From contig VTFK01000027.1 of assembly GCA_009617715.1 (NCBI GenBank), positions 744,001 through 808,000 on the forward strand: a stretch of 64,000 nucleotides of DNA. The letters are read 5' to 3'. Origin of the DNA: Plectrocnemia conspersa (lineage: Eukaryota; Arthropoda; Insecta; Trichoptera; Polycentropodidae). A program made the position numbers and the translations under genes. Positions 1-64,000 of this stretch are shown here, in pieces; position 1 is the stretch's first letter; each line of letters opens with the position of its first letter. The notes beneath the pieces were generated by a model. That model was given only the letters and a program-made list of their open reading frames with translations, did no database searches and had not been told where the DNA came from.

Positions 1-1755
1 CATGATTTTTTTACGAACTTAACGACCCTGTTTAAGTCATATTTAGAATAATATTTAAACAGTAGAGCATATCGTAAATAGATAATCAGAGACATCCATA
101 TTTTATGCTTTTTTCCGTCATCATTTAGCCATAAAGGCAAATTTTTGAAGAATGGAAGCTACAGAAATATTTTTGGGAAGAGTTTAGTCAAGAAGCGATA
201 ATTTTATGCTCTAATGAACATTATTTGTGAAAAAGTCTGAGAAAGATATCATTGAAAGAACTGGAATTCATAAAGATTAAAGAATATTTATTTCTAAAGT
301 AACCAAAGATATAGAACTTCAATGATAAATAAAAATGCAAAATAGTATTTAATTTTTAAATAGTGAAGTGACTTTTGATCCACTCAACCTAAATTAAAGG
401 CGAACTAACATGAGCAACTTACTTTATTATTGATAGTAACATAAAAAAAAACCAAATTGTATATTAGAAGACATTCAGGACCTTGGATGATAAATAAAAC
501 TGGATGAGACATTAAATTTAAATACTAAACAAGTATGAATTCAAGCACAAGAAATAAAGAAAATCTGCAGTAGAAAACAACACGTGCAACTAAAAAAACA
601 CATGATAGTTTTGTAGAAATTATGTTTATAAAAAAATTCACGGTACTTATATGCAGTTTATATGTATAAAATACTAATTACAGGATACCAAAGTCATACG
701 AAATTATATACAACCCTTCGCTATACGCGAGCTTCAACCGCCTGGAGGATTCTGAAAATATATCCTCCATCAAACAATATTGTCATACTCAAACACAAAA
801 CTAATACAAAGCAATACCTCGCACCCACCACATCAAACGAATATCAAGTATAAGAGATTACAATAAAACAACACTAAAATACAAATACAAAGACAGTACA
901 GCAAAATATATCAATCAAATCAAGTTTTATTTTATCCTAGCAAAGTTAAACTTTTTTGCGGCTTATTTTTCCAATTTCAAATTACCAAGAAATATATATT
1001 GTTAGAAAAGCCTTGTTACAGCTTTTAGAAGCCAAGTATATTTAAGCAATTTGTATGGAAATATATTATTTATATTCGAGCAATTTGTATGGAAAATGTT
1101 ATCTTGAGCTCCCTTTCTGTTTATTTTATATATGTATTTAACTTCAGATAATTATGTCGCATATGTATTTTCTTGAAAAAATATAATTAATAAAATAAAT
1201 AGACATAAATAAAACACAATATTTAGAGATAAAGAGTATTAAAAGTAAGCTTGCAGTAGAAGACCAGCAAGTGCAACTAAGGAAAATATCGATTTAATTC
1301 AAAGCAAAGCACATTGACAGATTTGCGAAGACACTTGAGCCAATTAGACACGTAAAAAATAAATTAACATATTTTTCATGCAATATGTTGTAAAAATACA
1401 GCTATGAAACATTGTACTATAATCCAAGGTGAATGGACGTAGAACGATGAATGAAAAGTCGAAGTTTAACACATGTAATATCAAGATTGTACACCGAACA
1501 ACTTGATAGAATTGTCTTAGGATCCGCTATAGAGAATACGGTAAACAAGAACGTATTAATTAAAAGATAAGCTGGTGTGGATACTATAGTTTAATAGTAG
1601 TAGATAATCAAATGTTTTACATCTAAATTAAGATTACAATTCAACGGTTTAATTCAATCACTAAATTTGATATTGCTGTCTTTATTATGAAATATATAAT
1701 TAAACTCTTTTCGCTTAAAACTTTGTAAATAAACGAAATATATATTCATGCAAAA

Positions 1756-2100
1756 ATGGTAAAACAAACTGAAAATGTGGGTCTGAAGCTCTTTTCCCGC
1801 GGGTCCGATGTTAAGTATTGCTGTAAAATTTACCGCGAAAATATCCAGTCTGCTGTGAATGAACGAAAAAGGAAAACATCTGAAAATCCTCTATTTATAC
1901 ACTTTGTATACATATTGGAATGCTGTATACCTATAGGAATAGTACCAACGAGAGACTTGAATGTTTGTTGTTTATTATATGCAGATGATGCGGTTGCGGC
2001 ACCTCTGGGCTTAATTAAATTACACATTATGATTGATACGTAAAACGAGAGTTGTAAATAAAACTATAGAGATATACTCTGTAGTAAATGGTAAAATATT
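1756..2100 (+). mobile_element. RTE-like LINE reverse transcriptase fragment
   Basis: A 95-codon open frame contains PTRDLNVCCLLYADDAVAA, the YADD active-site motif of reverse transcriptase in the form ELNVKCLLYADD typical of RTE-clade elements. Past the stop the same frame reads MIDT, stop, NESCK, resembling the following M-NxMNES-K segment. The upstream part of the ORF shows no clear RT motif. It is a short, dead fragment. Confidence 0.6.
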
Positions 2101-2715
2101 TAATTAACAACTGCACTCTTATAGTGTTATAAAACTACTTGATGGTATAATCTACTGGTCCTTTAATTAATATAAATAATCTAATAGCTTTCTATTCATT
2201 AGTTCTTTAAAACATTGTGTATGTTTACAAATAAAGACAGGCATGAATGAATAAAACCTTACTTCCATTTGACCTATATTGTCATTTCAGAATAGAGAGT
2301 GCGGACAAAAATATACACAGTAGATCGATATATCAAAGTAAATTTATGTCAAAGCGCTGTATTTATAAAAAAAATACATAGTTATTATGTGTGCACAAAT
2401 ATAAAATACACAGTTTATCAGGAAAAAAATAATAAATTGCGAATGAATTGTGTGTCAACTAAACTGCGGTTAAGGAAATTGAGTACGTTCTTATATTAAA
2501 ATCGTTTTGAGGATATGAAGTACGTGTGCTGAATACATCTATGATTTTGAGACCACTTTAAAATTATTGGTGTGACCTAATGTTAAATAAAGATATTTAT
2601 TATATTGTATATAAATTGTTTTAATAGCAATAGCACATTATATTTTTAAAGACACATTAAGATTTAATATTTTTTTTTTTTAAATATATTTAAAAAAAAT
2701 ATTTTTTGAATTAAA

Positions 2716-2965
2716 TTGAGACCATTGTGACCTAACATATTACCCCAATGCGTCACGATGGTCATACACTAGTAAATATAAAATTTACAATACAGGAAAG
2801 ATAAAAAAATAATATAGCTGACATTTAACAGATCAATGTGCAATGACAGCGTATTAAGGAGGTGAGTGGTGACAGCCATAGGCGAGACCTGACTCTAAAA
2901 ATCATCAAAAGAGGACGTGATCATGATTCTCAGAGATGTTCTGTGACCCAAAACTAAAATTTCTT
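2716..2965. repeat. dispersed repeat with 44-nt stem-loop, copy 1
   Basis: It shares two blocks with a copy near 48.5 kb: a 44-nt hairpin (2720-2763, arms GACCATTGTGAC and GTCACGATGGTC) and a block from 2,818 starting GCTGACATTTAACAGATCAA, followed by ATCAAAAGAGGACGTGATCA and a conserved ACCCAAAA. The spacing between blocks differs between the copies. The superfamily is not recognised; it could be the 3' end of a LINE or a non-autonomous element. Confidence 0.6.
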
Positions 2966-5759
2966 GATAATAGTATGATTGTTGACATCACCCTACACTA
3001 GTAGAATCCCCGAATCGAAATTCTAATTTTAATAACTTGAGAATTACCGAGCTAAATAATGCGAGCAATCGAGGTCCGGTATTTTTTTTTTAAAATATCC
3101 CATGACAAACTTTTAGAAGGCCTTTCCAAATTTGGTAGAGATTTTTCATCTGTGGTGAAAAACACGCTGGACGAGATCCATGCTATTGGTCAAATAAAAT
3201 TTACCGAAAGCGATTAAGACGTTAATTATTTCCAACAATTTACTAGGAGCTTTTATGCAATCGATTACTTTTTCATGAATAGGTGTGACTTTTGTGCATT
3301 TCCAAAAATCAGTAATGATGACGTCATGAAAATCAAATTAAAAATACGTTTTTGAGAAGCAGCTAGATTAACTTCGCAATAAAATAGAAGAAGGAAGCGA
3401 CTGTGCGAAAGGTGAAAAAGATTCCTAGAAAAAATTACGGAAATATTGCGCAAAACCATCAGCAATATTTTGTGAACCATCAAAGGTTATCACTTTCGGC
3501 ATCGACTGAGCTTTGATAACAACAATAATTTATCACATTAATAATTGTAAAATAAAAAAATGAGGATCAAGACAATGTAAAATATATTTACAGCTTTTAT
3601 TTGATTTTCTATTATATAAATAATTACATTAGCTTAAATTTTACATCTACAAGATAATACAAACGACTTCATACAATACAAACATGAATAGGCATACTAC
3701 TTTAAACCGCTATTGTTTTAAGTAATCTAATTTGCTAACATCTTTCATGTAATTTGTATAATTTAATCATCGTTTAATTTTAAAAAAAAAAAACATAATT
3801 TGGCGTAACATCAAACGTAAATCTCATTCACATACACATATATACTTTTCCGTATCAAGAGCAAACTCGACGTGCTCAGATTGCTTTTTTGGTCAATTAA
3901 TATACGCGAATGATGAAATTGGTCACGAGTTGCCACAGACAGATATCCTACTAAAGGCAATACGTAAAAAAACATACACGTGAATTTTATTCGTCGAAGC
4001 AACTATAGCATTTTATTGATACGCGAATTTGATAGATTGAATAATAATAGAACGAACACGTATAATACGTACAATGTATCTATCAATCAGTACAAAAATA
4101 TATTCATACTAATCTGCCGCTGAATAATGAAATCCAGTTAAGCCGATAAAGCCCTACAAATTTGTGGAATTAATATTAATTCATTTACCCCTAAATGCGA
4201 CGCAAACAAAGCGCAAATAAATTATTCATTTCGTATGAAATTATATTGATATCATTATGTGTTGAAATTATAAAAAAAAATACAAGGAATTAGGTCACAT
4301 ATATTTGTATTGACAATAAACACATTTATTCGATAAATCAATTGACGATGAAATACTCTCAGTAGTTTAATAATTCAATCCCCAATACCAAATATTTGTC
4401 ACAAGGAAAATTTATTCTCTTCACATGACGTTTTAGGGTTAATGTAGTCGTTTTATTGAAGTAAACAATTTTGCGATAGTATAATATTTCACATTTAAAT
4501 TTCAAGTGTATAAGCAATCTAATAGATCTAATCCAAGGTCAAGTATATATTATTCAAACCCTTTGTTTTCCTGATTGCGCACAACAAAAGCTGAAATTAT
4601 CTCACGAAGTCTTTCGAACCTCATAAATAACTCCATCCCGAAAAAGGTTACGCAACAACCTGAAAAGACGCTAATGATAAATTAATCATTCAAGGTGTTA
4701 AACTAGTTAGTAATAGGGGTTGTATCAAAACACCATTAGTAAACATTAAAAGTGTGAAGTTTACAAGAGCGATAGATTAAGTGAAGCGATACAGTGACTT
4801 CAGTCCTTATCCCTCCTTGTTTTGGGAAATAATTAGTGTACAGGTTTACTGCCAAGGCTTCACAGTTAATACTTTCTGCTTACAACGCCTTGGTTACTTC
4901 CTTTTTGGTTGACGGCTCGACACCGTTAAACGGCACGGCACGAATGCAATATAATTAATGAGGAAAGGGAGGTCTTATCAAAATACGATACGAAATTTAA
5001 TAATAGTAAAATATAAATTTATATCATATATTTAATTATTTAAAAAAATATTAAATGCCACCAATAAGAGTTACTTCATTGCCTTCTCACAATTTCCTTT
5101 ACTAATAAATTTTATTTTCATAATACATAATTATTTGAAGATAGCGCTAGATTAAAATTGTTACTGTTGATAATAAAAGGGCGCTATTTCAAAAAGCTCG
5201 CTCTGAGATAATCGCATTCAAAGTTTGCAGAAGATTACATCTTGATTAATATTTGCGTAAAATGATTAAAAACAATTACGAAATAAATATAATATATCTA
5301 TAATTACAATTATTTTAAACATGGATAATAAAACAAGTTTACTTCCCCTTTTTCCATCTAACGATCAAAATTTAAATACAAATTTAAAAGTCCAGTAATT
5401 TTTTTACTAATCTTTAAAATTCTGTTAACGTTTAAAATATTATTAAACTGTGTTTTTTGTGACAAAAATAATTAAAATATGTACTGTTCTAAATGTTAAA
5501 AAGATTCACCTTCTTAGCTACAAAATAGTCAAAAATCTAAACATGTTTAAAAAAATCTAAACGTCTATTAAATATATTGTTGGTGTAATTATCGTTGTAT
5601 TTATTTACATATATCTATGTGCTTCTAAATAAATTGGTAAACATAAATTGTAAAATTAATGAAGGAAACGTTACGCTTAACTTTATTGTTTGATACTTTT
5701 ATTTTTTTGAGGCATAGTATATAAATTTAATTACAGTACATAAATCGCCCGACAATTAA

Positions 5760-6275
5760 AACCTCATCACGCTATTACAATTCGTTTATAAGAGTCTTTA
5801 ATGACGACGAAAAAAAAATTGGCACTCACCCAAATCGTTACGTACCACTAGTTGAACACTGCTCTATTGTGCGAGCCGAAAAAATAATTATTTATTTAAC
5901 CATCCAATATCGCTCCGTACTATGGCCTTAATAATATAATAAAGCGTGGGAGAAAATATGCGTATAAAGAGGAGATCCAAGACACAAAAGCTTCGCATAA
6001 AATGCGTATAAATATTTACGATTTTTAATATGGCGTCTTAATGAAACGATAATCAGGATTTAATACGCGCGGCGTCCCGGATAGCACAAAGGATAGCTAT
6101 TAAAGAGGTTCGCTTGTTATGGACGAGCGAGAAAATAGTGGGGTTTTGTCATTTCTCAGACCGTTTCTGACAATTACTGTCAGGAATGTTTTTCCTTTTC
6201 GAACTCGAGCCGGAACAGAAGATATTATAGTCACGCGTGCGTGAATAGAGGATTGCGTCTGAATATCAACTAAAA
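5760..6275. other. less AT-rich intronic island, no coding potential
   Basis: The island contains several CG-rich words, including a GGCGTCCCGG segment near 6,072 and TCACGCGTGCG near 6,231, with stops in all frames. It is a candidate conserved noncoding or regulatory element, or old repeat; no motif decides between these. Confidence 0.3.
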
Positions 6276-9200
6276 GGACCGTGAATTGGGTGATATTTTT
6301 TTTTCAATGAAAAAATCGATTTTATTTTATGTCTTAAACATTCTAATAAATATGATTGTATTTTTGAGTCTGTATCATTATTGGGTTGGGTTAGGTTCCA
6401 TTTTCATCAGACGTGACACTGATTTTAAAGAGCGACACTTATTTATATTATCTGATTGTTGATAGTAAAAATTTCACATGTTATAATAAATTAATAAAAT
6501 GCTAAGGACATTCGAAAAGTAAAATATAATATAAAAGAGATGTGCTCTGATAATTTATATCACTTCAATTATGGGATCATATTTTTTTTCTCAAAATATT
6601 CAGTAAGTATAGATTCAAGATTAGTAAAACAGGATGCAATTTTTTTTATTGGGTTGACAACACTGTCATTTCTATTCAATTCACGTAATGTGACAAAGTT
6701 TAGCAGCGACGCTTTGCCTAAAATTTGTGTTAAAAATGCCTGTATGAATTATTATTTACGTAAAGTCATTCAGTGATCCGCCAAATTTTGCGAAAAAGAA
6801 GAAACTGCTGCTAAAATTGTGTACATTTTATAACAGAAAGAAGTTGTGTTTATGACTAAAAATAAAATTCTATGTCATCCCTGCTCTATATATTTTTTAA
6901 TGTTGTTCTGAACTTTGAAATATTATTTTTAATTATAACCATAAAATTAATATATAGAAAACTTCATGCGTTGGGTGTCGTAAAATATACTTTTATAAAG
7001 TTAAAACCAAAAAAAAATATTTTTATAATTTGTGCGGTTAATAATGACTGTATTTGAAAATTAATAAAGTGGTTTGTTTTAAGTATAAATCAATCAAAAA
7101 ATATTTTTTTAATGCATCAGTATTTTTTTTTTTAAGCCAGTTTGTTCTTAACCCGAGGTCCATTAATCTGTAAATAATTTTAGGTGGTTTGCGATTAGTA
7201 ATTTAAAAAACTTACTGTCTTGATTTCGACTAACTAATGCGAAAGAAAGTGAAAGAAAGTATTTGACAAAGATAGAGTTTTGTTTTAAAGAGGTTTTCGA
7301 TGCTTTCATCTGCCTAACAAAGGATTCCATATAGCAAAAAGGATCGAAAACTTTGCTTTAAGCAAATGATTTCTTGAAATACACTTTGATTTATGAAGTT
7401 TCTTACTTATTATTGTGTGATACTCACAAAAGCGGGTATATGATAATAAATCAAACAGATTTTGTTATCTCAAGGTTAATTTTCAGAATAAATAATATGC
7501 TTGGATGCCAATTATTTTAAGAAGCGGGACTTTTGGGGCGAAAATGGCAGGTGTACAAGGAAGTCATATACTTTTATTCAAATTTAAATTTACTTATATA
7601 ATTATTATTGTGAATATAAAAATATTACTGAGAATATCTGATTTGTTTTGCTTTTTTTATTCTAATATATAAAAACAATTTCATTAATAAAAAGCGTTTG
7701 AAGGCTCAAAATATTTTTATTGACTAATGTTTTTAAAAAACGTTTATGAAATATCTTGATTTAATAATTTATTTAAAAATAAATATACGATTTTATAAAT
7801 AATACGTAGCGTACAATAAAAATATGTAATAAAATATTTCCCATATGGGTACTTTATATTTTTTTTACTAAATAATGCCATCAATTGTATTTAGGCATTT
7901 ATATATAATATAAAATAAGGACCTCATGCGGCGTAAATTTTATTATCTTTATACGAGAATTCATTACGCCACTATTTATGTAATGTAGGATATAAATTAG
8001 GTTTATAAAATACCTAATGAAAATATCTTGAATTACTGCCAATAATAATAATGAAAATATAGTATTGATATTTTTTTATAATAAAACTTCGCCATAAAAC
8101 TTTTAAAAAAAAAATTTAAACAAGTTTATAAACATGTAAAAAATCATAGCATATTATGATTTTATTTAGGTATACCCGAAATTATTAAAATTGCACACGA
8201 TATTATTTTTAGATATGTAGTTACTTTATTTATAACATAAACGAATCGTTTCCGCTATGATGTGAAATATTATACCAGTTTTTAATCGTAGAAATATTGT
8301 GCTTACAGTGTTTTTTTGCGAAAAGAGAAACTACCGCAAAAATTCATTGCCAAATTGTGGCCAAATAAATAAAAGCGCGGATGTGTTATATAAAATATTG
8401 TTTTATTTTGCTATGATTGATTAAGTATCAAGATATGTTATTTATTAGAAATAGTTTTTAATCTGTTTTTAAACTCATTTCATAATAAAATTTTAAAACA
8501 AATAATGAATATTTTAAAGATAGTATAAATTGAATGCCTTAGAAATATTTCCTAAAATTATTTTTTGCTTTCTGTGATACAAAGTTATGCAACTAAAGTA
8601 TTTTAAAGCTATTACATTTGAAAACATTGATTGATCAAATGCCTTTAAAATATTTCTAAAATTCGTTTCTTTGCTTTCTAAATCCTTTATGCATGAAAAA
8701 ACTGTTAAGCTAAATGTAATACATAATTTCAAACACAAATTTATTTGCCATTACAAACAAAGGGAAATGCCCGTATGCGGCATACAATCAACACACAATA
8801 GTAGCATAAAAGGTCCCTGCAAATAAATAATAAACGACGAACGTTTGAAAAGGTAAAGTATTCTAAAAATAATCCACGTAATGTAATATTTAAATACATA
8901 TATATATAAAAAAAAATCGTTAATACAAATTCAACGACAGTACGTGCAAGTGATATCGGGTTTAACGATCTCATCAATTAGGCGTTACAGGTGATGGTTT
9001 TACATAAATTACGCGTACATAGTGTCTATATAATATAATTATATTACATTAAATATAGAGAATGGGGGTGAGTTAACTGTAATATGAATTTAATGCGTGG
9101 CATAATCAATGGAGCGACTTCGTTCTTAGGCAAATAGAACCTTTTGGCGGTTGCCCAAAGAAAAACTCTATAATATTAAATATCAACAGGTTCAAGATCG

Positions 9201-9574
9201 ACGAGGCGTAACAACATTCAGAAGGGAACTTTTTATAACCAATTTAACAATGGTATTTTTTTTAATAATGTTTATTAAAACAATGAGATAAAATTGTGAT
9301 AACACAGCACACGACAAAGCTATTTTAATTTCTAAATTAATAATATGCATAAAGACAAAAAGACAAACTATTTTTAATAGTGGTTATCTGATAATGCTTG
9401 TTTATTTATATATTTGGTCAGCTTATTCAAATAATATTATGAAGATATTTTTAGTCATCTACTATCTAAAAATATCATTCTAAATAAAAAACTCAATGCG
9501 TAGCTTCTATCCAAGATATATACGTTCTTCGCATACTCTCGCGTGTGTATATTTTATTACATTGATAATGTTAG

Positions 9575-9965
9575 CCGCCCTGTAACTGAGCATACAGTAA
9601 ATATAACTGGGACTCCCTTCGCATCCCTTGGACGCTCGGCGCCGGGAGAGCAGCGCGAGAGAAGCTACGGCTACGGCCGTAGACTCCACGGCGTAGACCC
9701 TTTTTGTGTCCCCTACGAGGCCACGAGGGTTTATTGATTTTCAAAACGCCTCTTGCCCCACTACCCTCGTATTGTGTACGGCTCTGGCCTCATCCCCGCG
9801 CATAGCTTCATCCCTATCGCGGGGCGGTTCGCTCACTTACGCCAGATGCTGCCAAGCATCCGGACGCGGTCCTCGTCCGGGGAATTATTTAAAAGTGGAC
9901 CGCAAGGGCCCCGAGACTCGGACTGTAGCGCGCGATACGTCTTTGTTAAGAACACAATAAATCTT
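9575..9965. repeat. GC-rich inserted sequence of unknown family
   Basis: About 390 bp of GC-rich sequence with abrupt borders in AT-rich DNA. It includes GGCGCCGGGAGAGCAGCGCG near 9,640, an imperfect CTACGGCTACGGCCGTAG palindrome near 9,665, and CCCCGCG / CGCGGGG arms near 9,795-9,825. It ends close to AATAAATC. Overlapping ORFs of 84 and 123 codons cross it but look like products of GC content and have no recognisable domain. A retroposed LINE 3' part or SINE-like element is plausible. Confidence 0.45.
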
Positions 9966-10479
9966 TTGGGTCGTTCAAAAAAAATACATATAACGAGAAG
10001 GGAACTTAATTATACCCTAGAAAAAGACACAGTGTTTATATTGAATTACAATTTAACGCTGGTTTATCAAAGCATTAAAGAGAAAAATTATTTACAAATG
10101 TTTTATTTTGATATTTATCGTTGATGAATATTGTATATAAAGAAAAATTAATAACTTACTTAAAGACCAGTTTCGGTCTATCAAATCCTATTATCAACTT
10201 TGAATAATGGGATGCGATAGCTTTGAAATCAATACTTTCAATGGGCTAACAATTTGTCTTCAAAGCAAATACAAAGTTTTGTGCTTCATATCGAATATCT
10301 ATATTGAAAATAAAAACATAATAGTTTTATTCAATTTATTGATGATAAAGCATGAATTTTCTATTGCTATATTATTTGCTGTTCGATATCCATTTATTAT
10401 TTGTATATTTTTAACAAAATGTTTCTAATTAAGATTTTAACAGTTAAACCTGTTTTGTCCGTTGACACATGAGTACGTC

Positions 10480-10962
10480 TTTTATAATAAGCGTATTTGT
10501 GCCCATCTAATATTAAAAAAAAATAAGCATGGCAGAATTTGTACCAAGTAAACAATTTATAGAAAGTTACCTACTACGGCCAGTAAAAAAATTTTAAGTA
10601 ATAAGTGATTCATTAGAGATCCATTTATGTCAAAAAAGGCTTTAAAAATTTTCAACGAAAATTTGGATATAAAGAATAGTCCTGGATGTGAAGAACTGTG
10701 TAAATGCAGGGTGCAGAAATAAAAGCAAGTCCCACTGAAACGATACTTTAACTGGCTGAAATACCTAATCTGTCCGATTCAAAAGTGCATAGATACATCA
10801 AGAAGATTGGAAGGCTTGGAGATAAGGCGAATGGGTTCCATACGAATTTCGTGAAAAAAACAAGGAGGCGCGTATTCGCATATCCCAAGAACTTCGTTTT
10901 AAAGCTGGTCTTGTATGACAACAATTGTCGTAGAATAAAATGGTTATCCAAAAGTCAAGTTA
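10480..10962 (+). pseudogene. mariner copy A, 5' half (split by a LINE)
   Basis: From ATG at 10,529 the sequence reads MAEFVPSKQFIE, a mariner-type transposase start, then breaks up by frameshifts and stops. It aligns with the second copy at 37.1-37.65 kb through SDSKVH-like and VPYEFREKNK segments (second copy: SDSTVHKYIKKI and VPHELN). It stops at the TCAAGTTA junction near 10,960 and resumes near 13,180. Confidence 0.7.
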
Positions 10963-13177
10963 ATTTAAGTTACTTGTTCTATTCTCATATTTACAATTTG
11001 TTATTAGCTACAATTTTATGAAAAATAATGATATAAAATACTACTTTGGTCGCTACAATTTAGGAAAAAAACTTAAAAAACATATTACAATTTAACAAAA
11101 AAAAAAAATATAGGAAAATATAATTATAAATTAGGTGATAATTTGGGTACATTTCACTAAAGGTCTGAAACCATTGATATGTTGTCTTTAGTCTCTAAAG
11201 CAAAATGTGCTTTTTTTTAAATTTAAGATTGTATTTATCGTGATCACCGATACACAAGATTAATGGGTTAGTGTGACAAACAAACTCCTTGATTACTCCA
11301 GATTAGAGTCTCCAATTCGAGTAATTGAGTACTCGATACTCGAGTATTTTTGTCTATTTTTCAAGTACTTGATAATCGAGTATTTTGAAAATTACTCGAA
11401 AAATACTCGAAATTAAAAAATTTTGAAATATTTCAGAAACAAAAATAACTTTAACTCGGTCCGGTAAAGGTTAACGTCTTGCTTTTATTTGGCGTTTATG
11501 CCCGAAGTCCCGAGCTAAGCGGTTACTATCAGGTATAAATAGTTGCATAGTTCCGGTCGTCGGCTATGTTAGTGGGTACGACGGAGAAATTTCTTTTGTG
11601 TTTTCTGTTCGACAGTCCCGACTTATCTAATTTATGGCAATGAACAATATGAAATATCAACAAAAAATTTTTTTAGATTTTATGACTATGCAGTTGTAGC
11701 GTAAAGTGTTGTAAATTGTTTATACTGATCCCTCAGCTTAAAATATAAATCAAAACAATTGTGTGTTTTAAAGGCATTTAAAGTACAGTCAGTTCTTTGC
11801 GAACCGTTTAACTCTTTTCACCCAAATACATCTTCGAAGGATATAGATTTAAATTCTTCGCATTAATCAGAAGGGGTAGAATATTGTATATTGTTAAGAA
11901 AAAAAATCTATTCAAGAAGAATTACAAAATGTTATTTTGTCAATAGTCGAAGGAAATAAGAGAAAAGCAGAGAAGGGAATGAAAGAAGAGAACATAAAAA
12001 GAGAGTTCAAAAAATCTTATATCTATAAAAAGCGAACAGATATAAATTTTATCCAACGCGTAAATGACAATAAGACCAACATCAACAGCAACGGAAAGGG
12101 TTTTTCCATAACGGGAATAATAAAACCAAAGGTTAGCAGTAATATTAAATTCGAGACACTTTTGCATTATTGTTTTTAAAAAGTATGCTCGTGAAGTTAA
12201 AATAATTGTAAAAACTAACATACTAAGTATTTTATTTATTTATTTATATGTGCACGAATTTGAATAATAGCTATTTTGGTACATTTGGTAAATACTCGAA
12301 AGTACTCGAGTACTCGAGTATTTTAAAATTTTAATATTCGATACTCGAGTAGTTGATGGTTCGAGTAATTGGAGACTCTACTCCAGATAGAATTTTACGC
12401 GGTATCGAGTGTTCATTATTTAGTGAAACAACATAGCAGTTATATGCGTATTAGTAAATAGTAAGGGGTTTTGTATTTGTATATTTTATGAATCAAACCA
12501 TTAATCCATACTTTTTCTATAAAAAATTTTAAATGACCCTCTTTTTCATAATAAAATCAGCGCGTACATGCTCTGACAACTGATTTTTGCGGAATCCAAA
12601 CTGTGTGTTAATAATTTTATGCCCCAAAGATTTTTTAAATGGATACTATTTTTTTAAATATTTTTTTTAATAAACTGATGGGGAATAATTAATCGGAATT
12701 ATAGGATCCTTATCGGGGTTTTTTATCAGATGAATTTTAGTGGTTTTCCAAATACTTGGGAAATACTCAAAAGATAAACAAACGTTAAAGATTGTTAAGT
12801 AATAAATGTAAATTCCTGGATCGTATTTAAGTAACGCGTAAATAATCTGTCAGTTCCAAGACGCTTTTTATTTTTCAAGTTTATATTTTAAAATTGACAG
12901 TGAGCTTATTTTGTGAATTGAATATTTTTTATCAAGGTTGCTAATATTTTTCTTATCGATTTAAAATTTGTAGTAAGTTTGTTCGATACAGAAAAGTCTA
13001 ACACATATACCTTGCCCTGATTCGTATCAGTTTTGAAATTATTTTGAACCGATTTAGATACTTTCATTGCAAAAATTTAACTTTTTGTCACATTTTTTTT
13101 TTATTTTAATTAATTTATTAATTAAAATTAAAATCTTTAGCTTGTTCAATTACAATTAAGTAACACAACCTATTTCG
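10963..13177 (-). mobile_element. Jockey-like LINE fragment inserted in mariner copy A
   Basis: On the minus strand, reverse transcriptase pieces are readable. Around 12,870-12,680 they include YFPSIWKTTKIHLIKNPDKD, equivalent to FP..WK.A.I.PI.KPGKD. Next is QFGFRKNQLSEH (12,600-12,560), then NEHSIPRKILSGV just right of the hAT insertion, continuing as SGV on its other side. Past that the element is short, so it is 3'-deleted. The mariner words flanking it (AAGTCAAGTTA left, AAGCCCAAGTTA right) look like an imperfect target-site duplication. Confidence 0.62.
11304..12380. mobile_element. non-autonomous hAT element, 1,077 bp, with 8-bp TSD
   Basis: The ends are TAGAGTCTCCAATT and its exact reverse complement, a 14-bp perfect terminal inverted repeat. 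They are flanked by the identical 8-mer CTCCAGAT (11296-11303 and 12381-12388), the hallmark length for hAT target duplication. Both subterminal regions are packed with palindromic ACTCGAGTA words. The interior has a TATAAATAG near 11,535 and no transposase; an 80-codon Lys-rich ORF at 11,937 and its antisense have no recognised domain. The element interrupts the LINE RT frame at SGV. Confidence 0.88.
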
Positions 13178-13605
13178 AAGCCCAAGTTATCTTGTGTGCA
13201 TGGTAGGACTGCTAAAGGATTATGCATTATGAAACTTTTAAAGCCTGGCCAAGTAATGACAGAAAGCTTATTTTGTGATCAGCTGGACGGTTATGCATAA
13301 AGAAGTAAAAAAGACCTGCATTTATCAAGAGAAGTCTAATAGTTCTACAGCACGACAATATGCGTCCCAAATTGACTCTTAAAATATCGAGCAACTTGGC
13401 TGGAAGGTTTTATCTTATCTAGACCTTGCTCCTTTCGGCTACCATTTTTTTGACCGAATCAACACAAAATGCAGAAAATATAAAAAAAAGGCTATAGGAA
13501 TATTTTGAATCTAAGCCTCTAACATTTTATGATATCAAAATTAAAAAAATAATGTTATTTTTTGCTTCATTAAAAAAAGACATTCATTTCAGGATGACTT
13601 AATAC
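13178..13605 (+). pseudogene. mariner copy A, 3' half
   Basis: Broken frames read HDNMRPKLTLK, then LAGRFYLI and a TLLLSATIF stretch equivalent to the LAPSDYHLF region after the second catalytic Asp of mariner transposases, then ENIKKRL, FESKPLTFYDIKIKKI and a C-terminal end near 13,605. It is parallel to the end of copy B (38,000-38,080). It is the continuation of the 10,480-10,962 half. Confidence 0.7.
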
Positions 13606-15289
13606 TTATATAATTCAACCTAATATATATTTTGCCTAAATATAATAAAATCTAACAAACATGTTTTTCGCCATTTTTACAAGACAATACCATTGATTAT
13701 TGTCATATTATGAATATGTATGAAAGCACAATTGTTTATTCATATAGATTGAACGTGATTTGAATTCAAGAAATATATTAGGTCTAGTTTTGTAACCGTT
13801 ACATCAAATATTTATCACCACCATAGCAAAGGATCCAAATGCGTGAGCATTAATGTATTATATAATATCATAAAGTTCTGAATTTCGCATTGAATACTAA
13901 TCGGTTTATATATAATAAAATATACCTTTATAAAGTCGATAGCGTTTTGTAATAAATTTCAAAGCCTCGGTTAACAAACGCTTCTTTAACTTGCATTAAT
14001 ATATCAAAGACACTTTTCATCGTATAATAGCTAATTTATTTATTAACTTTTTTTAATAAATCAACGCTGTAAATATAAATGCGCTCGCTATAATTTTTCG
14101 CCCCTTTATGGTACATAAAGTAATTTTTGTATACGCGGGGTAAAACTCCATGTTTCGTATAAGTACGAATGTAAAAATACGCGAGGGGTCATTGTGTCAT
14201 ATTTTAATTTTCGCCAAAAAAACATACGATACACATACGAATTAGTGGGCCGACATATTCAGATAGTCATTTTAAAATGAGTACACAGTCAAACATAATT
14301 TATCTGCAAACGTGAATAATTAAATTACTGAAGGTTAAATAAAATATCAGTTTAAATTATTGACTATGCATTATTTTTTATTTACATTCATATAAAAAAA
14401 AATGAATTTAATATCATAAGCTTAAGTTTTTAATACTCGTGTAACATTTACAACAAAATGTAATGAAGTAAACTACAGATAGTTGAAATAAATTTCAACA
14501 AGATTTACATTATTATTAGTCAAGATTTTAATAAGGCACACGATTTTACAAATATAACTTTTAAAGACACTTTTTCTATAATAACATCTACTTTATAAGT
14601 TAAAACTATATGTGTAGTTAATATAACATGGGGTGTGCCTAAGGGCGATACGCATGGTTAAGCTTATTGCTTCATATATAGAGCACACTTTTAATGGCGT
14701 TTCTTAAAATTAAATAATAGCCGTATATCTAAAAAATTATGGAATTTGTTCATATAACATTTACCATGAAAAATATTTTGTTCTAAATTATCGTTAGATT
14801 TACAAATATATAAATATAGAAAGCACATATGGACTAAACGCAAATAGATTGCCTAGTAGGTAAAAAAAAAACAGTTTATCAATAACCAATTAAGTGCTCG
14901 TATATGAATCCATATTAAATCTGAAATTAATTCGATAAGCATGTATATAGAGACTTTAGGATAAAATCATAAAAACTACAATATAAAAACCCACATGAAA
15001 TATGAAATAATAATACACAACTATAGATAAAAAGAACCCAAATATATTGGCAAACAAATTATCTAAGATCCAAAGCACAAAACGCCTCGAGATATAGGTT
15101 ATACTTATAAAATATAGATAGCAAATCGCTGAGAAGCGATTGACCCATACAAAAAAGAGAAAAAATCAAAGTTAAATAAATATATATTTAGCAATGTATA
15201 TTTACATATTTATTTTTTGTAGCAATATTTGTACAAAATATTAGATAATAGCCGCTTATTAAATTAGAAACTAATTCGCCATTCGATTT

Positions 15290-15780
15290 TAATCGAATCA
15301 TACAAAGTTTTCACCATTGGCAAAGCATGTGAAACACCTGTTGCCGTCTGGCAAGAATGCCAAGAAGTGGCAAATCACCATAAAAAGCGCACTAACATTC
15401 AATCTTCGAGTCAAATTAGCCATCGTTGGCGCGGCCCCTGTAGTAAATTAAATTTTCTCTAGGCCCAATAAATTTTCATAATGTCTTAATCTGTGCGATC
15501 GATTTTTGGCTAAAACCTCAAGCTCGTTTAGACGAGGAGATTAGATATGAACGTACACAGGGGAGCCACGCTTCAAATATTGATCAGAGCAAATTGGCGC
15601 GGACAGAACAATCCCTAACGTTCAATTTGCAATATACCTGATCCTCGAATTTAGAGTAATCCATTAAATCACCGTACGTTGTATATTACTAAAATTAATA
15701 CACGACCCTTAAATTGTTAATATAAATATCGCGATGTGATACGATTGTACAATATAAATCAATAAACAAAAACATTAACG
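15290..15780. other. less AT-rich intronic island upstream of the splice element
   Basis: The sequence has moderate GC with words such as GGCGCGGCCCC near 15,430 and CTCGTTTAGACGAGGAG near 15,521. It carries stops in all frames. It lies just 3' (in gene direction) of the candidate recursive splice site and could hold splicing or transcriptional control sequence; this is positional inference. Confidence 0.3.
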
Positions 15781-15790
15781 TAAAACTTAC

Positions 15791-15844
15791 GAAAAGAAGA
15801 TCAATTCAACTCATCGATATAAAATATGTAGAAGTCTGACTCAC
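15791..15844 (-). promoter_or_regulatory. candidate recursive splice site with 54-nt RS-exon (or poison exon)
   Basis: On the minus strand a T-rich tract reads into TTCTTGCAG directly followed by GTGAGT at the 15,845/15,844 junction, so a strong acceptor abuts a strong donor. A second donor, GTAAGT, starts at 15,790, which defines a 54-nt exon. Spliced in phase 0 (the phase of both upstream exons), it runs GTG AGT CAG and meets TGA at codon 13, so its inclusion would truncate UNC-13. This matches recursive splicing ratchet points with a downstream RS-exon, known from long introns of flies and vertebrates. A regulated poison exon is the main alternative. Confidence 0.55.
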
Positions 15845-16724
15845 CTGCAAGAAAAAAATACAAAATATTAATATTATATAATCTGTAAACTTTAAGTTTT
15901 AAGACGTGTGTTATAAGGCTTAGTAAATGCTAAATTAACGCGGGCTAAATTTCGCATATAAAAATGTTTTTAGCGTGTCACGTAACGGTGTTAATTACTT
16001 TTTACAAAGAGCGTTTCAAAGTAAAGCCTCCGACGAGTAAGCGGCGCGCAACCATCGGTCTCGCTAATTGGATAAAATTTATATAATTAAAGTATCATGG
16101 GATGTTTTAAGAATATGTTTGAGTGAAAAAACTATGTATCAAGGGACGTACTGAATTGAAAATTGCATAAAAACATACATGTTTAAAAAGTACCTACTTT
16201 ATTTAAAAAATATGTTTATGTTTTTTCAGCACGATATGGCAATTATGTAAATGATATTGCTTGGCAATTCAAAAACCATGAGTTTAAATCTCACATAAAG
16301 CATGGTTTTTTTATTTATTTCTGTCGTATCTTGCAGAATAGTAGTCAATATTTAAATCTGGTCCATGTATATTGCATACATTTTTATACTAATTAGGTGT
16401 CAAATCACATGTCGCTATTTACAGACAGACAGACACATGTTACCTATCCCTATCTACTATGGCGACCGAAGAGTATGTAGGAACATACCATTTGTCCTAT
16501 CTATTGATAGATAGGATTTTTTATTTTAATAACACTACAAGAGTTTTTTAAATTAAAATAGTACGATATATATGTAGTATTAAACAATGATTTAAAATAT
16601 ATGATTAGTGTTTTTAATCTCGTTTTGATTCCACAAAACTAATAGTATTTTAATATTGATAGATTACATATAATGTATATAGAAACAAAGTATATATTTA
16701 TATAATTTTTAGACATTTTTACTA

Positions 16725-17065
16725 GCACAACCAATTAGTGGTATAAGTCAATGACTAATTCCCGGAATGACCTGGGTTTTAATCCAAAAGGAACCCCTAG
16801 TGATTTTCAATTTATATTGTGTCTAGATGTTTGAAATTCCTGATTTTTATATAATTATATTTCACATAGTAGGTTTCCTTGAATTTTTCTTATCTTACGG
16901 TTAAATATATTAATGAATAATTAACACATAATCAAACAATTATAAATCGTACATAGTGACTTTTATTATAGTTTAAAATTTATAAAATATATGTCACTAA
17001 TTTACAGACTTTGATTTCAGTCATTTGTCTCACTATGTTCCACTGTAACGCATTGGGTTGAAGTC
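16725..17065 (+). repeat. tRNA-like SINE, copy 1
   Basis: It begins with an A-box-like TTAGTGGTATAAGTC (16735-16749) and a B-box-like GGGTTTTAATCC (16774-16785) about 39 nt apart, as in tRNA-derived promoters. Then follow TATATTGTGTCTAGA and a 3' part with ATTTACAGACTTTGATTT and GTCTCACTA near 17,000. The 3' blocks recur in the minus-strand copy at 39.7 kb and the middle blocks in copies at 22.7 and 62.4 kb. Confidence 0.62.
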
Positions 17066-17548
17066 AATTATGTTACAAAAAAAGATTTGCAATTTTCGTT
17101 ATTAAAAAATATTTGTAATTAAACTTTCTTAAAAAATACATATAAAATCGACTATTTTCAATCAACATTTTGTGGGAAAAACACTGAAAACTATCATAAT
17201 AAATATACAAGATGGTCCATTATTAATTGTTGATAATGAGATATTTTAATGTTTGGTACTTGGTTTTCAAACGATTACCTTGCCATTTAATGTGCTGCTA
17301 TCTATGCCCTTTCTTACATTAATTTACCATACATCGACAAACGCTGATATGGTCTTATACATATTAAGCCCTCAATAAAGCTTTGTACATAGCATAAATA
17401 TTAGAGCTTATAGTATATCAGCATTTAAAAAACATTCTATGTATAAATAATAATAAATGTATTATTTAACTTTATCAGTTAAAAAAATGTTTTCAATGTT
17501 TGACAAAATAAATCTAATCTTGTTATATATTCTCTTTAACTATTTAAT

Positions 17549-17584
17549 GACATACATATACATACTATATGTATGTATATGTAT
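17549..17584. repeat. palindromic simple-sequence hairpin
   Basis: The arms ATACATATACATAC and GTATGTATATGTAT flank a short loop. The sequence is built from (TACA)/(TGTA)-like units, so it probably reflects a microsatellite inversion rather than a functional RNA. Confidence 0.5.
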
Positions 17585-17639
17585 CAAAATGTTCAAAATT
17601 GTGGTTAAAAGTCAGTTCCTTATAAATATATACATATTA

Positions 17640-18320
17640 TAGCTTAACTCTGAGGTACACGCCAGTTAATCCTTTAAGAGTTTTACCTTTCCGCGTTTCG
17701 GGTCTAAGAACAAAGTAGCGCAAGTTAAAACACTTTGATCTTAATGACCCCATGGAAAGCATTAGGGGTTGATGCGAAGGTTGAGAGGGGACGAAGGATG
17801 CAACAAATATTTTCCTACAAAACGCACACTCATACACAAAAAATAAATACATACATTAATATCTACACAGCTTAGAGTTTTATAAACTCGCAATATTTAC
17901 ACAAATACTTAAGCGCGGAAGAAATTTTCAAGAGGTTTTTTGATGTTCCCGGCGAAAATTCTGACGAGAAAGCTCATTAGATTTTATCTCGTTTGCGGCT
18001 GAGAAAATTGCGAATTTTGATCCGTATATCAAATTAATATTTCCATAGAAGTGGCTTCTTGTTTCTTTGCTCGGATACAATCTAATTACAAAGATAAAAA
18101 TATTTACGTACTATTCCAATTATTATAAGAGTAACATTTTACGATTAGTGATCAATGCTTGAGCTAATTTTCCTGATGGGTCTCTCGGAACAACGAATTA
18201 ATCTTTAGTAGACCATCTGTTTTTTGTATGGACTTGTTTCGCTTTGGAATAAAAATTTATTTCCGTATCGGAGGGGAAAAAGAATCGCTCTCTTAAGTAA
18301 GATTTATGCGCCCTTCCTTA
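17640..18320. other. less AT-rich intronic island
   Basis: It includes a 71-codon antisense ORF (17,637-17,852) without recognised domain, and further CG-containing sequence to about 18,310. No splice-site pair or protein motif was recognised. It could be a conserved noncoding element or a decayed repeat. Confidence 0.25.
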
Positions 18321-20234
18321 AAAAAATATGTAAAATTCATCAAACAATAAATTAAGTCAAACAATATGCGATAAAAAGTACTTTATTTAAATGGATACCA
18401 TTGAGCGGATATAAAATATAATTTAACACCATATTTTATATTATATTGTATTATTTAACAATCTTTTGTATATATATTATAGACACCGAGAAAATTTTTA
18501 TCATAGTAACCTAATTTTCGCCCTTACTCCTTTGAAAAGATTTTGCATCTTCCAAGAACGTCGGTGGGTATACTTTGAATAGGATGTTATAAAATATATA
18601 AAATTTAGTATACGCGCTTAATTCTATCGCTGAGAAAATTGCCTCGTATAAATAACAAACGCAAAGTAACAGTTTTCCTTTTAAGGAAATATTGTTAAGA
18701 ATAACCCAAGCTATAATGCATCAAAAATATTTATTAAGTAGATTTAATTTTCCAATTAATACCATGACATTTTTATTCAACGTTTATAATAATATATACG
18801 CTTATTTTAAAATAAGGGCATGATTTCATCACATTAAAATAACAGAATCGATAATTTTAATCATTTAATCCGGTAAATTTAGATGAGTTTGCAACTCCCT
18901 CAGAAAATCTCCATCGATGAAGGTGAACTAACTCGATTAACACACGAGACTACAGAGTTGACTCTAATTTATTCGCTTGATTATCCATTGATTAATCTAT
19001 CCCATAAACTTCTGCCGAGCTTAACTAAATCGATTATAACATACTCTATTTACCACAATAAGATACCAATTTAAAATATATGTATTATATAAATACATTC
19101 CTGTATATACTTTGCTGAAAACTCAGATTATTTTAGCTAAATGTGTATGTATCATTTTAAATGACTATGCATACAAAAATCAAGCAAATAAGCATTATTT
19201 GTAACAAATAGAATAACAATTATTTATACCCTTAGGATTTTTTATAAAAATGTTCTTTTGAAGATACTTTATTCGGAAATAAGAATAATTTGGATCACTC
19301 TAGTTTTGAATTTTCGACGATTTTCTAAACAATATTTGTAAGTTCATCAGAAAACTCGAGATCGATCAATTTTTAGCTTAGGATTAAATGGTTAGCTCAA
19401 TAAAAAATTCCCTCAAAATTAACAGCTATTTGAGAATTTAGTTCTAGAATTTTTATCATATTTTTCATCAAAATTCATAATCAGTGTGTCATTAATAATA
19501 TGTACTATATGTAGAATAATTTATCTGATGCTGATAATAAGATATGTATGTGTTTAGAATATTATATTTTTTCTTGTGCATTTCCAAAAATCTGGTAATA
19601 TATAAATTGGCAAAAAAATAATGGGCGCAAAAGGTTTAATAAAAAAAATAAAAATGGGTTTATCAGCTTTTGAATCACTTAACCCATAATTAATATTTTT
19701 TCTAATGCACTATGGTGAATTGATTGTAAATATTTAATACAAATTTATTTAATAAATATTTAAAAACATATTTTTTATACACCACACTTGAACCATAAAA
19801 AATAAGCAATCTTTGATGATAAAAAATTTTTAGGGAAAGTATAGTTTTAAAAAATAATTAAACGTGATTATATATTATATAAATCAAGGAGATAAGCAAC
19901 TTTTTCTGTCAAAAATGAAATTGCAAAAAATAGGAATTTGAGTTTGTTTTATGTTTAATGACATAAACAAGCCACCTGAATCCAAAAGCCACATATATTT
20001 GATTTATATTATGTGGTAAGAAATCTAAGCCAATCATTCATTAGAGTCGTTTCTAAAACAATACAATACAATGATAAAAATGGCAATGATCGACGTTTTG
20101 CACGAATTTTCCATTAGTGCCTCAATAAAAGGATAAAGTACAATTCGGCCCTTCGTATCATATTTTTACTAAACATAAGGCTGTGTAATATATTTTATTT
20201 TTATTAAAGCATATTTCTTGTAATTTACAGGTTT

Positions 20235-20650
20235 AACCTAACCAAGCGTTTTTATCTGTATAAGCCATCGTTGTGGCGAATAATGAGGTTCACGGGGCTG
20301 AATTGATGGGGCTCGTTACGCATTCAAAGAAGACTGCCTCATGGCCATTTCATTTCATTTCAAGAACCAATTTGGCTGACATTCCTTTATCATTGTCACT
20401 TGACGTTCCAAGGATCAAATTGTTCCGTAAAGTCATGGCTCAAATTTTCCAATGTCCGAACAAAAACGCATACCAAAGCGAACGAGGCCGCAATAAAACT
20501 CGAGCAAAAATTAATCACTATAAAGTACTGTTTGTATTAATTTTCGAATTGATTTGTTTCTGCCAAATTTATGTGCGTACCCGACCCTCCGATCCTTAAT
20601 TACCCAATTCATGTAATCTTTGAAACAATCTGCTAATCTATTTGCCAATA
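20235..20650 (+). other. open frame of 108 codons in intronic island, unrecognised
   Basis: The frame at 20,273-20,599 starts at a GTG-like position and reads ANNEVHGAELMGLVTHSKK, then Ser/Pro/Leu-rich sequence. No family is recognised, there is no supporting gene structure, and the composition follows that of the island. I list it as sequence of unknown role, more likely noncoding. Confidence 0.2.
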
Positions 20651-21689
20651 TCGTTTTGGATGTATTTAATGTAAGTGACACGAGACATTAACCGCTTCAT
20701 AAACAAAATAAATTGCCAACATTTCTACGGTCCTATACAAAATGGTTTACAATAATATAAGCAATCGGAAATAGTTTATTACACAAAACATTTAATTATT
20801 TGTTAATTAATAAGCAAAATTTTGTAAATATATTTTATAAAGGCGGAAAAATTATGCCAAACATTCATAACATAATTCGACCTAATTGGAATATAAATTT
20901 AATCAAAGTTAAGACAACCGCTCTTCGGGGAAATTTATTAAGGATTTGATCGTATTTATCGTCTAATATTACGATAATATTAAATAAATGTGATTTAAAA
21001 GTACTTTGAAGAGATTTTTATAATATATAATAAATACTGCATGAGAAAACTGTTTTGTATCGATAGATATTATTATTTATTATATTTTATATTTAACAGT
21101 AATACCGATAAAATAGCTTCATGTCTATATTAATTTATTTTTATTTTTAATAAATTTGACCATACTTTAAAAATCAATAATAATATGAAAATCTTATCTG
21201 TATTTAATTAAATTATTTTAAAACATTATTTTTTCAAGTAGAAAACTATTTGTAATTTACAATTTAATAAAACAGGATTTAAATGAAATACAATGTAAGT
21301 CTGTGATTCTGAATACGGTTGATTTAAATATTTGAAAATATTTTATATATTTTTATTTTTTAAATCGAAAATTAGAGATTTTTTAAAGATTTACAATCAA
21401 ATGGATGAATATTGCAGCCTCCAGTTAATTTTGCACTATGTCAGAATTTACGTTTATGTTTTACAACAAGCTTATATTTTATATTATATATTAGTACCAC
21501 ATATGTATAATATTAAAGTATGAACAATAAAAAATATTACGTAAAATATAACACAATATTTTAGGATTATCCGGCAATAAGATTAATGCTGAATAATTGC
21601 ATATTGTATCCTTCAGGTGACTTTTTTTGGTTCTATTTAGCATTAAATAAATTCAATCGTGTTTACAGAGAGATTCGAAAAAACTTTTA

Positions 21690-22215
21690 TAACAGTATCA
21701 ATTTAACTCCCAAGGCATATCCTATGGTATGTATCATTCGAAAGCTTTTCAACAGAATTCAGAAGCCGAATATCGCCTACTTCAATTCCGAAGCGTTTTA
21801 TCGTGCAAGCGAAATGCTTTCGCTAACAATTTCGGTAGTCCGGAATTATTGTCTTTGAAGGGCGGACCTCCGAAAAGGCAAACTGTTGCTCGCGCATTTG
21901 GGCTCTTGACTCACGAAACGCTGAAAATTCGCCTTAGGGATACGACAAACAAACCTTTGCCTGAATACATTAAAGAGAGACGAACAAAAAAATACAAGGA
22001 AAACACACAGCCAAGGCAGCGAAAGGAGGCGGAGCAACGATGTAAAGTCGGGAAATCAATATTTCTCCCGGGCCACATAAATATTGAGTGACTTTTTGTC
22101 CCTTTTCGGGAATACATGCAGTGATACCTTGAATTTGAGATTGATAAGGATATCGTGTCGCGCACCATGGTAATTTGTATAGTGAACGTGTAAGACGCAC
22201 GTGTTTTCATTTACG
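21690..22215. other. less AT-rich intronic island with overlapping ORFs on both strands
   Basis: ORFs of 90 and 120 codons on the plus strand and 99, 76 and 72 codons on the minus strand overlap here. None shows a domain, and mutual overlap indicates composition rather than coding. Features include CTCCCGGGCC near 22,064 and CACCATGG near 22,164. It may be a conserved regulatory block. Confidence 0.25.
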
Positions 22216-22667
22216 GAACCCTTTTTTATAAAATATTGTTTAGTGGTACAGTTCATTAACATTTGGTATTTCAATCATTATTCTATGTTTATTATTTGTA
22301 ATCTTCATTTAAATTAAAATATAAGCAGCAAAGCATTTAAAATAATGGACATAAAATAGCCAAACTTTTGATATTATCAATAATCGATAAGTTCTTCAAG
22401 CGTTTAATAATATTAAGGGCAAACTAATATTAAACCATAACCAGCTAGGCATCTATACATTTTTTTAAGATTATTTCATTTAAGATTATCTGCACCATCA
22501 GCTAGTTTCTACGCGTTACATTCGATGACGGTAATCCACGAGACGGGTAGAATCTACCTTTAGTTGCCACTGATGTTTAATGACGGGTACTGTAGTATTA
22601 ATATATTATACTAAAAATACTATTAAAATCTGTTTTCACATGCAACAGGCAGCATAAAAACGACTCG

Positions 22668-23050
22668 TTGGTTTAGTGTTAATATAACCAACAGAATAGA
22701 TTAGTCGATGACTAATAGAATCCCAAATGAACCATAGTGTTTCTTTACTTATATTGTGTCTATGAGACCGGAATTATTATATAATAATAATTTTTGATTG
22801 ATCACAAATTATGTTTTCTTAGATTTATATAATCTCACGGATTTATTCGTTAAAAGAAATTAAAAATCATGCTAGGTTGTACAAAATGATCTTAAATGTA
22901 AGCTATATAAGATTAAAATTAATAAAAGTTACTGAATTCCATTTTTTATTTTTCTATTTAATCAGTGTTATATGTGCTTATACAATTACAATGCATTGGA
23001 CTAATGCCTATCATTATTAAACAAATTATTTTGAATGGTCCATAAACATG
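22668..23050 (+). repeat. tRNA-like SINE, copy 2
   Basis: It shares with the 16.7-kb copy the words GTCGATGACTAAT, AATCCCAAATGAACC (decayed B box), TATATTGTGTCTATGAGACC and ATTATGTTTTCTTAGATT, in the same order and spacing. The 3' part carries ACAATGCATTGGAC, like ACGCATTGGGTTG of copy 1. Confidence 0.58.
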
Positions 23051-23884
23051 AACTAATATATAAAAAACTTACAATTAGTATTTAAACATTAAAATGTTTC
23101 CCTTAACTATATTTTCAATTCGAGATTTTTTATACTTATCGGGAAGCGACTACAATAGTTTCGTTTATTATGGGCCACCCAGAATACTCATACACATTAT
23201 ATTTGAGATTTGACAAAATGGTTTAATAGTGTGAGAGTACATATTATGCGGTTTGTTTTTGCTCACAGATCAGCGAGATCACTAGAGAACCTGCGACAAC
23301 ATTTTTTCACAACCTGGATACTGACATCTTTATTTAAATTTAAAAACCAATAAACATATATATCAGAGAGCCACATAGGTCACAACACTTGGCATCAAAA
23401 CTCAAAAATGATGTAAAGAAAATGTCATTTAAAAACAAGCTGATTAAGACCGGATATTTTAGTAACAATCAGCTCAAAACATCAGTCGAAAACCTTTTTA
23501 AACTCAACAAAGACTGCAATTTTAGATAAACTAACATAAAATAACAGATTTATTTTTTCATGCATTGCAATTTTTTAATCTTATATTTGCTCTGATGTTT
23601 ATGTAGCAATGTATAATAGTTAGAAAATTTGATATGTTTAACAATAAATACTAACTTTGTTAGAAAAAATACAGTGATTTATTTTACAAAAAGTTTTTTT
23701 CGTATGAATATTTTTTTTATTGTTGAAACTTGCTTTAAAAAAATGACATGGTACTAATAAAATAATTGTTAACTTGTTTATACATTGTAAAATTGATAAG
23801 TATCTCACTCATAAACATTTTTTTAATAATAATAAAAAACTTGAGTCAAATAGCTGCAGAGCTATAAAAAAATAATGACAAATT

Positions 23885-24625
23885 TATATATAGGAGGACC
23901 GAAAAGTAATCAAATTTTTTTAAAACATTTTTTTCAAATCTGTTTATTTCAATACGCGGTCTAGTAATCACATAAGTTTTTATCATTATGTTTAATTAAA
24001 AACCGTAAATTTATGGTTTCTTTGAAAAAAAAAAATTTACCCTTAGGTAAAGGGATGTCGAGGTCAACAATTGATGAGATGCATTTTCGCCATTATATGC
24101 TGTTTTTGTTCGATCAATGAAAGAAAGATAACGAAGCAACAGAAGTTAACAAAAATACTTATGGCGATGTTTTAAAACTTCACAAGTGTCATCATTATTA
24201 AAAAAAATGGAAATAAGGACCTCAAAGACATTGCTCGATGATGTCCTGAAATCAATGGTGGAGTCAGATCCTCGTCAGACCATAAAAAAGTTATCAACAA
24301 TGAATGGCTGTTCATGGTCTATAGCCCAGGATCATCTACGCCGTTTGAGAAAGGACCATAAACAAGGAATTTGGGTCCCGCATGAGTTATCGGCAACAGC
24401 GCGCGACCAGCGCCGTACCATCTGTGCATTCCTTATCCCGTTTTGAAGTTGACCCATTTTTACTACGTATTTGTAACTGGAGATGAGAAGTGGGTGCTAT
24501 ACAATAATCCTGTATGAAAAAAAAATGGCTCGACCACCTCTATCAATAAAGAAGGTCTTTTTTTGTGTATGATATGCTTTGGATTTTTTTTGTACTTCTC
24601 GAAAAGTTAATACGGTATTATCGTA
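23885..24625 (+). pseudogene. mariner-family transposase relic (second lineage)
   Basis: Before the main frame the sequence reads MHFRHYMLFLFDQ and TEVNKNTYGDVLK, matching the N-terminal start of mariner transposases (RHxMLFxFD; EA-x-NI-xx-YGE). The 24,186 frame reads ESDPRQTIKKLSTMNGCSWS and WVPHELSATARDQRR, the helix-turn-helix and WVPHEL linker. After a stop, FVTGDEKWVLYNNPV holds the first catalytic Asp context (TGDEKW). The third catalytic region is missing. Words differ from copies A and B, so this is another subfamily. Confidence 0.8.
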
Positions 24626-25429
24626 TTTATATTTTAAAATCTGTATAAAGTAAAATGCAGACCATTATTTAAGAACTGTGACCATTCAACTAAATAACTT
24701 TTAATTAATACTAATTAGTCACTGTTTATCCAGACGGCATTAACGTTGACTAATGTATACCAACTGACTATTAGACGTTGGACGTGGAGTAAACATCGAT
24801 ACTTGAGCTCTGCTCTTCAGACTATTGAAAAGTAATTACTCCATAGTAATGATCAAATTAATAAAAGCCTATGTTAATTTATATCATTGTAATAGCTTTT
24901 GTAAGTAAACAAATATGTTATCAAGAATAACTAATACGATTATAAAAGTTTGTATCTTAAACTTTATTTTATCGAAACAGATTATTTAGTTACGGATAAA
25001 AGCTTTGCTAAATATTGATACGTTTCATATATGTTTTATAGTATAATGAAAACAAAAGTTGTTTTCAATATTCAAGTAGATCATAAATTAACAATGTAAG
25101 CCTACATAATTAACTAGTATAACACAGAACCAATTAACCACTTAACATTTTGCTACATACTTTCATTAACAAAGTCTACCTTAGTCAAGTCTGATCGTGT
25201 CTGGCCATTTTGTCAGAGATTATTAAATTTTTAGTTGGTTGGAAGCGTGCCAATATAAAATATACTACCTTACATTATGTAATTTTATTCATATTAACAT
25301 GACGCTTTTTAAAGCATACTGAGAATATCCCATACATTTATATTATATAATAATACAATATTTAATCTAGTGAATAAATAATCTTACCATGAACAAAAGT
25401 ATATTGCTATATTAAATTTTCTTAGAATT

Positions 25430-25975
25430 GCGCTTACAATCGGCTCCGAAGCCAATCAAAGACTTCTCACAAAATCTATATTTAATTATCGATCGGCCAA
25501 TTATACGCCCTCGAACATATTGTAATCACTTTAACGCACAGCCCTCTTGTTCTGAATAGTTAAGATATTAAAGTGGTAGGCTTGAAGTTAAAATGCTTCG
25601 GCGCAACCGCATAATTATAATATTTTATTAACGATAAGCAGAGTGGCGAGGGAATGAAGAGAGAGGGAGAAAGAGAGAGAGACAACCGAAGAGATATGTG
25701 TATAATTTATAAGCTATTATGCCCAAAAAGCTTAAAGCGGAAGAAATCGATTCGCAAGAACGCTCGTCGGATTTAAACACGAGGTTCAAATGAAAAATTC
25801 ACGGACCCCCTTCGTTTTCTGACCCCGGTGCCGTTTGTCCCGGAATTTCAATATCCTTCTATTTTCCAGACGTTGCCAGCCCGTATAAGAATGTGGCTCC
25901 GATGGCCCGCAGAACAACTCTCGCTACTTAATATTGCCATGGGCTTATAATGTGATCCTGAACCCTGACCCAAAA
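25430..25975. other. less AT-rich intronic island, candidate conserved element
   Basis: A clearly delimited 550-bp block of balanced composition containing ATCGATCGGCC (25,488), a GAGAGAGGGAGAAAGAGAGA purine run (25,659), GACCCCGGTGCCG (25,822) and GATGGCCCGCAG (25,902). It has stops in all frames. No repeat copy is seen in this window, which favours single-copy regulatory sequence over a transposon. Confidence 0.35.
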
Positions 25976-26249
25976 GTAGTATTGTAAATAAATCACCGAG
26001 AATTTTTTTCCCAAGAAAAATCAATTAAATGACAAGATGCTATGAAAAAATACTTAATTTATTATTACATATGAAACGACAAGGTTATGATTTGAGTTTT
26101 GTAAGCGTAACAGGGCCTTAACCCGAGTACTCGAAATATGAATGGTTTTGTAATTTAATCTTAATCTCTGATCAATATTCATTTTTTATGTATAAAGTTT
26201 CATCACAATATAATTTTCTCGAGTTAAGGTAATTTGTTTGATTCCGTTT

Positions 26250-26305
26250 ATTTTTACCTAACAAGAATTAAGCATTTTGATTTTTTACCTAAAAAGAATT
26301 AAGTA
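26250..26305. repeat. short tandem duplication with AG/GTAAAA words on the minus strand
   Basis: The unit TTTTACCTAAMAAGAATTAAG occurs twice, about 32 nt apart. On the minus strand each copy reads TTCTTNTTAG followed by GTAAAA, a weak acceptor-donor fusion. The polypyrimidine tract is short and the donor weak. Confidence 0.45.
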
Positions 26306-26464
26306 TATTATTGTAGATATATTTATATTATTGATTACCAGAGAACTGGATGATTGTTAAAAAGAGCAAACTTCAATAGAATGATGATTTATTATTGAAT
26401 TGATCTACTTAGAATTATGGAAACGAACTAACATAGCACACTTTGCAATTTTTATTAAAATTAT

Positions 26465-26720
26465 TTTATTTTGAGTGCACTTGCTTCACTTTCAAAATCA
26501 ACAAACAATTAATATCGTTGACCAAAATAAATTACTAGTATAAAAATCACAATGTTAATTATACATATGATTATGAGTTAATTAAAAACAAAAATTTTAA
26601 GTTTTTTTTAATAAAACTCTTTTTTTAACAAAATGGACTTGCCCCACTTTCAAAATCAACGGTCCATATAGAAACACTAAGTGTAAATAGTGAATACCAA
26701 AATAATTTAAATATTTTAAG
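26465..26720. repeat. diverged direct repeat, about 160-bp period
   Basis: CACTTGCTTCACTTTCAAAA near 26,478 and GACTTGCCCCACTTTCAAAA near 26,637 are each followed by ATCAACRR, then after a variable stretch by ACCAAAATAA. This is an old segmental tandem duplication in the intron. Its element identity is unknown. Confidence 0.5.
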
Positions 26721-27322
26721 ATCAGTTGTACGAATTCTTTACATATAGTTTTAAAACGGTATCTAATTTATCTTATTACATAAGTTAAAGATCGATGATA
26801 TAATTGTATTTAACTTAGTTAAATAAATCTTGTTTAAAAAGATTTAAGTTTAAGAAGTCTTTGTAAATTAGGAAAAATATTTTATAAAAAAGTTGTCAAA
26901 GTATTTAAAAACTTACAGAGCTACAAAATTTTTCGGCTACTAATGATTTTATCAAATGTTTTAAAGTAAAAGTTGAATGCAAGTAAATACCTAATTTTTT
27001 TAAATTAAGTCATCGTACTACATTATTTTACATGTTTTTTAGAATAAATTTTTTTAAAATAAATTAGTATTTAAAGAAGATTAAATTAGATATATTTACT
27101 ATTTGAAAAATATTCGTAAAAGCAGCTTTAAGTTTATAAAAATTAAAACATCCAAAGCTCAGTGTTTGAACAAGTAATCAATTATTATGTTTTTAAGCTC
27201 TCAATTTTTTTTATTGAAATGAATTAAATTGGGATTTTTCTTTCAAATATATAAATAAAACTAATCAAAAATGCCATTTTATATTTTAAAAAATTCATCT
27301 AATAAAAAACGTTAATCTGAAT

Positions 27323-27474
27323 CAGAGGTCGACAAACTACGGTCCGCTTCCTATTTTAATCCGGCCCATGAGCGAAGGTTTATTTTTACATTTTCAAACT
27401 CAGTGTTTATATATAAAACTTACGCTGCGATTTTAAATTATTTACCCCTTACAAAAAAAGTTAGCCTTACCCTG
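27323..27474. mobile_element. hAT-type MITE, 152 bp, decayed
   Basis: The left end CAGAGGTCGACAAACTACGG followed by TCCGCTTCC and TCCGGCCCAT is the classic hAT terminus (CAGNGGTCGGCAAACT). The right end AGTTAGCCTTACCCTG is a diverged inverted match. Flanking 8-mers ATCTGAAT and ATCTAGAT match at six of eight positions, consistent with an old 8-bp target duplication. Confidence 0.62.
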
Positions 27475-29089
27475 ATCTAGATTAATAATACATGACTAAA
27501 AGCGAATATTTGTGATTTTACTTTTACTCAAAAGTAATAATCTATTTAACGTTTTATTTACTAGTAAGAATAATTCTCGTATTTTTATAAACTTAAAGCT
27601 AATATAAGTAATTTTTATACAATCATGGACCTACATATAATGCAAACTAGTCATATAAAGACTATTGAAATTCAACCAATATATGACACAAGAAATATTT
27701 TCTTAATTTTAAAAATATGATATTTAAGTAAATATCGGTAGAAGAAATTATATGAAAATATATTTTTCTTTAAAATTATTTGATTTACTAAAAATGTATT
27801 TACATATGTACATTCTTTAATTAAACTCGAAATAACAAAAAAGTTTGTATCATAACGTATTAATAAATAAAATAAAGCACGTTCATTTAAATTAAATTAA
27901 TTTATAAATATAGTTTGAGTTTATTCTGATCTCAGATATTAAAAATTAGTCTACCCCAAATATCAAAATTCACGTAATGTAAATATTTTAGGCTTTAAAT
28001 ATTATAATAATAATTAATGTTGAACATTTTACGAAAAATCGAGACACAAAGTCGTCTAATTTGAGTTAATTGTTACTTTATTCACTTTGATAAATAAATT
28101 TTGCTTGATTAAAGAGAATTAATTAACCTTTATAAACAACAGGCAACAGGTCTGCATATTATATTAGGGAGACCGAAGTCAATTGTGCCAATTTGACGAA
28201 TGCTTTTTTTGTGCTACTTAGTATAACAAGTTTTTGTATACATAAATTTATTTCTATATGCACTATGCAAATTTTGATTATTTGTTTACACAAGAAATAT
28301 ATGTCAATATTAAATTGCACTTTACTGACATCCTATTTATTCATTATATTATAGCATAATAATTATTATCTTTAACAATATATAATTAAATATATATATT
28401 TGTTAATGAATTAAACTAAATAGATAATGCCTTTTTCATACGAGAAGAATCATAAATATTCGAAGAACAACATCGATATTCAGATATGACTCAAGTAATC
28501 CAAAGTCATGAAAAACCTATAGAATATGAAACAGACTTTTAATGTTTTGTATTAGCGTTGAAGCTTTAAACTTTAGACTTTGATTTTCATATTTAAGCTC
28601 ATACATATTGTATTTTTACCTATATTTTTTATTAAAATGCAATCTATTTAAACAGTGAGTAACTCTTAAAATATTATATTTCCTCATTTTTTTTTCTAAG
28701 CAATCAGGAACTTGGCAAGAAAAAATAAAAATGCCATGTAGGAAGCTAACTACTTGAGACTTTTTTTTAATAATTAACATAAACTTATAGTGTGTATAAT
28801 TAAATTTAATTATAGCCATATCTCAATCTTAATATAGGTTAATTTATAGTACTTTTGTTAATGATGATAATATTGCTAATGGTAATTAATTCTATTGGTT
28901 GGTTGTAACTTATTAACATATTTAAAGCCCTACAAGTTATAAAATTGTCGTTTAGCAGTTTACCTGCCAGTGAGTGATTGTTCACTTATCCTTTAATTGT
29001 TTATTTTACACTGATAAAATTGTTAGGCACAAAGCCGAGGAATTTATTCTAGAATCTCTCAAGAACATTAATATAACATATATAGGTCA

Positions 29090-31690
29090 CACACTCAATC
29101 TAGAGTTCCATAAGACCACCCCGGTTTTATGATAGAGATATATGCTATTATTTTGTATTCCAATGATAAGCCTGAATTTGGTCCTGTAAGCCAATACAGC
29201 TTGCAAAGTTGAAGTTTAAGAAGTTTCCTTCTGTTCCAAATATGAGTTTTCTGTCGAGATAAATTTCAAGACAAGTTTCTTTGTTCAGCGTAAATTTTAT
29301 AAAGATTAATTTAGTTTTATCAATTAGAGAGCCAAGTTTGGACTAATTTTAATATATGATCTTGCAAGCTCATCGATTTTACTTTTGGGTCAGTATCATA
29401 AGCTATTATTGTAGTGTCGTTGGCAAATGTAGCGATTATTTTTGAGTTAGTCTGAGAAAAATCTATCGTGTATAAGAAATACAGCTTTGAAACAGTATTG
29501 TGTTTACTTATGCGATCTTGATTTATGACTGGGTTATTAAAAAGATATTGTATGAAAATAGTCCCTTAATTATATATTATAGTCTAGGGTGCCACACTTT
29601 GGCAAAAACTCGGATTATATTTAAGAATACGGCTGAGATATATTTTATATTTTTAAAGTCTTTATAAATATATATTTCTCTATTATAGAATGTTATTTTT
29701 TAAACCCATATTAATAATTGGGTAAGAGATAAAGTTATTCTATTACCGGTTTAAAAAATCATAGTATTTTTTTATATTATTTTGCATAACTAATGCACGA
29801 GGCAATATCGTTTGGTTATTTTCCTGGTTTCAGTAAAATTACACTTTGCGAAAATTTTCATTGAGTTGAAAAGTAGCTTATCCTTATAACTGAGTTGAAT
29901 ATAATGGTTAAATATCTGATTTATTTTAAATATTTTATTTTTATTAATTTACTTCGATCTATAGCTAATTTTTAATAACTAAATATTTTAATTTAGTGTC
30001 TAGTATTTCCCAAATTTATTTAACTACATTCACGTCTAATTCATCAATACCGGTTCTTTTTTTTAATTGAAATATTTTGTTATGAGTTTATTCTAATGAT
30101 ACTGAAAAAAATTTACTAAATTTTATATTTAATGCTTCATTATTATATTGTAATAAATTATTAAACTTAGATATTGAAATCACAATCTCTTCTATACTTT
30201 CAATGTAATATGTATTAATTTTTTCTGCTATTATATGAAGATCTTTATATATATTTCCATCAATCTCTATATTTATTATGTTTCTCTGAGTTGGGCTAAT
30301 TATTTTTTTTATCATTTTCCACGTCTTATTTGGATCATCTTTTATTTCATATATCGACTTTTCATACCATTTATTTTTAGCTATTCTTAATGCTTTGACT
30401 GCCATATTTCTATATTGTTGGCATGTTTTTTATTTTTCATTTAATACTTTATATTCTACTCTTTTTGCTTTTATTATTAAAAATCTCTTTTCTTTAAAGC
30501 ATTTTTTACATCATCATTAAACCATGGTTTTGGGTTATAACGATATTCCGCTTTAAAATTAAATACTTTTTATTTTACAATATTAATATTTATGTTATCT
30601 ACATTCTAATAACATTTTTGTAATTCTAGTCTTGATTTGTTAAAAAAAAATTTCAATTATATCAATATTATTTTTTTAACCCTTATATTATATTTTTCTA
30701 TATAAATATATACAATAAAATAATAAGTTATTCTTAGAGTTGATTTTACATTACAATAAATTCTTTTGCAATTGGTGAACACTAAATCTATTAATGTGCT
30801 CGATCTATTATTTGTCCTTGTATTTTCTTTGACACATTGTCTTAAACCAAATATATTTGTTCATTTTTCTATTTTTAATAAATCCTCACATTAGTTTCAA
30901 TTAAAGTTCCAATCTCCAATTAAAACAGTATCCAAAATTTGATCAGAACTCCATTCTGTAATATTATTTATGAATTCTATGAATAAGTTTGGATCACTGT
31001 TTGGAGATCTATATGCTATACATAATAATATGTTTTTTTTCAAAGAATATTTTTACTGTGCTGGAATAGTATGTCTTATCTATATTATTTTTAAATATTG
31101 TATTATAATTTATATATTTTCTAATATACAATACAACACCTTCTGTATGTCTGGAATTAGAATCATATTTAATCATACTATAATTGTCAATTTATAATTC
31201 ATACTTTTCAATATCATTTGTGATATGTGTTTCTGTTAATCATAAAAAAAGCGGATATTTCTTTTCAAAAGTAATTTTATCTCTTCTTTATGTGGTAAAT
31301 ATCTTTGTGTATTAATCATTATCCCAGATACAGATTCGCGTTTCTCATGTGAAATTAATTTATTTGGTTGCTTTGTATTGTATTGTATTTTTTATATTAA
31401 TTTTGCACATATCTTTTATATAACAATTTTGATCCATTAAATTATGTTCAACATTTAAATTTAAGTTTTTATTTGCTCTGCAACAATTTACACAATTATC
31501 TTTTTAATCGCATTGTACTACCTACTAAATGCTCTTCTGATCCACATTAAATACATTTTTTTCTGTTTTTACATTCACTAGCTTTATGATTATATCCATA
31601 GCAATTATAACAACGTTTTAAAACAATGTCTTTTTGGCATTTATGTATATTACTTATTTTATTGATAATTTAAAAAAATGGATTATCTAA
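29090..31690 (-). mobile_element. Jockey-clade LINE relic (gag knuckles, endonuclease, RT)
   Basis: Reading on the minus strand: near 31,600, RCYNCYGYNHKASEC is a CX2CX4HX4C zinc knuckle, followed by a second CGSEEHLVGS knuckle-like stretch. Near 31,310, HKEEIKLLLKRNIRFF matches the start of the endonuclease. Near 31,010-30,900, YRSPNSDPNLFIEFI and LIGDWNFN match the endonuclease core. An intact 105-codon frame (30,405-30,088) with KNKWYEKSIYEIKDDPNKTW is the linker before RT. ILKPGK near 29,840, FANDTTIIAYDT near 29,420 (YADD position) and LCKLYWLTGPNSGLSLEYK near 29,190 follow. The last is typical of Jockey. Stops and frameshifts make it dead. Confidence 0.82.
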
Positions 31691-32200
31691 TGAGGTGCAT
31701 TAAAATAATCATAAATTTTATTGTTACTATTCTGATTATTTTCTATGTAAGTGCCTTCCTTGCAAAATGATTTAAATGTATTAAGCAAGTCATCGGCAGA
31801 AGCTTTTTCTTTTTTGTCTCTGATCCATTTTTTGTAATAAGTCTGAATGAAGGAAAGAATTGTTAAAGGCTTCTTATTGTCTTTGTTACCTTTCAAAGCG
31901 ATTATTATGTGGACTCTATAACAGTAAAGCTTTTAAGATATTAGTGGCTTTCCATGTTCCTTTTTTTCTGATAAGTTATTTCAGTTATTTTGCAACATTT
32001 ATATGCTTAATAACTAGTATTCAACTTAATGTTCATATGTTTCAAATATGTGTAACAGAAAATTGTAAAAGTTCTTTTTATCTTGAGTATTGGGCCTACG
32101 CAGTTGTTGCACAGTTGTCTAGTTGCAACACTATTCATATCGAGTCCCTGAATCTAAAATATATTAATCATTAATCAAAAATTTTCAGATACAATTATCA
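31687..32200 (-). other. 69-codon frame beside the LINE gag, unrecognised
   Basis: The minus frame at 31,896-31,687 reads MKGNKDNKKPLTILSFIQTY and contains YKKWIRDKKEKASADDLL and an Asn-rich end. It may be decayed LINE ORF1 upstream of the knuckles or older sequence; no family is recognised. The plus-strand 104-codon frame overlapping it is hydrophobic and has no support. Confidence 0.25.
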
Positions 32201-32219
32201 CTATTAACGATGCTGTTCT

Positions 32220-32720
32220 ATCCTACAATTGCTCGTTTTTTTATTTGACTTTATTTTTTGACTTTACGTATGCACGCATACGCAGCAAACATATAAAATC
32301 CTTATCATATTCGTCACAGATAATTCGCGAGCCGTACGTTGGCCGCATTTGTAAATTCCACGTTAACAATAAAACATTAATATAACGATTAACGTAAACA
32401 CGACCGAGGATTACCGCTGATCCAAGCGACCTTCGTCAAAAATCGTATCCTACTGCTAGTCAGCTTCGTAAATTATTTGGTCTATATAAACATTCAAACA
32501 TAATATAAACATATATGGATGTATGTATGTATACACATACATACACCCACGTCGCTGTTTGTTTCATAACGGATAATCCTCGAGCCGTTAAATTCACGGT
32601 TCGGGTAAACGATTTTCCTTCAGAAACGCCTTTGAAGTTGTTTATAATGTATATATTTTTCGTCGAAAAAAGACGCCGATGGGCAATTTTTAACGCAATC
32701 TAAATCGTGGGTAGACATCC
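32220..32720. other. less AT-rich intronic island with internal near-repeat
   Basis: ATAATTCGCGAGCCGTACG (near 32,321) and ATAATCCTCGAGCCGTTAA (near 32,571) are related words 250 nt apart. The block also has GCATGCACGCATACGC-like sequence near 32,270 and a (CATA)-rich run near 32,530. Stops are present in all frames except a 62-codon ORF without recognised domain. It is a candidate regulatory block. Confidence 0.3.
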
Positions 32721-33143
32721 GGAAAAATCATAAAAAGAATGGAAGTACTAATTATTTTACTAATTACTTAATTTACGGTTAATTGGTAATTAAAGTAACA
32801 TGAACATATAATTTCACATTTAATAAATTAAAATTGATTATCAAGAAATTATATAAATCGAGTTTTATTTGTTTAATAAATTACCTAAAAGACTACACTT
32901 TTGTTAAATAAATTTAATTATCGCTTGGAATTTTGATTTTCAGAATTTGTTTAACCTCTGGTAATCAAGATTCTCACTGATTTAAGTTATTCAACTTTAT
33001 TTATTAAAAAATGAACTATTGTGATTGTATGTTATATATTTATATATAATATTAGTAAATAAATTTATTTGTAATGCATATTTTTTAAACACATGCAAAA
33101 TTTATTATGTAGTTATTTCATCCTCGTATTCTTTCAAGTTATA

Positions 33144-33179
33144 TCATAAATCATTCCAACAATAAAGAATGATTTATGA
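33144..33179. repeat. perfect 13-bp inverted repeat
   Basis: The arms TCATAAATCATTC and GAATGATTTATGA flank a 10-nt loop. It is too short for a typical microRNA precursor; it may be a small palindrome or a MITE tip. Confidence 0.6.
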
Positions 33180-33549
33180 CATAAAATATAAAAATAATAC
33201 TCCCAGACTTAACACCATATTACAATTTTTTACCTACACTGCATATAACACAAAGTTTGTCGCGAGAATAATATTAAATATTTTATTAGTGGTTTTGACC
33301 TCTGTCTAATTTATATGCCATTCAATTATATATTAGGTCATCACATAATTAGTTCGATTAGAAATAAAGCCAAAATAATTCATACTTTTGTAAGATAGGT
33401 AAGAGTTTATGTACCACAGTAAATTGAGTTGTTCCCTAAGTATTATAGTACAGTTTAAACTATTTAAATGTCAATATATTAAAATATGTAAATTTCGGCA
33501 TAAAACTAATGAAAATTCTACTAATATATTGTGCAAGATTTATGATTTT

Positions 33550-34520
33550 GGCGTTAAGAGAGAGAGAGAGAATAAGTTACACATATGCTTTCAACGTTTT
33601 CCGTATTGGGGAAGAGATAAAGTCAACGTATTGGCTATGCAAAAAAAATATTCGTTAAGTGTCTAAACTGAATCAAAGAATTTTCGAAGACCAATTAAGT
33701 TTTTAGATCGAATTGTTACCGGTTATGGAAAATCGATTCTGTACAATATTATTAACGGTGGCAAAAGTGGCTTACACATCTCATGAGCCGTAAAGATAAC
33801 TACATTTTGTAAAATATGAAAGCTACTTCATTGTAATATTTATTAAGAGCTTCTTCCAATCAACCAAACCATCACGATTAAAATATGTTGTTCTTTGTTG
33901 CAATTTAAATGACAGATCATGACACATTCATTGCTAGATTTCCGTCGGAATTTCATTTAAGTTTGAGTGCCAGTTTTTTAAATTAAAATACTTTCACCGA
34001 GGACTTCACACGGATATAGATTTATTATCCACATGGCCAAGACTAGCAATGAGGCGTCGATGATACTCAATTTCATATATTTTAAATTTTATATAATAAT
34101 AAACGCTTTATAAAATTTCTTGAGAAATGAGAATTCTCGATTTAGCTTTTTTCTCGAGAAATTCTTAAGAAGACACATTTATCTCTAATTCATCGTTATT
34201 CGAATTCGCAGTAAAATGTAGCAAGAACGAAAATACAACAAGTTTGACCATGCGAATAAAAGGCTTAGGAAATCCTTTTAGGGCATTGAACCCGACGACA
34301 TGTCATTAATAAAAACCAAAAATCTCCAACTTCGACTCCTTGAGTTTGTACAAGGTCGAGACCAAGAAAAGTCGCCGATCATCTACAAACAGAAAAGATT
34401 ATAGAAGCAACCGCTTCTCCCATCACGGTAAACTCTGGTCCAGATTGACGTCCAGAATCCAGATTTAACCTTCTTTGAAGACAACTGGATCTTTTCTTTT
34501 TTTGGAAAGAATATAATAAT
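33550..34520. other. intronic stretch with (GA)n and a less AT-rich block
   Basis: A GAGAGAGAGAGAG run lies near 33,560. From about 33,900 to 34,480 the sequence is less AT-rich (for example ACCCGACGACATGTC near 34,290 and AAGTCGCCGATCATC near 34,369). No frame or splice structure is convincing and no repeat family is recognised. The rest up to 35,297 is AT-rich with nothing seen. Confidence 0.25.
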
Positions 34521-35297
34521 TCAAATTGCCGCACAATAATTATTTATTAATAAATCTAATTCACTTAAATAAAAAAATAATTAACCCTAACACAAAAAAC
34601 TTCATTATAAGTCAGATTTATAATGAATAAATATTCGTCTGATCTAACACCATCAGATTATCATAATTTTTAGCGTTTTTCAAAATCACGTTAATTAAAA
34701 GCGATTTAATATATACATGATAGTAAAAAGTTCGAAGAGAGCTTGATTTATTAATTAGTTTAAAACCGAATGAATTCTATCGCCATGAAATCTAAAATTT
34801 AAATACAAGATTGAAAAAACTTATTTTTTTGTTTTATTTTAAATATATATATTTTAAATTATACATTATATATGAATTGACTTAATTTAATATTATGCAC
34901 TCTACTATTATAAAACACAACAATATTTCTATGCATCATCATTAATTTAGTATAGATTTGAGCATTGCGTTATGCATTGTAAATAAATTATATTTTTAAT
35001 CAATAATCTTTTAAAATAATATAGAACTTTAAATCACGAAATTTTGATATTATTTTTTTTTATAATTTCCCAGGAAATCTTAAAATGTTAACGAATTTTT
35101 TCCACTTGAATTTATAACGATTTTTTTATTATTTAGTTAATATCTTGAATCATTTTTATTAACCAATATTATACTTTCATCTAATTTTTCAGAGACACCT
35201 ATGTTCAAGTTTGTAAACTAAAATTTTTTTTCTTTGTTTGAATTTCAGCTGAAAATGGTTTGAAACATAGCTAAATTATTTTATTATTATAAAATAC

Positions 35298-35975
35298 CTT
35301 TCTCTTTGGAGGTGTAGGTGGTGGCCTCACAGCTTTTAGCAAATGAGACAACCTTTGTGTTCTTTGAGCTGCTGTCATCCCAGAAGTGTTGATCATGGGT
35401 CTCGGTTTTAATATTATAGGTGGCGTTGGTGGCGATGGTGGCGGAGTAGGACTCCCTGGCGATACTCTATGTGTGACTGTCGATAATGGAACAGTTTTAG
35501 CGACCAAAGTCTCGCTGCGTACAGACCAGGAGGAGCCTCCGAACTTTTTCAGATTCATCAAGTCTCCGATGCTGTCTTGGGTGCTGGAAGTTCTCCCGAT
35601 TAAGTTTCTGTTCAATGCAGGACTATGTGGGACCGATCCGTATCCTTTCAACTGTAACGTTGATTGTGCACTGCCTAGATGACTTTGGTTAGTAGTAGAT
35701 CGTACTAAATCGAGCGCTGCTTTGTTGTTCGCTTGAAATTTATCCAATTCTGACATACTCGACCCTCTTCTCATTCTTGCTCTCTGTCCGGTGGGAGGCT
35801 CAGGTTCCACTTCTTCGGACTTTTTTCTTGCCACCTTTTTATGAACAAGGCCTGACAGGTGATGTCGAGCCTTTCGGGACTCGCAACGTGTCATCGAAGA
35901 GGATTTCACAGCAAATAAACCAGCTTTTAGTGGGAACAATAGAGCCCATTCCGTCGTTTTGTCTTGGTCTTCCAT
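35298..35975 (-). CDS. unc-13: unc-13 short isoform: alternative first coding exon
   Basis: The open frame starts at ATG (35975; product MEDQDKTTEWALLFPLKAG) with an in-frame TAG 15 nt upstream. It runs 226 codons to GTATTT in phase 0, exactly the phase with which the calmodulin exon of the long form ends. The protein is basic at first (RKARHHLSGLVHKKVARKK), then Ser/Leu-rich, then proline-rich (SPTPPPSPPTPP, RPPPTPPKRK). A helix-prone AAQRTQRLSHLLKAVR precedes the end. The lack of an acceptor in front and the in-frame stop argue for a first exon under its own promoter. Flies have Unc13A and Unc13B with different N-termini on a shared core. Attribution to unc-13 rather than an unrelated gene is inference from strand and phase. 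An antisense ORF across the exon is a shadow. Confidence 0.72.
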
Positions 35976-36420
35976 CTCGCACAATATCTAAATTATTCAC
36001 TGTCACTTTCGAGAGCACACTGATTTATTATTCTTATTAACACTCTGAATATTTCAATAAAATACTGCAAAAACGGTTTGTAACATAATTGAGATTCTGA
36101 TACAGCGAAAATCGAATTAAATCAAACAATAACTAGAAGAGCTTATGCAAATATGTAGGATTAACAAGAACACAATTTCGCGATATCGTACTATTGATAA
36201 TAATCACTGTTACTGTTTCAATCTCATTGATATGCTTTTGGACGTGTGCAATTATATTATTTTATCAAATCGTTATTGCAACATTAAACCGATCGTATCA
36301 ATAGATATTCGCGAATAAACTTAGAACGCATGCGTTTACGGGCTCATTTAACTGGATCCGTATTGAAGTGACTTAAGCGCTTTCGTTTAATGTTCCATCA
36401 CCACTAAAATAATATGAAAA
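35976..36420 (-). promoter_or_regulatory. candidate internal promoter and 5' UTR of the short isoform
   Basis: The stretch immediately upstream of the 35,975 start codon is less AT-rich than the flanks and has CG-containing words (ATGCGTTTACGG near 36,330; TCGCGATATCG near 36,180). It has no obvious TATA box. It is a promoter only by position; a spliced non-coding leader exon further right cannot be excluded. Confidence 0.4.
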
Positions 36421-37129
36421 ATATTTAATTACTGTTTCAAGGCAAAAACACTAAACCGACATTTTACAGATATAAGCTACATAATACTACACATTTTTAA
36501 TTAAAAAGCATTGCTTGAAAACGATTAAAATTAAAGAACTTAATTAATGATACATAGTTTAAAACAAATATGTTTTTTAGATCATTAGGTTTTTATTATA
36601 AGAAATGTTGTTTTTATTGATAAATATAATTAGAATATTTTAAGTATACCTTTGTATTTTTATTAAAGTACTTTGACTTTTATTTAGAGACATAACAACA
36701 GTTTGTAATTTAAGGATGAAAATACATACAACATTTATACACAGGCCAATTTGAAAATCTCTAAATATCTAGCTTGAATCTTAGTTAATTGCAGATAACA
36801 TATTTGGTAATTAATATGTAAAATCTCCTTATTTAATATTGAGTAAAATTCGTTTAAGTCGTACATATTTTTTTTAATTTGCGCAATTATTAGTCATTAA
36901 ATATTTAGATTACTTTTAATTTCAAAGTTCCATATAATTTTAATGAATCACAAAATTGTTTTTATCAGTAAATATGCTTCATATTTAATTGGGATTTAAT
37001 CATTTGGGTTTGACAAATATTTCTGCGAAATATATTATTTTATATTTAATTAACATAAAAGTCACTGTAAATAGGAAATAGTAATAATGTGCTTTTGAAT
37101 TGCGTATTTGTTAAGTATATTGAAAACTG

Positions 37130-38095
37130 ATCATTGATACGTAATATTTTGATATTTATAAAAAAAAATTAAGCACCAAAGTTTACGATGGCAGATTTTA
37201 TACCACGTTAACAATTCATACAAAATAAAATGCTATACAAATCACTAAAGCTTGAAGCAGTATGTGATTTATTAGATATCGGTATATGTCAAAAATAGTT
37301 TAAATAATCGAACGGGAGATTACGATATCAGGAATAGCCTGGTTGTGGAAGACCAGCAAAGATAGACGATGATGTCTTGGCTAAAGAAATATAAGCAAAT
37401 CCTACTCAAACTTTCCACAGGCTAGACGAGAAACTAAACCATTCTGATTCAACAGTGCATAAATATATTAAAAAGATTCCAAAATTAAAATATGTTCCAC
37501 ATGAATTAAACTAAAAAAAAAGCTTCCACACGTATCCATTTATCCCAAGAACTTCTTGATCTTATAACTGGTCGCATTTTGTCGATAATTTTATAACCAA
37601 AGATTGAATAACAATAATCCTCGTAGAAGACGGTGGTTTTCCAGAAGCCCAGGTTTATTGTAAAAAATGTTATTTTGTGTGTGATGGAATTGCAAAAGAA
37701 TTGTGCATTAAGAAACTCCTAAGCCTGGACAAACAATAACAGCAATCTCATATTGTGAACAACTGAATCGTTCATACGAGGAAGTAAAAAAAACCTGCAG
37801 TTGTCAACATAAATCGAAAAGTTTTACAAGGCGACAATGCACGTGCCCATATTGCAAAATTGAGTTTTTTTATCTCATCCACCTTATTCTCCAAACCTTG
37901 CTTCTTTTGAATTTTATTTATTTTGATCAATGCATAAAAAATGCAGACGATGTGAAAAGAAGGCTATCGAAATATCTTGCACCAAAACCTCCACTATATA
38001 ATGTTATTGTAATTACAAATTTGAGTGAAAGGTTAAAAAAGCTTATGTCTTTAAAATTAAATTATATTTTGAATCATTAAAATAAAAATAAATGT
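37130..38095 (+). pseudogene. mariner copy B
   Basis: From ATG near 37,190 (MADFIPR) the frames read CGRPAKIDDDVLAKEI, ANPTQTFHRLDEKLNHSDST, HKYIKKIPKLKYVPHELN, VEDGGFPEAQVYCKKCYF, then LQGDNARAHIAK, holding the second catalytic Asp. The C-terminal part runs MQTM-KEGYRNILHQNLHYIM. Multiple stops and frameshifts kill it. It is full-length relative to copy A and shows where copy A was split. Confidence 0.82.
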
Positions 38096-38151
38096 TTCAA
38101 GGTGTTTTTTTTTTGTTTCATGATTACCTATTTGATATTTTATATATGTAT

Positions 38152-38220
38152 GTTTTCATATTTTTAGTATTTAGTGAGCAATGTATATACTTGCTCACTA
38201 AATACTATAAATATAAAAAC
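38152..38220. repeat. hairpin with near-30-bp arms
   Basis: The core arms TAGTATTTAGTGAGCAA (38165-38181) and TTGCTCACTAAATACTA (38191-38207) are perfectly complementary over 17 bp around a 9-nt loop. Pairing extends outwards through GTTTTCATATTTT / TAAATATAAAAAC with two mismatches. It lies just after mariner copy B. It could be a MITE tip, a mariner-end derivative or an RNA hairpin; a 9-nt loop fits a small-RNA hairpin but no expression evidence exists. Confidence 0.6.
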
Positions 38221-38659
38221 AACTTTACATTTTCAACCACTTGATAAACATATTTTTTACAATCCTGTAATCCGTAAATAGCACTTTATATTGCTACAAT
38301 AATATTTTTTTCTGTCTGAACTTCTTATATAAAATATATTTGCGAAAACAAATATTTTTCATTACAAAATATCCTTTCATAAACGTTCAGTCAACAAGTG
38401 CTACGTGAGCGTAAATGCCTTATTTTTCACCTTTGATGTACTAAATTATAAAGGACTTGTTTAAACATTAAAATCCTAATTTTTGATCTACTAATTATCA
38501 CACGAACAACCAGTCACCAACAAGAGATAACGAACGTTGATTAAAAAATAACAAAAACAATACTGAGAACATCATCATAAATTATGAAAACACTTTTTAT
38601 GTTAAGGTCAATCTTTGGAGTCAAGGTCTAAGCCATTTGACCCTAAGTGTAATATCCTT

Positions 38660-38920
38660 TACCATGGCAACTGTATCACAATCCGAGTTAATGAAAGCTA
38701 TAAAACGATACCGGCCAGAGAGGCTCCAGCAAAAGCTCAGTATGCCACTGTGCATTATTTTTATATATAATATTTTATATTTACTCAGAGCATTGAACTG
38801 AAAACCTATCCGATCTAGATTATTGATTTAGTTTTAATGTAAAATGTCTACGGGAAACTTAACAACCAAAAAGCTTTCAGATGCCCGCCGAGCACAGCTT
38901 GAAACCTTAGTCCACTGATC
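38660..38920 (+). other. two short coding-like segments, unrecognised
   Basis: ACCATGG at 38,662 opens MATVSQSELMKAIKRYRPER, continuing LQQKLS before a GTATGC donor-like word. At 38,844 another ATG opens MSTGNLTTKKLSDARRAQLE, then TLVH and a stop. Both have balanced composition and amino-acid content that looks protein-like, unlike the surroundings. I recognise neither and no clear acceptor links them. They may be exons of a small intronic gene, a retrocopy or chance. Confidence 0.25.
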
Positions 38921-39699
38921 TTATAGGTTTAATGGTATATTTATATTATATTAGGAAAACAAGCATTAAACGTGTAATGTATTATTATTTATTGCAATTT
39001 AAATACTAAAATAATAGTTGTAGTATATTTATAAGATGTCGTAAAATATATTAATAATTTACATTAATTACTGTAAAATTATCAGTACGTTCATTAAACA
39101 ATTAAACGCAGCGATAATCAAATGACTTTGTTTAATAAACACATTTAATAAGTTTGCGGTGAGTAATTTTTATTAAACAAGAAATGTAAAGTATTTTTTT
39201 TATAAATTAATCTAATTACATTTCCATATAAAATATATCACGATAATTACAATATCGTTGAAATATCCTGTTTAAATTGTTAATTTTACTCTAATATTTA
39301 TTAAATTAAATTTTTTAAAGTATATTGTTACTTAATGAAATTACAATAAATTTAATATAATATTTGAGATGTTTTTATTTTTATATTTTAAGAAACCTTC
39401 AATTTTATTAAAATTAAATTACAAATTCGTCGTAAGAAAATATCACAAAAAATCCTGTTTTTTTATTTATTAATGTGGTTTTTCAAGGTTTATAGATAAG
39501 CGACATATCAAAGTATTCATAGTTAACATTTTTTGCGTTATGGTTTCGTGGTTAAAAAATATTTATAAGAATGTCAGACATTATAAACATTCGTCTTATT
39601 ATTTATAGATTTGCTTTAAATAATATTTGCTACTGAGATTTGAATTACATGGGAAATATAAATGCTTATTTTTAAAAAATAATTGCAATTTTTTCATTG

Positions 39700-40015
39700 C
39701 AATGCAATGAGTTACAACAGAGTAAACTACTATATAAGTAGTGAGACACAAGACTAAAATCAAAGTCTGTAAATCAGTGACATCAATTTAATTAGTTATG
39801 AGCTATTATTACAACTTAAAATTACTATGCATGACCTCGCTCAATTTTATTTTAATTATTAATTCGTCACATTAGAAAAATCTAGGCAAATCTAATCTGT
39901 AATGGTAGGTCAAAATAATAATTAAAAATGTCGATCTTCTAGACACGATAGAAATGTAAAAAAACACTATGGTCTATATGTAATTTGTGCCGGAGTTTTT
40001 AAGAATTAGTCAGCA
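39700..40015 (-). repeat. tRNA-like SINE, copy 3 (inverted)
   Basis: Reverse-complement blocks match the other copies: TTCTATCGTGTCTAGAAGATC near 39,940, ATTTACAGACTTTGATTTTAG near 39,765 and TGTGTCTCACTACTTATATAG near 39,745, and a CATTGCATTGCAATG end. The tRNA-like head near 40,010 is badly decayed. Confidence 0.58.
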
Positions 40016-40859
40016 GCTCACCCTGATAATATTAAATATTAATACCTTATTAACGAGTATTTTTTATATTATGTTAAGCTTTTTTGTTTATATTAATTTC
40101 AATAGTTTTATCGTGGTAGTCTTTAACTAATTTATTCATTATATCATGCATAGTTAATTTCATTAATTACTAGATATTTAATTGTCCAGTTAAATCATTG
40201 ATATAAAATAAAAACTACACGTAATAGACTTTGAAATCAAATAAAACAAATCAAATACATTGAAGTAAAAAATATATGTATAACTTGAAAAAAATATTTA
40301 CATTGTAGAAATTAATGTATTTTTTAGCAATCTTTATATCAATTTTTATTTTATTAATTTTAAAACAGTATGATTTTTCTAATAATTGGGAAAAAATAAT
40401 AAATATATCAAAATAACAAGACTATAGGGAAATATTACTGCTTTTACTATAAAAACTAACAAATTTAAATCAGTAGTTTTAGGTATTTGTATATATTATT
40501 TTAATAATTATATTTAAGTAAGTCAAGCAGGTATATTTTAATAAAAAGGCGGTTAAATGCACCGAACCACGAAATTAAAAGCTTGGTTAAAACATAATCT
40601 ATGACAATATCAAAAATTTATACTACAAAATAAAATATTAATTTTAATTTATTAATAAAATTGGTTTCAACTCAATAACAAACATTTTTAAAATATTTTT
40701 ATTATTACCTTTTATTATTGCAAAATAAATATTTATTTTTCTTTTACAAATCTGATCATCATGACAGATTTCCCTAATGTGTCATAATTGACGTAATACA
40801 AAATAGTTCAAACATACATACATACACACATACACAAACATAAAATATAAGTCAGTTTT

Positions 40860-41460
40860 TGAGGAATTTGTCTGAACTTTTACACACGACTTCACCTAGG
40901 ACAGTTCGTCTGAGGACCACTCAGAATTTTTTTCTAACACTACTGAAATATACACTTACACATCTACATCGGAGTTTAAAGCATTAGATCTACGAGAGTC
41001 ATATATATTGAACTCAATCCGATAGAAGGCTGAACATCCATTGGTACAATTTAACGTGCGGAATCCAGAGCGACCCACTTCGGAGACGCCTGCAGTCTAC
41101 GGATGCACCCACGGACAATACGTCTCAACCGTTGCGCAACAAAAAATCTTTGTCTTAAAAAGCACAATCGAGATTTCTATTGAAAAAGAGCAAAATTCCA
41201 GTGGTACTAGCATAATGACAGCGGCTACTTGAGTAACTTGATAAAATCTAAGAAGACCATTTTAGAATGCAAATGCTGTTTAAAAGTCGGTATAAATTAC
41301 ATAGATCTGAATTTTTAAATAAAAGTGTTTTGTCACCGATTTCGAGATGCATAAAATGCGAAAACCATGTCGCTGGTTCACTAACGCCTGTCGACAGTAA
41401 TTTTAAAAATATAATTTATAAATTATATTAAACAACATAGCAGATGCCGAAGGAACGGCA
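40860..41460. other. less AT-rich intronic island with a 63-codon frame
   Basis: The plus frame 41,041-41,232 reads MVQFNVRNPERPTSETPAVY and goes on with no recognised domain. Flanking sequence is equally balanced (ACTTCACCTAGGACAG near 40,890; GATGCCGAAGGAACGGC near 41,444). A (CATA)n/(CACA)n run precedes it at 40,812. It may be a decayed retroelement or noncoding element. Confidence 0.25.
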
Positions 41461-42059
41461 ATTAATCAAAAAAAATTATTTTATATCTTTTATACACATT
41501 TTTTATATAAAAAATAAACGGTTATTTAGGAGCTGTAATAATGATTAATAATATCATTTGATGATTGGCAATCTGTTGGTCACGTCAATAAAAGCAATGT
41601 CTGATTTAAATAGTTAATCATCTGGAAAAGTTCAAATCGCCAAGATACCATAAAACGCTGAGAGAATGAAATAACAAGCTGCATCATCAAATAAATATGA
41701 AAATACTTTTGCACGTCAAAATAGTTAAAGAAAAATAATGATTGAACATAGTTATTGTTCATAATTGAGATAGTTTTAATTTCAATTAAAGATGTACAGC
41801 CTAATAAATATTAATAAAATTAAAAGCACTCGGTTTGATAAATAAATAAACATCGTTAAAATTATTATTAATAAATAAATTTGCAATTTTTGAATAAAAC
41901 TATCAAAATATTTCTTATCTACTCAAAAAAATATATTATAGTTTGAGTTATGCCCTGCTTTGTAAAAATAAAAATATATAATACTGCTTGATAATAAATA
42001 AATATTTAGAGAAATAATTTAGGATAAATTGTAAAGCTAGGTATTTAATAATAAAAACG

Positions 42060-42660
42060 GAACAAAGCACATTATTTGTGATAAAAATTCGCCCCGACTT
42101 TAATATTCGTGATAAAAAATCAAAATATCCCTATATACCCTTCAAAAAAAGGCACGGAAAATATAACTACACACATGAAAGATAACAACTTCAACTCATT
42201 TTGCCGTGATGCTGTTTGGAATTACCAAACTTCTCTAATATCTGATTGCCTAACTTCGTTGTTATAAACCCACAATGCAGTTATTTTATGCGGGCTTATC
42301 GAACTTATAAGCAGAAAGGCTTGTTCCGAAACGAAATTATCACGCACATAAAAACAAAAATTCACTCCTAAAAGCCTTCATATCAAAACGTGTCTGCATT
42401 GACAAAATTAGCAGATCTTCAATGAAACATTTTCCGATTGAGTTATGCCCGTCGGACGAATATATCTTTTCATAGAATTTCGATTTTGGCTCCTCGTTGG
42501 AGCACCTGAGTGTAAAGGATAACCTAACGTACGATTAGGTTCAGTTTACACTTCATTAATTATTAACTTGGCTATAAAAAAAATTGTCCTTCACCTGCGC
42601 TCGCTTGTCGCGTTAATGAGTTATCAGCTCTAATTATTCCATCGAATTTGCTATATATAT
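42060..42660. other. less AT-rich intronic island
   Basis: It contains ATGCGGGCTTATCGAAC near 42,288, GCCCGTCGGACG near 42,447, TCCTCGTTGGAGCACC near 42,491 and CCTGCGCTCGCTTGTCGCG near 42,594. It has stops in all frames and no repeat partner in the window. It is a candidate single-copy regulatory sequence. Confidence 0.3.
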
Positions 42661-45141
42661 AAACCATGGTAAAATGTTTATGAGCATATCCAAAACTATT
42701 TTAATATGTAGATTAAAGGGGATATTTGTATTATTAATATATAAGGATCTGGTAACTTGTTTATTACAAAATATATTTATTATAACTTTTTCTATAACAA
42801 CTTAAAGGATATTAAGATCGATCTATCAAACATCAACTTGAAGTTAGGGGAAATATTATTTTTGTGTATTTTTAGGTATATGTATCCAGTGTTTATTTTT
42901 CTTTTGGTATAGAAAACGTAATCAATGCGTAAACACGATAATATAACCAATACATTTAGGTTTCTCAGAATTGCTACTTTAGTAAATAAAAATTGAATAA
43001 CCTATCAAGCAAAAATATCATCGTCAATAAATATAAATACACATCTTATTAAATTCGATTCGTGCGGATGGTTATATTAAAGCAATTAACAAAAGTATTT
43101 TTGTAAGCATTGTACAAAATGGTCCATTAGGCTGTGTGGCGTATTTAATCTACTTCAAATAACAAGAAATAAAATTCCACAAAGCTGGATCAATGCGTGA
43201 TCAAAGGGTTTTGTATTATTCTGTTAATATAAATCATTTCAACTGAATTAATAAAGTTATACATTCGAATATATTATTTTATGCAAAGCTTGTTAATTGT
43301 CCAATACGTATTGTAATATAATACAAAATGAAACACGAGTCCTTATTAATGTGTATTTAATTCGAGACATGATATGCAATAAATTTATTTCAATTAAATA
43401 AATCATTGAAAGCAATTTATTAATGGTAATGAACATATTTGCTTTATAAGCCAAATTAACTTTCTAAATCATGTAATAATAAATCCATTCAATATAAAAA
43501 GGTTAAATAACTTTGTATATAGCATTTTTTTTATTTTCATTTAAGTGTAAATAAATTAGCTTTTATTATATTCAACACAAATTAAATAATATGTTAACAC
43601 AAAAACATATATAATATTTCATAAGTTAATGTCATAGCAAAACAATTTATAATTAAAATAAAATTTTAAAAACCAGACTTAAATATATTAAAATTTAACA
43701 CGCAATTAAAAAAATCTATAACTCATTAACTAGTTTTTATTTAATTAATTAAAAATTAAAATAAGACATATTTTTAAATTACAAAAATATATTTTTGATC
43801 GTGAAAAACTCACAAGAAAATCAATTAAATTATGTATTGAAATTAATAGCAAATGAGATTTGACTGAACCCCGAAGTGAATAATAATTACGAACTCTTTT
43901 TCTCACGCAATAATGGCAGCAAAAACCAAATAAAATATTTCCTCTTGCAAATAATAATTAAAGAATGTTGGTTTTTATTTTTTAATTAAAAATTTAATAT
44001 TGTGCAGTAATTCTGACAATGTAGCTTGATCTCGATTTGTTTTATTAAATAATGGCGGGGGAGATTAGACCACACACAAAGAGAAACATTTTCGCTTGCA
44101 CTGCATTTTTGAGGTACTTGACTAAATATATTCAAGGGGTTCAGTTATGTTGTTAGAAATAAAAAAGTGTTCCGTGACCAAATTTAATTGGGAAACGCTA
44201 CTTTAGGGCGTACTGGAGAAGAAATATCGAGCACAATATTTTGAAGGTAGTAACGCACGCGATAGGGTAAAGAAGGGGAAGGTGTAAATTCTGAATTCCA
44301 TGTCAGAAGCTAAACTTTAATATAACAAAGAAAAAAATCGGTTAATTAATTACAAGGAATAAGTATTCGTTGAATGGACTAGACTCTTTAACGAACTTAA
44401 TAATTCATTCGAATAACAACAATAAGCAAATCACAGAAACTGTAGCCTATGATCCAGTGATACGTATTATGGACCAATAAAAAAATATATACTCAACTCT
44501 TTAAAATAAACACATTACATTGCGCACAAAAGATGTTCTGTGCGAATGTCTTGAGCCACGTGATTCTTAAACGTTATTTTCACGGATAAAATAAGCTGAA
44601 ACGTATGCTACAAAAAGAATGTATAATGCTTGGTTACAGACTAACGGTTTTTATTGGATTTACGAATAAAAAAAATAAAAAAATTTAAAAAAAAATTAGG
44701 ATTGGTTGCCAGAAGATTGTAAGCAGTAAACAATTAAATTTGATAGTGGGCTCAATTATAGTTTAGATTTATTAATCGGCATTTAACTTAAATGAAATGT
44801 ATTTAATTTATTTTAAATATTACATAAACCAATCTAAAAAAAAATTAGGACGATAATTTATGTTCTAAACAATATAAAGCCCTGTTCTGTATGTGTCATT
44901 AAAATAAATTCAGCTAGATACCAAACGAAAAAAATATATTGCTCATCATAAAGCGTGAGCTCTGTAAAATTAAGACAAACGTCGCCAAAGAGAATAATGT
45001 TATAAATACACGGTACAAACTATTGATAGAAAAAATTCTAAAAATACGATTGCTACATATCCAAAAACTATTTATAAATGAGTTTCAAGTAATACGTGCA
45101 ATGTGGACATTGCGATTTTAAAGTTTATTTTCAAAATACAT

Positions 45142-45189
45142 AAATGCGTTTGTTGAATTTTAAAGTATATGGAAAGTTTAACAAACGCA
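45142..45189. repeat. short inverted repeat
   Basis: The arms ATGCGTTTGTT and AACAAACGCAT are perfect over 11 bp around a loop of about 25 nt. It lies 100 bp before the pogo-like relic, with no evident link to it. Confidence 0.5.
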
Positions 45190-45293
45190 TATAGGATTTA
45201 CACAGCAAATACGTGTTAACTACGCTTTTCATTTTAAGCAGAACATTATTTACAGTAAAAATGTGTTGAAATTCCTATTGTAGTTAACATATA

Positions 45294-46135
45294 CAGTGAG
45301 CCGGATTATCCGTGCTTGAAAAAAACTCAATTTTTTTTAATTAATTACACTTTTTAATGTAATTATGTATGCACGTCTATTGTGACATGAAACAAACGGT
45401 GTGGTAAGGTAAGAGGACTCAAAACATATGTTGATTAATATAACCAAAAAATATTGTGAATGAATAGAAAAATTTTCAAAAATTGGTTCAAACAAAATGG
45501 GTTCATAAAGTGAGAGATTTTGTAAAAAGTACAGATTTGTCACAGAAATCAGTTTGTTAATAGATATTGCTGCTTCTCATCTGAATGACAGCATATTAAA
45601 AACGAGCAAGGGTCTTATGATTGCAAAATTTGTAGTGTCTATTGTTACAAGTTTAATTCAACTCATGGACCAACGTGTTAAATTATTAATTAAATGACTT
45701 TATCATGCGGGTCTTATTAATACTGAGAAAAATGATAGGTTATTAAAATTCTAAAAAATAATGACAAAATTGGATGCAATACATGGAATACACAATTTTG
45801 ATCAAAAGTAGAGCCAGTAACACTGTCTAATGTGAAAATATGTGTCTAAAGAGACTGCGGAGATTATATATGCAGATTATTGTAGAATTCAAAATGTGTT
45901 GAAAATGTCGATCGGGAAAACTTCAAAGAGTGGTTTTCTCGCGGTTTAAATGTACTGGGTTTTCAATGTTTTTTGATTTAAATATCATTTGTATTGTCAC
46001 TTATACAGAAGAGAAAAGAAGTGATACTAACAATTAAGCTATAATGATCAAAGGAATATAACCATATAAAGAGATTCTCAAAAGAAAACAAGAATCACAT
46101 ATTTTCTTTAACACCAGTAATACTATATTTTTTTA
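45294..46135 (+). pseudogene. pogo/Jerky-like DNA transposon relic
   Basis: Preceded by TA, the sequence begins CAGTGAGCCGGATTATCCG, resembling pogo-superfamily termini. Broken frames then read LLLLIDIAASHLNDSILKTS-like sequence and FVVSIVTSLIQLMDQRV. The latter matches the FLPPNVTSLIQPMDQGV hallmark that precedes the last catalytic acidic residue of pogo/Tigger/Jerky transposases. ENFKEWFSRGLN lies further on. The 5' half of the transposase is missing and no matching right terminus was found. Confidence 0.65.
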
Positions 46136-47329
46136 ATTACAAGTCAATCAAAATATAGCTATAAAAATATAATATAATACACATTTTCATACTAAGCCTT
46201 CAAACAGCAGTAATTAGAAAACGCTGTCATTTTCAGACCAGAAAACATAATAAAAATATTTTTCAAGACCAAACTAACCCACTAATCTCGTAGTTAGGCG
46301 ACTACAATATAAACAACCTTAAAAGCAGTGTCTGCCAAACTGTGTGCCTCAGAGAAATTCCAGGTGTGCTAATATGAACAATATCATGTCGTAAATAATT
46401 GTATTAAAAAAAAATAAAGAATAGAAAGTACACCTAAATAAAAATTCCACATCATCAAAGCAAAAATATGACGAAAAAATCTATGAATATGGTTTTATAT
46501 TAACATACAAAAAGATAACTCAGTTACTTTTTGTATCACTCAAATAAAGCGATGGTTCCCAGTAAACTTCAACGTAATTTAATAACAAATCATCTGCAAC
46601 ATAAAGACAAACCAAAAGAATACTTTGAGATGTTAAATTATAATTTAAAAATTTAATCAAAAAGACTGAAAAGAAATTTCACATGACTTCCGAGAAAGCT
46701 TAAATCGCTAGTTAAATGATTGCCCAGCTTTTGACAAAGTATAAAAAAATACATTCCCATGCCAAAAATATTATTTTACTAGCATTAAAGATGCGTAAAA
46801 TATATTAACATATCCGACTGTTTATTGAACATGTCATGCCTATATTATTTTTTTATCCCTACAAGCTACCAGATTACAGTTTAAATATCTTCAAACTACG
46901 CATATGTCAGTATAAATGTTTTTGCCTTGAAGTCTTTAATTATAAACCGTATTATTTTTAATCAACAACGATATTTTATTTAAAATTAAAATAATTCTGC
47001 ATAAATAAAAACCCATAGCTATGGATTGACATATCAATTAAACTACTTTCGCAAAAAATAATACTTTTTGCTAAGCACTGATTTTATTTATTTAAACGCA
47101 CTATTTTCATTGTTTTTCACCGTATTAAATTAAGCTCGAATGCTCTTCTATTTATTAAATTCATATGGTACTTTACATATTGATTTTAAAGCATTAAGCA
47201 TTAATCCTATAAACCTTATTTATACATTCACGCACCAATTCATAAGGTTCGTTTCGAAAATCGCGCACTCGAGCGATATCAAATATTTGCAAACGCGATG
47301 TATTAAATTTTCACGCATATCACACCTCG

Positions 47330-47605
47330 AGATCAAGCCTTAACCGAGCCGCTAACAATAAATCGCAAAACGTAATCGCAATGAGTTGGTGATAAGGCTT
47401 TGTTTTGGGGCAGCGATCGCTCGCCACGACCACCTGTGGCACGCTGCGCGGGCAAACTGAAGTGACTAGACCTAGGTGGCGGTCACCGGAAGTCTGGCAC
47501 GTGTGCTGATAAAGTGCCACATTATGTCGACAGTACTGTGGTATAGTGCTATACTCATGCATGCTGAGCAATCTCGGTGCGTATTAATCCAGATAGAGTA
47601 TAAAT
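47330..47605. other. isolated GC-rich block in the long-isoform intron
   Basis: It contains GCAGCGATCGCTCGCCACG, ACGCTGCGCGGGCAAAC and CTAGGTGGCGGTCACCGGAA within about 120 bp. An 83-codon minus ORF crosses it but has no recognised domain and no splice structure. It could be an enhancer or promoter, or an inserted repeat; no second copy is in the window. Confidence 0.35.
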
Positions 47606-48095
47606 GGCTTTAAGCTATGTTCCAACCATACTGATAATATATATTTTTTTAATATAATCGAGATATTTTGACAGTTGGAAAATATGGTAACAATGTTGTT
47701 GACAGCACAGTAGCTTTTGCTAAAGATGAGTTTATCATGTCACAGTGATTAAGGCCTTCAAAAGATCAGAACATTAGCTTCAAGAAGCAGTCAATCCAAT
47801 AATTTATACGCAGGGCCACCGAGAGCGAATCTAAGCCATAGGAAAACTATAATTCCGGGCCTCATGACAGAAACAGCATTTTATATATGTTTTAACATAA
47901 TAATATATTTACAAAATAAATAATAATAAAAACGATTTAGCACTTTATATGCTACAAATAAATATAAAAACTAGTTACCGTTGCGACATATTTTAATTTG
48001 GCGGTAAAAATTAATAAACACACAATAATAACTTGATAATTAGTCGTGTTTTTTTATTGCTGCTTAGTGTTGCCATATAGTGAATTAACAATCTA

Positions 48096-48150
48096 GGTTA
48101 AAAACAATAAAATCGTACCATCGCAGCGAAAACGCTCGATTATCAATTAT
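48096..48150. repeat. extra half-copy of the fold-back element arm
   Basis: AACAATAAAATCGTACCATC followed by GCAGCGAAAACGCTCG repeats the inner arm sequence of the adjacent fold-back element (AGCAATAAAATCGTGCCGTC, then GTGGGAACGCTCG). It suggests a rearranged or nested earlier copy. Confidence 0.55.
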
Positions 48151-48182
48151 TTTTATAACAATATTAAAAGTGAGAATCGAAT

Positions 48183-48425
48183 AAAGTACAACTAAACCAA
48201 ATTTTGCCCAATAGAAGAGCGCAAAAAACAATTATCCCTTCTCAGAAGTCAAAAATCCACGTCAAAAGCAATAAAATCGTGCCGTCGCCGTCGCAGTGGG
48301 AACGCTCGTTACCGAGCGTTCCCCGACACGATTTTATTGCTTTTGACGTGAATTTTTGCCTTCTGAGAAGTGATAATTGTTTTTGCGCTCTCCTATTGAC
48401 CAAAATTCGGTTTAAATATACTTTA
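48183..48425. mobile_element. fold-back (snap-back) MITE, about 243 bp
   Basis: Left arm 48,183-48,308 and right arm 48,313-48,425 are inverted copies around the four-base loop TTAC, with stem tip AACGCTCG / CGAGCGTT. Shared words include GAGCGCAAAAAACAATTATC, CTTCTCAGAAG and CACGTCAAAAGCAATAAAATC. The left arm has about 13 extra bases of CGTCGCCGTCGC-type sequence near the tip. ORFs on both strands across it are consequences of the palindrome. Confidence 0.8.
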
Positions 48426-48493
48426 ATCAGCCCTCTTATATTGAAGTCCAATACTAAACAATAAAAATAAGGTTCATATTTTTAAAAACAAAA

Positions 48494-48790
48494 TTCAGAC
48501 CATCGTAATCTAATAGGTTACCCCAAAGAGTCACGATGGTCAAAAACAATTCATTGTATTATTTCAATACACAAAAATATATAATTTAAATGATACATAG
48601 AAGCCTACAAAAATAATATTATTATATGACACAAACCGGACCAGCTCCTAATAGCTGACATTAAACAGATCAATGTGCAATTCCAGCGTATTAAGTAATC
48701 GGAAAGTGCGAACGTCTTAGCCACAACGGCCATCAAAAGAGGACGCGATCGTGATTCTCAAAGACGTTTTAGAACCCAAAATTGAATAGT
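48494..48790. repeat. dispersed repeat with 44-nt stem-loop, copy 2
   Basis: The hairpin at 48498-48541 has arms GACCATCGT and ACGATGGTC and shares ACCCCAA in its loop with copy 1 at 2,720. The second block from 48,653 starts GCTGACATTAAACAGATCAA, followed by ATCAAAAGAGGACGCGATCG and AACCCAAAATTGAATAG. It lies 70 bp after the fold-back MITE. Confidence 0.62.
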
Positions 48791-51700
48791 TGTATTTTTT
48801 GACAGCATCCTTCAGTAGTTTAAAGAAGCTCTGGGATATAATAAATATGGATTAAGATCCAAGTATCACCATATCTGGGAGTAATATACCCATCGATTCG
48901 CAGGTATCATTGCGAGACGAAGCGACTAACAATAATAGTTCATAATCATGTAAAACTATTATTTTAGTATTAATTTTAAGTCAAATTAGTAAGCACAAGC
49001 ATCACACGTATACACAAAAATAATGATGAAAAAAAGTAAAAATTAATGAAACATAATAAATAAATATGTTCAGAAGTAATTCTTGCTTTTTTATTAAAAA
49101 AAATATTTTCGCATATTTTTATAGAAAACTTGATTATTAATAATGATTCTATTAAGCAAAGCAAAACATATTTTGCGGTGACTTTGTAAGATCTTAAAAA
49201 CACCGCAGGATCTTTTTGCCTGCAAACTTTGAAAACTTATACCTTAAAGCCGAAATTAAGTATAGCTTTTAAAGTATACATTTCTATTTGTATTATTGTT
49301 TGTTAATTCCTTTGAATTCATTCGTGGGTTGAAATGTCGCAATGCATAGTGCATTAGGTTTAATTTACATTTTTCAAGGTTTTTAAAGTTGAATATTTTT
49401 TGTACTTTTAGCGTATTAGTATAAAATACAGAGCTGTACAATTTAAAAAATCAGCAGAAATATATCAATAGTTTATTAATAAATTAATGATTCCAGAATA
49501 TCCTTTTTTTCGTTAGGTCATAAATAAATATTAAAAACTATATAACTCTTTTGCATGAATAATTTTTAAAGATATATAATATATTTTAATATATAATAAC
49601 AATGGTTAAAACAACTTTTTAAACTTAAAATAACGGCATTTTTAATATTTTATTTTTTCATTAACCATTTATCCAAACATATAATAACTAACGGTAATCA
49701 TTATTTTAAGCAGTCTCAGACTACACCAAAAGTACTAGTAAATTCTCCTCTGACTCGGACCAATTAGCTAACAGACTCAAAAATACAATATTCAACTAAT
49801 ATAGTTCATATAAGATTAAACCTATATTTTTAAGTGTATATATAAATTGTATGGATGGACTTGAATCGTTTAGCGTTTTGTATTTTAGAACACTAGAAAA
49901 ACCCTAAGAACTATTTTTTAAAAGGCAACATTTTTTAGAGGCATATTACGTTATATTTATTAAAAATTAAAATTGGATTTAAAAGCATAGGAATTAATAA
50001 TATAGTTTGATTTTGTATGCTATATAGTATAATACAATATACAATAAATAATATTAATTTACATTACGATTTAATATGTATTAAGAAAAATGCGAAAATA
50101 TTTCCAAATATTTGTATCTGAAGATAAATGGATATTTGCATCTGAAGAAATATTCAGGTTAGTATATCTTAAAATCACTTGGTATATGTAATAAAAAAAC
50201 AAATATACAAACTTCTTAAATGCATCACGCATTTTATGTTTTGCACACTGTTTCAATTTATCTAACTTAAAATAATTCTTAAAATATCCTTGAGCAAAAG
50301 ACATCCAACTGAAATATTCTACTTATTATAAAATATATCGAAGTCGGAGCATAGATAGAAAGAGGGTTGAAAAAAATTATAAAAGAATGTCGATTTGCAA
50401 TTAAAAATGTAATTAAAATAGATTTTTTTTATTTCTAGTTTTATAATAATTTTATTACAATTAAACGGAAATTAAAATTAAATAGTCGTATTATAAGTAT
50501 ATAACTTATTAACATATCTATTTTACTGCAACTTGTTAATTTACTTATTAAAAGTAATATTTAGATGAATGTAACAACATACATATAATATTCACGATGT
50601 TAGACGGCTGCGAAAATTCGGTATTCGAAAACTTGATATCTCTCGGGAATAAAGCGGAGACCTTATAAATTTGGATATAACGGCTAATAATAATATATTA
50701 CAAATTTGATCCATGCCATCGAGTGTTTTATCAAAATTATGGGTTCAAATTTACAACATTTTAGGGATATGACTATTAAAAAACTGCTGGCTCTATTTCA
50801 AAGGTGCAAACATGAAACTATATATTTTTAAAATAAAAATGATCTATAAGAACCTATATATATTTTAGTGTATAATTCATTATATAAGTGTATATATAAA
50901 TGTATATGTATGTATATGATATTTAAGATTTTTTTTAATAATTCAAAATAAATTTGTTAAAATATATTTATTTTATTTTGATAATTAAAAAAATAATTCT
51001 AACCTTTTATTATTACTATATGAGAAATAAAAAATTCAATTCTAATTCCTATTTTAAATATTCATGATCCTTAAATATTTTTGTGAAAGGATTTTAATAA
51101 CGTTTGCTTTTTTAAATTATACTACAATTTAGTAAAAGTATTACGAATCAATATTTCGTTAGTAGTATAATTGTTTGACATAAATGCTTATTATTATTTT
51201 TTTTGTATTTACGCCTACATTCTTTATTCACAATTAGATCTTACTTAAATAAGAGTATAATGTGAATTAGCAAGTACCTTTTTGCTATATTATTTAAGTA
51301 TATACTTGATAAAATACAAAATATTTAGTAGCACAAATGCTTAGCAAAAAATATTTTTTCAATTAAAAATACATCCTTATAATTTTATATGTATTTAGAA
51401 TTCTACAAAAAAAAACGTTTTCCAGACTTTCACTATTTTTTTAAAAATACTTTTATATTGAACTTTAATGTTTTTTACTACTTTTTAATTGTGAAAAATA
51501 AACCTATGATCCTTCACGAGTTATAAAAAATATAAACGTACACTCAATTCAAAGCAAATTAAATAATCGCGTGTGATAACCATCTTTGCCGCTTTCATAA
51601 AAATATACATATTATTATGGTTCCTATTATGACATATGATATATAAAGCGTATATTTTTATCGTCCCTTTTATGTTTCGTTCCACACGTTTTTGCATAAA

Positions 51701-52175
51701 TAAAACGTTTTTTTTTTTTAATAAAATAACATAACATTTCAAAGTATCGAAACCATAAACAGATCGTTCGGTTTTTCTAAATACTGTATGATTTTTGTCA
51801 AGTGCGTGATTCATCAACGAGCAGTGTTGAGCACTGTGTAAAAATTTTACTTATGCGGGTTAAATTAATTGCTTACATTTTAAAACCTTGTAACAGCTAA
51901 AAGTCAAACACCTTGTAATTGGGCCAATGTCGAGCGAATGGTTGAGGTGAGATAATACTATATGCAAAATAATCAGCATGAACGCTTATCAAGTTGAAAA
52001 TATGGCACATTAATTAGACTCAATTATTATGGGGAGATTATATGGCAATTAGAATTCACGTGAATTTTTTTTGCATATAAAATATAAATTGAAGTACGTT
52101 TATAATTTATACTATATAAACACAAAATTAAAGAACGACAAAAAATTTACAATAACAATCCTTTGATTATTAATA

Positions 52176-52195
52176 AATATATATATATATATATA
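52176..52195. repeat. (AT)n microsatellite
   Basis: A pure AT dinucleotide run of about ten units in otherwise AT-rich intron. The neighbourhood from 52,200 to 52,620 is intron with nothing else recognised. Confidence 0.7.
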
Positions 52196-52779
52196 AGAGC
52201 TTTTTAATAAAATATTAATAATATTGCCATATGATTTGCAGACGTCAGAAACAATATCTTATATTGACTGCGTGACAGTGATAATGGTGATAAAACAGTT
52301 AATTGTTTACAGTTTATTTTGTATACAAATTAAACATGAAATGCCCTTCAATTATTTTTTTTATTAAACCATGAAAAATGCGTGCAAGTGCGATTGCACG
52401 TATCCATATTTTCATTGTTTATCATATTGTTAAAGTTCTAGGTTAAAATTGACTGAGGTCAGTTAAACTAACTTCCTATGATGCCGGTTTGACATTCGAC
52501 TCTCACGCGTTGTTAACATTGATGAGTTCATGAACAAATCGGTTCATCAATAAGGTCACTTTAGTTCTGTTTTTTTTTTTTAAATACATAAACACGTAAT
52601 TTCGTCACGTTGAACTCAATTAAACTTTGGCTTTATCTTTGTAACAATTTGAAACCGGCCAACCTTCGCACGGTTAGTAACGTTTTTATCGCGATATTTA
52701 TTTCCAGTCGGTCCTGTTTGAACGCGTTCCACTTTTTAGTGAAAATTTCGAAATGTGTAATAATAAAAAAGTAACTCAC

Positions 52780-52916
52780 GTTTATCTTTCTGAAGGCCCA
52801 TAACCAGCGCTCTCTAGGATTCACAGGACATCGGTCGGCTTCTTCGTCTTCGAATGATACACTCTTCGCCTTTCCCTCAGAACCTGAACCCATAATACTT
52901 CCAGTTTCATGTTCAC
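52780..52916 (-). CDS. unc-13: unc-13 exon 14 of window (calmodulin-binding segment)
   Basis: This 137-nt exon encodes GEHETGSIMGSGSEGKAKS, then an acidic VSFEDEEADRCP segment, then NPRERWLWAFRKIN. The WLWAFRKI core matches the calmodulin-binding helix of Munc13-1 (WLRAFNKV), with the anchor Trp in place. Calmodulin binding there couples residual calcium to vesicle priming and short-term plasticity. The exon ends in phase 0 at GTGAGT, and the remaining part of the helix should be on the next exon, which is not in the window. Confidence 0.88.
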
Positions 52917-55900
52917 CTATTAGATAACACATATTCACATATATCTGATGATTTATTGGCTTTTGTTCTACGTTTTATACCGCAATCTACAACAACATCT
53001 AACTGTTCGGAAAATAATAACCGTTTTATTTTTTTATTTAAAATCTAGTCTACTCCTATATTCCATATTTTTAATAAAAAAATGTGTCCCTAAATAAAGC
53101 GAAATACTCAAATAAATTCTAGCTTGAAAGATAAATCGATCGACTTGTTGAACCTTTGATATTAAGCAATTTAATGTATAAATAAAACACACTTGATTAA
53201 AGAAATAGTATAAGAATTAATTATAAAAGTAATGCACGAATTGTTTGATAACGTATTGCTTAATTAAAAGGTCTGGTTTATTATAGGTAAATATCTAATA
53301 TCTTAAATAAACTGCTAAGTTATTTTCATAACGATAAAATCACGATTTTAATATTATATGCTTTAGTTTTATAGATATCTTTCTGCAATTAAATATATTT
53401 TTAATTTTTTATTATATACAATATATAGATCATTTTGATTGCATTAAAAAAACCGTTTCAATTTTTACAATATAAATATGATTTTTTAATAAAAAAAGTA
53501 AAATATTCGGAATTAAATTGGTTTGAAAATCTTTGATATTGTAATGATGTGTTAAATCTACTTTTGCAGTTAATTTTTTTGCTAACACGTGAATTTTTTT
53601 TTTATGGTGGTCTTTTTTACGTTTAATTTGTAACAAGCAGCTTTTTTAAGCTTGCTTGTTATTTCTTTACAAATATTAATTTACAAGCAAATAATTTAAG
53701 CTGTATGGGATTGATTAAAATGAAATTGATTGTATCAAAATCGGCTAAAACCAAAAATCTGTGCATAATACCAAAAGACCTAATATAGCAGTATATTTAA
53801 TTCACTATTACAATACCAAAGCTAATAATATTTGTGAAAAAAACTAAGCACATTTTCATGTAGAGATTTTACCACAAAGGAAATATAATCACAATCAAGA
53901 ACCTAAATCTTTAGTATGAACCTGTATATGTTAAAATCAAGCATTAAACAATATATTAGTATATTTTTATAAGTCAATGCAGATAAATAAAATTAAATTT
54001 AAATATATAATATATGATTATATAAAAAACTAATGATGAAGCTAAAATTTTCACTCAATTTTACATTATAATAACCTAGTTATTTAATTATTTTAGAAAA
54101 ATAAATGATATATTTCAGGTTAATATTAACTTTCAATACAATATTCGTGCATCACCTTTATAGATTTTAATAAAATAGTAAATTAGCATGTTTTATAAAA
54201 TAAAATAAAATCTCTACATAAATATGTTCGCATAAAGTAATAATTTTATCACATAGGTTCAATCTCACTTCATAAGCTTCCGATACAAGTTTCGAATTTG
54301 CACTTCAAAAGCTCAACGAATTAGGTAGTGAAACTTTAAACCCGTCTATACACCCGCCTGCCTCAATGCTAAATGATTACCATCTTGTGGTAAGTCTGAT
54401 TAGTTTTTAACCCTCCTAAACTTGAAAATGACGTAAGATCCGAGATACTATATGGCTTTAAAGTTTTTATTAGATTGACCCATATTCAACTAGCTTTATT
54501 TTAATTAATACGATCGTTATTTTCCAAACTGTCTACATTCTAAAACAAGCACTAATAATATCATCACATTATGTACTTCTTCTTCAAATTTTTACCTCTG
54601 TGATCTTGCGGAGCTCTCGTGTCTGGCGGTGGACTTCCAGTCGGCTCTGGTAAGAGATCTTGTAAGCTCGTTTGTGCTGCCGCTCGAGCATCGCCTTCTA
54701 TGGAATCTCTGTATGGGACGTCCATAGAGGTTTTCCTAGATCCAGGTGGCGATGGCTTTGGTCTGTACGGTTCGACTAGCGAATTTTCCAAACCTCTGCC
54801 TCTGCCTCGCGGTTCTTCTTCGTCGATAGAGCCAGGCATCGGTTCTAGCCTATCGACGTGAATCACTGACACTGGTGAATCTTGACTGTGCCCTTTACTA
54901 TAGTCTGAACTGACACCGTTAAGTTGATCTAGATCGTCTGGTGCGTAACTATCTAACGAATTTTGATTTTGTAAATAACCCCTATCATTAACCGATTCTT
55001 GATCTCTAAGGTAGTCCCTACCGGACGGGTCCTCCTCTGGTATACTATAATCTAACGAGTCTTGCTTAACTAGGTCTCTGTCCATGGAGACATTTTGATT
55101 ATTATACATATAGTCATCGTTCGCTTCGCTCACTGAAACTTCTTGTTTATGCACATAGTTGTTCATCGTAGGCACTGAGTCAACTGTCGTTTGAGGATAA
55201 TGGTAAGTATCACTTTCTGTCACTGACGTCTGTCGCAACACTTGTCTGGTGATGGATGTCTGAGTGGTGAAGGGTGACTGGGAAGATGTTGTCATCGGAG
55301 TTGGCGCTGGTTGTTGAGCCGGAAGTGGCTGTGGTTGAGTTGGTTGTACTTTTGGCGCTGCTCCGGACAGAAAACTACCTAGTTTTGCAGCACCGCTTTT
55401 GAGCAGGCCAAAAGTTTGGGCTGCCGCCGCCGCCGCTACTATCGGAGCGCTGCCAATGCCTGAAAGTCAACATTTGATGTATAAGAGAAGCTTTGCAAAT
55501 ATATCAAAATTAATACCCAAATTGGTTGTTGTTGTTGATGATGCTGGTTGTGATGTTGGAATACTTTTTGGTACATCATATGCGTACGGGCTTGATGTTA
55601 CAGGAACATGTTGAGAAGAAGCTTCGGGAGGTATCCATTGTGCTGTACTATACGGAATATAACTACAAAAATACATTTAATTAAAATCATGCCATTGATT
55701 AAAATATATAAATTTAATTAAAAATAATGGCATATTCATAAAAATTGATATTTATAAAATAAAGTAAATCTTATTGAGTAGATATTGCATTATTTATTAT
55801 ATTTATTAAATCTTTCGTTGTAAGCCCAATGCGTTATAACAGGCAAATCTGTACCAACTAAGTAAGTCAATCAGACATAATGAATACCTACAAAAAATTA

Positions 55901-58900
55901 ACAACTAGACTGAAAGTCTGGGAATCGATAAAATAAATATTAATAATTATAAATTATTATTTTTTGAATAATAACGCTTTTTTATAAATTATAATTAAAA
56001 TATTTTATTACAAAATAATGTATTTTGCTACTAAGTTTAAAAATAAAGATTAATTTGCAAATGTGTAAAAATCATGAAACAATAATAAAAAAAAATATAG
56101 TTTTATGAAATATATTGCTTATATATAGTTTTACTTTCAACAATCTAGTGTTTTTATTTAATTCTAGCCATAATTTAATAAATAAAAAAATAAGTCTTAT
56201 TTTTTTTTAAATATATAAATCTTACTTAATAATTTTAACGAAATTAGGCCGTTATTTTCTGGTTATCCAAAATTAAAATACTAACTTAGAATCCTGGTAA
56301 CTCGTCGTAACTGGAGTTTGTTTGATTTGATTATATTGTTGTGCGTCTTGCTGATATGATTGATCTTGTTGATATGGAGGTAAGTCTTTGTGATAAGGCT
56401 CTTGGTCATCGTAATAAGGCTGAGTTTCATCATAGTAAGGCGTCTCCTCGTGATTGTACGAAACGTCGTTCTGGTATACAGTCGTCTTGTTGTATTCGTA
56501 CAACGTTTCGTCTTGCTGCTGTTGTTGCTGCTGTTGATACGATGGCTGTTCTTCCTGGGTGTAATTCTGATTATCTAAATACGTTTGATCTTGATCCATG
56601 TATGTCTTGTCCTCCGCTACGTACGTTTGAGCGTCTTCGTAAAAGCTATCGTTCATATATTGCTGATCGTCTATACTGTAGGGTTGCTGCTCATCTAAAT
56701 ATGGCTGTGACTTATCTGCCGCGAACAAGTCATCTTGAGTACTCGTATAAGTCGTCAGGGTTGTGTCTAAGTATGACTGGTCTTCTATGTAAGGGGTCTT
56801 ATCTAATGAATACGATTGCTGCGTGTCTGCGGTGTATGATTGCAGATTTTGATTATACGATTGCTTATCAATTAAAAACGAGTCTTGGTCCTGTGCACTT
56901 GACGTTTGGTCCTGGATTATGTCTGAACGAAATATGTGATTGCTTTGGACTTTTGGCGGGGCCGGTAACTTTCGAGGAGTTTCCGTAACAGAAGGTAGCC
57001 TGAAATGCATATTAAAAATATTTATTAGCTCTTTTATTATTCATGTTTAAAAATAAAACATTGTTTAACTACCTTTTTCTTGGCCAAGCGTAATCTGTTG
57101 TTTCAGCACCATCATAATTTATTATTTGATTATCTTCTAAGCTATCATATCCATAATTGTAATCTTCATTGTACGTTTTGGGATAATATTTTGAGCTATC
57201 TGTAATTCATAATTTAAATATTAGTGATTATTATTACCTAGACATTAACATAAAAGCGATACACGAATATTACTACAATTATAATTAATATAAATAATTA
57301 TTATCATTTCAAATAATTTTCCCACTGAGTTCTTTAAAATACATAAATACAAAGTCTTAACATTTAAATATTTTCTAAGCCTAGAAATAACTTTGTTAAC
57401 TTCAACTTCATAAAAGTCTGACGCCTGCACACTTTTTCTGCACCCAACGTACGCAAAGCTTCCGAGTGTAATTTATTTCAGATAAAACTTTCTTTATTTC
57501 GGTAAAAAATATATCATATTATAACAGATATATTTTAATATTAGTGTCAGATTGTTTATTTTTATAAAGGATAAATTATTTATTTGTTATAAATAAGTAT
57601 GGTGAGTTACGTTCACATACAGTTTATGTTATATTATAGTGGTAAAAAGCAAGTTTTCGAAGCATTGTTCCGGTCTAAAAAATCTCTTAAAATTGGGTTG
57701 AACTTAAGATTTTGAACGTCATATCTGGACTTAAGTCGACGTCGTGAAGAGAGAAGCAACCGGATATCAGGTAGAAAACCTCAATTAAATGTCGTCTATG
57801 CGCTATGCATCAGCTTTTTTTTCGTTAAATCAGCCTGGGAAAAGTTTTGTTCTAGTCCACTTTTTAAATTTTAAACAGGTTGTCAATTTGTCAATTTAGC
57901 AACGTGGCATTTCACATTCCAATGTGCTGCAATGCTCTTAAGGGATGCTTCAGGCAGATCTATCGGAATTTATGAGCGACACGTATTAGATGCAGGCTTC
58001 AGCGGGTCGTTAAGACTAGTGGCTTTTGTGTTTTAACGCTTTTAACGTGTAAGATGTGACAAGTTTTTTCTCACGGTCTTTGCTTTAGACCTGCTTAGTA
58101 CCTGCCAATGATCGCCGATGGTCTGATTGCTGGTTTCCACAGTTCTTAATATATATTTTTCTATCAAAATGGTTTTTTCTTAAATGCCGGTATTTTTGAG
58201 GCAATAATAGTATTATATAGTCTCTCGTGTTTGTTGTTGTTTGTTCTCGGTCTCGGTCTGGTTGTGTGCCGTCTTGAATCGTAAGATAGTCTACTCTCTA
58301 TGCATGTAACTGTCTCTGACATTATCGCCTTGATTTGCTTGAATGTCTTCCGATGTGACAAAGTGTCAGATATTTTCCACTCTTGAGAATCACAGATCAA
58401 ATATTGGTCGACCAATTGCATCGCTTGCATATTTGAGCAACAATTTTTTTTACGCCTTGAATAAATGAAGCTGCAATATAAACACATTTGTTAATTTAAA
58501 GGATAGATTACAATAGCAGTTTTACGCCGAATAGACGCATTGCCTATTGCATTCTTTACGCACAAAAGGCTTGTTTTTATGGTCATTATGAGCGGTTAAC
58601 GGGCGTGTAAAAAGGGTCTGTTTATTTACACAATTGTTGTATTGAATATTATCTTATTGTTATTTATCCTTTTGTTAAAACGCTTTGCTATTTTCTTTTC
58701 ATAAGTTCGAAGTTATTTGAATGACCTTAGCGTTAGCTGCACAGCTGGAAGGACACCTTCATAATTTATTTTTAATATTCTTTGTTGTAAAATGTTTAAA
58801 ATTTTTTTAAATAAAAGTAATTAAATAAATTGCAATTTTGGATTTAAATTACGTGTGAGTAGAATTTTATATTTTTTTAAATTAGTTTTTAAAAAAAAAA

Positions 58901-61900
58901 AATTAGACTGAAAGTTGTTTAAATAGGAAGGGGTTTTTGTTGTTCATACAATTGAATCTATTATTCATTATTTGTTTTTTTTTAATTTTAATCGGACAAA
59001 TTTAGAGACTGGATTGTTAAAATTTTTTTATACTAAATTTGTGTTAAAATGCCAAAAAATCATTAAAAAATATATTATTGTAATTAAATTGATCTATTTA
59101 AATTTTTTTGTAGCAACACTCGTGATCACTCTTAACTTCACCAAATTTACCGTAGATTTGTGACGTTGCAGTCGGTGGTCTTGGCAGCATTCGGGGAGTG
59201 GTAGGAGCAGGAGGTAAACTTGAAGGAGCCGGAGGTCTTGGTAGTTGTCGGTGTATCTTGGGTGTTCCAGGAGGTGTAGCTGAAAATTTAAAATAGAATA
59301 AAAATATAATTTATTTTCATAAAACTTATATTAAATTAAATAAAATCATACCTGGTAAGCTAGCACCTCTTGACGTAACATCCGGAGTATACCTCCCATG
59401 AGCCCTACTTAATGTTCTTCTTAAAGGTTTTCTTGAAACGCCATACGGATCAGATATCACAGATTGAGGACGCACCTGAAAAATGAAATTAAAATATACA
59501 TTTCACTAGTTTTAACTTGATAATTTTATTTGTATATATTATAAATTACTTTTGTAGGAATTTGCGGTAGTTGTATCACAGATGATCTTCTTTTATTAAC
59601 CGTGTTCTCATACTCCACCGTTGTTGTCACCGATGACCTGTCAGCGTTTGGATAGTCTTGACCAAAATAATACCCCCCGCCAGCCCACTGTCTATCTTCT
59701 TCGTTGGTTGTAAAATCCTCTTCAGTTTGAAGAGGATAACTGGACGTGTCGAAGTATTCTTCATAGCTAGGCTGCTGAGAAAACTGAGATGCATCTCTGA
59801 AAAGCAAAAATATTTTCATATAGTTTAAAATAATACGCTTATTGTGTTTTTAAATAACAACAAAACCTTGGTTTATTAAACGTTGGTGTTGCATCACAAG
59901 GATCGTCATACAACGTACTCTGCCTTTCCAAACTAGGCCTTCTAGAGGAAGTGCCTAAAAAATATGATTTTGGTTGTATTTATACTGTAATGTTTTACTA
60001 ATTGTATGATATATATATTTATTAATATTGTATAAACCTCTAGCTCTCCTTGAAGGAGGACCGATGGCGGAATGATAAGAAGCATCTGATTCCATGCTAA
60101 GTTGACCACACAGTTGATTTTGTCGCCACGTATCCAACCTAAAATTCAGTTATTTTATTATATTTTTATAGAATACAATATAAACTTATTCATTAAATAC
60201 AAAAAATCGATTTGCAGCCAGAAATTGTGATTTGTATATTCTTTAATTAAACCAGAACTGTCGAGTGTTGTTATAATGATGTAGCGAAAAATACTATAAA
60301 TATATCTCATGCATCTAATCAAAACCATGCCTTTTTATAAATACGCTTTTTTCAAATTTATAAAAAAGTTTTTCCTTTTCATGTACTATTTTCAATCTCA
60401 AAAGCGTATGATGAAAGCAGCGTAAGCATTAGCATTTACCCAATGCTTTTTTATCAACGAACTGATTCTTATAAAATGTAAGTTATGCAGTGTGGCTCAT
60501 GTATTTTTTTTCTTATATATAAAAATGTATTTATGTCGGTACGAATGTGTACATAATAATGTAATTTAATGCAAATGAGTTTTGCGATTATCAAAAAGTG
60601 ATCATGTTTCTTTTTAGAAAATTCACCTGTCGTCATCATCCCAATCATGTTTCCGCCGTCTGCAATTTGATAATTTTCATCATAAATAATACAATAAAAA
60701 ATAAAATAAATAATAAAACGCAAACTATATAATTTTCATTAAATCAACAAACCAATATAAAATTCAAATTATAATACAGACATGCTACAGTCAATGTATA
60801 CAAATACAAAAATATTTTTGTGGTGTCATGTTGATTGTGTAATAATTTAAATTCATTGATTCAATAAAATTTTGATCAGATATTTGATTTAATGTTCAAA
60901 ACATCTTTTTTTATATACCTTCCATGCTCTTGGTGGTATCTAGGTCTACTATTATAATATAAAGGTTCGGGATCGTGATCCCAGCGTTGTCCGCCGACTC
61001 CTCCAACTCCTCCTCCTCCATACCCATCGTCGTGGTTTACTCTAGATCCTCCAGCACCTACTCCTCCGTACATTACTTCATCTCGCTCGTACGAATTTTC
61101 TCGCGAAGTTTCCAGCGATCGCTGAAAAGTTAAATTAAATTGTTCAAATGGTTTGAAACTTTGCTAAATGGTTTAGTTTGTGGAAATTTAAAAATATTAA
61201 AATCGCTCACCTGAGGTGTGTGAAGCTGATGTGCCGCAGCCCTGAATTGGGAAGCACTAGAATTTGCGTGTTGACCAACAGGATAGTTAAGATCCGACGT
61301 ATAATCAGAGTCTTCTGAATAACCCGCTGAAATATTTATATTATCATTAGAATAGTTACAAATATAATAAAATTAGCAAATAATAAATCGACCCTCTTTT
61401 TTTTCAGAAGTTTCGCTGAAGGGTCACTTATTCTTTTCTGTTGCCTAGAAAATTACTTTCATTGTGCTTCAAGAGGATAAACAACTTTTATTGTTTTCTC
61501 TGAAAAAGTTTTTATAATTTTGAGATAATAAAAATATATTTTATATACTCCATAATTATATAAAAAATACAAAAAAATATTAATTTCTTCAAATTAGTAG
61601 CATTTACTAATCAAAATACTCTTAATAAAATACCAGAATTAATAAAATTTAAATTACAGCGATGCTAATATATTTTTAATTAAATTTAATAAAAATAACG
61701 AAAGAATTTTCATTAAAAGGTAAAGTGAAGACTATATTTAAAGGATATTTAATTTAATTTATTAAAATACACGTATATATGGTATTATTTATACCTTTCT
61801 CGTAATGATTTTAATTAAAAAATTATTTGTAAATATGTAAATAAAACAATCATGAAAATAGCATATTCTAAAATATATGTAAAAAATTACATTAAATCAA

Positions 61901-63217
61901 GTCTATATTTTTTTTGTAATGTTATAAATTATAAATCGTTCTTAATTTTTTTTGAGAAATAATAGTAAAACTTAGAACTATTTCACATATTAACTTTACA
62001 GTTTAATGACGAGTCTGATTCAATATAGATTAATTTTATAAAGTGTGAAATATTTTTTTTTTACTAAATGTTCATTAGTTTGGCAAAAAAATTTATTGTT
62101 TTGTGATTTACAAACATAATAATTTAAAAAGACCCCCCAAAAATATTGAATATTAATCTAACTATAAATGTTGCAAACTATTATAGACCTGATTTTATTT
62201 AAATGCAATAGGTTAATAAGTACATTACTATTAGAAAGATTATATTTTTAATAATACGTACATATAAGATATTCTCTATGAGCTAAAGTAGATTATTATT
62301 AGATCATTTTAAATATCTCATATGTACGTCCTAGCTTGATTTTAATTATTCAGTACGATATTTATTCGTGAGATTCGAAAAATCTAAGTAAGCCCTATAT
62401 AATGATTGATCGAAATAATAAATATTAATAATAACCTTTCAAACACAATAGAAATATATAAAAAAACATGGGATTTAAACCTAGATCTTTCAGGTCAATA
62501 GTCAACATTTTATACTACTTTTTTACATTATATTTAGCGATGCATATTATTGTTTTCTGTTAAAATATAATATAAACAACAATTTATTTTAAAAAAAAAC
62601 ATATCAATTATTGTTAAAAAAACTAACCGTTAAATAGTTACTATCGATTTATTAAAACTTAATTATCAATTTTCAAACAAATTAAAAACATATAAAATCA
62701 TATTAAAACGATTTATATATAAGACTCATAATACAATATGACAAAAAAACGAACTTAGTTTAAACGCTGATATCTCGCAAAATATTTTAATAGACAGCAA
62801 GCAGTTTAACTTTTAAATTAACCCTAAAAATTATTAAGTGGCGCATGACCACATTATTATTTTAGTCTAATATATAGCAACTCGAAATTGTACTCTGTTG
62901 ATTCTAGAGGTATCAGAATCAGTTTTTTAGTATAAAATAAGTTGTTTAATTATTTTTATAATTATTTAAAAGACTTAAATTTTTAACAAAAAAATATAAG
63001 TCTATCTTAGTTATTTGTTAATAATTTTATGTTTTATTATTATTATACTCTTTGCGGACCAATACTAAGCCGCGAAACGTTTGAAAAGCTTCGCTTTACT
63101 TACAGTGTGCCGTATATTGCAATTGTCTTCTGGCTTGATCAGCTCTCTCTTGACCCGCGAGACAATTCAGAAGATCCAGCTTCCGTTGGAGTTCGGCTGC
63201 TTCCGTACCCTCAGCGT
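52780..63217 (-). CDS. unc-13: unc-13 long isoform, partial: linker between C2A and C1 (14 exons)
   Basis: Fourteen exons on the minus strand join with consistent phases, AG acceptors and GT donors, and give 1047 codons without a stop. UNC-13/Munc13 proteins prime synaptic vesicles at the presynaptic active zone by opening syntaxin and templating SNARE assembly. The identification rests on three points. The first exon resembles the segment following C2A in Munc13. The second carries an acidic-Ser then DYTSDLNYPVG stretch known to me from insect UNC-13. The last has WLWAFRKI, matching the WLRAFNKV core of the Munc13-1 calmodulin site. C2A should lie to the right of the window, and C1, C2B, MUN and C2C to the left. 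The linker is predicted disordered and rich in Pro, Tyr, Gln and Ser. RIM or Fife was considered, but no zinc finger or PDZ is seen and the calmodulin motif favours UNC-13. Confidence 0.85.
52917..54595 (-). other. unc-13 intron between exons 13 and 14
   Basis: AT-rich intron from GTAAAA at its 5' end to the TCTAATAG acceptor at its 3' end. A 68-codon Lys-rich minus ORF near 53,430 has no support. I see no repeat or exon in it. Confidence 0.75.
54596..55459 (-). CDS. unc-13: unc-13 exon 13 of window (long Ser/Pro/Asp linker)
   Basis: An 864-nt exon. It begins GIGSAPIVAAAAAAQTFG, passes through a Gly/Ala/Leu segment (LLKSGAAKLGSFLSGAAPK) that may form a weak amphipathic helix, then a Pro/Gln run. 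It ends with about 240 residues rich in Ser, Asp, Tyr and Gln with motifs RDYLRDQESVNDRGYLQ and EEPRGRGRG. The final part is proline-rich (SPPPDTRAPQDHRG). The ORF starting at an internal ATG (55,295) is only the downstream part; the acceptor at 55,460 adds 55 codons. Confidence 0.88.
55517..55662 (-). CDS. unc-13: unc-13 exon 12 of window
   Basis: The exon starts after TTTTTGTAG and encodes YIPYSTAQWIPPEASSQ, then a Val/Pro/Ser/Thr-rich part ending STTTTNL and a split glycine codon at GTATTA. The donor falls inside an ORF that continues a little into the intron, so the ORF end is not the exon end. It is a short linker exon with no recognised domain. Confidence 0.83.
55663..56285 (-). other. 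unc-13 intron between exons 11 and 12
   Basis: AT-rich sequence bounded by GTTAGT and TTTTTGTAG on the minus strand. No further feature is seen. Confidence 0.75.
56286..56999 (-). CDS. unc-13: unc-13 exon 11 of window (Tyr/Gln/Asp low-complexity tract)
   Basis: A 714-nt exon. It opens with TETPRKLPAPPK, containing a third RxLPxxP motif (56954-56974). The rest is a long tract in which tyrosines recur every seven to ten residues in units such as SYLD, PYLDEQQPY, KTYMDQDQTYLDNQNY and PYYDDQEPY. An eight-glutamine run is encoded by mixed CAA/CAG codons at 56513-56536. The composition is prion-like and intrinsically disordered. The antisense ORFs across this exon are composition shadows. It ends with two bases left before GTTAGT. 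Confidence 0.88.
57073..57199 (-). CDS. unc-13: unc-13 exon 10 of window (Tyr/Asp-rich)
   Basis: The exon encodes DSSKYYPKTYNEDYNYGYD followed by SLEDNQ, an acidic stretch and a closing AWPRKR. It joins exon 9 through a split Asp codon and exon 11 through a split Arg codon. Tyrosine and acidic residues dominate, foreshadowing the repeat-like composition of exon 11. Confidence 0.85.
57200..59150 (-). other. unc-13 intron between exons 9 and 10, with a less AT-rich block
   Basis: The intron runs from GTAAAT to an AATTACAG acceptor. From about 57,640 to 58,640 the sequence is less AT-rich, with AAGTCGACGTCGTGAAGAG near 57,733 and TCAGCGGGTCGTTAAG near 57,998, and a 107-codon minus ORF (58,487-58,164) with RPRPRTNNNKHERLY. 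No domain is recognised. This block may be an inserted repeat of unknown type. The remainder is AT-rich with nothing seen. Confidence 0.5.
59151..59279 (-). CDS. unc-13: unc-13 exon 9 of window (proline-rich SH3 ligands)
   Basis: The exon encodes a proline-rich stretch with two near-identical motifs, RQLPRPP (59230-59250) and RMLPRPP (59173-59193), separated by a Pro/Ala/Ser spacer. RxLPxxP is a class I-type SH3 ligand pattern; RIM-binding protein SH3 domains are known to bind related sequences in active-zone proteins. Whether this site binds RIM-BP is inference. The exon ends in phase 1 before GTAAAT. Confidence 0.85.
59352..59475 (-). CDS. unc-13: unc-13 exon 8 of window (basic, Arg/Ser-rich)
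   Basis: The exon starts in phase 0 with VRPQSVISDPYG and then RKPLRRTLSRAHGRYTPD, a basic, Ser/Thr-containing segment. It ends one nucleotide over before GTATGA. The strong positive charge contrasts with the acidic exon 7. Confidence 0.83.
59550..59796 (-). CDS. unc-13: unc-13 exon 7 of window
   Basis: The exon encodes about 82 residues, starting DASQFSQQPSYEEYFD, rich in Gln, Tyr and acidic residues, with a WAGGGYYFGQDY patch and a basic NKRRSSVIQLP end. It closes in phase 0 before GTAATT. It looks like a disordered linker with possible phosphosites (RRSS); no catalytic or folded domain is seen. Confidence 0.85.
59867..59954 (-). CDS. unc-13: unc-13 exon 6 of window
   Basis: This 88-nt exon encodes TSSRRPSLERQSTLYDDP followed by a short Thr/Pro/Asn stretch. 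RRPSLE is a basophilic-kinase-like phosphosite pattern (inference). It is flanked by AG and GTTTTG and joins in phase to both neighbours. Confidence 0.82.
60038..60138 (-). CDS. unc-13: unc-13 exon 5 of window
   Basis: The 101-nt exon takes AG from the exon before to make an arginine codon and ends with G before GTTTAT. It encodes LDTWRQNQLCGQLSM, an acidic-Ser segment and an arginine-rich end (PPSRRARG). No known domain is recognised. Phase agreement on both sides and a clean acceptor support it as coding. Confidence 0.82.
60139..60626 (-). other. unc-13 intron between microexon and exon 5
   Basis: AT-rich intron of about 490 bp with nothing recognised. The acceptor TTTTAG at its 3' end is weak in pyrimidines. 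Confidence 0.7.
60627..60659 (-). CDS. unc-13: unc-13 33-nt microexon
   Basis: This 33-nt exon has an acceptor (AATTGCAG) and a donor (GTGAAT) and encodes RRKHDWDDDDR across its two junctions. Including it keeps the frame between exons 3 and 5. Skipping it also keeps the frame because its length is a multiple of three. It adds a sharply basic-then-acidic patch. It is too short for ORF finders and is supported here only by splice-site and phase agreement. Confidence 0.72.
60919..61121 (-). CDS. unc-13: unc-13 exon 3 of window (Gly-rich)
   Basis: The exon starts in phase 0 after TTTTCAG and ends with AG left over before GTATAT. It opens with RSLETSRENSYERD, then passes into a glycine-rich stretch (YGGGGVGGVGG) and an Arg/Tyr/His-rich end (YYNSRPRYHQEHG). 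No folded domain is recognisable. The Gly-rich part is likely variable between species, while the Ser/Arg start looks like a phosphorylation-prone linker. Confidence 0.85.
61211..61326 (-). CDS. unc-13: unc-13 exon 2 of window
   Basis: It starts with two bases that complete a serine codon and ends in phase 0 before GTGAGC. The product begins SGYSEDSDYTSDLNYPVG and continues with a Ser/Ala/His/Gln-rich run. This acidic Ser/Tyr block corresponds in position to the DSDYRSETSNS-type stretch after C2A in vertebrate Munc13. I regard it as the most diagnostic part of the linker for UNC-13. Confidence 0.88.
62276..62349. repeat. 74-nt hairpin in unc-13 intron
   Basis: The arms ACGTACATATAAGATATT and AATATCTCATATGTACGT are complementary at 17 of 18 positions around a loop of 38 nt with some internal pairing potential. 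The overall length fits a microRNA-precursor-like hairpin, but a small MITE is equally likely. It adjoins the SINE remnant. Confidence 0.55.
62355..62520 (-). repeat. tRNA-like SINE, copy 4 (inverted remnant)
   Basis: On the minus strand, TTGACTATTGACCTGAAAG and B-box-like GGTTTAAATCC are followed by TTCTATTGTGTTTGAAAGG, and later ATTTTTCGAATCTCACGAAT. These align in order with the 16.7- and 22.7-kb copies (GGGTTTTAATCC; TATTGTGTCTA; TATAATCTCACGGATTTATTC). Confidence 0.55.
63104..63217 (-). CDS. unc-13: unc-13 exon 1 of window (post-C2A helix)
   Basis: The exon begins after a TTTCCAG-type acceptor, needs one nucleotide from the upstream exon, and ends before GTAAGT with one nucleotide over. 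It encodes a charged, probably helical segment containing AELQRKLDLLN and QARRQLQY. In Munc13-1 the C2A domain is followed by a similar Lys/Glu/Leu-rich stretch (KKLEQLN), so this exon should sit directly C-terminal to C2A. The C2A exons themselves are not in the window. Confidence 0.85.
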
Positions 63218-64000
63218 CTGGAAACAACATGAGTAAGCTTCAATATAAACGCACAACAAAATTACAGCTGCTCCTAAACGAAAAACTCATTTAATCCAAC
63301 GTACGAAAGCTCTATATCACATTACAGTATATAATAACAATAAAAATGGCACACTGTTCTAGATATTCAACATCGCTAGATGCAATTTCATTACCACTTT
63401 AACACAATGCATTAGGCGCTGATGCTTTCTTGATGTTTTCCATCGTTTAGTATCCAGCAAAATTTCATACATTACGTGTGTGTGATTAAACATAAGCGTG
63501 TCGTGAACGTGATGACGTCAGTGAGTTACTCGACCTATCAGTAGTGAGCCAATAAGTAAGAGTTAACCTCAATAATTACCGTGCCTAGCTTCAAAATTGA
63601 GTTCAGTGGGTGAAAAGTGAAGAAAATGAGCTAAGCTAGTATAAGAAACCGTAGAGGGTGTTTCAAATTGAAGAATATCCATTTTTAACGTAAGACGTAT
63701 GGATTATTTTATATATTACGGTTATAAAACAAACGTTGCTACAAAACAAATGAATCAATTTTATTAGCATTCAAAATGAATCATAGCAACGTAAATATTA
63801 TTATTTAATTTATATATGATTTTTATTTTATATAAAAAAAAAGCTGCATTCTAAATAATTGAAATTAAATTTTATCCCAGTCCTAATTATTTTTTTACAT
63901 TAAATAATTTATGTAATAATTAATATTACATCAATATGATTCAACAAATCTAAATGTTTCGACGCATTTACTTAATTTTTTCTCAGTTTCGTTCCAGCAA
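63218..64000 (-). other. unc-13 intron towards the C2A exons
   Basis: No exon is recognised between the first window exon and the right edge. A perfect CRE-type TGACGTCA lies at about 63,512 within a less AT-rich stretch (63,400-63,660). The C2A-coding exons must be further right. Confidence 0.5.

What the first reader, a model, noticed from the sequence alone, without database searches (positions are those of the whole stretch)
15785..15870. Acceptor fused to donor with a downstream 54-nt exon: recursive splice site or poison exon in a >35-kb unc-13 intron
On the minus strand TTTTTTTCTTGCAG is followed at once by GTGAGT, and GTAAGT follows 54 nt later. Ratchet points in long insect neuronal introns have this fused layout, and RS-exons add the second donor. 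The 54-nt exon in phase 0 carries an in-frame TGA, so inclusion would truncate UNC-13. It sits about 19.5 kb downstream of the short-isoform donor. I saw no other site of this quality in the window. If real, it is a way to control levels of a key synaptic priming protein.
Basis: partly seen in the sequence, partly recalled or inferred. Interest (0 to 1): 0.75.

Follow-up and report, generated by a model that had tools for sequence, protein, structure and literature searches.

The report
Likely ratchet splice point in unc-13
Deep inside a very long intron of an insect synapse gene (unc-13) lies a sequence that looks like a stepping stone for cutting out huge introns in stages; it resembles a kind of site known from fruit flies, but nothing here shows that it is used.

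Summary
On the minus strand TTTTTTTCTTGCAG|GTGAGT joins at 15845/15844, and GTAAGT follows 54 nt later. The acceptor scores best in the window, and the donor is the best U1 match of 1687 GTs in the sense intron. One equal site arose in 13,450 simulated introns. The exon ending at 35298 matches the N-terminus of an annotated bee unc-13 isoform, and no later unc-13 exon was detected in the window, so the intron appears to exceed 35.2 kb. The longer isoform (donor 52779) stays unproven.

Best reading: a zero-nucleotide ratchet point with a cryptic 54-nt RS-exon, as in Drosophila. Its donor pairs with U1 better (-12.2 kcal/mol) than the RS-exon donor (-5.7). A stop in the exon is expected about 72% of the time by chance, so it is weak evidence for a regulated poison exon. 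No DNA of relatives and no RNA data could be reached; the own-genome search did not complete (9 attempts). New member of a known kind.

The parts
15845..15858 (-). ratchet-point acceptor TTTTTTTCTTGCAG
   Evidence: highest acceptor score on either strand of the window, 0.962 against 0.952 for the next
15839..15844 (-). ratchet-point donor GTGAGT, fused to the acceptor
   Evidence: with CAG in front the best U1 duplex (-12.2 kcal/mol) of 1687 GTs in the sense intron, next -11.5 at 5829
15867..15871 (-). branch-point candidate TTAAT, branch A at 15868 (-24)
   Evidence: match to yTnAy only, inferred
15847..15882 (-). AG-free stretch upstream of the acceptor (previous AG at -40/-39)
15791..15844 (-). 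54-nt candidate RS-exon
   Evidence: no transcript evidence
15806..15808 (-). TGA, in frame if the exon is joined in phase 0
   Evidence: all three phases hit a stop within the exon
15785..15790 (-). RS-exon donor GTAAGT (context TTC|GTAAGTTT)
   Evidence: U1 duplex -5.7 kcal/mol, rank 67 of 1687 GTs with ties counted
35298..35975 (-). coding part of the unc-13 short-isoform first exon (226 codons)
   Evidence: 43.9% identity, E 2e-32 to residues 1-183 of unc-13 homolog B-like isoform X4 of Megalopta genalis
35292..35297 (-). short-isoform donor AAG|GTATTT (phase 0, weak)
   Evidence: three of four close relatives (P0002-P0004) share the frame up to R-K-V and then differ; P0001 ends V-F like the window
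52780..52916 (-). candidate upstream (long-isoform) exon ending NPRERWLWAFRKIN, donor AAC|GTGAGT
   Evidence: resemblance to the calmodulin-binding helix of Munc13 is recalled, not tested; two searches found nothing to support it

Best explanation
The site is an intronic ratchet point (zero-nucleotide recursive splice site). Inferred steps: during transcription of unc-13 the 54-nt segment is recognised as an exon through its strong acceptor and the downstream GTAAGT. The upstream donor (35297) is spliced to the acceptor, which removes the first 19.45 kb as one lariat. GTGAGT now follows the exon directly and rebuilds a donor: AAG|GTGAGT pairs with U1 better (-10.7 kcal/mol) than the exon's own AAG|GTATTT (-5.7) and than the competing TTC|GTAAGT (-5.7). 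The rebuilt donor then wins, and the RS-exon leaves with the remaining intron (at least 15.8 kb), so the mRNA carries no trace. Shown: the sequence, its rarity, the host gene of the short exon, the duplex energies. Not shown: any splicing.
For: Fused AG|GT with the best acceptor and best donor of the intron; 1 equal site in 13,450 simulated introns; sense orientation in an unc-13 intron that appears to exceed 35.2 kb; branch candidate at -24 and AG-free zone; RP donor stronger than RS-exon donor. Fly knowledge read here: 63-70% of introns over 40 kb carry a recursive site (PMC6110457), recursive acceptors are stronger than ordinary ones, cryptic RS-exons are about 50 nt, generally with a weaker donor than the RP (PMC8605326).
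Against: No conservation test was possible and no RNA data are at hand. The species is unknown, and the papers seen document recursive splicing in flies and vertebrates. The segments (19.45 kb and at least 15.8 kb) are longer than the typical 9-15 kb of flies. A short variable exon could have been missed by the bee-protein search, which matched only residues 1-183 convincingly. An equal site can arise by chance in a large genome.
Confidence: 0.72

Rival explanations
1. Regulated poison (RS-)exon: the 54-nt exon is included in some cells or in one isoform, brings in the TGA and sends unc-13 mRNA to nonsense-mediated decay. It can hold together with the best explanation.
For: Stop in all three phases; usable second donor GTAAGT; if the 52780 exon is really unc-13, its rebuilt donor AAC|GTGAGT (-5.8) only equals the RS-exon donor (-5.7). 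In fly reporters 4 of 8 cryptic RS-exons showed some inclusion, and 7 of 7 expressed RS-exons had the stronger donor at the RP (PMC8605326), so a stronger RP donor does not exclude inclusion.
Against: For the confirmed short isoform the rebuilt donor is far stronger. Intronic fly ratchet points are almost never tied to expressed exons. A stop in 18 codons is expected about 72% of the time here. No transcript or conservation evidence.
Confidence: 0.12
2. Chance splice-like sequence, or a decoy, without a role in splicing.
For: No conservation or RNA evidence; a scan of many windows picks out its best sites; 1 equal site arose in 474.7 Mb of simulated sequence.
Against: Very low chance rate in this one intron; best acceptor and best donor coincide; second donor at the expected distance (2.7%); right strand of a very long neuronal intron.
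Confidence: 0.15
3. The splice sites belong to something else on the minus strand, such as a transposable element or a nested transcript.
For: GC is raised on both sides of the site (about 15300-15700 and 15900-16100), as old inserts may show.
Against: No second copy of the surrounding 901 bases in the window, only short matches of E 0.014 or worse; no Pfam match at E 0.1 in the three minus-strand frames of 1-15000 (15001-35297 not scanned this way); no Rfam or tRNA match in the window.
Confidence: 0.05

Closest known systems
Drosophila intronic ratchet points with cryptic RS-exons (e.g. kuz, Bx)
   Same: Fused strong acceptor and donor in a very long intron, ~50-nt exon behind it, RP donor stronger than RS-exon donor (PMC8605326, sections 4, 6, 8, 11 seen).
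   Different: Conservation and splicing intermediates are shown there and not here; segments here are longer than the fly 9-15 kb.
Ubx m1/m2 expressed RS-exons (51 nt)
   Same: Length and fused layout (PMC8605326 introduction).
   Different: m1 and m2 are conserved over all 51 nt and included in a subset of mRNAs; the exon here has stops in all phases.
Human UNC13A cryptic exon repressed by TDP-43
   Same: A cryptic exon in the same gene family that leads to NMD (start of abstract in a search listing, PMC8891020).
   Different: No homology is claimed; no UG repeat of three or more units within about 350 nt here.

Membership tests
zero-nucleotide ratchet point | 3' splice site directly fused to a 5' splice site around AG|GT | tested here: met
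zero-nucleotide ratchet point | acceptor stronger than ordinary acceptors | tested here: met
   best acceptor score in the window on either strand, with recalled matrices
zero-nucleotide ratchet point | sense orientation in a very long intron | tested here: met
   unc-13 exon at 35975-35298; no later exon detected in the window, best other match E 0.44
zero-nucleotide ratchet point | RS-exon of about 50 nt with a weaker donor downstream | tested here: met
   54 nt; U1 duplex -5.7 against -12.2 kcal/mol
zero-nucleotide ratchet point | intron divided into 9-15 kb segments, single sites near the midpoint | tested here: inconclusive
   first segment 19.45 kb, second at least 15.8 kb; intron end lies outside the window
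zero-nucleotide ratchet point | strong conservation of the fused motif | not tested
   no DNA of relatives could be reached; one exact-pattern scan of viral contigs found 0 and says nothing on this
zero-nucleotide ratchet point | exon-RP junction reads, lariats, saw-tooth coverage | not testable with these tools
   no RNA data available
poison exon | inclusion brings in a premature stop | tested here: met
   stop in all three phases; expected about 72% of the time in one phase by chance
poison exon | exon seen in (NMD-inhibited) mRNA | not testable with these tools
   no RNA data available

The most novel reading that the evidence does not exclude
Isoform-coded poison switch: both unc-13 isoforms splice to the same ratchet point, but the last three bases of the upstream exon decide the outcome. 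The short first exon (AAG) rebuilds a strong donor and skips the RS-exon. The long-isoform exon (AAC) rebuilds a donor no better than the RS-exon's, so part of the long-isoform mRNA takes up the stop and is destroyed. One site would then set the ratio of the two unc-13 isoforms.
Probability: 0.07. Interest if true: 0.7.

Novelty: new member of a known kind. Interest (0 to 1): 0.42.

Why it matters
In the papers seen here recursive splicing is documented in flies and vertebrates; the searches for other insects gave no clear case. A clear ratchet point in the intron of a core synaptic priming gene of another insect would extend the mechanism and give a clean test of how the end of the upstream exon sets the choice between a rebuilt donor and an RS-exon donor.

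Tried and rejected
Looked for further unc-13 exons downstream in the window: none detected (tblastn of the bee protein P0125, next best match E 0.44, printed list cut at 6000 characters; Pfam on the three minus-strand frames of 1-15000 with stops as X). Looked for a second ratchet point: next best in the intron 0.869 at 26288, at the level of the simulated mean maximum of about 0.86. No Rfam or tRNA match in the window, no second copy of the surrounding 901 bases in the window, no UG repeats of three or more units nearby. The short first exon itself has no Pfam or solved-structure match. The long isoform could not be tied to unc-13: a 300-residue upstream exon region found no protein with E <= 0.001 among 3894 candidates, and the 45-residue exon end found only a chance match of E 7.1. 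Literature: 'unc-13' with 'recursive splic' gave 1 paper, which mentions them apart (passages); with Lepidoptera 1 (not opened); with Neuroptera 0; the six-term insect search needed only two terms, so it says little. A bee paper (PMC8553928, passages) mentions recursive splicing only to rule it out for one microexon. The fly catalogue of Duff 2015 is not held.

Full report
What is there. On the minus strand TTTTTTTCTTGCAG is followed at once by GTGAGT (junction 15845/15844), and GTAAGT begins at 15790, 54 nt after the first donor. That is weak evidence for a poison exon: the three minus-strand frames of 1-15000 hold 322 of 5000, 324 of 4999 and 371 of 4999 stop codons, so 18 codons carry at least one stop about 72% of the time (my arithmetic).

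Is it more than chance? A pattern written to fit the site occurs once in the window and in 0 of 100 shuffles (post hoc, of little weight). With weight matrices typed from general knowledge the site scores 0.968, the best of 142 AG|GT on the minus and 130 on the plus strand; the next best in the 35.3-kb sense intron is 0.869. The antisense, reversed and complemented intron reach 0.848, 0.837 and 0.908. The acceptor is the best in the window on either strand (0.962, next 0.952), and the donor with CAG in front has the best U1 duplex energy of 1687 GTs in the sense intron (-12.2 kcal/mol, next -11.5). The two ranks are not independent, because CAG counts for both. Simulated introns of the same length gave an equal or better site in 0 of 450 (orders 1-3), 0 of 4000 (order 3) and 1 of 9000 (orders 1, 3, 5; the hit under order 1): 1 in 474.7 Mb. 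The models were trained on the intron with the site left in. A GTRAGT 20-100 nt downstream is found at 2.7% of intron positions. In a whole insect genome a few such sites may arise by chance (inference).

Which gene? The open frame 35975-35298 matches proteins of 148-312 aa (177 with E <= 0.001, 120 listed; those listed with an organism are insects, named hypothetical or uncharacterized) and the N-terminus of unc-13 homolog B-like isoform X4 of the bee Megalopta genalis, 1492 aa, with C2, MUN and C1 domains precomputed (2 proteins found, 43.9% identity, E 2e-32). No other part of the bee protein matched the window better than E 0.44, so later exons seem to lie beyond position 1 and the intron to exceed 35.2 kb; a short variable exon could have been missed. 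The donor at 35298 is supported by P0002-P0004, which share the frame up to R-K-V and then differ; P0001 (96% identical) ends V-F like the window. These four come from an unnamed source. It recalls the calmodulin-binding helix of Munc13 (from memory), but a solved-structure search and a homology search with an upstream exon region gave no support. Species and order are not known.

How it most likely works. Fly ratchet points are fused AG|GT sites with very strong acceptors; 63% of fly introns over 40 kb carry a high-confidence one and a further 7% a medium-confidence one (PMC6110457: section 5 parts 1-2 of 3, section 6 and passages seen). In flies such sites come with a cryptic exon of about 50 nt; the site is first recognised as an exon, then the rebuilt donor generally outcompetes the exon's own (PMC8605326: sections 4, 6, 8, 11 seen). 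The present site fits: branch candidate TTAAT with A at -24, no AG between -38 and -3, RP donor -12.2 against -5.7 kcal/mol for the RS-exon donor. Joined to the short first exon, the rebuilt donor AAG|GTGAGT (-10.7) is better than that exon's own AAG|GTATTT (-5.7), so the first step would replace a weak donor by a strong one. The energies are plain duplex folds of 11-base stretches with unmodified U1.

Poison exon? Intronic fly ratchet points are almost never tied to expressed exons. Against my reading: in fly reporters 4 of 8 cryptic RS-exons showed some inclusion, and 7 of 7 expressed RS-exons had the stronger donor at the RP, so donor strength alone does not decide. A more interesting possibility is that an AAC-ending upstream exon (52780) rebuilds a donor of only -5.8, on a par with the RS-exon donor, which would favour inclusion in the long isoform. 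This rests on an unproven exon and on energies alone.

What could not be done. The own-genome search was sent nine times and never answered, so copy number and genome-wide rarity are open. No DNA of related insects could be reached, so conservation, the strongest sequence test, is open. The fly catalogue of Duff 2015 is not held, and the site tables of PMC6110457 are supplements that were not opened, so whether fly unc-13 has a ratchet point is not known from these calls. Full-text searches found no paper linking unc-13 and recursive splicing (passages). Also seen: outline of PMC13105047, a find without hits in PMC10156609, passages of PMC13149111 and PMC8553928.

Verdict. A real and statistically outstanding site whose anatomy matches a known kind. 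Confidence that it is a working ratchet point 0.72; that it acts as a regulated poison exon 0.12 (the two can hold together). Ordinary in kind, good as an example, untested in function.

Noticed in passing
30088-30429 (-): 113-aa open frame reading like a piece of a retrotransposon enzyme (impression from the letters; Pfam found nothing at E 0.1).
   Followed up: partly
54564-55466, 56273-57040, 59526-59849 (-): Long low-complexity open frames upstream of the candidate long-isoform exon, perhaps more exons of the same gene; no Pfam match at E 1, and a search with the first of them found no protein.
   Followed up: partly
35298-35975 (-): The short-isoform first exon occurs in many insect data sets as an unnamed protein of about 200 aa, while of 2 longer proteins found one cluster (37 members) is annotated as unc-13: this isoform may be poorly annotated.
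   Followed up: partly
15300-15700 and 15900-16100: GC rises to about 0.37-0.42 on both sides of the AT-rich splice site in a 28% GC window; cause unknown.
   Followed up: no
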